From Okeania sp. SIO2C9 (GTDB lineage Bacteria; Cyanobacteriota; Cyanobacteriia; Cyanobacteriales; Microcoleaceae): a stretch of DNA of 34,877 bases. Below, piece after piece: positions 1 through 34,877 of the stretch. The stretch is taken from NCBI RefSeq assembly GCF_010672455.1, contig NZ_JAAHGO010000062.1, positions 1 to 34,877 on the forward strand, read 5' to 3'. Position numbers and translations under genes: made by a program. How positions within the stretch are numbered: position 1 is the first letter of the stretch; each line of letters starts with the position of its first letter. Below the pieces are notes generated by a model. It did not search any database and was not told the DNA's origin. It worked only from the letters and a program-made list of their open reading frames with translations.

Positions 1-690
1 TTTCCTGATAATTCTGCTAAATCAGCAGGAGGAAAATTTGAGATTCTAAAACCTTTGACAATTTTTTCTGGATTAAAAATAGCAAGACATTTAATTTCAT
101 TCCCAGAATCACAAAATTGAGGTATTTAAGATTCTCAGATCTGAATAATTCTGCTAAATCCCCAGGAGGAAAATCTGAGATTCCAAAACCTTTGACAATT
201 TTTCCTTGATTGAGAATAGCAAGACATTTCATTGAATTTCCAGAATCACAAAATTGAGGTATTTAAGATTCTCAGCTCCTGATAATTCTGCTAAATCCCC
301 AGGAGGAAAATCTGAGATTCCAAAACCTTTGACAATTTTTCCTTGATTGAGAATAGCAAGACATTTCATTAGGAGGAAAATTTGAGATTCTAAAACCTTT
401 GACAATTTTTTCTTGATTAAAAATAGCAAGACATTTCATTTAATTTCCAGAATCACAAAATTGAGGTATTTAAGATTCTCAGCTCTGAATAATTCTGCTA
501 AATTGGCAGGAGGAAAATTTGAGATTCCAAAACTTTTGACAATTTTTTCTTGATTAAAAATAGCAAGACATTTCATTTAATTTCCAGAATCACAAAATTG
601 AGGTATTTAAGATTCTCAGCTCTGAATAATTCTGCTAAATTGGCAGGAGGAAAATTTGAGATTCCAAAACTTTTGACGATTTTTTCTTGA
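1..690. repeat. 137-bp tandem array related to the adjacent gene's 3' end
   Basis: The anchor AATTCTGCTAAAT recurs at 10, 147, 284, 491 and 628, giving a 137-bp step. A shortened unit restarts at AGGAGGAAAA near 371. The array probably continues beyond the left edge. Roughly 85 bp of each unit reads on the minus strand as a peptide like KCLAILNQGKIVKGFG, which matches KCIAILNQENVVKGFG near the C-terminus of the protein encoded at 786-2624. The rest of the unit (around AATCACAAAATTGAGG) has no clear match in that gene. Because 137 is not a multiple of 3, successive units change frame, so this is not a coding repeat. I infer that a fragment of the gene was copied downstream and then amplified. 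Confidence 0.85.
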
Positions 691-785
691 TTGAGAATAG
701 TAATACATTTAATCTGAACATTCTCTTTACTTTTGACTTCTAACTTTTGACTTTTAACTTCCGCGCAGCGGCACTAGAGTCAATT

Positions 786-2624
786 CTAGTTATCAAAACT
801 ATGTTGATTGGTTAAAGCTATCCAATCTTGACTATTTTTCAATTTTACATAAGCCGTTAAAACATCGTTGGTTGAGGCTTGAATATATCCTTTCCAGCCG
901 GATAATTCATATTCAGCTCCTAATAATTCTGCCACATCAGCACGAGGAAAACCCGACATTCCAAAACCTTTGACCACATTTTCTTGATTCAGAATAGCAA
1001 TACATTTAACTTCAAAATTCTCTTCACTTTTGACTTTTGAATTTTGACTTTTAACTTGAAAATAATTCTCTTCACTTTTGACTTTTGACTGTCTTGAGTG
1101 TGTCTTACATTCTGAGGAGACCTCAGAATTACACACTCGCTTTTGACTTTTAACTTCACTAACCCATCCATTTACTCTAGCTGTAGTAGAAGAAAATTCA
1201 GTCACAGTATCAAAATATCCCTGTAAATTTTCTGGTAGTTTTGCTGTTAATAAATCTGAGTTAATTTTTTCATCCAAATTTGCACAAAAATTATCCTTTT
1301 TTATATCTCGATTAAAAGGTACTAAACCATCAGCTTTTAAAGCATCTACTAAACCTAAAAAAGCAGCAGGTCGGTTGCCTACTTTTTCTTTAATTAAAAC
1401 CGGGTCAGAAATACCAAGTTGTAAAGATAATCCTACTAAAGGTTGATAAGTTGCGCGATGAGCAATGTCTCTAAAAGTTTCCGTACCTACTCGATACATT
1501 AATATAGTTAAAATCGTCAAAACCGCCACTAATGGCATAACAAAATACCACTGTTTTTTGAGAGTAGGTTGCTGTTGTTGGAGCAATAAGAAAATTAGGA
1601 TAATTAGACTTAACCAAAATAGAGAAGGTAGAGTAGCATAACGAGAAGCGATCGCTTGTTCGACTCCAAATCCAGAACGACTAACTGCTGCCATTAAAGC
1701 AGTACCTAAAGTATAAGTTATTATTGATAACCAGGGTAGCCAGTCTTGAGGATAAGATGAAAATAACCAATAAGTAAAAAATATTCCTGTCAAAATTAAT
1801 CCGAACCAACCTATTGTTGAAGCTACGGGAATATTATGAGTAAAAATTGCTCCTAGATAAACAGGAATATAGGCAATTATATTAATTATATTTAGTTTAG
1901 ACAAAGAGGGATGATGAGAGGGCGTTGCGTAAGTGAGGAAATAAATTCCTATTACTAAAATAGAAAAAATAATATAAGAGATAGTAAATCTTTTCGGAAG
2001 TTTAAATAAAATAGTAACGGCAGATAATATCGGCCAAATTCCCAAAGCTGTACTATAACTAATACATCCTAAAATTCCCAAGCTGATACTGGCAATTAAC
2101 CATTTTTTTTGTGGAGATTCTACCAATTTATTTACGCAAAAAATTGAGGCAATAACAAACAAATTAGCAATTACCCAATGCACTCCACTATATCCGCGCA
2201 TCCAATTATGAGCAGCAGCAGGAGTAAAGTTAAACACGGAGATAAATAGAATTAATAATAAAAGTATTGTCCGATATTTTTTCAGGGTATTAGGTACTAA
2301 TGCTATTAATAAAATTCCCTGAATACAAGCTAGAAAAAATGTAGCTAAACACAGCCCAATATTGGAACCTTTAGTAATCAGAATATTTAGAGCATAAATT
2401 ATGGCAGGAATTAACACAAAGTGTTCGTTTGCTCGAAACATCCAGTCAAAAATATTGGTGGAAAAGCCATCTATAGAATAGATATTTTGAATCATCCACC
2501 AATAATCGAAATTTAGTAGTTCCCCTGCTTTCGATATCATAAAAAGTACATAGAAAGCTGGGAGTAAAATTACAATGGTGGCGATAATTATAAAAGAAAG
2601 TTCTGGCTTTTTTTTGACTAACAT
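786..2624 (-). CDS. Polytopic membrane protein, GT-C glycosyltransferase-like
   Basis: Protein of 612 residues. About ten hydrophobic segments fill residues 10-400, followed by a soluble C-terminal part. After the first membrane helix comes an external loop with FDYWWMIQNIY and then ANEHFVLIP. The paralogue at 12907-14784 has PYWDQW and GHHRILIP at the same place, and both carry a late motif (GVEQAIASRYAT here, GVENAMISSRYT there). This arrangement resembles GT-C enzymes, which use polyprenyl-linked sugar donors at the membrane, but I cannot name a substrate. The C-terminal domain (about 485-612) is a small beta-rich module starting NGWVSE and resuming at VKCIAILNQ. Residues about 490-538 between these are translated repeat DNA (KVKSEEN, KVKSQNS), an in-frame insertion. 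The start is ATG with only a weak ribosome site. Function is inferred from topology and context, not from a recognised name. Confidence 0.75.
   Translation of the reverse strand: MLVKKKPELSFIIIATIVILLPAFYVLFMISKAGELLNFDYWWMIQNIYSIDGFSTNIFDWMFRANEHFVLIPAIIYALNILITKGSNIGLCLATFFLACIQGILLIALVPNTLKKYRTILLLLILFISVFNFTPAAAHNWMRGYSGVHWVIANLFVIASIFCVNKLVESPQKKWLIASISLGILGCISYSTALGIWPILSAVTILFKLPKRFTISYIIFSILVIGIYFLTYATPSHHPSLSKLNIINIIAYIPVYLGAIFTHNIPVASTIGWFGLILTGIFFTYWLFSSYPQDWLPWLSIITYTLGTALMAAVSRSGFGVEQAIASRYATLPSLFWLSLIILIFLLLQQQQPTLKKQWYFVMPLVAVLTILTILMYRVGTETFRDIAHRATYQPLVGLSLQLGISDPVLIKEKVGNRPAAFLGLVDALKADGLVPFNRDIKKDNFCANLDEKINSDLLTAKLPENLQGYFDTVTEFSSTTARVNGWVSEVKSQKRVCNSEVSSECKTHSRQSKVKSEENYFQVKSQNSKVKSEENFEVKCIAILNQENVVKGFGMSGFPRADVAELLGAEYELSGWKGYIQASTNDVLTAYVKLKNSQDWIALTNQHSFDN
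1011..1160. repeat. Heptamer repeat plus hairpin inserted in frame in a CDS
   Basis: On the plus strand ACTTTTG-type heptamers run at 1026-1056 and 1074-1091. They are followed by an interrupted palindrome in which GAGTGTGT pairs with ACACACTC and TTCTGAGG pairs with CCTCAGAA. A related run of the same heptamer lies at 729-760, outside the gene, and a degraded hairpin arm (AGCGAGTGCGTAATTCTG) is found near 33930. The insertion keeps the reading frame and adds about 49 residues to the C-terminal domain of the membrane protein. Confidence 0.8.
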
Positions 2625-2698
2625 AAATCGGAAGACAAGACACGAATTTTGGCACGGATGTACGGATTAATTTGAAATAGGTTAATCTTTGCTACCCT

Positions 2699-2760
2699 AC
2701 TTAGGGTTTGCTGAAAAAGTCTTTTAGTAGGGGCAGGAGACAGGAGACAGGAGACAGGAT
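2699..2760. repeat. Solo element end plus GGAGACA heptamer run
   Basis: TTAGGGTTTGCTGAAAAAGT at 2700 matches, with one mismatch, the reverse complement of the right end of the miniature element at 25730-25943, so it is probably a remnant end of the same family. It is followed by AGGAGAC repeated with period 7 (2734-2760). The rest of 2625-3244 holds a small palindromic element and another heptamer run (CCCTACT, 3223-3243). I see no gene there. Confidence 0.6.
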
Positions 2761-2941
2761 AAATGGGAATTAAGAGGAGGTAGAAGTAAGAATTGTAAGA
2801 ATGATTTTTCTGCCAAACTATGCGCCTAAAATACTAATTTTTTGAACATGAAGAGCTGATTCCCAGGCATTTTTTTTTACCTAAAACAACTAAAATATTT
2901 ATCTATAAATGCTTTTAGATTAGATCGGTAAGCCCTACTTA

Positions 2942-3017
2942 TATAGCCATTTCAGTTTAGATTTAGACGAGGGTTTCTTGCTATGAAATAGTTTCATTAT
3001 GATTTGAAATGGCTATA
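2942..3017. mobile_element. 76-bp MITE-like palindromic element
   Basis: TATAGCCATTTCA at the left end and TGAAATGGCTATA at the right end are exact 13-bp inverted repeats. The interior is AT-rich and non-coding. Ends beginning TA-TAGC are shared with the elements at 12688-12860, 27247-27351 and 28118-28284, which fits a TA-targeting (IS630/Tc1-like) transposase acting in trans. That assignment is inferred from the ends only. Confidence 0.6.
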
Positions 3018-3244
3018 ATATCAAGCGTGAAAAAAGAATGCTACAAAAAGGTGTATCTTGAATCTGAGAACCCTAAAAAGAGCTACTCCAATTCATTTTA
3101 TACAACTATCTCTATCATTTTTCCCTTTTTTTTCAATATTTACTCCTTTAGTAATAGACATCTCCAAGAATAAAAAATAAAACTCATTATCGCACTCTTG
3201 TTCATCAATTATTTCCCCCTATTCCCTACTCCCTACTCCCTAAA

Positions 3245-4300
3245 CTAATAAATAGCAATAGGATTACCAGGCGAACCTGTTGCACCTTTCATTTTTAGAG
3301 GTGCAAAAACAAACATAAATTCGTAAACTTTATCCTCTATTAATTGACTAACATCCAAGTTCTCAAAAATAGTAATACCGTTTTTTGTCATCCATTCAAT
3401 ATGACAATCAGCAGGTCGATTTGGGTCTTCACCAGGAGCAGCTTCAGTTCCCCAAGTATCTGACCCTACCATCGCTATTTTTAAACTAGATAAATAACGA
3501 CAGCTAGTAATACCTGGTCCAGGTCTTCCAGAATTAAATATTTGACGATTTTTAGCTTTTTGTTCGGGACTCAAACTATCCCAGTCTCTTCCCCAATACT
3601 TACCATGACCAGTATAGAAAATAACTACATCACCTTGTTTTATTCGAGCTATTTTTTGTTTTTTTATTGCTCCTTTAATATCATTAATTGTAATAATTCC
3701 TGGATCATTTTTACTCTTACCTTGAGGAACTGGTAAACGTTCAACTCCTCGATAACCAGCAATATCTAATAACACTCCTCGCGTCACATACCCTAACTCT
3801 CCAATCTTTTCTACTCCTAATTTATTTAACCCGTAGGATGTTCCAAAATCTTCTAAAAAATTACCATTATAAAAATAATTTCCTTGAGAAGTATTCACGC
3901 CAATATGACCTAAACCATCAAATTGAGTACCAACCTGACCTAACTCAGCCATTACATATTCATCATTAACAATAATGTCATTTTCTCCGGGAAATTTATA
4001 AGTTGGTAGACCGGGAATTATTAATTTCCAATTACGTTGGGCAAATACCGGAGCATCACTTTGATAAACCTTGCCAAGGGTAGCTACTTTACCTTTTTTG
4101 ACTAATTTCAGAGATTCTAAAACTTTTTTATTACTAATCCAATTAACTGAACCTACTTCATCATTTTTTCCAAAAATTGAAGGACTCCATCTTTCTCTTA
4201 AAGGGAGTTCGTCAGCTATACTTGAGGATGAAAAACTACAGAGAGTTGATAAGATAAAAATAAGTATTATGGTAAATTTGAAGTAATTAGGAATTTTCAT
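3245..4300 (-). CDS. Exported cyclase family protein (KynB-like fold)
   Basis: Protein of 351 residues. The first ~30 residues form a Sec signal peptide (KFTIILIFILSTLCSF, likely cut after SSSIA), so it should act in the periplasm or outside. It belongs to the cyclase/arylformamidase-like metal hydrolase family. The metal-site region reads GQVGTQFDGLGH (residues 121-132), corresponding to HxGTHxDxxxH in kynurenine formamidase. The first and second His are Gln122 and Gln126, while Asp128 and His132 remain. GTQFDGLGH is, to my recollection, typical of a separate cyclase subgroup, so this need not mean inactivity. The C-terminal half has MVGSDTWGTE and KGATGSPGNPIAIY, both strongly family-like. 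Substrate unknown. It stands alone, with about 600 bp upstream of the next gene and no clear operon partner. Confidence 0.85.
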   Translation of the reverse strand: MKIPNYFKFTIILIFILSTLCSFSSSSIADELPLRERWSPSIFGKNDEVGSVNWISNKKVLESLKLVKKGKVATLGKVYQSDAPVFAQRNWKLIIPGLPTYKFPGENDIIVNDEYVMAELGQVGTQFDGLGHIGVNTSQGNYFYNGNFLEDFGTSYGLNKLGVEKIGELGYVTRGVLLDIAGYRGVERLPVPQGKSKNDPGIITINDIKGAIKKQKIARIKQGDVVIFYTGHGKYWGRDWDSLSPEQKAKNRQIFNSGRPGPGITSCRYLSSLKIAMVGSDTWGTEAAPGEDPNRPADCHIEWMTKNGITIFENLDVSQLIEDKVYEFMFVFAPLKMKGATGSPGNPIAIY

Positions 4301-4690
4301 TGATAATATTTTAAAACTTGATTATTTTCTAAAGCAAAGAAATTCTCATATTTACAGCAGTTTTCGAGTCTTGGAGGTACAAAATTTTAGGATTTTTAGG
4401 AGTAGGGAATAGGCAATAGAGATTAGTATTAGACTCTACCTCACCATCCGCGCAGAGTGCTGTAATTTAAGAAATACTTATGCACCACATACTATTGAGC
4501 AAAGAAATAAGAAATAAGGTGTTAAAGTTCCCTATTTTAGGGATATAAAAAAAATAAAATTCTGCATTTCAAGCCTTCTATTTAAGCTGGAGTTACCAAT
4601 AGCATAAATCCTCTGTAAGAGAATAACTGATAACGTACTTCGGACTTAGAAGGCTTTTCATATGCGTAGCAAACTATTCGCTAAAATAGC
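4301..4690. other. Intergenic region with a distant inverted repeat
   Basis: No gene seen. AAGCCTTCTA near 4570 and TTAGAAGGCTT near 4646 are complementary and about 70 bp apart, so this may be a decayed palindromic element or a long stem downstream of the thioesterase gene. GAGGTACAAAATTTTAGG near 4374 also occurs in the MITE-like element at 27247-27351. Confidence 0.4.
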
Positions 4691-5437
4691 TCACATAAAT
4701 TTTAAAATTGCCTCAATTAAAATCTCTGGTTTCTGTTGGAAAAACATATGACCGCCCGGAAATTCATGTAAAGTAAAATTACCGATAGTATGCTTTTCCC
4801 ATTCAGACAACTGTTGTAAATTAACTGCTGTATCATTTATACCTCTGAAAGAAACAATAGGAAATTCAAAAGGTGCTTCAGGAGAATAAATATATTTTTC
4901 ATTAAGAGTAAAGTCTGCTCGTAAAATAGGTAAAAATAATTCCATCAAATCTTGGTTTTCCAAGACTGCTTCAGGGGTACCACCGTATTCACGCAAAGTC
5001 GAAATTAAAGTTTGGTTAGATGCTTGATGAAGTTGGTTATCAATAGGAATGTGAGGAGCGCGACGACCGGAAATAAACATATATTTAGGAGTCGGTAATT
5101 TTTTTGCTCGTAATTTACGGGCAACTTCAAAACAAATTAACCCACCAAGACTATGACCGAAAAACACAAAGGGATATTCTGTTATCAAGGGTTGTAAAGC
5201 TTGGGTTAGGGAAGAAAGTAGGTCATCCCATTTAGTAATTAAAGTTTCTTTGATCCGAGTTTCTCTTCCTGGTAATTGTATGGCACAAACCTCAATATTA
5301 GATGGTAAATGTTTTCCCCAGAGACGAAATAAGGAAGCACCAGATGCAGAAGAGTGAAAACAAAATAGACGCAGGTTAGGATGAGAAGAAGGTTGAAAAA
5401 TTTTTATCCAAGGAGAAGTTATTGTAGTTTGATTCAT
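4691..5437 (-). CDS. Type II thioesterase, alpha/beta hydrolase
   Basis: Protein of 248 residues, normal length for the type II thioesterases that accompany NRPS and PKS systems. These enzymes free stalled or wrong acyl groups from phosphopantetheine arms of carrier proteins in the cytoplasm. The nucleophile elbow is GHSLGG with Ser96, the acid is probably Asp202 in GINDTAV, and the catalytic His is His230 in GGHMFF. The N-terminal LFCFHSSASGASLFRLW matches the family oxyanion region. No carrier protein, condensation or ketosynthase gene is in the window, so its partner system must lie elsewhere. ATG start with a weak AGAG ribosome site. The family call is firm; the biological partner is unknown. 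Confidence 0.9.
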   Translation of the reverse strand: MNQTTITSPWIKIFQPSSHPNLRLFCFHSSASGASLFRLWGKHLPSNIEVCAIQLPGRETRIKETLITKWDDLLSSLTQALQPLITEYPFVFFGHSLGGLICFEVARKLRAKKLPTPKYMFISGRRAPHIPIDNQLHQASNQTLISTLREYGGTPEAVLENQDLMELFLPILRADFTLNEKYIYSPEAPFEFPIVSFRGINDTAVNLQQLSEWEKHTIGNFTLHEFPGGHMFFQQKPEILIEAILKFM

Positions 5438-5497
5438 AAATAAATAGATATCTCTAGAAAAGAGGGACTAGGGGGAAATTATTGATAAATAATAGTG

Positions 5498-5910
5498 GGA
5501 TAATTGATTTCATTTTTGATTATCACGCCTATGTCTAATAGATAATTATCTATCCTAAAAAAAACAGGGTTAACTATAACAATAGACAGATAAGTATTTG
5601 ATTTATACCTAGCATAATATTTAAACAGAGAAATATTTTTCTTACTGTTTTCAGCTTCAGTATTTCCTGAGAAAAGAGCGAGTAACTTGTAGGGACGTTG
5701 CATGGAACATCCCTACAGAGTAGAGGGAAAGAATTGATTTATATAGTGCAATAATTTATTTTATTTTTGACGATCGCCAGATGTCTATATAGATAATTAT
5801 CTATCCTTAAAAAAGAGGGTTAACTATAGCAATAGACAGATAGATATTTGACTTATACCGTTCGCGATCTTGAGACAGGGAAATTTTTTTCGTACTGTTT
5901 CCAGCTATAA
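5498..5910. repeat. Two diverged copies of a ~165-bp non-coding repeat
   Basis: The blocks at about 5498-5657 and 5733-5908 share ATAGATAATTATCTATCCT, GGGTTAACTATA, CAATAGACAGATA and a TACTGTTT-CAGCT end. Between them GTAGGGACGTT and AACATCCCTAC form an imperfect palindrome (5689-5716) of a type that is common as a dispersed repeat in cyanobacteria. ATAGATAATTATCTAT is itself a perfect palindrome in both copies. No coding signal is convincing here. Confidence 0.6.
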
Positions 5911-6007
5911 AAGGATTTTTTTGATTTTTTATTCTCAATGTGTAGAAGCTTTAAATTTTAATTATTCAGTAAAATTCAGGTCAAAAAAAAAGCTGAATAC
6001 TAATTAC

Positions 6008-6883
6008 TCACATAGTAGCTAACTGTTTTAACATTTGCCTCAAACCATCTCGCCAATATGGAGAATGTTTTCCCAAAACTTGGGAAATTTTCCCACTATT
6101 CAAAACTGAAAAAGCAGGTCGTTTTGCTGGAGTTGGATATTCGGCAGTGGTAATGGGAACTACTCGTTTTACCTCCAAAGGAAAACCCAATTGTTTTGCT
6201 TCCTCAAAAATAGTCATGGCAAAATCGTACCAACTAATAGCTCCACTATTTGTATAGTGATAAGTTCCATAGGTTTCTGAATTAAGATGAGGAATAATTT
6301 GAGCGATCGCTTCTGCTAAGTCTCCGGTCCAAGTTGGACAACCAACCTGGTCGTAAACAACTCTCAATTCTTCCCTATCTTTACCTACCCGCAACATGGT
6401 TTTGACAAAGTTACCTTTACCATAAACCCCATAAACCCAAGCAGTTCTAATAATAATATGATTAGCGTCTGTTTCCCGAATTGCCTTTTCTCCCGCTAAT
6501 TTAGATTTGCCGTAGATACCAAGGGGGTTGGTAGGGTCGGTTTCTGTGTAGGGTGTACTTTGACTCCCATCAAAAACATAGTCGGTGGAAATGTGGATTA
6601 AGGTTGCCCCCAATTTTTTGGCCTCAGTTGCCATAATTCCAGGGGCAATACTATTTACCGCATGGGCTAATTCTGGCTCATTTTCAGATTTGTCAACTGC
6701 CGTATAAGCAGCAGCATTGACAATAATTTCTGGTTTAACTTGGCTAATTAGTTGAGAGATGGCATTGGGGTCTGCGAGGTCTAAGTTTTCTCGCCCCACT
6801 GCGGTTACTTCCCCAATATTTGTGAGGAGGGGTTGTAGTTGGTGGCCAAGTTGTCCGTTAATGCCTGTTAATAAGATTTTCAT
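6008..6883 (-). CDS. rfbD: dTDP-4-dehydrorhamnose reductase
   Basis: Protein of 291 residues, full length for RmlD/RfbD. It reduces dTDP-4-dehydro-L-rhamnose to dTDP-L-rhamnose with NAD(P)H, the last step of rhamnose donor synthesis. It is an extended SDR: the nucleotide-binding loop GINGQLG is at residues 7-13, NAAAYTAVDKSE follows at 56-68, STDYVFDG at 99-106, and the catalytic YGKSK at 124-128 (Tyr124, Lys128). TAWVYG and CPTWTGDLA are family hallmarks. Start ATG, with GGAAAATTAC upstream as a modest ribosome site. rfbC lies about 2.9 kb away on the same strand, separated by a broken gene and a repeat array; rfbA and rfbB are not in the window. Confidence 0.95.
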   Translation of the reverse strand: MKILLTGINGQLGHQLQPLLTNIGEVTAVGRENLDLADPNAISQLISQVKPEIIVNAAAYTAVDKSENEPELAHAVNSIAPGIMATEAKKLGATLIHISTDYVFDGSQSTPYTETDPTNPLGIYGKSKLAGEKAIRETDANHIIIRTAWVYGVYGKGNFVKTMLRVGKDREELRVVYDQVGCPTWTGDLAEAIAQIIPHLNSETYGTYHYTNSGAISWYDFAMTIFEEAKQLGFPLEVKRVVPITTAEYPTPAKRPAFSVLNSGKISQVLGKHSPYWRDGLRQMLKQLATM

Positions 6884-6924
6884 TTGTAATTTTCCAATAA
6901 TATTTAGATTTAATTTTTGTTTTT

Positions 6925-7637
6925 CTATTTGCCACTACTCCAACCTTCAATTGAAGCCATTAATATATTAACTGCTGGATGGTCTATTAATTCTTTGAAT
7001 GTTTCTTTTCCTCCTGCTTTTAATGCTGTAATTATTCGAGATTTCAGAGAGGGATTTTTTTCTATTTCTTGAATTGCTTGGTTAGCAATTTCTAAGTTAT
7101 TAGTGGGATTTGAGGAATAGTCTGTTTTTGATAGTTGTTGTAATAAATTTTGAATTTATTGTGCTGCCTCTTGTAAGGTTTGTCTTTGTTCGGGTGAATA
7201 ATTATTCTGCTCAATATTCGCTGTATCTATTTTTCCTTCTCCTCCAACAATACTGGCGATTTTACTTCCTCCACCAATTTGAATATCGCGATTATTTTCG
7301 GTCATTTGAAAATTCTCCGTTTGACTATTAACAAAAATATTTGTTCCATTTATTTTATATTCTGTTGTTGTTCGTTGAACAATTTTTTCTGAGTTTGTAT
7401 CTAAGTATTCTGTCAGGTCATTAAATCTGATTTTTATTGCTTCATATTTATTTTTATGCTTTGCCTGCTTAACTATCTGTTCTAAAGTCGAAAATATTTT
7501 TCTAAAATAACTAGCTGATACTTCTTGAATAGGGATAATCAGTTTTTCTCGACCAGATATTTCTGTTAAGGGTGGTAATAAGACTAAACAAGGTAATTGT
7601 TCGGGAAGGATATCTAGTTGTCTAGCTATATCTTCAA
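6925..7637 (-). pseudogene. 3' part of a conserved gene split by a repeat element
   Basis: The minus strand reads without frameshift from VEDIARQLDILPEQLPCL (near 7636) through IPIQEVSASYFRKIFSTLEQ, FVNSQTENFQ and MTENNRDIQIGGGSKIAS to the end ASIEGWSSGK. There is one TAA at 7156-7158, in the context EAAQ-stop-IQNLLQQL, probably a nonsense change of a Glu codon. The last ~80 residues (LKSRIITALKAGGKETFKEL, HPAVNILMASIEGW) resemble a C-terminal region I recall from several cyanobacterial proteins. The reading frame is the same as that of the open frame at 7744-8172, and the two read naturally as one protein if the element at 7638-7765 is removed. An internal ATG at 7305 could start a short product, but the stop at its codon 50 ends it. 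Function unknown. Confidence 0.75.
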
Positions 7638-7765
7638 CAATTAATAATGAATAATGAATAATGAATAATTACCTCTCCATGAATTGAAGAGGATTGACTA
7701 ATAATGAAATTTTTTCTTTATTATCCCCTTAAAAGGGGAGGCTTTAAACCACAATTTTTCGGTAA
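7638..7765. mobile_element. Small repeat element, copy A, inside a gene
   Basis: One of five copies of the same element in this window (others at 12387-12519, 23530-23644, 23680-23807, 27031-27201). Shared order: a heptamer run (here ATAATGA), TAATTACCTCT, a small hairpin, AGGATTGACTAA, an A/T-rich middle, CCTTAAAAGGGGAGGCTTTAAACC and an end TTCGGTAA. It lies within a single conserved gene and supplies its new stop codon. Confidence 0.75.
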
Positions 7766-8172
7766 GATTCATTTCTATTAAATGGTTTTGTTGTTAAGAA
7801 CCATCTAGTTAAAGGAATTTTTTCATACAACTCTAAATGAAAAATAGACTTCCAATATTTTCTGAGCGAGTCTGGGTTAGGGTGAGGTTTTTCTAAGATG
7901 TATATTTCAATCCAGTCTCCAGTTAACTTATCAAATTCCTGAAAGTTATCTCTTGTATAATTGATTATCTCTCTATCTATATCTGTATATAGGACAATTC
8001 CCTTCAGTGGTTCTGATGAATCATTCTTTATATTTTGGTCAGTCGTTAAAATATCTCTATATATAAAATCCTTATCTAAAGAAGAATAAACAGAATTAGC
8101 ACTAAGTAGAAAACATATCAAATAATCATCAAAATCAGCACTTTCATTGTTACTATGATGTTGATTGCTCAT
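7744..8172 (-). CDS. 5' part of the split conserved gene, 142 residues
   Basis: The open frame starts at ATG (MSNQHHSNNESADFDDYLIC) and contains LTGDWIEIYILEKPHPNPDS and PLTRWFLTTKPFNRNESY. The last residues RKIVV and the stop codon come from the end of the inserted repeat element, so the natural C-terminus is lost. The rest of the protein continues in the same frame at 7637 and below. The full ancestral protein would be about 370 residues. No catalytic motif is recognised. A truncated product may still be made, since the start and this exon-like part look intact. Its upstream side is directly followed by the 138-bp repeat array. Confidence 0.6.
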   Translation of the reverse strand: MSNQHHSNNESADFDDYLICFLLSANSVYSSLDKDFIYRDILTTDQNIKNDSSEPLKGIVLYTDIDREIINYTRDNFQEFDKLTGDWIEIYILEKPHPNPDSLRKYWKSIFHLELYEKIPLTRWFLTTKPFNRNESYRKIVV

Positions 8173-8189
8173 AAATAATTACCTCAAAT

Positions 8190-9705
8190 TTTGACTCCGC
8201 TTTTAAGCTAAGTAGATAGACAAAATTTCACCCTCTCTGGAAAATTACTTCAGCTAGAAAGTTTGCCGAAATATTCTCAATTCTCTGTTCTGAGTTTTGA
8301 GAATTTTACAGCTTGAGAATTTGCCGATGTTCATTCTGTCTTGAAATAAGTAGATAGGCAAAATTAAACGACAAGCAAAATCATTTTAGCTAGAAAATTT
8401 ACTGAAATATTCTGAATTCTCTCTTCTAAGTTTTGAGTCTTTTACAGTTTGAGAATTTGCCAATTTTCATTCTGTCTTGAAATAAGTAGATAGGCAGAAT
8501 TTTACTATCTCCGGAAAATCACTTCAGCTAGAAAGTTTGCCGAAATATTCTCAATTCTCTGTTCTGAGTTTTGAGAATTTTCAGTTTGAGAATTTTCCGA
8601 TTTTCATTCTGCCTTTGACTCAGCAGATAAGCAAAATTTCACCTTCTCTGGAAAATCACTTCAGCTAGAAAGTTTGCCGAAATATTCTCAATTCTCTGTT
8701 CTGAGTTTTGAGTATTTTACAGTTTGAGAATTTGCCGATTTTCATTCTGTCTTTAAGTAAGTAGATAGACAAAATTTCACTCTCTCTGGAAATTTACTTC
8801 AGCTAGAAAGTTTGCCGAAATATTCTCAACTCTCCATTCTGAACTTTTGAGTATTTTACAGCTTGAAAATTTGCCGATTTTGATTCTGTCTTTAAGTAAG
8901 TAGATAGACAAAATTTCACTCTCTCTGGAAATTTACTTCAGCTAGAAAGTTTGCCGAAATATTCTCAACTCTCCATTCTGAACTTTTGAGTATTTTACAG
9001 CTTGAAAATTTACCGATTTTGATTCTGTCTTTAAGTAAGCAGATAGGCAAAATTTTACCCTCTGTGAAAAATTACTTCAGCTAGAAAGTTTGCCGAAATC
9101 TATTTAATTCCCAATTCTGAGTTTTGAGTCTTTCACAGTTTGAGAATTTGCCGATTTTGATTCTGCTTTTAAGTAAGTAGATGGGGAAAATTTCATACTC
9201 TCTGGAAAATCACTTCAACTAGAAAGTTTGCCGAAATATTCTGAATTCTCTGTTCTTAATTTTGAATATTTTACAGCTTGAGAATTTGCCGATTTTGATT
9301 CTGTCTTTAAGTAAGTAGATAGGTAAAATTTCACTCTCTGTGAAAAATTACTTCAACTAGAAAATTGACATAAATTTTCTGAATTACCAGTTTGGAGTTT
9401 TGAGTATTTGACAGTTTGATAATTTGCCGATTTTGATTCTGTCTTTAAGTAAGTAGATAGACAAAATTTCACTCTCTGTGAAAAATTACTTCAACTAGAA
9501 AATTGACATAAATTTTCTGAATTACCAGTTTGGAGTTTTGAGTATTTGACAGTTTGATAATTTGCCGATTTTAATTCTGCCTTTAAGTAAGTAGATAGAC
9601 AAAATTTCACCCTCTCTGAAAAATCACTTCAACTAGAAAGTTTGCCGAAATCTATTTAATTTCCAATTCTGAGTTTTGAGTCTTTTACAGCTTGAGAATT
9701 TACCA
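8190..9705. repeat. 138-bp tandem array, 11 units
   Basis: GTAGATAG or close variants recur at 8212, 8350, 8486, 8623, 8761, 8900, 9039, 9177, 9315, 9453 and 9591, a step of 136-139 bp. Each unit has two related halves, one around AGAAAGTTTGCCGAAATATTC and one around GAGAATTTGCCGATTTTCATT, so the unit may be a diverged dimer of about 69 bp. Both strands have frequent stops. It fills the whole gap between rfbC and the split gene. Neighbouring units 5-6 and 9-10 are nearly identical, which suggests recent local duplication. Confidence 0.9.
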
Positions 9706-9735
9706 ATGAAGAAAATATTTCATTTAGTATTCAAA

Positions 9736-9782
9736 CCTCTGGGTGAGCGCCAGAGGTACTGATAACTGATAACTGATAACTG
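9736..9782. repeat. CCTCTGG hairpin and ACTGATA heptamers after rfbC
   Basis: CCTCTGG and CCAGAGG pair across a 7-base loop (9737-9757). ACTGATA then repeats with period 7 (9758-9782). The hairpin could act as a terminator for rfbC, but on the rfbC strand it is not followed by a clean T run, so a repeat origin is equally likely. Confidence 0.45.
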
Positions 9783-9795
9783 AAATAACTCCTCC

Positions 9796-10341
9796 TTAAA
9801 ACAAATCAGCACCTTTCAAAGTTGTACCAGCTTCATCTTTTTTAGATAATTTCACGTCAATTCCATCTAAAGGCCAATTAATCCCAATTTCTGGATCGTT
9901 CCAAATAATTGAACGTTCGTATTCTGGCGCGTAATAGTCGGTAGTCTTATACAAAACATCCGCAGTTTCAGACACTACTAAAAAACCATGAGCAAAACCA
10001 GGAGGCACCCAAAGTTGTCGTTTATTTTCTGCACTTAAAAGATAACCTACCCACTTACCAAAATTAGGAGAATTTTTCCGAATATCTACAGCAACATCGA
10101 ATATTTCTCCAACAACTGCTCGTAATAATTTACCTTGAGCTTGTTGAATTTGATAATGTAAACCTCGCAATACTCCTTTGCTAGAACGAGAGTGATTATC
10201 TTGCACAAATTCCAGATTTACTCCTGTTTTTTCTGAAAAATTGCGTTGATTAAAACTTTCCATAAAAAAGCCACGTTCGTCTCCAAAAACTTTTGGCTCT
10301 ATCAGCAATACTTCTGGGATTTCTGTTTGAATTACATTCAT
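9796..10341 (-). CDS. rfbC: dTDP-4-dehydrorhamnose 3,5-epimerase
   Basis: Protein of 181 residues, standard length for RmlC/RfbC. It epimerises C3 and C5 of dTDP-4-dehydro-6-deoxyglucose, giving the substrate for RfbD. Single cupin domain: FGDERGFFMESFN at 19-31, QDNHSRS at 47-53, GVLRGLHYQ at 56-64 with the catalytic-base His62, PGFAHGF at 114-120 and YKTTDYYAPE at 131-140 containing the usual active-site Tyr. ATG start preceded by GAGG at good spacing, one of the clearest ribosome sites in the window. Together with rfbD it points to rhamnose in a surface glycan; the first two pathway genes are not visible here. Confidence 0.95.
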   Translation of the reverse strand: MNVIQTEIPEVLLIEPKVFGDERGFFMESFNQRNFSEKTGVNLEFVQDNHSRSSKGVLRGLHYQIQQAQGKLLRAVVGEIFDVAVDIRKNSPNFGKWVGYLLSAENKRQLWVPPGFAHGFLVVSETADVLYKTTDYYAPEYERSIIWNDPEIGINWPLDGIDVKLSKKDEAGTTLKGADLF

Positions 10342-10845
10342 TTATATAACCTCAATTTATTTAATAGGTAGTAGGTTTTAGGTCTTAGGTTTTAGGTCTG
10401 ATTAGTTGTTAGGTTTTAGAGTTAATATATAGTAACCGTCAAAGCGATTAGTACATATCAAAAGCTTAAAACTCAGACAACACAAGATTCTCTTTCTCTC
10501 CTAGATAACTAAACGTCTTCTTCCTTTTTCCTTCTGCTATATTCACAATTAAAAATTCCATAGATATATAACTTTATCTTGTCTATTTTGTCAACCTTTT
10601 TTCCCTTACATCAACCAACCGTGAAAAAAGAATGCTTAACTTAGGCAATATTTCAATTATTAAGTAATTAACACAGACTTAATAACTTTATTTGATAATT
10701 AGCACCCCAGTTATTGTTAATTATTCTGATGTTTACTACTCCCCCACTCCCCCACTCCTTCCATATCCGTATATCCGTGCCATAATCCGTGTGAGCCACT
10801 CTCCCACTCCTTCCGTATCCGTATATAATCCGTGTGAGCCACTTC
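10342..10845. other. Intergenic region with TTAGGTY heptamers and a duplicated tract
   Basis: No gene seen. TTAGGTT and TTAGGTC alternate with period 7 at 10372-10398. A tract with CCCACTCCTTCC, TATCCGTATAT and AATCCGTGTGAGCC occurs twice (about 10748-10800 and 10803-10845), ending at the stop of the methyltransferase gene. Confidence 0.5.
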
Positions 10846-11706
10846 CTACTTTTTCTTTCCCCAAGCTTCTAATTCTCCTATCCACAGAGAAAAAACTAAT
10901 TTATGGAGATTTAGTGATCGAGCAATTCTTAGTAAAAAGGAGAATAAAGTTGGCTGATAATACTTGAGTCGATCAAGTATATATTCCACACTCATAGAAT
11001 TATTAGTTGGCTTTGATTCTACATCAGAAAATCCTGTTTTTTCCAAGGCAAATTTCATCGTATCAAGAGAGAAATAAGTCAGATGTTCTGTTGGTTTATA
11101 GTGATACCATAAAGCACCTAATAACTTTTCCCAAAATCCTCCCACATTTGGAGTAGTAATAAAAATCCATCCTCCCGGTTTCAAAAGTTGATAAGCTGCT
11201 GTTAGTTGAGTAATAGGATCTGTCGTATGTTCAATCATATCTTGCAACATAATCAAATCAAAATAATTAGGTTCAAAACTATGATTAAACAAATCTCCTT
11301 GACAGACAGATAAACCACGACTTTTAGCAAAATTCACTGCATATTCTGATACTTCTAAACCTTGAGGATTATCCCATTCTAAATCTTTTGCTTGCTCCAA
11401 ACAATCACCTAAAGCACAACCTACATCTAATAATAAACCTTTACCATAAAGTTTTTTTTCAGCCTTCAATAAACGCTGTCGAAAAGTCTGGCTATTAATT
11501 TTCATGCCTTGAAAATAATTAGAATATCCTCCTTTAGGAAAATCGTTATTATAGTAATCTTCTTGATAGATAGCAGTAGGATTTGTTGGTGGATTATTAT
11601 CCCATACCATACCACATTCAGAGCATTTTGCTAATAGATAGTCATCCCCTGCTTTGTAGTAGTTAAATTTATCTGTATGACATAAGGGGCAATGATTCTT
11701 TTGCAT
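10846..11706 (-). CDS. SAM-dependent methyltransferase with zinc ribbon
   Basis: Protein of 286 residues. The N-terminus has two CxxC pairs (Cys6/Cys9 and Cys28/Cys31) forming a probable zinc ribbon, then a class I Rossmann methyltransferase domain with motif I LLDVGCALGD (92-101), the acidic GLEVSEYAV, QDMIEH near 156-161 and LLKPGGWIFITTPN. This zinc-ribbon plus methyltransferase layout is common in genes for sugar or surface-glycan modification. The same layout forms the N-terminal domain of the 1825-residue protein at 28260-33737. Substrate unknown. ATG start with no evident ribosome site; TTGCATAATA is repeated directly at and before the start. Confidence 0.85.
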   Translation of the reverse strand: MQKNHCPLCHTDKFNYYKAGDDYLLAKCSECGMVWDNNPPTNPTAIYQEDYYNNDFPKGGYSNYFQGMKINSQTFRQRLLKAEKKLYGKGLLLDVGCALGDCLEQAKDLEWDNPQGLEVSEYAVNFAKSRGLSVCQGDLFNHSFEPNYFDLIMLQDMIEHTTDPITQLTAAYQLLKPGGWIFITTPNVGGFWEKLLGALWYHYKPTEHLTYFSLDTMKFALEKTGFSDVESKPTNNSMSVEYILDRLKYYQPTLFSFLLRIARSLNLHKLVFSLWIGELEAWGKKK

Positions 11707-11769
11707 AATATTGCATAATATTTGATTAAAATTACTTCTGTTAAAATTACATCTAGATAAATATATTAT

Positions 11770-11925
11770 CTGCGATTAAAATCCTAGACTCATAGCTGAA
11801 GCCCTTTTAAGGGACTAAAAATACTCAGTTTACCTCTATTAGGATATATTACCTGGGATTAAAATCCCAGGCTCATAGCTCAATTCCCTTAAAAGGGAAT
11901 AAAAATACTGAGTCCGCTTTAGAGC
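11770..11925. repeat. Two copies of a hairpin-rich ~70-bp repeat
   Basis: Each copy has GATTAAAATCC, CTCATAGCT, a CCCTTTTAAGGG-type palindrome and ATAAAAATACTSAGT-like ends. In the second copy CCTGGGATTAAAATCCCAGG is a perfect 20-bp palindrome. Related pieces occur at about 12570-12680. Non-coding; a dispersed repeat of unknown origin. Confidence 0.6.
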
Positions 11926-11938
11926 ACTTAAGCTATTA

Positions 11939-11960
11939 GCCCAGAAATTCATTTCTGGGT
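11939..11960. repeat. Hairpin upstream of the transposase remnant
   Basis: CCCAGAAAT and ATTTCTGGG pair across two bases. It lies about 50 bp before the IS200/IS605-type transposase remnant, where such elements carry a hairpin at the left end that TnpA recognises. Assignment as left end is inferred from position and shape. Confidence 0.45.
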
Positions 11961-12010
11961 GGGATATCAATTTTTACCTAAGTTTGCATATTTAAAATAT
12001 CAAAATTACC

Positions 12011-12390
12011 ATGGCATTATGGCGACTTTTCTATCATTTTGTTTGGTCAAATAAAGAAAGAAAACCTCTAATTAAACTAAATATATAACCTCAACTTTAT
12101 CATTATATTATTGGCAAAACTAATGCTCTTAATTGTATTATTCATGCTATTAATGGTACAGAAAATCATATTCATTTGGTAGTTTCAGTATCACCTACTT
12201 TAGCTATTTCTGATTTTGTGAAAAACATTAAAGGTAGTAGTTCTCATTATCTAAATAATCTTCTACCTCCGAAGGAAAATAAATTTGCTTGGCAAGCAGG
12301 ATATGGTGTCTTTTCTTTGGGAAAAACACAACTATAACGAGCGATCGCTTATGTCGATAATCAAAAACAACATCATTCAAAAGGAACAAT
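12011..12390 (+). pseudogene. tnpA: IS200/IS605-family transposase TnpA, degraded
   Basis: From ATG the plus strand reads MALWRLFYHFVWSNKERKPL, then after a TAA (12086-12088) PQLYHYIIGKTNALNCIIHA, NHIHLVV, IADFVKN-like ISDFVKNIKGSSSHYL, FAWQAGYGVFSLG, and after a second TAA (12335-12337) AYVDNQKQHHSKGT. NHIHLVV is the HUH metal site and the Tyr in AYVDNQKQ is in the place of the catalytic Tyr1. These are hallmarks of the Y1 transposases. The frame is preserved apart from the two stops, and the normal C-terminal tail is missing because the repeat element at 12387-12519 begins there. It is one of the few coding regions on the plus strand. It cannot make active transposase. Confidence 0.9.
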
Positions 12391-12519
12391 TAATAATTAA
12401 TAATTAATAATTAATAATTAATAATTACCTCTTCTTTTCAAGGACAGGATTGACCCTTAAGAAAAATTTTTCTTGTTTCTCCTTTCAAGGAGAGGCTTTA
12501 AACCTTAATTATTCGGTAA
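12387..12519. mobile_element. Small repeat element, copy B
   Basis: Same family as copy A: five or so AATTAAT heptamers, TAATTACCTCTTCTTTTCAA, a paired AAGGACAGGATTGAC segment, CTCCTTTCAAGGAGAGG and the end TTCGGTAA. It abuts the truncated end of the transposase remnant. Confidence 0.75.
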
Positions 12520-12687
12520 ATTTTTACCAAAAACAAATGATTGATAAAGACGATTTTCCTTGAAAATTCTCTAGAGATTAAAATCCCTAACTCACAGCTC
12601 AATCAATATGCCAGGGATTAAAATGCTCACATCTTAATTCCTCTCAAGATGACTCCGTATTTTCAGTTCCTTTTAAGGGACTTCAGC

Positions 12688-12860
12688 TATAGCAATCAGG
12701 AATCAGGTGTGAGAATTGAGATGTTCCTTTAAAGTTTAGAATATAGCAGTTATCTTACTCATATATATTCGTTTTTTTCTTCTTCTCTGTTGCCTTCCGG
12801 AGCTGTTGCCTGTTGCCTAAAAATATCCAATATCTCACGACTAAAATCATATTGCTATAT
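12688..12860. mobile_element. MITE-like element with TATAGCAAT ends
   Basis: TATAGCAAT at the left and ATTGCTATA at the right are exact inverted ends 173 bp apart. The sequence matches, in reverse orientation, the element at 28118-28284: both contain CAGGAATCAG, GTGAGAATTGAG, TCCTTTAAAG, ATATAGCAG and GATATTGG next to a GTGAGATA-like piece. It has no coding capacity. It lies just downstream of the membrane-protein gene at 12907-14784. Confidence 0.7.
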
Positions 12861-12906
12861 TAGTCTTGAAATAAATTTAAAGGTAATTTTGGCATTTATT
12901 ATTATC

Positions 12907-14784
12907 TTATAAACCATTTTCAACCCTGACTTTAACTTCATCATTCAATTTAATAAATTCCTGGTTATCATAATTATAAACCCAAGCATTAATTACGGTT
13001 TCTCCCACAGGTAAAGACTTAGCTGAAAATGTGACTTTCCATCGCGCTCTGTTATACTTTTTTGACTTCAGAACTTTAGCAATATCATTACTTTCTAAAT
13101 TGACAATAGCATTAGCAAAGAAAGATTTATTTTGACCAGAAGAAAGTAAAACTAGATTCGGTTGTTTTTTTCTATCCTGTCTAATTGCCCATCCCCCCAA
13201 ACTAAGAGTTTCATTCCTATTAATAATTAGAGGATTTTCAGTTGTTTGAGGATTATCTAAATAACCATAAGTTTGTTTTGTTTCTGTAATAAATTCCAAA
13301 TTTTGTGGATATTTTCGCCATCCTAGTTTTGCCATAATTTCTGCACCTTTTCTGACTAACCACGTTTTGCCATTCATTAATACTAAACAACTATCTTGAG
13401 ATTCTTCAATAAATTCTGAATCTTCCAAATAGTTAATTATTTCTAGGCACTCTTTCCGACTTTCCATGTAAGGAAAACTTGATTTTACACTCGCAACAAC
13501 ATACACCGAGTTAACCATGATAATTCCTGTCATTACTACAGCAAAAATTTTATATATTGATAAATACTTTTGCTGATTTTGCAGAAATAAACCAAAAAGA
13601 TAAATTAAGGAAATAATTAATAAAATTGACGTAGTTGTATACCGCGAAGAAATCATTGCATTTTCCACACCATATTCTGCCCTCCCTACAGAAATAGATA
13701 GAGCAGAAATTAGAGAAAACGTTCCTATTGTTAACCAAGGAATAGCTGCCGGAGTCAAGGTAAATTCATCAAAATAATTGGGTCTAAAACCCCACCTTTT
13801 AAGGCTAAATATTTTTGGAGCGGAGCTTAAATCCCCGTTAAAAAAATTACTTCTGATTTTTGTGCGGACGAATCGCCATTCGCCCCTACTGACTTCGTTA
13901 AACCAAGGTTTCTTGAGAAAATAAAATGTGAAAAATATAAAACTAGATAATAATGTTAATCCTGTCAAAATTGCTGGAATGGAAATTCTCACTAAAGGCA
14001 AACCTAAAATAGCTAAAAAATAATTGATGATTAGGAATGGTTGTTCTGTAAATAAAAATGGTTTTGGCTCTCGAATGGGATTATAGTTAATTGAATATAT
14101 CAAACATGAAAGTATAAACAGTAAAATCCAAATAGTTACTCTACTAATTTTTTGCTTGGGTTTACCTTCCAGCCCAAATATTGATGGTATAAGTACAAAC
14201 CAAGAAAATAATCCTTGTATTAATGTAAAACTGCCAATAAAACAGGATATTGCCGCCAGAAATATTTTAGTTTTTGCTGAAAAATGATCGAATGCGTAAA
14301 TAAAATAGATTGCTATGATTAAGCATAAATTTGTCAGAAACCAAAATAGGGTAAATCCCCATAACCAATTCTGATGTTGTACTAGGGAAAATAATAATAG
14401 ACTGACTAATATATTTGCTATATGTAGGATATTTTTGTTTTTATTCTGGAATTGAATTTCGGCTATTTTGCAGATAGCAAAAAATGTGATGATGACAAAA
14501 ATTACGCTACAAATTATTTCAGCTTGGGTATTCCATTTCGTGGCAAAAGCTAAGGCAGTAATAATTAATTTTGGTATTAATATTCTGTGATGTCCGTGTA
14601 CTGTAAAAAAGTCAAAAAATGTGGCGTTTCCTTCAGCAACTCGCTCAAAAATAGGGGTTAATCTCCATTGGTCCCAGTAGGGAACGTTGACACTAAAATT
14701 AGCCAGAAACCAGAGGAGTAATAAGACTGGGAAAATATAGAGGGTTAGTAATAATATTTTGGTTTGGGAAAATATTTTTCGCAT
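12907..14784 (-). CDS. Polytopic membrane protein, GT-C glycosyltransferase-like
   Basis: Protein of 625 residues from the chosen start. A TTG-started frame reaches 14865, but those extra 27 residues (MGYPYGKQATFLNP) are a translated dispersed repeat, so the ATG giving MRKIFSQTKILLLTLYIFPV, a first membrane helix, is preferred. About ten membrane segments follow. The first external loop has PYWDQW and HGHHRILIPKLI, matching the paralogue at 786-2624, and the late motif is YGVENAMISSRYTTTS. The C-terminal soluble domain (about 527-620) starts LGGWAIRQD and ends AWVYNYDNQEF. Residues about 295-333 (SRGEWRFVRTKIRS, IFSLKRWGFRPN) come from repeat DNA inserted in frame between membrane helices. 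Probable role: transfer of sugar from a lipid-linked donor in surface glycan assembly, inferred from topology and neighbours. Confidence 0.75.
   Translation of the reverse strand: MRKIFSQTKILLLTLYIFPVLLLLWFLANFSVNVPYWDQWRLTPIFERVAEGNATFFDFFTVHGHHRILIPKLIITALAFATKWNTQAEIICSVIFVIITFFAICKIAEIQFQNKNKNILHIANILVSLLLFSLVQHQNWLWGFTLFWFLTNLCLIIAIYFIYAFDHFSAKTKIFLAAISCFIGSFTLIQGLFSWFVLIPSIFGLEGKPKQKISRVTIWILLFILSCLIYSINYNPIREPKPFLFTEQPFLIINYFLAILGLPLVRISIPAILTGLTLLSSFIFFTFYFLKKPWFNEVSRGEWRFVRTKIRSNFFNGDLSSAPKIFSLKRWGFRPNYFDEFTLTPAAIPWLTIGTFSLISALSISVGRAEYGVENAMISSRYTTTSILLIISLIYLFGLFLQNQQKYLSIYKIFAVVMTGIIMVNSVYVVASVKSSFPYMESRKECLEIINYLEDSEFIEESQDSCLVLMNGKTWLVRKGAEIMAKLGWRKYPQNLEFITETKQTYGYLDNPQTTENPLIINRNETLSLGGWAIRQDRKKQPNLVLLSSGQNKSFFANAIVNLESNDIAKVLKSKKYNRARWKVTFSAKSLPVGETVINAWVYNYDNQEFIKLNDEVKVRVENGL
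13785..13905. repeat. Dispersed repeat inserted in frame in a CDS
   Basis: Within the membrane-protein gene the plus strand has GCGGACGAATCGCCATTCGC followed by CCCTAC, a palindrome-rich unit seen widely between cyanobacterial genes, beside a tract with AAACCCCACCTTTTAAGGCT and GGAGCGGAGCTTAAATCCCC. The paralogue at 786-2624 has no counterpart of these residues. Frame is kept across the insertion. Confidence 0.65.
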
Positions 14785-14789
14785 TATTG

Positions 14790-14975
14790 GGAAGTGGCGA
14801 TCGGCAATATTATAGGTGTAGGTTGGGTTGAGGAACGTAGCTTGCTTCCCGTAAGGGTAACCCAACTACTGACACTTATACAATAAAACAAACCACATCT
14901 GTATCTCTTTTCTCTATTCGTTTAATGTTGGGTTTCACTACCGTTCAACCCAACCTACAATCTACTTTTAACATT
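14790..14975. repeat. Dispersed repeat upstream of the membrane-protein gene
   Basis: GGTTGGGTTGAGGAACGTAG, then CTTGCTTCCCGTAAGGGTAA and CCCAAC, and about 50 bp later TGTTGGGTTTCAC with CAACCCAACCTACA. This is a palindrome-rich intergenic repeat type. It carries the apparent TTG start of the downstream frame and obscures the native leader. Confidence 0.6.
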
Positions 14976-15039
14976 ATTAGAAAATTGGTAGATAGCTTTT
15001 TTTGGAAATATTACCTTAAAGCGAAGTTGAAAGTCCTGT

Positions 15040-15645
15040 CTCTTTAGAGCTATGTGGGAATAGAGATGAATAAAATTTTTATTTCTGATTTGCTAAAAGC
15101 TTGTCTCTGAATTTTCTCGGCAAAAGCTCCTATTGCTATATTCGCAACAAAAGGGAAGTGAGCAAAAATTCTTATTGCGTATGTGGCAATAGAGATGAAT
15201 TAAGTTTTTATTTCTAATTTGCTAAAAGCTTACCTTTGGATTTTCTCGGCAAAAACTCCTATTGCTATATCCGCAACAAAAGAGAACTGAGCAAAAATTC
15301 CTATTGCGTATACAGCAATAGAGCTGAATCAAATTTTTATTTCTGATTTGCTAAAAACTTGCCTGTGAGTTTTGTAGGTAAAAGCTCCTATTGCTATATC
15401 CGCAATAATAAGGAAACTGAGTCGAAATTCCTATTGCATATGCAGCAATAGAAATGAATTAGATTTCTATTTTGAATTTACGAAAAACTTGCCTGTGAGT
15501 TTTGTAGGTAAAAGCTCCTATTGCGATATTCGCAACAAAAGAGAACTGAGCAAAAATTCCTATTGCGTATACAGCAATATAGATGAATCAAATTTTTATT
15601 TCTGATTTTTAAACCCTTGCCTCTGGATTTTGTCGGTCAAAACTC
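15040..15645. repeat. 129-130-bp tandem array, about 5 units
   Basis: The anchor [AG]CTCCTATTGC recurs at 15126, 15255, 15384 and 15514, a 129-130 bp step, with partial units at both ends. Each unit holds TATTGCTATATTCGCAACAA and, about 45 bp on, TATTGCGTATACAGCAATAG, which is itself palindromic (CTATTGC / GCAATAG). No coding potential. It separates the glycan genes from the peptide export region. Confidence 0.85.
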
Positions 15646-15694
15646 TGGAGGAATTTTCCAGAAAGTACAAGGGTTTTTGTAGTCGCTATAGCTC

Positions 15695-15747
15695 TAAAAA
15701 GAAGTCCCCTAGAAAGTGCCACTGGGGAAGTAGACTTCTAGGGGATA
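15695..15747 (-). terminator. Probable rho-independent terminator after the peptide genes
   Basis: On the minus strand TCCCCTAGAAGT pairs with ACTTTCTAGGGGA (one bulge) across 16 bases and is followed by CTTCTTTTT. It lies about 270 bp downstream of the last peptide gene and is the best terminator-like structure for that transcription unit. Confidence 0.55.
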
Positions 15748-15879
15748 CTCTTCTCAATTTTGGGGAGAAGAGGCGATCGCTAACTAAATATCCGTCGCCA
15801 CCTTTTTTTTTGCCCCCGTGCCAGCGATCGGAAAACTTGGAACTGACAAGGGTAGTGAGTAAATTTTTAAGAGTAAATA

Positions 15880-15947
15880 GACTCAACAATTTTGAGTCGA
15901 AAGAATTTTGACAATCAAGTTTTATCAATATTAGTATTCTAACTTTA
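15880..15947 (-). repeat. Conserved 3' motif after peptide gene 1
   Basis: The plus strand TTGAGTCGAAAGAATTTTGA, then CAATCAAGTTTTATCAATATTAGTAT, matches 16486-16550 with few changes. Both copies lie just downstream of one of the two peptide genes, so a whole gene-plus-tail cassette seems to have been duplicated. Confidence 0.75.
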
Positions 15948-16016
15948 GCTAGGTCGATGTAAATCTTAGTTGTGATGCCCTCAACCCTTAACAATAACTA
16001 TTTGTTCCCTTCCTTC

Positions 16017-16202
16017 TCATTGTCTTGTCAAAACGTGTCTGATTGGATGACTTCTTTGAGGTCCTGACCAAGCCCCCCCGGCAACTTGGTCAAGGAACTC
16101 CAGGTCTAGAGAGATTAGTGGCTCCTCTTCTTCCCTCTTTGGAGTGTTCGATGGATTTGAGGTGTGGACCTTTTGTTTTCCTTGTTTTTGAGACTTATGC
16201 AT
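16017..16202 (-). CDS. Double-glycine leader peptide, candidate RiPP/bacteriocin precursor
   Basis: Peptide of 61 residues. The leader has a basic N-terminal part (MHKSQKQGKQKVHTS), an acidic stretch REEEEP, then ISLDLEFLDQVAGG ending at residue 43. That is the classic double-glycine pattern recognised by ABC exporters. The predicted core is 18 residues, AWSGPQRSHPIRHVLTRQ, rich in Arg/His and without Cys. The peptide at 16571-16813 has nearly the same leader and a different core, as expected of a precursor family. Exporter, adaptor and isomerase genes lie upstream on the same strand. No modifying enzyme (LanM, YcaO, radical SAM) is in the window, so an unmodified bacteriocin-like peptide is possible. 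ATG start, weak AAGAGA ribosome site. Confidence 0.75.
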   Translation of the reverse strand: MHKSQKQGKQKVHTSNPSNTPKREEEEPLISLDLEFLDQVAGGAWSGPQRSHPIRHVLTRQ

Positions 16203-16239
16203 TACTGTGAATCTCTTATTATCTTGTTTTGCGAGCGGA

Positions 16240-16269
16240 AGTATAACATAGTCTAGTCTTATTTGTCAG
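16240..16269 (-). promoter_or_regulatory. Candidate promoter of peptide gene 1
   Basis: On the minus strand CTGACA (5 of 6 to TTGACA) is followed after 18 bases by TATACT (5 of 6 to TATAAT), and the -10 ends 38 bases before the ATG. This suggests the second cassette can be transcribed by itself. Confidence 0.45.
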
Positions 16270-16485
16270 AGATTAAACGAAGGGAAATTTCCCTGGATGA
16301 ATTTTGGACTTCAAAGAGCAGATCAAGTAGGCGATCGCTGGGCATAGCAGAATCAATAAGGAAGAAGGAAAAATCTTGCTTTGTCTAAGTTTTAAGCTTT
16401 TTATCTGTCCTAGCCTTTGCTTCGACTGCCATAACATTTTCGTTTTATATATCACTCATGAGGGTCAATAAACCCAACCCAACAT

Positions 16486-16550
16486 TGTTGAGTCGAAAGA
16501 ATTTTGACAATCGAGTTTGATCAATGTTAGTATGTCAAATCGGCTCCTTG
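16486..16550 (-). repeat. Conserved 3' motif after peptide gene 2
   Basis: Contains TTGAGTCGAAAGAATTTTGA and CAATCGAGTTTGATCAATGT, the counterpart of 15880-15947. It starts about 20 bases downstream of the stop of peptide gene 2. It may be a conserved RNA tail or simply part of the duplicated unit. Confidence 0.75.
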
Positions 16551-16570
16551 ATTAATCCAAACAAAAAGCA

Positions 16571-16813
16571 TTAAAGAACCAAATAGGAAGTATTCCATTT
16601 ATAAGGTCTCTGATCTCCTCTAGTCACTCCATTTTGGTGCTTGGATACCCCCACTAACCCTACTTCTGATCTCCCCCCTACTACTTGGTCAAGGAACTCC
16701 AAGTCCAAAGGGATTAGGAGATCCTCTTCTCTCTTTGTGGTGTTCCATGGATTGGAGGTGTGGATTTTTTGTTTTCCTTGGTTTGTTAGTTTTAGTTTTT
16801 GATACTTATGCAT
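16571..16813 (-). CDS. Double-glycine leader peptide, second candidate precursor
   Basis: Peptide of 80 residues from the chosen ATG. An ATG 16 codons upstream (16861) keeps the frame open, but alignment with peptide 1 begins at MHKYQK, so the shorter start is preferred. The leader contains QGKQKIHTSNPWNTTKREED and LIPLDLEFLDQVVGG, ending at residue 47, almost identical to peptide 1 (QGKQKVHTSNPSNTPKREEE, SLDLEFLDQVAGG). The core is 33 residues (RSEVGLVGVSKHQNG, then VTRGDQRPYKWNTSYLVL), no Cys. Both cores share only a G-x-QR element. Conserved leader with hypervariable core is the usual sign of an exported precursor family. Probably exported by the ABC/HlyD genes on the same strand. Confidence 0.72.
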   Translation of the reverse strand: MHKYQKLKLTNQGKQKIHTSNPWNTTKREEDLLIPLDLEFLDQVVGGRSEVGLVGVSKHQNGVTRGDQRPYKWNTSYLVL

Positions 16814-16869
16814 TCTTAAATTGTCTTTTTGTCCTTTTTGTTTTGTTTGATAGAATAACATATCTTGAT

Positions 16870-16898
16870 ATTATAAAATTTTCTTTCCTTGACTAACA
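16870..16898 (-). promoter_or_regulatory. Weak candidate promoter of peptide gene 2
   Basis: A perfect TATAAT (minus strand, 16870-16875) lies 56 bases before the chosen ATG, but the -35 region (TGTTAG) is poor. Next to the upstream gene, AGAAGCGATCGCTTCT (about 16983-16998) is a 16-bp palindrome centred on HIP1. Confidence 0.3.
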
Positions 16899-17006
16899 TC
16901 TTTGACTATATCTCAATTGGAACTTTCAATCATGTTAACCTTGATTATTGTTGATTTTGACAATATTTATTGATTAGATCAAAGAAGCGATCGCTTCTCC
17001 TAAACC

Positions 17007-17213
17007 CTACTCTTTAATTTCCATCTGGTCACGAATAGCTGCTTGAATTTTCTCATCAAAATCAGGATCGTCTAAAGTAGTAATAACTTTTTGATATGGA
17101 TGTCTACTTAATCTGTCTAAATATGCTTGAAGAGCAACTTTATCCTCACGATGTTTAATAAAATATTGTCTCAACTCTTTGTCAGTCATAGCTGAATAAT
17201 TAATTTGAATCAT
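17007..17213 (-). CDS. Small DUF6887-like protein
   Basis: Peptide of 68 residues from the ATG (a TTG one codon earlier is in frame but less likely). It has MTDKELRQYFIKHREDKVAL, QAYLDRLSRHPYQ and TTLDDPDFDEKIQAAIRDQ, which I recognise as the small cyanobacterial family DUF6887. The function is unknown; members are often found beside another small gene. GGGGAG 8 bases before the ATG is a good ribosome site. It lies between the HlyD-type gene and the two peptide genes on the same strand. No leader or GG site, so it is not a precursor. It may be a passenger rather than part of the export system. Confidence 0.75.
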   Translation of the reverse strand: MIQINYSAMTDKELRQYFIKHREDKVALQAYLDRLSRHPYQKVITTLDDPDFDEKIQAAIRDQMEIKE

Positions 17214-17251
17214 CAAATTATCTCCCCATTCAATTTAATTTCAAATTGCTG

Positions 17252-17482
17252 AGGAGTCAGGAGTCAGGAGTTAGGAGAAAGAAAGAATTTGAACTATGTT
17301 CTGAATTCTAAATTCTAAATTCTAATAAAAGCCGATCAATATTCCTACCTCCTCTATAATTCCCATTTATCCTAACTCCTACCTTTACTAGCTGACTGCA
17401 AATTTAGCTAATTCAGAATTCTCAATTCTCAATTCTCAATTCTCAATCCCCAATTCTCAATTCTCAATTCTCAATTCTAATT
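17252..17482. repeat. Three heptamer runs after the HlyD-type gene
   Basis: AGGAGTC at 17252-17277, ATTCTAA at 17305-17325 and ATTCTCA at 17418-17482 (about nine units), all with period 7. The last run reaches into the stop codon of the HlyD-type gene. No gene between. Confidence 0.8.
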
Positions 17483-19699
17483 CACATTAGTCAAACTCTT
17501 AAACTTGCCAGTAAATCTGTTAAAGAATAACTCTAAAACAGTCCGCTTACCAACATTAATATTTGAATTAATTGCCATACCATTCTGCAAACCAATTTCC
17601 AAATCATTCTCATTATCCAGAACAAAAGTTTGCCGTTCTAAATCAATTGTAGTTTCAAAAGAAAAATAAGGTCTTCCTGCTTGTTGGTCTGGTGGAATAG
17701 CATCATCACTAATAGAAATAACTTCCCCAGTTACAGTACCAAATTCATTAGCTGGTAAAGCTTCAACTTGTACTTCTACAGGTACACATTCCACATCACT
17801 TAAACCTAATTTTTCTCGGTTTTCTTTCAATTCCGGACAAGCACATTTTTTACCTGGTTCGCATTCAATAACTTCTCCACCAGCTAACTCTTGCTCGTGA
17901 AAAGGTTCTAATTTTTTCCGCTTATCATTTAAAGCTTTTAATACCAAAGCAATATCTTTATTCTGAATATAAACTACCGCTTCTAAACCTTCATCATCAT
18001 CCAATACTGTCAATAATGGTTCAGTTTGTTGTGCTTCATAAGACGCATCTTCACATCTTTCAGGTCTGATATCATTAGGTTTCAAAACATCATTAATTAC
18101 ATACTGACAAATAGGGTCAGTTTTTATATCTAGAGAAGACTCTTCTTTACTAACAGGTTTTAAATCAAAAATCACTCCAGAAACTGGTGCTTTTAAAACT
18201 TGATTATCGCGAGTTTCCTCTAACTTTTCAATCTGAGCATTAACTTCAGTTAGTCTCTTTTTGTTATCAAGTTGTAGACGAGTAAATTGAGAATCTATTC
18301 TGGCAATTTCCCTTCCTTCATTTTCAGCAATTCTAGCATAAAGTTCCCGGGCCCAAGCATCTCTAGTATTTTTTAACTGTTCTTTAGTTCTATTAATAGA
18401 TACATTTAAACGCTGTTGCTCTAACCTAGCGCGTTGTATTTCTGCTTGACGAGCTTTGACTTCTCCTTCTCTAGCATTAATATCTGATAGGCGAGAATTG
18501 ATTTCTCCTTCACGAGTATTTATTTCTCCTTCTAATGTATTAATATCAGACCTACGAGAATTTACTTCTCCTTCTCTAGCATTAATATCTGCTAACCGAG
18601 AATTTACCTCTCCTAATCTAGCATTTATTTCTCCTTTTCTAGTATTAATTTCTCCTGCCCTTGATTGTATCTGGTCTCGTTGTCTTAAGATTTCACTTTC
18701 CCCACGAAATACTTCTTGTTCCTGACGTTTTTTTTGCAATTCAGCAATTGCTCCTTCTTCTACCAAAGGAGATATTTGATCGAGAATTCCTTCATTAGAA
18801 TCCAACACTTTTTCTGACTTATCTAACTGTCCTTTAGCTAACTCTAATTGTTCTTCAGAATACTTTAATTGCTCTTCAGAATTCTTTAATTGTACCTGAG
18901 TATTATTCAGTTGTTCCCTAGCGAATTTTAGTTGCTCTTCTGCATTTCTTAATTGTTCATTAGCATAAGTTAGCTGTTGCTTACTATTATTTAATTGTTG
19001 TTTGGCAAACTGTAATTGTTGTTTGGCATATTGCAATTGGTCTTGAGCTACTCTTAATTGTTCTCTAGCTGCTTCTTCCTCTTCTTCTGCTTGTTGAAGT
19101 TGTTTTTCTAGCTCTGTAATTTGTAATTCTACAGAAGCTACACGAGAATTATATTCAGCTTTATAGTTTACATATAATCCTTGCAAACTAGGGTCAACAT
19201 TAACAAAACCACCTCTATTTAGGTAAAGCTCATCAATTAGAGCACGATATGTTTGATTTTCCGATATTCTAGTTTGTCGCTCTTGAGCTAATTTTTGTAA
19301 ATCTGGAGGTAAAGCTGTCGGAACTTTACCATTTAGTACTTCTTTATAAAACTGATTTTCTCTTTTTAGAGTGTCTCTTAATTCTTTAGCAGAACCTAAA
19401 TCTGCACTAGGAGCAGTGGGACTAAAAGTTAGTAATGGTTGATTTTTTTCTACGCGATCGCCATTTTCTACATGAAGTCTAACTACATTTCCACTGGTAG
19501 GAGCTTGTACGTCTATGGAACCATCTTTTAATTCTAATTGTCCTGTAGCTGGTACTGCTTGGTCTATCTCTGCAAAGTAAGCCCAAATTATTGCTGAACT
19601 GGTAATTATCATAATCATCCACAGAAATAGCCTAGATAATATGGCTGGTTTTTCTAGAATGACTGGTTGTTCGTTTAATGATGTAGATTGAGTATCCAT
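17477..19699 (-). CDS. HlyD-family secretion adaptor with long coiled coil
   Basis: Protein of 740 residues, longer than typical HlyD (about 480). It should link the inner-membrane ABC exporter to the outer membrane. One membrane helix at about 20-43 follows a short cytoplasmic tail. The lipoyl-like half reads VQAPTSGNVVRLHVENGDRV (64-83) and its return half is LKAPVSGVIFDLKPV. Between them is a long coiled coil with two blocks of 7-residue repeats: twelve QLxxAxx units at 214-297 and twelve R-x-GEIN-x-like units at 347-430. The C-terminal part carries an unusual Cys-rich insertion (VIECEPGKKCACPELKEN, then VECVPV). The final stop lies in a heptamer run. It is on the same strand as the ABC gene, but a broken gene and repeats separate them by about 740 bp. 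Confidence 0.9.
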   Translation of the reverse strand: MDTQSTSLNEQPVILEKPAILSRLFLWMIMIITSSAIIWAYFAEIDQAVPATGQLELKDGSIDVQAPTSGNVVRLHVENGDRVEKNQPLLTFSPTAPSADLGSAKELRDTLKRENQFYKEVLNGKVPTALPPDLQKLAQERQTRISENQTYRALIDELYLNRGGFVNVDPSLQGLYVNYKAEYNSRVASVELQITELEKQLQQAEEEEEAAREQLRVAQDQLQYAKQQLQFAKQQLNNSKQQLTYANEQLRNAEEQLKFAREQLNNTQVQLKNSEEQLKYSEEQLELAKGQLDKSEKVLDSNEGILDQISPLVEEGAIAELQKKRQEQEVFRGESEILRQRDQIQSRAGEINTRKGEINARLGEVNSRLADINAREGEVNSRRSDINTLEGEINTREGEINSRLSDINAREGEVKARQAEIQRARLEQQRLNVSINRTKEQLKNTRDAWARELYARIAENEGREIARIDSQFTRLQLDNKKRLTEVNAQIEKLEETRDNQVLKAPVSGVIFDLKPVSKEESSLDIKTDPICQYVINDVLKPNDIRPERCEDASYEAQQTEPLLTVLDDDEGLEAVVYIQNKDIALVLKALNDKRKKLEPFHEQELAGGEVIECEPGKKCACPELKENREKLGLSDVECVPVEVQVEALPANEFGTVTGEVISISDDAIPPDQQAGRPYFSFETTIDLERQTFVLDNENDLEIGLQNGMAINSNINVGKRTVLELFFNRFTGKFKSLTNVN

Positions 19700-19748
19700 T
19701 TTGTTCTTAATTTTTGTCTATAGTATTTTGTTTGAATTTTCATTTCAC

Positions 19749-19825
19749 AGGAGTCAGGAGACAGGAGTCAGGAGACAGAAGTTTTTTTGAGGAGTCAGGA
19801 GACAGGAGACAGGAAACAGGAGTCA
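19749..19825. repeat. GGAGTCA/GGAGACA heptamer runs
   Basis: Two runs (19749-19778 and 19789-19825) of mixed GGAGTCA and GGAGACA units with period 7, followed by GGGGCAAACGAAACGGCCG, a part-palindromic dispersed repeat. They lie just upstream of the HlyD-type gene on its own strand, where its promoter would be expected. Confidence 0.8.
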
Positions 19826-19921
19826 GTGGTAGGGGCAAACGAAACGGCCGTTTGCCCGTACAGGAGTTAGAATTATGCTTTTTGGTTGGAACGTAGTTTG
19901 AATATAGAATCAGGAGTCAGA

Positions 19922-20304
19922 ATGAAAAGAGAACCTGCTAAAAACTTTCGAGATTTAATAGTTTGGCAAAAAGCACATCAACTTGTTTTAGAAGTCTATG
20001 GTTTTAGCAGCAATTTACCCAAAACAGAAACCTATGGATTAACAAGTCAGTTAAGGAGAGCATCTGTATCAGTACCAGCTAATATCGAAGAAGGAGTCAG
20101 GAGTCAGGAGTTGGTTTTTTGGAAGAAGGAGTTAGAATTATGCTTTTTTTGAATATTGCACAAGGTTCATTAGAAGAAAGTCGGTATTACCTAATTTTGG
20201 CAAATGACCTTGGATATGGAGATACTTCAAAACTTCTACTGGATCTAGAAGAAGTAAGTAAACTATTAGATTCGTATATAAATGCAATTGAAAAACATAG
20301 ATAA
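19922..20304 (+). pseudogene. Four-helix bundle protein (23S rRNA IVP type), broken
   Basis: The first part reads MKREPAKNFRDLIVWQKAHQ to SQLRRASVSVPANIEEG and the second reads FLNIAQGSLEESRYYLILAN to SKLLDSYINAIEKHR. Together these are the small four-helix bundle family associated with 23S rRNA intervening sequences and otherwise common in cyanobacteria. Between them, GGAGTCA heptamers and GGAGTTAGAATTATGC replace the normal linker and shift the frame. The same GGAGTTAGAATTATGCTTTT sequence occurs just before the gene (19863-19882), so the insertion may be copied from there. The likely ribosome site, AGGAGTC five bases before ATG, is itself a heptamer unit. It is on the opposite strand to the export genes. 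Confidence 0.85.
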
Positions 20305-20337
20305 TCTCCTAATTCCTATTCTCTCCTCTCTCCTCCC

Positions 20338-20429
20338 TACTACCTCCTACCTCCTAAAAAAACTCCTGTCTCCTGTCTCCTGTCTCCTGACTCCTTCTTC
20401 CATCTCCTGTCTCCTGTCTCCTGTCTCCT
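20338..20429. repeat. CTACCTC and CTGTCTC heptamer runs
   Basis: CTACCTC at 20338-20356 and CTGTCTC/CTGACTC at 20363-20395 and 20404-20429, all with period 7. They lie between the broken four-helix gene and the stop of the ABC transporter gene. Confidence 0.8.
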
Positions 20430-20436
20430 TCCCCAA

Positions 20437-23400
20437 TTATTGTTGAGCTTCTTGTTGTTGATAGAGACAGAAATAACGACCTTTAACCGCCATTAATTCA
20501 CCATGAGTTCCCTGTTCCACCACCGAACCTTTATCCATCATAATAATAGTATTAGCATTTTTCACTGTAGTTAAACGGTGAGTAATAAAGAACACCGTTG
20601 TATCAGCAAAAGCCTCCGCTAAATTCTCACAAACTTGACGTTCCGAACTGTAATCTAATGCGCTAGTTGCCTCATCTAAAATCAACAATCTTGGATTTTG
20701 TAAAACCGTCCGAGCAATAGCAATTCTTTGCCTTTGTCCCCCTGATAAAGAAGCACCTCTTTCACCCACTATCGTGTTATAACCACTAGGCAAATTCATA
20801 ATAAAATCATGGGCAACTGCTATTTTAGCCGCCCTGACAATTTCATCAGTAGTTGCATCTGGATTTGTCAAAGCAATATTATCTTGAACCGTACCATTAA
20901 ATAGGAGAGTATCTTGTAAAACCACTCCAATTTGACGACGTAAAGAATATAATTCTACTTTTTGAATATCATATCCATCAATAAAAATTCGACCAGAAAG
21001 AGGAGGATATAAACGCTGTAATAACTTCATCAACGTACTCTTTCCAGAACCACTCAAACCAACAATTCCCACAAAATAACCAGCCGGAAATTCCAAATTT
21101 ACATTAGCCAATTGTAAAGGTCCGCTTTGAGTAAATCGGAAAGAAATCTCCTCAAATTTAACACCCCCATTCATCGGCGGCATATCAATATTATTCCGGT
21201 CTTCCTCATCCACTTCTGCCTCCGTATCCAAAACATCTCGAAGTCGTTCAATAGACATTCCCACCTCTTGGAAACTCTGCCAAACACTCACAAAACGCAG
21301 CAACGAACCTGTCACATTACCAGCAATAATTCGGAAAGCAATTAATCCCCCCACCGATAACTGACCATCAATTACTAAATAAGCACCAACCCATAAAAGT
21401 GCCAGTCCGGAAAGTTTATTTAAAAAAGTACTAATAGAACTAGAAGTAGTCTGAGTCAAAACAGTATTAAAACTAGCAGTCATAAACTTCGCATAACGCG
21501 CCGACCATTCCCAACGAGACCGAAGTTCCAAATTCTGAGCTTTAACAGTTTGAACACCATTTAAAACCTCCACTAAATAAGATTGAGAATCAGCATAACG
21601 TTCCGCCTTTTTCCTTAGAAGTCTTCTTACAATTGGCGAATTAATAATAATAATCCCAGTAAAGAAAGGCACCCCTGCCAAAGCTACTGCCGTCATTAAC
21701 GGGTTAAGAGCCAACATCACAGCAATATAAATTACCGAGAATACCGAATCCAAAACCACAGTTAAAGCTGTACCTGTCAGGAAATTCCTAATATTAGCCA
21801 ATTCTCCAATCCTACCCGTCAAATCACCCACCCGACGATTATCAAAATAATTGAGTGGGAGACGGAGTAAATGGTCAATCACCTCAGAGCTAAGTTTGAC
21901 ATCTATACGGTTAGTAGTATCCACAAACAAGAAAGTTCGTAAACCCCCCAACAAAGCCTCAAATAGAGCAACCAATAACATCAACAGACCCAGAACATCC
22001 ATAGCCTCAATGCTACGTTGCCCCATCACTTTATCGATAATAATCATGGTCATCAGGGGGTTGACCAAACCAAATACCTGTACAAAAAATGAAGAAATCA
22101 ACACCTCAATAAAGACAGTGCGATGCTCCATCAAGGAAGGAATAAACCACCAAAAACTAAACTGTTCCTTCTGTTCTGATTTTGGTGCCTGGAGTAATAA
22201 AACTTGTCCAGACTCTCCCCAAATTTCCGCAAACTGGCCTGGTTTGAGGCGAGTTAACCCGAATTCTGGACTGCCAAGAACTATCTCTTGTTCTGTAATG
22301 CTGTAAAGTACGGCAAAATGGTCTTGCCATTGAATTAAAGCTGGAGCCTTCAGACGACCAACCGCTGCTGCCGGAACCTGTACCAGTTGACCAGTTAATC
22401 CCATCATCTGGGCGATCGCTCCACAAGCTTGGAGAGACACCCTACCAGCAGTCCGAATCTGATTGTCCAATACCCGACGAATCACGTCTCGGCGAAACTT
22501 CAGCTTCAGATGTTTAGCCAGCATCTGAAAACAAGCCAAAGCAGCAGGTACTTCTCCCTTACCCCGGAAAATTGGATATTTTATAGATTGAGTATCTTGA
22601 GCAACTGTTGGCTCTGGTGGACGTGCTGGCGCTTGGGGGACCATAGATACATCTAAAGGCACAAGCTCAGTTTTTTGTGCCCCATTTTCGACGGTGGTAT
22701 CTTCAAGTTCACCTCGCTCTTGTTGTTCTGGGAATCCTAAAATTCTTGCTCCTCTGGGTCCCTCAATTTTTAAAGACCTACCCACTCCATCTAAAACCAC
22801 TGGACTACCCGGAGCAAAATCTCCTACTACCCCACTACTAACTAGCCAGATTTTTTCCGACTCTAAGATAGATGCTAATTCCTTAGTTTTTGTATCTCCT
22901 TTTGGTAGGTTTACTACCACAGTTTTTTCGACAACATTTTTAGCCAGTTCTTTCAAATTCGCACTAACTTCAGCTCTTCTAGCAAATTCTTGAGTGAGTA
23001 GTTCAAATACTTCACTCACTGCCGGACATTCTAAAAAGGCTGCCCCAAATTCTGGCTCTGCTTCTAATATTGCCAAGAAGTCTGCGGCTGGTAAAGTCAC
23101 GGCAATTAAATCTGTGGAAGCAAGTGCTGTTTCACAAGGCGTCCCTCGTAACAACCCAGCCCAACCAAGGACTTCTCCAGGCCCTGCCAACTGTAAACTG
23201 ACATGACGTTGCGATCGCTGGTCGTAACCTAATATTCGTGCCTGACCTTGATAGATTATTGCTATCTGGGTGGGCATTTTTTCTCTTTCAAATAGTGGTT
23301 GGCCACTACGGTAACCGAGCAATTGACACTTTCCCACTAATTGAGTTTTCAGTGCATTTTCTGAAAGTCGATTAAATGGTGGTTTTTCTGCCAGAAATTC

Positions 23401-23439
23401 TTGTACTTGGGTTCTTGATATTGTTGAGGAAGTAGCCAT
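20437..23439 (-). CDS. cNMP-binding/C39-like ABC peptide exporter
   Basis: Protein of 1000 residues. Order: a cyclic-nucleotide-binding fold of the Crp type (about 18-133), a linker, a C39-like domain (about 288-410), an ABC membrane domain (about 430-710) and an ATPase domain. Walker A GLSGSGKST is near 793, signature LSGGQRQR near 895, Walker B LLILDEATS near 918 and the H-loop FITHRL near 949. In the C39-like part YPIFRGKGEVPAALACF aligns with the usual VPFVRQxxxxDCGAACL. The catalytic Cys position is Ala or Val, and the oxyanion Gln is Gly. HFAVL (near 373) keeps the His, and GSPEFG replaces DPxxG. It should therefore bind rather than cut substrates, as the HlyB domain does. Likely substrates are the double-glycine peptides nearby. 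The start abuts a heptamer run, with no ribosome site. Confidence 0.9.
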   Translation of the reverse strand: MATSSTISRTQVQEFLAEKPPFNRLSENALKTQLVGKCQLLGYRSGQPLFEREKMPTQIAIIYQGQARILGYDQRSQRHVSLQLAGPGEVLGWAGLLRGTPCETALASTDLIAVTLPAADFLAILEAEPEFGAAFLECPAVSEVFELLTQEFARRAEVSANLKELAKNVVEKTVVVNLPKGDTKTKELASILESEKIWLVSSGVVGDFAPGSPVVLDGVGRSLKIEGPRGARILGFPEQQERGELEDTTVENGAQKTELVPLDVSMVPQAPARPPEPTVAQDTQSIKYPIFRGKGEVPAALACFQMLAKHLKLKFRRDVIRRVLDNQIRTAGRVSLQACGAIAQMMGLTGQLVQVPAAAVGRLKAPALIQWQDHFAVLYSITEQEIVLGSPEFGLTRLKPGQFAEIWGESGQVLLLQAPKSEQKEQFSFWWFIPSLMEHRTVFIEVLISSFFVQVFGLVNPLMTMIIIDKVMGQRSIEAMDVLGLLMLLVALFEALLGGLRTFLFVDTTNRIDVKLSSEVIDHLLRLPLNYFDNRRVGDLTGRIGELANIRNFLTGTALTVVLDSVFSVIYIAVMLALNPLMTAVALAGVPFFTGIIIINSPIVRRLLRKKAERYADSQSYLVEVLNGVQTVKAQNLELRSRWEWSARYAKFMTASFNTVLTQTTSSSISTFLNKLSGLALLWVGAYLVIDGQLSVGGLIAFRIIAGNVTGSLLRFVSVWQSFQEVGMSIERLRDVLDTEAEVDEEDRNNIDMPPMNGGVKFEEISFRFTQSGPLQLANVNLEFPAGYFVGIVGLSGSGKSTLMKLLQRLYPPLSGRIFIDGYDIQKVELYSLRRQIGVVLQDTLLFNGTVQDNIALTNPDATTDEIVRAAKIAVAHDFIMNLPSGYNTIVGERGASLSGGQRQRIAIARTVLQNPRLLILDEATSALDYSSERQVCENLAEAFADTTVFFITHRLTTVKNANTIIMMDKGSVVEQGTHGELMAVKGRYFCLYQQQEAQQ

Positions 23440-23440
23440 G

Positions 23441-23475
23441 TAGAATTTAGAATTTAGAATTCAGAATTTAGAATT
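23441..23475. repeat. AGAATTT heptamers abutting the ABC start codon
   Basis: Five units of AGAATTT/AGAATTC with period 7. They begin one base from the ATG of the ABC exporter gene, so the region where a ribosome site belongs reads TAAATTCTAAATTCTAC on the coding strand. Confidence 0.8.
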
Positions 23476-23529
23476 AGTTTTGGTTTATTTGGTAGTATGG
23501 CGTGCTTTATTTTGATAATAAGCTTGTAG

Positions 23530-23644
23530 TTACCGAAAAATTGTGGCTTAAAGCCTCCTCTTTTCAGGGGATAAAAAGAACAATTTTATTTTGAGTCAAT
23601 CCTATCCGTTTTCCATCAGAGGTAATTGTTAATTGTTAATTATT
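23530..23644. mobile_element. Small repeat element, copy D
   Basis: Reverse orientation relative to copies A-C. Begins TTACCGAAAAATTGTGG, has AAAGCCTCCTCTTTTCAGGG, GAGTCAATCCTATCC and CAGAGGTAATTG, and ends in TTGTTAA heptamers. It lies in the gap between the ABC gene and the isomerase gene. Confidence 0.7.
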
Positions 23645-23679
23645 TAAACCTACTACCTAACACTTTTATTGTATGTTAT

Positions 23680-23807
23680 TTGCCGAATAATTAAGGTTTA
23701 AAGCTTCTCTTTTCTAAGTAGAAATAAGAAAAAATCATCCTTTTAGTCAATCCTCTTCTTTTCAAGGAGAAGTAGTTATTAATTATTAATTATTAATTAT
23801 TAATTAT
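23680..23807. mobile_element. Small repeat element, copy E
   Basis: Begins TTGCCGAATAATTAAGG, has TTTAGTCAATCCTCTTC and the TTTTCAAGGAGAAG half-hairpin, and ends in TTATTAA heptamers. It stops three bases before the stop codon of the isomerase gene. Same orientation as copy D, about 35 bp away. Confidence 0.75.
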
Positions 23808-23810
23808 TTT

Positions 23811-24557
23811 TCATACTTTTACATCTGAACGTAGTGGCTTAAGAGTGCCAATTTTTCCTATTTGTTCTCTGAGCCAATTTTCAAATAGTTCATCTATTAA
23901 AGCGCGTCGCATTGAGTCATCAAGCTGTGCCGGGATAAATTTTTCTAATCTAATAATTACTGTCCATTCTGTTAATGGACGTGGAGCCCAGATTTGACCT
24001 GGCTGACTTACTGATAAAATTTTGCCTATAGCAGGGTGTGGTTGACTTAGAGGTACTGGCCCCAATAATCCTCCCGAGCGCCCTTCTGGACCTTCAGAGT
24101 GTTGACGAGCTGCATCTGCAAAGGTTTGTTCTTCTTCTACTATGCGAAAATACAGTTCGTGAGCTAGACCAGGATTTTTTGTCCTAATCAGGGAATATAC
24201 TACCTGGTCTAAACTGCTCTTACGAGTCATAAAATATCTTTCTACTTGATTACTCCAAGTTTCTTGTTTAAATTTTTCTAGTAATATTGGCCTGATTGCC
24301 ATTTCTACCAATTGTTCTTGGGTCATGTCTTGCTTTTTGAGCCATGCTTGTTTGGTTTCGGGGGAATTTAACTGATATTGGCTCTCAAATTTTTCTACCG
24401 CTGTAGTTTGTTCTGCTTCTGTGCAAGTCAAGTTAGCGATCGCTTGGTCGATTATCACCCCTCTTAAAAAATGAGGCATTAATTGATAACGTTGTAATAA
24501 CGATGGGATATCTTGAGCTTGCAATAATTTATCGCCGATTTGAAACAGTCCTGTCAT
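23811..24557 (-). CDS. Parvulin-type peptidyl-prolyl isomerase (PpiC/SurA-like)
   Basis: Protein of 248 residues. An N-terminal helical part (about 1-115, LLQRYQLMPHFLRGVIIDQA) resembles the SurA-type chaperone segment. A parvulin domain follows at about 125-210, with AHELYFRIVEEEQTFADAAR, SEGPEGRSGGLLGPVPLSQ and PGQIWAPRPLTEWTVIIRLE. There is no signal peptide, so it should act in the cytoplasm, before export, unlike periplasmic SurA. It is first in the row isomerase, ABC exporter, HlyD adaptor; this grouping recurs in cyanobacterial genomes near double-glycine peptides, to my recollection. TTGGAGATATAAAAAATG gives a fair ribosome site. Its last codons meet repeat copy E, so the natural C-terminus could have been altered. 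Confidence 0.88.
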   Translation of the reverse strand: MTGLFQIGDKLLQAQDIPSLLQRYQLMPHFLRGVIIDQAIANLTCTEAEQTTAVEKFESQYQLNSPETKQAWLKKQDMTQEQLVEMAIRPILLEKFKQETWSNQVERYFMTRKSSLDQVVYSLIRTKNPGLAHELYFRIVEEEQTFADAARQHSEGPEGRSGGLLGPVPLSQPHPAIGKILSVSQPGQIWAPRPLTEWTVIIRLEKFIPAQLDDSMRRALIDELFENWLREQIGKIGTLKPLRSDVKV

Positions 24558-25410
24558 TTTTTATATCTCCAACTGACTTGCACTATCTCTTTTAATTTAG
24601 TCTTCTGTTAAAAGTAGTGGTAACTTAATGTGCCACATCATTATTATTTCTTTATATTGATTTGTCTTTAATCTTAAAAATATAAAGAAAGAAATAGGTT
24701 ATTTTGACTTTTGACGCATTGCTATTTGGACCTGTTCCCCTGTTAGTGGTATCTATACTGGAGTCATGGCACTACGAATATGGGTCAAAATATATACTTA
24801 TTAGTCCATAGTTTCACTAACTGTTTTTAACTTGGGTACTATCCGGATGAATATGCTAGTCAAAATATTTATATTAGAGTTTACTTAATCATAACATCAT
24901 TGTTACTAGAGTCTATAATAGCTTTAGTTCAATCATGATTATCTAGTCAGATAGTTAAGAGTTATAGTAGTCTTTTTCTCCTACATTTGATTTTTTTATT
25001 GTGCTTTGTCAATCTAGATTTTACTGTTTTTTTTATTTATTACATTAGTTAGTTTCCTACCCTGTATTAGCATCATTATAACTCCCATTTTTAGGATATA
25101 AAATTACGTTTTATTCAGGCTTTTTAAGAATTAAATTCTGTTTGATTTAGATTATTTAAAATTTGACTTGATTTGCAGTCTTAATCTCAACTTCATTTGC
25201 TAACCAGAACTGCAATTATTACAATCCTTTTATACATTGTTTAGTAACAAAAACAAGAGAGTTAATTTTTGGGTGGTGGTGCATTTTTATTATTTTTGTT
25301 ACGAGAACAGTGGGAGCATCTTGCTCCCATGCCACGCATTCCTTTTTCCTGTACACCATTACGGCTGTAGGACTACCAATTTTTGTTGTCTTACTATCTT
25401 CTTTTACCGT
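24558..25410. other. Long intergenic region with a dispersed hairpin repeat
   Basis: No gene seen from 24558 to about 25200. At 25280-25410 there is a dispersed repeat with TGGGAGCA-TCT-TGCTCCCA (25311-25329, perfect 8-bp stem), then CACCATTACGGCTGTAGGAC and TTTGTTGTCTTACTATCTTC. Translations of this repeat can look like short proteins on either strand but are not genes. Confidence 0.5.
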
Positions 25411-25647
25411 GACAGAATTAAGCAAAAAGTCTATAATGATTTAATTGCATATACTCATGAAATTAAGGAAACTTGGGAACAAGACTCTCGTGAATTAATA
25501 AATCTTAAACCACTTTCTAACATTAAAGACCTTCTTTTAAGTACGTTAAGTAATAAATCTAAAAATAAAATAATAAACCATATTAAAGAAGCGTGTACAC
25601 CCTATCTAGAATTTAAGCTGAGAATGAATATAGGTTGCCAAGATTAG
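25411..25647 (+). pseudogene. Unrecognised gene fragment fused to a dispersed repeat
   Basis: The plus strand reads DRIKQKVYNDLIAYTHEIKE, then TWEQDSRELINLKPLSNIKD and EACTPYLEFKLRMNIGCQD before a TAG. The composition and helical pattern look like real protein, but there is no start codon. Upstream sequence in the same frame is the translated dispersed repeat. I infer a 5'-truncated gene whose beginning was replaced by the repeat. No family recognised. Confidence 0.4.
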
Positions 25648-25729
25648 TTGATACTTTTGCTTTTAATATAACTTTTAATTCTTGCTCAATCTCTCAATAC
25701 TAATTCATTCTTCAAATATCATAAATAAA

Positions 25730-25943
25730 TTAGGGCTTGCTGATTAACTTTCAAAGCTTTTATATGTAAATATTTGAGCCTTTTTAGAGTTAAAAAAGGT
25801 CTATGGTTTTTGGTCTAGGGAGCTAAAAAAAATCAGGGTTTTGAGTAGATAAGGAGAGAAAAATAAAGGGATACTTCTTCCTGCTAATTCCTCTAAATTA
25901 TGAATTCTACCCTCAACCATAAGACTTTTTCAGTAAACCCTAA
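25730..25943. mobile_element. ~214-bp MITE with TTAGGGYTT ends
   Basis: TTAGGGCTTGCTGA at the left and TCAGTAAACCCTAA at the right are inverted repeats with two mismatches. The interior (GAGCCTTTTTAGAGTTAAAA, GGTCTAGGGAGC, GAGTAGATAAGGAGAGA) matches what I remember as a non-coding element repeated in filamentous marine cyanobacteria. A solo end lies at 2700. Confidence 0.65.
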
Positions 25944-26020
25944 ATTAGCTGACATCTGAATGCTTGCTTTATATATATTCTCAAACAGAAAACTACTCAA
26001 ATAAAAGCGGAGGTATTAAA

Positions 26021-26587
26021 ATGAGTTGGGAATCAGAATTTGCTTCTCAGTGGCAAACTTTTATGGATATTTTGGAAACTAATATTCGTCGCCAAGTTAA
26101 AAGTAATGGTAGTTTAAATTCTGCTTTTGTTAATAGTGTGATTAAAAATGAAGTTTAAAAATGGTCAAACAGTAATCACTTTAATGGTGCTTGGTTACGA
26201 AAATTAAACCGCGAAAAGCCTTCTCTTTATGAGCAGTTTCGCACTACCTTAGATACATTACACTCAAGCAGTAGTATATCTTTTAATAACCCTTCAATTG
26301 TCTTATCTGTTATGGGAGGAATAGGGATATGCGTAATTCTAATAATTTTTGGGTTTCTCCACTTGCTAGTACAATTAGGATTAATTTCGTTAGTGCTGAG
26401 ACAAGAAGTTTTAACCACTGCTCTAGCTTCTATAATTATCTTGCCTATTCTCAAGAATATAGAAGCTAAATAAAGAGAAAATCAGCTCAATCAATTAATT
26501 GATAATCTTCAACAAGATTTGAATTTTACTGGTGAAAAATTAAGAGATATTGCAGCTAAAGCTGAAGAAAAGTTGTATAGCAAATGA
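26021..26587 (+). pseudogene. Two-helix membrane protein gene with two in-frame stops
   Basis: From ATG, with a strong GCGGAGGT ribosome site 5 bases upstream, 188 sense codons read in one frame to a TGA, broken only by TAA at 26156-26158 and TAA at 26471-26473. The product would start MSWESEFASQWQTFMDILET, then WSNSNHFNGAWLRKLNREKP, a first membrane helix SIVLSVMGGIGICVILIIFG, a second hydrophobic stretch, and a charged coiled-coil tail NQLIDNLQQDLNFTGEKLRD ending EEKLYSK. Both stops could come from single changes of Gln codons (CAA to TAA). The lack of frameshifts suggests recent inactivation. Family not recognised. Confidence 0.7.
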
Positions 26588-27030
26588 CCGAGCTTGACTA
26601 TAAATCAGTTATGAGGGATTGATATGGTAATTTAATTTTTTGGTCGTCTTATACCAAATTGATAAATGTTTGCTACAAATAGCTAGGGTATTTCTTAGGA
26701 GTTAGTCCTCAGTCCTCAGGAGTCGTATGGGAATGGCTTTCATACCATTTTTTAGGGTGTAAATTATCTTTTTTGTCAAAGGGACATCTCCTGTAAAGTT
26801 TTTTTTATCCCTCTTACTATTCGTAACATTCTTTTTTAAAATTGGTCTTAAGCACAGATATTATTTACAGATTTAGATGGATTTTTTGGTAGTCCTGTAG
26901 ATTTAGCTATCTTCATAAATAAGCTCCTTTTACCTTAAGCATTTAGCTCTTAGCAGTCAGCACTTTCCTGGGGGATGTTACGCAAACAGTAAATAATGAA
27001 TAATTCTTTATAAGCTTAAAGAAGCTTCAA
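26588..27030. other. Intergenic region, nothing recognised
   Basis: No gene, RNA or mobile element seen. CCTCAGTCCTCAGGAGTC near 26708 is a short imperfect repeat. Confidence 0.4.
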
Positions 27031-27201
27031 CAATTAATAATTAATTATTAATAATTACCTCTTCTTTTCAAGGAGAGGATTGACTAATCATGAAAATTTT
27101 TTCTCTCTTGGTCGATTGGAGGTCAGCTCCGAGACCTCGCCATCCCTCGACCGCTTGTTTCTCCTTTAAAAGAGAGGCATTTTACCTGAATTATTCGGTA
27201 A
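27031..27201. mobile_element. Small repeat element, copy C, with a nested insertion
   Basis: Starts CAATTAATAATTAATTATTA, continues TAATTACCTCTTCTTTTCAA, GGAGAGGATTGACTAA and ends GAATTATTCGGTAA. It is about 40 bp longer than the others because GGTCGATTGGAGGTC ... GACCTCGCCATCCCTCGACC, a separate palindrome-rich repeat, sits in its middle. Confidence 0.75.
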
Positions 27202-27246
27202 TTTGACAGTAAGTTTTAACTCTATCCAAATTTATCAATTGCTTTT

Positions 27247-27351
27247 ATAGCAATTCCCAAAAAGCGTGAGGTACAAAATTTTAGGTTTGAGGGAACAGGG
27301 AATAAAAAGACAAAAAGATAACTGTATCTCACGCTTTTTGAGAAACGCTAT
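27247..27351. mobile_element. 105-bp MITE-like element with ~28-bp inverted ends
   Basis: ATAGCAATTCCCAAAAAGCG-TGAGGTACA at the left pairs with TGTATCTCACGC-TTTTTGAGAAACGCTAT at the right, with about five mismatches in 28. Its flanks begin and end with TA. Non-coding interior with a GGGAACAGGGAATA piece. Confidence 0.7.
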
Positions 27352-28117
27352 ACCTCCTCTAATCATCAATAGTTGATAGCTAATAGCTGACCACTGTTAG
27401 CTCCGCATTCGGACCGAAATGCTTACCTTTCACTGATAAGGAGCTTAACTGCAAAAATCACTACTTGTACACCACTAGGGATTTTTCAAAGGTTTTCTAG
27501 AAAGATAAATATACATACAACAGATTCCAGTTATATTTATATGAAGTACAGATATTAACAATTAAAGGTTCCCAGTGCGGGTATCTTGTCCGCGACGGGT
27601 GTACTTCACTAAGGTGGAATCCGCTGTATATATTTTTTTGACAGAAATAACCCAGAATATCATTTGCTATTGAAAAATAATATAACACTATTTAAAAGTT
27701 ATGTCTATCTAAATTTTCGAGGATTGAAATAACAGTAAAAGTATCCTGTTGAAGGCTTAATTTATAGAGTAATATTCCCAGAGGAATATTAGAGCGATAA
27801 TGCTCCGCATCGCTACCGCGAACGCCTGTTTTTGTATAAGCATTTCCGTTTGTCACCGCGAAGCAAACAGCGGTCAGCTATCAGCTATTAATTCATTGCT
27901 TTTATAGGAGGAATTAGTATTGAGAGATTTAAAGAGAATTCAAAGTATTGGAAAAAAACTCACCTTGACCTTAGCAATGTATATTCATTATTGATGAAAC
28001 AGCTAAAAACTGACTGTGAGCTAGCTTAATGTTTATGTTTTTGCGGGAAAGGAATAATCAAGTTGATACCCATTAAACTCTAAAAAAATTCCCTCACTTC
28101 CAAAACATTTTGCCAAA
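27352..28117. other. Gene-free region made of small dispersed repeats
   Basis: Contains GTTCCCAGTGCGGGTATCTT with TCACTAAGGTGGAATCCGC (27560-27625), TATTCCCAGAGGAATA (palindrome near 27775), GATAATGCTCCGCATCGCTA, CGCGAAGCAAACAGCGG and CAGCTATCAGCTATTA. No coding frame is convincing. Confidence 0.5.
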
Positions 28118-28284
28118 TATAGCAATATGATTTTAGTTGTGAGATATTGGAGACTTTTGTTCTAGGGAATAGGGAATAGATATGGATATGGAGGGAAGAA
28201 ACGAATACATAAGAATCAGAAAACTGCTATATTCTATGCTTTAAAGGAAACCTCAATTCTCACATCTGATTCCTGATTGCTATA
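28118..28284. mobile_element. MITE-like element at the 3' end of the large fusion gene
   Basis: TATAGCAAT at the left and ATTGCTATA at the right, 167 bp apart. It is the inverted copy of the element at 12688-12860. The last eight codons and the stop of the 1825-residue protein lie inside it. Confidence 0.75.
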
Positions 28285-31200
28285 TTCGGAAGTGAAAAAT
28301 CACAACAAGACAAAACTGTTAAATCAAGATCGTCGGCAAGAAAAGCAGCAATACTTTGTCTAACTGCGGAGTTACTATTACTACAAACATTCCCTTTCAA
28401 ATACACAATTAAATCTTTGACATACTCACAATATTTTTCCAATTCTCCAACTTCCTGAAAATTTAGAGGTCTAGCAAATAGAAAATTCAGAAAATCAGTA
28501 AAAATCCATTTTGGCAAAACAGCTTTACGATAATTTATTGGTAACTGAAAAGCAAACCGATAAAGCAGAAATACTAAAAGATTTTGCCAGAGATTTTTTG
28601 TGGAAAAATTTTTCTGTAGATTAACAATAAAATCTTGTTCGGAAGCAGTTAAAACTTCATTTTTTATCTCACTATTGAGCAGAAGTTTATAAATTTCACC
28701 TATTTCAGCTTGATAAAAATATTTCAATTGTTCATTTGACAGACTCAACAACTTTTCAGCGAGTTGGCGACGTAATTGGCGAAGATTATTTAAAACCGAC
28801 TCATCACCAGGAAAGCGACGATATTGTTCGACCAAATTTGGCAGTTGAGAAAAGTCTTTTTTGAGCAAAAATCTTAATTTTTGTCTGACAGTTTCTTTCA
28901 CCTCTGCAGCTAAAAAACTATAAAGGGGATTCTCCAAGATTTTCTGATAAAACCTTTGATAATCTTGAGGATTTTTCCCAGAAGTAAGATTAATTTGAGT
29001 TTGTTGGCGGGGATGAATACGAAGTTGAGATAAAGGCTTATCCACAAATCCAATTTTGTAATTTCCCATAATCCTGAACCACATATCTATATCTAATACT
29101 TGAGTCAAACTAGAGTCAAAAAGTCCGATTTTTTCAAAGACAGTTTTAGGAATTAATACTGTTGTTGGTTCCCCAATTTTATTCAGGCGATATTTCATTA
29201 AATTAGGGTCTAATAATAAATCTTTTCCTGACTGAATAGTTTTCAAATTTGACCAATCTTTGTGTAAATCTTGAGTACCACGATAAGCAGCTATACAAGT
29301 AGAATTATTTTCTGCACCAGGTTCTAAAATTACGCGACGGCGAGAAAATACTAAGCCTATTTCTGAATCTTCTTCTGCTATTTTGACAAGCTCTTCAATA
29401 CAGTTTTTTTCGAGCAAGTCATCCTGGAACAAGAATTTAATATATTTGCCTCTAGCTTGGGAAATACAGAAGTTTAAATTTCCCACTAAGCCATAATTTT
29501 GATGGCAAATAATCCGAAATTCTATTTGTGGATTTTCCGATTGTAATGATTTTGTTATTTCGAGGGTTTTGTCAGTGGAATTATCATCAGAAATTATGAT
29601 TTCTAGGTTGGAGTAAGTTTGGGAAAGGGCACTATTAATTGCAGCTCTGATAAAATTTTCTCCGTTGTAAGTAGGAATACAAATACTAACAAGTGGAGAT
29701 TTCTTCCTTGGAGAAGACTGAGATAATTTTGTGCCTGGAATATTAGTAAAGTTTTCCGTAATTTGAGCAATATATTCAAGGCGAGTATTGATTTTTTTAC
29801 CCATAGCTTCTGGGCTGAGTAATGACTTAATATCTTCAGCAGCTTTTAATCCAATTTTTTGAGCTTGGTCAGAATTATTAAACACATATTTCATCAAATT
29901 GGCGCAATGTTCGATGTTAGGATTTGCCCAAATATCTCCTTGTTTATATGGTCCGTAATTATCAGCGATCGCTACTTTTTCATATTCGACTAAAAAGCTA
30001 TTTCCTACATTCATAAATTCAGTATTTGATGAATAGCCAGTGGCAATAACTGGTTTGCCATAAAACATTGCTTCTGCCATTGTTAAGCCAAAGCCTTCGG
30101 CGCGATGTAGAGATACATAACAATTGCAATGGTAAAGCAAGGCATTGATTTTTTCTTTGGATAAATATCCATCTATATGTTTAATATTTGAGGAGTCTCC
30201 GATACTATTTATTAGTCGTGATTTATCTCTAGGAAATTTTTGAGAATTGGATGATTTTATCAGGAGCAAAACATCTGGGTTTGAGTTTCCAAATGCTTTT
30301 TTAAATGCCGTAATTGTGGCGAGTGGATTTTTTCGTTGGAGGCGACTAAAAAAGTCAAAGATAAATAGAAAGATAAATTTATTTGTTGGTAAACCTAGTT
30401 GTTTTCTACTAATTTTCGGAATTGGTAGAGAAATGCTGGGCATCATTTTTATTACAGGAATAGATGACACCATTGAGATAGATTCGGCACAGTAATTACT
30501 GTAAGTCCAAATTTCGTGAAATGGTGTAAATGCTGTTATCCATTCTGGAGGAAATGTCGGAAGTTCCCATGCCCAAAAACCGATGTTATATTTATTGGTG
30601 AAATATTGTCTTACAGTTGGTTTTTTGAGAAAGGTTTTGACTTCATTGGCGTTGACTTGAAATAGGTTGATTGGATGTGGGTTTTCTTGGGTAAATTTTT
30701 GGTAGGTTTTGTCGGAGTTTCTATGGGGAGTGCTGATAATGTTGTTGATAACAAAGGGAATGTTTGTGGTTTCTACTGCTCGAAGTGTTGCTCTTACTCC
30801 TTCTCCTATTCCTAATTCTCCTTTAACAAAACCTGCAATATTAATTCCCAATTTTTGAGGAGTTGTTGGAGTTGATAAAAGTTCGTTTATCTCTGTAAGT
30901 TTTTCTGGTTTTGGGGAATTTTCTTCTTTCCTTCTCACTGCTGCTTTTTCCTGGTATAAAATTTGAGTTTTGTCTGAGAGTTGTTGAGATTTTGGGGTAG
31001 ATTTTGGGAGATTGAAAGAATTTACTCCTTGATTTATACCTCCTACTTTTCCCTGGTGTAAAAATTCAGTTTTGTCTGAGATTTGTTGAGGTTTTTGAGT
31101 AGATTTTGGGAGATTGAGATAAATTTTTTCTTTCTTCTTGCCTCCTGGTTCTTGTTGCTGAAAAAATTCAGTTTTGTCTGAGAGTTGTTGAGGTTTTTGA

Positions 31201-33737
31201 GTAGATGTTGGGAGATTGAGATAAATTTCTTCTTTCTTCTTGTCTTCAGGTTCTTGTTGCTGAAAAAATTCAGTTTTGTCTGAGAGTTGTTGAGATTTTG
31301 GGGTAGATTTTGGGAGATTGATAGGAATTTCTTCTTGATTTATCCCTCCTCCTTTTCCCTGGTGTAAAAATTCAGTTTTGTCTGAGAGTTGTTGAGATTT
31401 TGGAGTAGATTTTGGGAGATTGATAGGAATTTCTTCTTGATTTATCCCTCCTCCTTTTCCCTGGTGTAAAAATTCAGTTTTGTCTGAGAGTTGTTGAGAT
31501 TTTGGAGTAGATTTTGAGATTTTGAGGGAATTTACTTCTTGTGGCTGAAAAAATTGAGTTTCATCTGAGAGTTGTTGAGATATTTGGGTAGATTTTGGGA
31601 TGTTGAAAGAATTTAGTTCTTGATTTATCCCTCCTCCTTTTCCCTGGTGTAAAAATTCAGTTTTGTCTGAGAGTTGTTGAGATTTTGGAGTAGATTTTGG
31701 GAGATTGAGAGAATTTAGTTCTTGATTTATCTCTTCTACTTCTTGTGGCTGAAAAATTTGAGCTTTATCTGAAAGTTGTTCAGATTTTGGGGTAGATGTT
31801 GGGAGATTGAGAGAATTTACTTCTTTCCTTTTCCCTCCTAGTTCTCGTTGCTGAAAAAATTCAGTTTTGTCTGAGAGTTGTTGAGATTTTGGAGTAGATT
31901 TTGGGAGATTGAGAGAATTTAGTTCTTGATTTATCCCTTCTACTTCTTGTTGCTGAAAAAATTCAGTTTTGTCTGAGAGTTGTTGAGATTTTGGAGTAGA
32001 TTTTGGGAGATTGAGAGAATTTAGTTCTTGATTTATCCCTTCTACTTCTTGTTGCTGAAAAAATTCAGTTTCATCTGAAAGTTCTTGAGATTTTGGGGTA
32101 GATGTTGGGAGATTGAAAGAATTTAGTTCTTGATTTATCCCTTCTACTTCTTGTTGCTGAAAAATTTGAGTTTTGTCTGAGAGTTGTTGAGATTTTGGGA
32201 TAGATGTTGGGAGATTGAAAGAAATTTCTTCTTGATTTATCCCTCCTCCTTTTCCCTGGTGTAAAAATTCAGTTTTGTCTGAAAGTTCTTGAGATTTTGG
32301 GGTAGATGTTGGGAGACTGAAAGAAATTTCTTCTTGATTTATCCCTTCTACTTCTTGTTGCTGAAAAATTTGAGTTTCATCTGAAAGTTGTTGAGATTTT
32401 GCGATAGATGTTGGGAGATTGAGAGAATTTAGTTCTTGATTTATCCTTCCTCCTTTTCCCTGGTGTAAAAATTCAGTTTTGTCTGAGAGTTGTTGAGATT
32501 TTGGGATAGATGTTGGGAGATTGAAAGAAATTTCTTCTTGATTTATCCCTCCTCCTTTTCCCTGGTGTAAAAATTCAGTTTTGTCTGAAAGTTCTTGAGA
32601 TTTTGGGGTAGATGTTGGGAGATTAAGCGAATTTAGTTCTTGATTTATCCCTTCTACTTCTTGTTGCTGAAAAATTTGAGTTTTGTCTGAGAGTTGTTGA
32701 GATTTTGGGGTAGATGTTGGGAGATTGAAAGAAATTTCTTCTTGATTTATACCTTCTACTTCTTGTTGCTGAAAAATTTGAGTTTTGTCTGAGAGTTGTT
32801 GAGATTTTGGGGTAGATGTTGGGAAATTGAGAGAAATTTCTTCTTGATTTATACCTCCTCCTTTTCCCTGGTGTAAAAATTGAGTTTTGTCTGAGAGTTG
32901 TTGAGATTTTGGGGTAGATGTTGGGAGATTAAGAGAATTTACTTCTTCCTTCTTGTCTCCTCCTTCTTCCTTGCCTAAAATTCTCTCGAATGTTTTGAGA
33001 TAATCCCGATTTTGTCTAAGAATTTTTCGGAGATTTTCCGCATCATATTTTAAGAGTGCTTCACAAAAAGCTGGAGAGATTTTTTTCTCCGTTAATAAAT
33101 GGAGTGATGAATAGTTAGTATAAAAATTGAGGTGAAATTTCTGAGCAATAATTTGGAGAGATTTAACTGTATATATAGATATGTGTTGACCTTCATCTGT
33201 AGCATAGTACCACCACTGATTAGGTTTAGGATTGTCTGGCGGTAATATTTCTGTGCTGAAAAGGATATTTTGGGAGTAATTTAAAATTTCTCCAATATCA
33301 GAAATAGGATTAACTAAATGTTCTAGTAGTTCAAAAGCAGTAACTAACTCATATTTTTGGTTTAGAGTAGCTGTAAAATTTTGAGCAAAGAGATTTTCAC
33401 AGTATTTGTCTTGCCAATCAAACTTGTATTTAATATCCCGCATCAATCTCACAAATAAACCATATCCACCACCGAAGTCGAGGAATTTTTCCTCTGAGTC
33501 AAACAGTCGATCAATAATATTCTTTGTAACTTGAGATAACATCAAATTTCTGAAGATTAAACCCTCATCGCTAGAGGCGATCGCTTGAGAATAAGCTTCA
33601 TTTAACCAGTAAGGATATTCTGTTTGGATAAAGTTGCAGTTTTGACATTGAAAGTAGTCGATTTTATATTTTTTGTTGAGGATATGAGCTTCAGCAAATT
33701 TTAAAGAAATAGATTCACATATTTTGCATTTCATCAT
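28260..33737 (-). CDS. Methyltransferase-repeat-GT4-GT2 fusion glycosyltransferase
   Basis: Protein of 1825 residues, presumably cytoplasmic. Order: zinc ribbon with CKIC and CQNC (4-7, 31-34); class I methyltransferase with FLDFGGGYG near 85-93 and AFELLEHL near 134-141; twenty repeats of 34 residues (278-950); a GT4-type glycosyltransferase starting LGINIAGFVKGELGIGEG at 963, with the donor-site motif HRAEGFGLTMAEAMFYGKP near 1210; a GT2 domain from VSICIPTYNGENFI at about 1349, with ISDDNSTD and FLFQDDLLEKN; then a helical C-terminal part (about 1570-1825). It probably builds and methylates a surface glycan. The final residues LPNIAIRNQM come from a mobile element, so the native C-terminus is probably lost. 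Start is the first of two adjacent ATGs; either is possible. Confidence 0.9.
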   Translation of the reverse strand: MMKCKICESISLKFAEAHILNKKYKIDYFQCQNCNFIQTEYPYWLNEAYSQAIASSDEGLIFRNLMLSQVTKNIIDRLFDSEEKFLDFGGGYGLFVRLMRDIKYKFDWQDKYCENLFAQNFTATLNQKYELVTAFELLEHLVNPISDIGEILNYSQNILFSTEILPPDNPKPNQWWYYATDEGQHISIYTVKSLQIIAQKFHLNFYTNYSSLHLLTEKKISPAFCEALLKYDAENLRKILRQNRDYLKTFERILGKEEGGDKKEEVNSLNLPTSTPKSQQLSDKTQFLHQGKGGGINQEEISLNFPTSTPKSQQLSDKTQIFQQQEVEGINQEEISFNLPTSTPKSQQLSDKTQIFQQQEVEGINQELNSLNLPTSTPKSQELSDKTEFLHQGKGGGINQEEISFNLPTSIPKSQQLSDKTEFLHQGKGGRINQELNSLNLPTSIAKSQQLSDETQIFQQQEVEGINQEEISFSLPTSTPKSQELSDKTEFLHQGKGGGINQEEISFNLPTSIPKSQQLSDKTQIFQQQEVEGINQELNSFNLPTSTPKSQELSDETEFFQQQEVEGINQELNSLNLPKSTPKSQQLSDKTEFFQQQEVEGINQELNSLNLPKSTPKSQQLSDKTEFFQQRELGGKRKEVNSLNLPTSTPKSEQLSDKAQIFQPQEVEEINQELNSLNLPKSTPKSQQLSDKTEFLHQGKGGGINQELNSFNIPKSTQISQQLSDETQFFQPQEVNSLKISKSTPKSQQLSDKTEFLHQGKGGGINQEEIPINLPKSTPKSQQLSDKTEFLHQGKGGGINQEEIPINLPKSTPKSQQLSDKTEFFQQQEPEDKKKEEIYLNLPTSTQKPQQLSDKTEFFQQQEPGGKKKEKIYLNLPKSTQKPQQISDKTEFLHQGKVGGINQGVNSFNLPKSTPKSQQLSDKTQILYQEKAAVRRKEENSPKPEKLTEINELLSTPTTPQKLGINIAGFVKGELGIGEGVRATLRAVETTNIPFVINNIISTPHRNSDKTYQKFTQENPHPINLFQVNANEVKTFLKKPTVRQYFTNKYNIGFWAWELPTFPPEWITAFTPFHEIWTYSNYCAESISMVSSIPVIKMMPSISLPIPKISRKQLGLPTNKFIFLFIFDFFSRLQRKNPLATITAFKKAFGNSNPDVLLLIKSSNSQKFPRDKSRLINSIGDSSNIKHIDGYLSKEKINALLYHCNCYVSLHRAEGFGLTMAEAMFYGKPVIATGYSSNTEFMNVGNSFLVEYEKVAIADNYGPYKQGDIWANPNIEHCANLMKYVFNNSDQAQKIGLKAAEDIKSLLSPEAMGKKINTRLEYIAQITENFTNIPGTKLSQSSPRKKSPLVSICIPTYNGENFIRAAINSALSQTYSNLEIIISDDNSTDKTLEITKSLQSENPQIEFRIICHQNYGLVGNLNFCISQARGKYIKFLFQDDLLEKNCIEELVKIAEEDSEIGLVFSRRRVILEPGAENNSTCIAAYRGTQDLHKDWSNLKTIQSGKDLLLDPNLMKYRLNKIGEPTTVLIPKTVFEKIGLFDSSLTQVLDIDMWFRIMGNYKIGFVDKPLSQLRIHPRQQTQINLTSGKNPQDYQRFYQKILENPLYSFLAAEVKETVRQKLRFLLKKDFSQLPNLVEQYRRFPGDESVLNNLRQLRRQLAEKLLSLSNEQLKYFYQAEIGEIYKLLLNSEIKNEVLTASEQDFIVNLQKNFSTKNLWQNLLVFLLYRFAFQLPINYRKAVLPKWIFTDFLNFLFARPLNFQEVGELEKYCEYVKDLIVYLKGNVCSNSNSAVRQSIAAFLADDLDLTVLSCCDFSLPNIAIRNQM
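30888..32906 (-). repeat. Twenty in-frame 102-bp repeats (34 residues)
   Basis: Units read SQQLSDKTEFLHQGKGGG then INQEEISFNLPTSTPK, or SQQLSDKTQIFQQQEVEG then INQELNSLNLPTSTPK. Two spacer types (LHQGKGGG and FQQQEVEG) are mixed among units. Unit 14 is short (27 residues), unit 20 is diverged, and units 15 and 16 are identical in protein. The consensus is Gln/Ser/Lys-rich and probably unstructured. It is an interdomain linker between the methyltransferase and GT4 parts. Confidence 0.9.
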
Positions 33738-33946
33738 CTGTTTGTATCTAGGTTTGTTAATGGTCTTAATATTTATATTGGTTAAGTCTAACAGATTTAA
33801 CTATTTATATATAAATAAGTGATCGTTTATCTATCTGCCTCAGTAAAAGTGGAGTTATATAGAAGAAGTTCTCATCATTTTACTTGGATGAGGGTTAGCT
33901 AATACCGTTTCACGAAAGTTATAAGTCAAAAGCGAGTGCGTAATTC

Positions 33947-34877
33947 TGTAGAACTGAAAATATCTAATTCCCACTCAAATTTTTTCTGGTTAAAAGTTGA
34001 GTCTTCTCAGAGTTTGAATGGCTATGAGTTGTTAATTTTCTCTAGATTACTTTCTGAGGGTAATTGATTTTTTTGTCTCGCCTAGAGTCAGAGTTCAAAT
34101 ATATGTGTCACCTGACTTTTGATTGTAGAAAAAATCAAAATATCGCCAAATTTTCCCATATATATATAGATGTATAGAGAGTATTTAGATTTGGTAGTGA
34201 ATTTTCTTTAGTAGAGCTAAAGATATCTAATTCCCACTCAAATTTTTTCTGGTTAAAAGTTGAGTCCTCTCCGAATTTGAATGGCTGTGAGTTGTTAATT
34301 TTCTCTAGATTACTTTCCGAGGGTAATTGATTTTTTTGTCTCGCCTAGAGTCAGAGTTCAAATATATGTGTCACCTGACTTTTGATTGTAGAAAAAATCA
34401 AAATATCGCCAAATTTCCAAATATACTGCTCTAGATATTTATAGATGTATGGGAGATGATTGGGCTTTGTTGTTAATTTTCTTTAGTTGAGTTATCTCAG
34501 AATTTGAATGGCTGTAAATTGTTGATTTTCTCTAGATTACTTTCTGAGGGTAATTGATTTTTTTGTCTCGGCTAGAATCAGGTTTTAAATATATACTTCA
34601 CCTGACTTTTGACTTGAGAAAAAATCAAAATATCGCCAAATTTCCAAATATACTGCTCTAGATATTTATAGATGTATGGGAGATGATTGGGTTTTGCTGT
34701 TAATTTTCTTTAGTAGAGCTGAAAATATCTCATTCCTACTCAATTTTTTCTGGTTAAAAGTTGAGTCTTCTCAGAGTTTGAATGGCTATGAGTTGTTAAT
34801 TTTCTCTAGATTACTTTCCGAGGGTAATTGATTTTTTTGTCTCGCCTAGAGTCAGAGTTCAAATATATGTGTCACCT
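33947..34877. repeat. ~260-bp tandem array, four units, runs off the window
   Basis: GAATGGCT recurs at 34017, 34279, 34506 and 34780. Spacings are 262, 227 and 274 because the third unit lacks the GGTTAAAAGTTGAG part. Each unit has TCTCTAGATTACTTTC, GGGTAATTGATTTTTTTGTC, and TTTTGATT paired with AATCAAAA across 8 bases. It lies upstream of the large fusion gene. No coding frame. Confidence 0.85.

Follow-up and report, generated by a model that had tools for sequence, protein, structure and literature searches.

In the 34,877-nucleotide contig of Okeania sp. SIO2C9 that was analysed (here called the window), two short genes, pep1 and pep2, have the appearance of genuine secreted-peptide precursors, judging from their sequences. 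It is probable that they are orphan double-glycine (GG) precursors processed in trans, with the neighbouring trio of parvulin, ABC exporter and HlyD adaptor representing a Cys-less HlyB-type system that more likely serves as an RTX exporter. The C39-like domain of this trio lacks a key residue of the cleavage site, and the peptides would therefore probably be cut and exported by another machine, encoded at a different place in the genome. The features concerned are listed in Table 1.

Table 1. Features of the peptide locus and of the neighbouring genes, in window coordinates
Feature	Position	Strand	Basis
pep1 3' block, predicted convergent antisense promoter	15890..15938	+	conservation, promoter scan, pattern search
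pep1, GG-leader precursor peptide	16017..16202	-	ORF and leader motif, homology to pep2 and L032:13482-13673, synonymous-change test
pep2 3' block, predicted convergent antisense promoter	16486..16534	+	conservation, promoter scan, pattern search
pep2, GG-leader precursor peptide	16571..16813	-	leader motif, homology, synonymous-change test
DUF6887 protein of 69 aa, separating the peptides from HlyD	17007..17216	-	PF21826, 70.3 bits (cut-off 24.2)
HlyD-type adaptor, 740 aa, repeat-rich	17477..19699	-	PF13437 above cut-off, TIGR01843 below cut-off
ABC exporter, 1000 aa	20437..23439	-	cNMP-binding, C39-like, membrane and ATPase domains
Parvulin-type peptidyl-prolyl isomerase, 248 aa	23811..24557	-	PF00639; hydropathy

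The first-pass annotation had described two short genes with a near-identical leader and with cores, 18 and 33 residues long, that bear no relation to each other, and this was confirmed at the positions given: pep1 encodes 61 aa (leader of 43 aa, core AWSGPQRSHPIRHVLTRQ) and pep2 encodes 80 aa with a leader of 47 aa. An in-frame ATG at 16861 offers an alternative pep2 start, which would extend the product to 96 aa. Double-glycine leaders typically carry hydrophobic residues at positions −4, −7 and −12 before the GG. Both leaders end in LDLEFLDQV(A/V)GG, which places L at −12, L at −7 and V at −4, and they share the same residue in 34 of the 48 aligned columns. Among 999 six-frame segments of the window of at least 20 residues, the pep1 leader scored 148 on pep2 and 50 or less on everything else bar itself. 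The two cores are hydrophilic and cationic, show no similarity to one another and contain no Cys, as had been claimed and as read from the ORFs; the core of the homologue in genome G297 contains one. Their calculated average masses, taken without modification, are about 2126 Da (pep1) and 3745 Da (pep2). No modification enzyme, which a lanthipeptide would need besides Cys in its core, was seen by eye among the listed ORFs of the window, and neither peptide had a Pfam or NCBIfam match at E ≤ 1.

The claim that these are double-glycine precursors gained support from a homologue of pep2 in the sister genome (L032, E 1.2e-9; its gene at L032:13482-13673) and from an additional leader in genome G369, which was picked up (E 3.4e-11) by a profile of six leaders that already contained two from genome G308. 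The sister genome carries a single gene at the equivalent place, which does not favour the proposed ‘two-peptide’ system. With pep1 as query, matches at E ≤ 1 were obtained in 50 of 388 genomes of the order, the own genome counted; a GG-leader ORF lay at the match in four of the 29 loci returned from other genomes (G297, G268, G044 and G308), with none found by the pattern used at the remaining 25. Close relatives of pep1 were not found with degenerate patterns in genome contigs, and plasmid records gave no match.

In three pairwise comparisons the leader frame had the most synonymous codon changes of all six frames (8, 9 and 7, against 4, 6 and 4 for the next-best frame). The leader frame is free of stop codons by construction and also served for the codon alignment, so that weight attaches to the synonymous counts alone. 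These bear on the reading of pep1 and pep2 as spurious ORFs or pseudogenes in decay, with an old leader as their only remnant, in keeping with the dissimilarity of the cores and with the occurrence of the peptides in two of five Okeania-genus genomes. This reading is regarded as quite unlikely, given that the leader frame ranked highest in all three comparisons and that the leader and a block 3' of the gene are both preserved while the stretch between them is not.

The HlyD adaptor, ABC exporter and parvulin were also located upstream of the peptides on the same strand as first annotated. The adaptor contains internal tandem repeats, and the parvulin, which scored 38.7 bits against TIGR04500 (cut-off 180), has no hydrophobic N-terminus by hydropathy and no apparent signal peptide, in agreement with the earlier description. 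In an alignment of the ABC exporter with a paralogue, Ala299 faces the Cys of the motif SDCGAAS and Ser390 faces the Asp of the catalytic triad, and His374 is retained, so that the predicted site is not wholly decayed. At the catalytic column, Cys was found in none of 41 aligned rows (the window and 40 relatives) and in none of the 75 loci that could be aligned out of 80 named ones (A in 49, S in 13, G in 10, V in 2 and T in 1), one of the 75 rows looking misaligned and the 41-row and 80-locus sets having genomes in common. As a control, the exporter of a second trio keeps the Cys at 21 of 21 loci. On this basis leader cleavage is not expected of the C39-like domain of the window trio, and the absence of the Cys sets its ABC exporter apart from the peptidase-containing ABC transporters (PCATs), its Cys-less C39-like domain and HlyD partner being the layout of the HlyB type. 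Its best NCBIfam model was type_I_sec_HlyB (TIGR01846), at 720.6 bits marginally under the cut-off of 725.55; the same model was also the best one for the active-looking paralogue, with a lower score (659.5).

The earlier reading of the trio as the dedicated exporter of both peptides, either without cleavage or by way of a separate protease, draws on the position of the peptides, 0.6–1.3 kb downstream of HlyD on the same strand, and on the repetition of this arrangement in the sister genome, so that the two genomes with strong homologues both carry them next to the trio (a single shared locus). A C39-like domain without catalytic Cys is still able to bind substrate, and export without cleavage is thus conceivable. 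Against this, besides the missing Cys, stand the DUF6887 gene, which separates the peptides from HlyD (gaps of 261 and 194 nt), and the frequency of the trio without GG-leader ORFs. The DUF6887 gene had been overlooked in the first-pass annotation. The trio was complete at 38 of 41 order-wide loci and at 72 of 80 named loci; a first GG-leader pattern found ORFs at three of 42 trio loci (the window, G297 and one unrelated), and a slightly wider one at four of 80, with a homologue at one of these. The same wider pattern found ORFs at 11 of 21 second-trio loci (Fisher p = 2e-6, indicative only, the loci being related). Whether leader homologues always lie beside the trio was answered in two ways: the strong homologues do in both genomes, but for the weaker relatives in G308, G369 and G268 no such trio was present in the stretches examined, two of these contigs being shorter than 6 kb. 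In view of the absent Cys and of the rarity of GG-leader ORFs beside its relatives, the suggestion that the neighbouring trio processes the peptides is not supported, and the dedicated-exporter reading is regarded as unlikely.

The group I bacteriocin clusters described by Wang, Fewer and Sivonen 2011 (PMC3140520) consist of a long-type ABC protein (nucleotide-binding, C39 and ABC domains), HlyD and a SurA/rotamase protein; 57 of them were reported, in all but one genome, with 20 precursors (0.35 per cluster), and group II has the same parts with 3.78 precursors per cluster. The window trio corresponds to group I in architecture and in its few precursors, a match by architecture and spread and not by accession, and the second trio resembles group II. 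In that account the group I domain is treated as a C39 peptidase, whereas the relatives of the window trio that were examined are without Cys. HetC of Nostoc PCC 7120 has the same layout of cNMP-binding, C39 and ABC domains as the window exporter but bears an active Cys protease (PMC10986499). HlyB-type type I secretion, as outlined in PMC8277102, has a Cys-less C39-like domain associated with large RTX cargo; the trio shares this kind of domain and the HlyD partner, the cNMP-binding domain and the parvulin being extras relative to such systems. S-layer export by Sll1180/Sll1181 of Synechocystis (PMC11594277) offers a similar parallel, any orthology being putative.

Under the preferred reading of processing in trans, pep1 and pep2 would belong to a fast-evolving, lineage-restricted double-glycine family in Okeania. 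A peptidase-containing ABC exporter coded elsewhere in the genome would recognise the leader, cleave it behind Gly-Gly and send out the short cationic core, any function of which is putative. Candidates are at hand, as four further C39 domains of the own genome scored 123.6–143.1 bits against 45.7 for that of the window, with Cys, His and Asp visible in each. No GG-leader ORF was found by the pattern used near three of these four exporters. Leaders at second-trio loci are mostly of types other than those of pep1 and pep2 (e.g., MANI..SDL.PAG..LF), which leaves room for a different cognate exporter. Of the five genomes of the genus Okeania, just the two with an unbroken second-trio exporter have the peptides, a fit of five out of five if a split copy in G305 is taken as lost and of four out of five if an assembly error caused the split; chance alone would produce the full fit in one case out of ten. 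The fit fails in the neighbouring genus g5: related leaders are present in G308 and G369, neither of which has a second-trio exporter that comes close (53% at best, and 52% for a partial match), and G153 and G329 have that exporter (90–91%) without such leaders. Co-distribution with the second trio was accordingly rejected as proof of partnership. Small cyanobacterial proteins with a GG motif are also known in Synechococcus elongatus, where the Cys of PteB, which the window ABC exporter does not share, is required for efficient secretion of EbfG1–4; mature EbfG is larger (6–7 kDa) and is said there to have no homology to other cyanobacterial proteins (PMC4997328).

The trio itself would be a type I secretion system of the HlyB type and of old standing, with large RTX-type proteins as its likelier cargo; such cargo carries a C-terminal signal. 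The own genome has at least 176 RTX repeat matches, from 150 scored candidates out of 345, and one lies in a 673-aa frame on the contig of the window.

Beyond each stop codon lies a 49-nt block with 86–90% identity across three copies, against only 35–45% for the core and 3' UTR. The strand opposite to the peptide genes reads TTGACA-N18-TA(G/T)TAT, with TTGACA at 15908–15913 and TAGTAT at 15932–15937 in the pep1 block, and at 16504–16509 and 16528–16533 in the pep2 block. This layout suggests convergent antisense control: it points into the peptide gene in all three copies, which are homologous and hence not independent, with the −10 box 37, 52 or 79 nt beyond the stop. The block is most simply a promoter that faces the peptide gene from beyond its stop, an arrangement in which antisense RNA, predicted to start near 15944 and 16540, would control the gene. 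In the sense direction the promoter scan placed a promoter-like site, ending at 16240, ahead of pep1 and none close to the start of pep2. A dispersed repeat was rejected, as a 30-nt pattern of the block (up to three mismatches) matched solely beside these peptide genes, at three copies among 61 family genomes. A terminator was also rejected, hairpins being present at pep1 and pep2 and none by eye in G297, with the promoter layout in all three. A coding gene on the antisense strand was rejected too, since the antisense frames show less synonymous change and are interrupted by stops in two or more of the three comparisons. Such a promoter is not general to GG genes either, being absent from eight of nine other GG loci scanned and weak at the ninth.

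It is possible, though only tentatively proposed, that genes for exported GG peptides combine a conserved leader, a freely changing core and a convergent antisense promoter, the antisense RNA gating the output of a diversifying peptide. If true, a secreted signal or weapon would be governed by the logic of type I toxin-antitoxin systems. A small gene paired with an antisense RNA is described for msoT1/msoA1 of Microcystis, the antisense RNA at pep1 and pep2 being only predicted; at six of the ten type I loci predicted in that report, the antisense RNA overlaps both CDS and 3' UTR (PMC12390103). The conserved block and its orientation would also fit an antisense-controlled locus in the toxin-antitoxin style proper, in which the peptide is made only at low levels of the antisense RNA and, instead of being a secreted signal, acts on the producer or its kin. 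However, toxins of type I systems are as a rule hydrophobic peptides of the membrane, and the products here have hydrophilic, cationic cores behind a GG leader that points to export. With no terminator found on the + strand within 15700–17480 and with the block copies sharing one origin by homology, this reading has a distinctly low probability.

The ‘group I bacteriocin’ exporter is common in cyanobacteria, and the relatives of it examined here are without the C39 Cys; a peptide should therefore not be taken for its cleaved cargo on proximity alone. In this small family the leader and the promoter-like 3' block have been kept while the core has changed completely, and antisense control of secreted peptides thereby becomes testable.

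The first-pass annotation had described two double-glycine (GG) leader peptide genes, pep1 and pep2, with their leaders and cores and with HlyD, ABC and parvulin genes upstream, all of which were borne out in the window. Over the leader, 109 of 126 aligned DNA bases are identical between pep1 and pep2, and the core and 3′ UTR show no resemblance (55/132, 42%). A DUF6887 gene sits between HlyD and pep2. The sister genome G297 (Okeania sp. SIO3B5) carries a single homologue in the same position, 3′ of a trio 92–97% identical to that of the window; its core, VMRRTEIERWWKLC, is unrelated to those of pep1 and pep2 and contains Cys, which is absent from both window cores. A profile search of the five genus genomes gave strong matches only to these three genes, from which the profile was made, so that their E-values are circular; a fourth family gene was not found there (next best E 1.6). 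Pep1 and pep2 are concluded to be genuine genes for GG-leader peptides, of a kind already known. In the precursor-peptide literature, Okeania is not mentioned in the 12 matches listed of 581.

Coordinates of features in the window and at other fetched loci (L numbers)
Feature	Record	Position	Strand	Detail
pep1	window	16017-16202	-	GG-leader peptide
pep2	window	16571-16813	-	GG-leader peptide
HlyD	window	17477-19699	-	740 aa, tandem repeats
Array	window	15059-15645		129-nt units, 4.6 copies
Array	window	8188-9701		138-nt units, 11 copies
Glycosyltransferase-like protein	window	28260-33737	-	1825 aa
Repeat in glycosyltransferase-like gene	window	30944-32947	-	~20 copies of 102 nt (34 residues)
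Second GG-leader gene	own genome C261, L168	8010	+
Second GG-leader gene	L169	8013	+
Second GG-leader gene	L170	9785	-
Second GG-leader gene	L171	9739	-
Second-trio peptide	own genome C301, L118	1758	+	MANINISDLHPAGADLFLDSESYLNDLTEQEMTNTLGG
Split second-trio ABC	G305, L124	2861-6330		574 and 587 codons
Three consecutive GG-leader ORFs	G308, L034	2000-1463	-
GG-leader ORFs	G044, L035	8459, 6500, 16385	-	two cores with Cys

The window also holds repeats elsewhere. The HlyD of G297 has 726 aa, many overlapping matches to the 129-nt array lie 3′ of the G297 peptide, and the G297 counterpart of the glycosyltransferase-like ORF (875 aa) begins near a contig edge and is without repeats.

The window exporter is an ordinary one. 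Its ABC protein matched 371 of 388 order genomes at E ≤ 1e-100, a count that takes in paralogues, and fetched loci were therefore checked individually. The complete trio was present in 38 of 41 loci picked by ABC match, two of the remaining three being short contigs; of 80 named loci, the best 80 of 206 confirmed and retrieved via the parvulin, 77 yielded ABC, 72 HlyD and 72 the full trio, the two sets overlapping in genomes. The catalytic-column Cys of the C39-like domain was found in none of 41 sequences (window and 40 relatives) and in none of the 75 named loci that aligned, where the His column holds Ser in 58 and His in three. In the window the His is retained and the Asp position is Ser390. 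The trio has the same architecture as group I of Wang et al. (2011; PMC3140520), for which the available part of the paper gives 57 clusters, said to be present in all genomes but one, and 20 precursors; the term "inactive" is not used in its main text. The review PMC8277102 (available part) associates ABC proteins with Cys-less C39-like domains with large RTX cargo; the HetC paper (PMC10986499) is also among the three matches listed on the subject. At least 176 RTX repeat matches were detected in the own genome (10.88 Mb, 317 contigs), one within an ORF on the contig of the window, a circumstantial hint to the cargo of this trio.

Five C39 domains (PF03412) were detected in the own genome, that of the window scoring 45.7 bits and the other four 123.6–143.1 bits, with Cys, His and Asp all visible in the latter. 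The best-scoring one, on contig C301, belongs to a 907-aa cNMP-C39-ABC protein that shares 37% identity with the window ABC across 731 aligned positions and is accompanied by a separate HlyD and parvulin; this set is here called the second trio. The C39 Cys was retained in 21 of 21 second-trio loci, which comprise those of the own genome and of G305 plus 19 selected among the higher-scoring hits of the exporter search. At least one GG-leader ORF was detected by pattern in 11 of these 21 loci, own genome included, versus four of 80 window-type loci (Fisher p = 2e-6, indicative only as the loci are related), with similar mean locus lengths (17.3 and 17.8 kb); of the four, only that of G297 is a pep1/pep2 homologue. 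An earlier, slightly narrower pattern gave three positives in 42 window-type loci, namely the window, G297 and one unrelated. Around the remaining three exporters of the own genome, the pattern gave no such ORF within ~9 kb. The pairing of pep1 and pep2 as cargo of the neighbouring trio, as first proposed, is thus probably wrong, given the Cys-less domain and the rarity of GG-leader ORFs at trio loci.

Pep1/pep2-type genes co-occur with an unbroken second-trio exporter in the own genome and G297, while in G250 (SIO2B3) and G323 (SIO1I7) no second-trio exporter rose above paralogue level (38% identity). In G305 its ABC gene is broken into two frames, possibly by decay or assembly error; the co-occurrence holds in five of five genus genomes if this split is a loss and otherwise in four, and a five-of-five fit is expected by chance once in ten. 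It fails in the neighbouring genus g5, with records named Okeania and Trichodesmium, and second-trio leaders are mostly of types other than that of pep1 and pep2. Therefore, from sequence comparison, pep1 and pep2 are probably processed in trans, with the exporter left unnamed.

Other GG-leader genes were also seen. The C301 peptide has a hydrophobic core (ILPLVYIGIGVYVGYTIWG), and its leader type recurs beside the second-trio exporter in several other genomes. A second GG-leader gene with a good-looking ribosome site is present in at least four of five genus genomes, with near-pure arginine cores of variable length (GSRRGRRGR, RRRRR, RRQIRRR and RRRRRRR) in mostly CGT codons. The three ORFs of G308 have short cores (KLESGDL, VLLDEPTVGLDL and LTDLGGAPWIDPGGAQN) on a 4.8 kb contig with no exporter among ORFs of at least 180 aa, and a C39 exporter frame retaining ECGAAC lies at the contig edge in G044.

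A 49-nt block 3′ of each stop codon is conserved among pep1, pep2 and the G297 gene (pairwise 44/49, 42/49 and 44/49), with 35–45% identity in the stretch preceding it and 62–71% over 34 aligned bases past its other end. A 30-nt pattern from the block (up to three mismatches) gave three matches in 61 family genomes, all at these genes. On the opposite strand the block reads TTGACA-N18-TAGTAT in pep1 and pep2 and TTGACA-N18-TATTAT in G297, and by eye conservation stops directly after the −10 box, as a promoter would show; the block is therefore read as promoter-like. The pattern by itself is weak, since a general promoter scan found 11 sites versus 4.5 expected, and the argument is carried by conservation among three copies which, being related, are not independent. 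Of nine other GG-leader loci, eight lack the layout and one shows it weakly; it is therefore not a general trait of GG-leader genes. No + strand terminator was found in a scan of 15700–17480. Antisense RNA of a type I toxin-antitoxin system is described in cyanobacteria for Microcystis msoT1/msoA1 (PMC12390103, available part). The 3′ block is thus predicted, from its sequence, to be a conserved antisense promoter-like element, and it is this aspect of the locus which is most worth testing.
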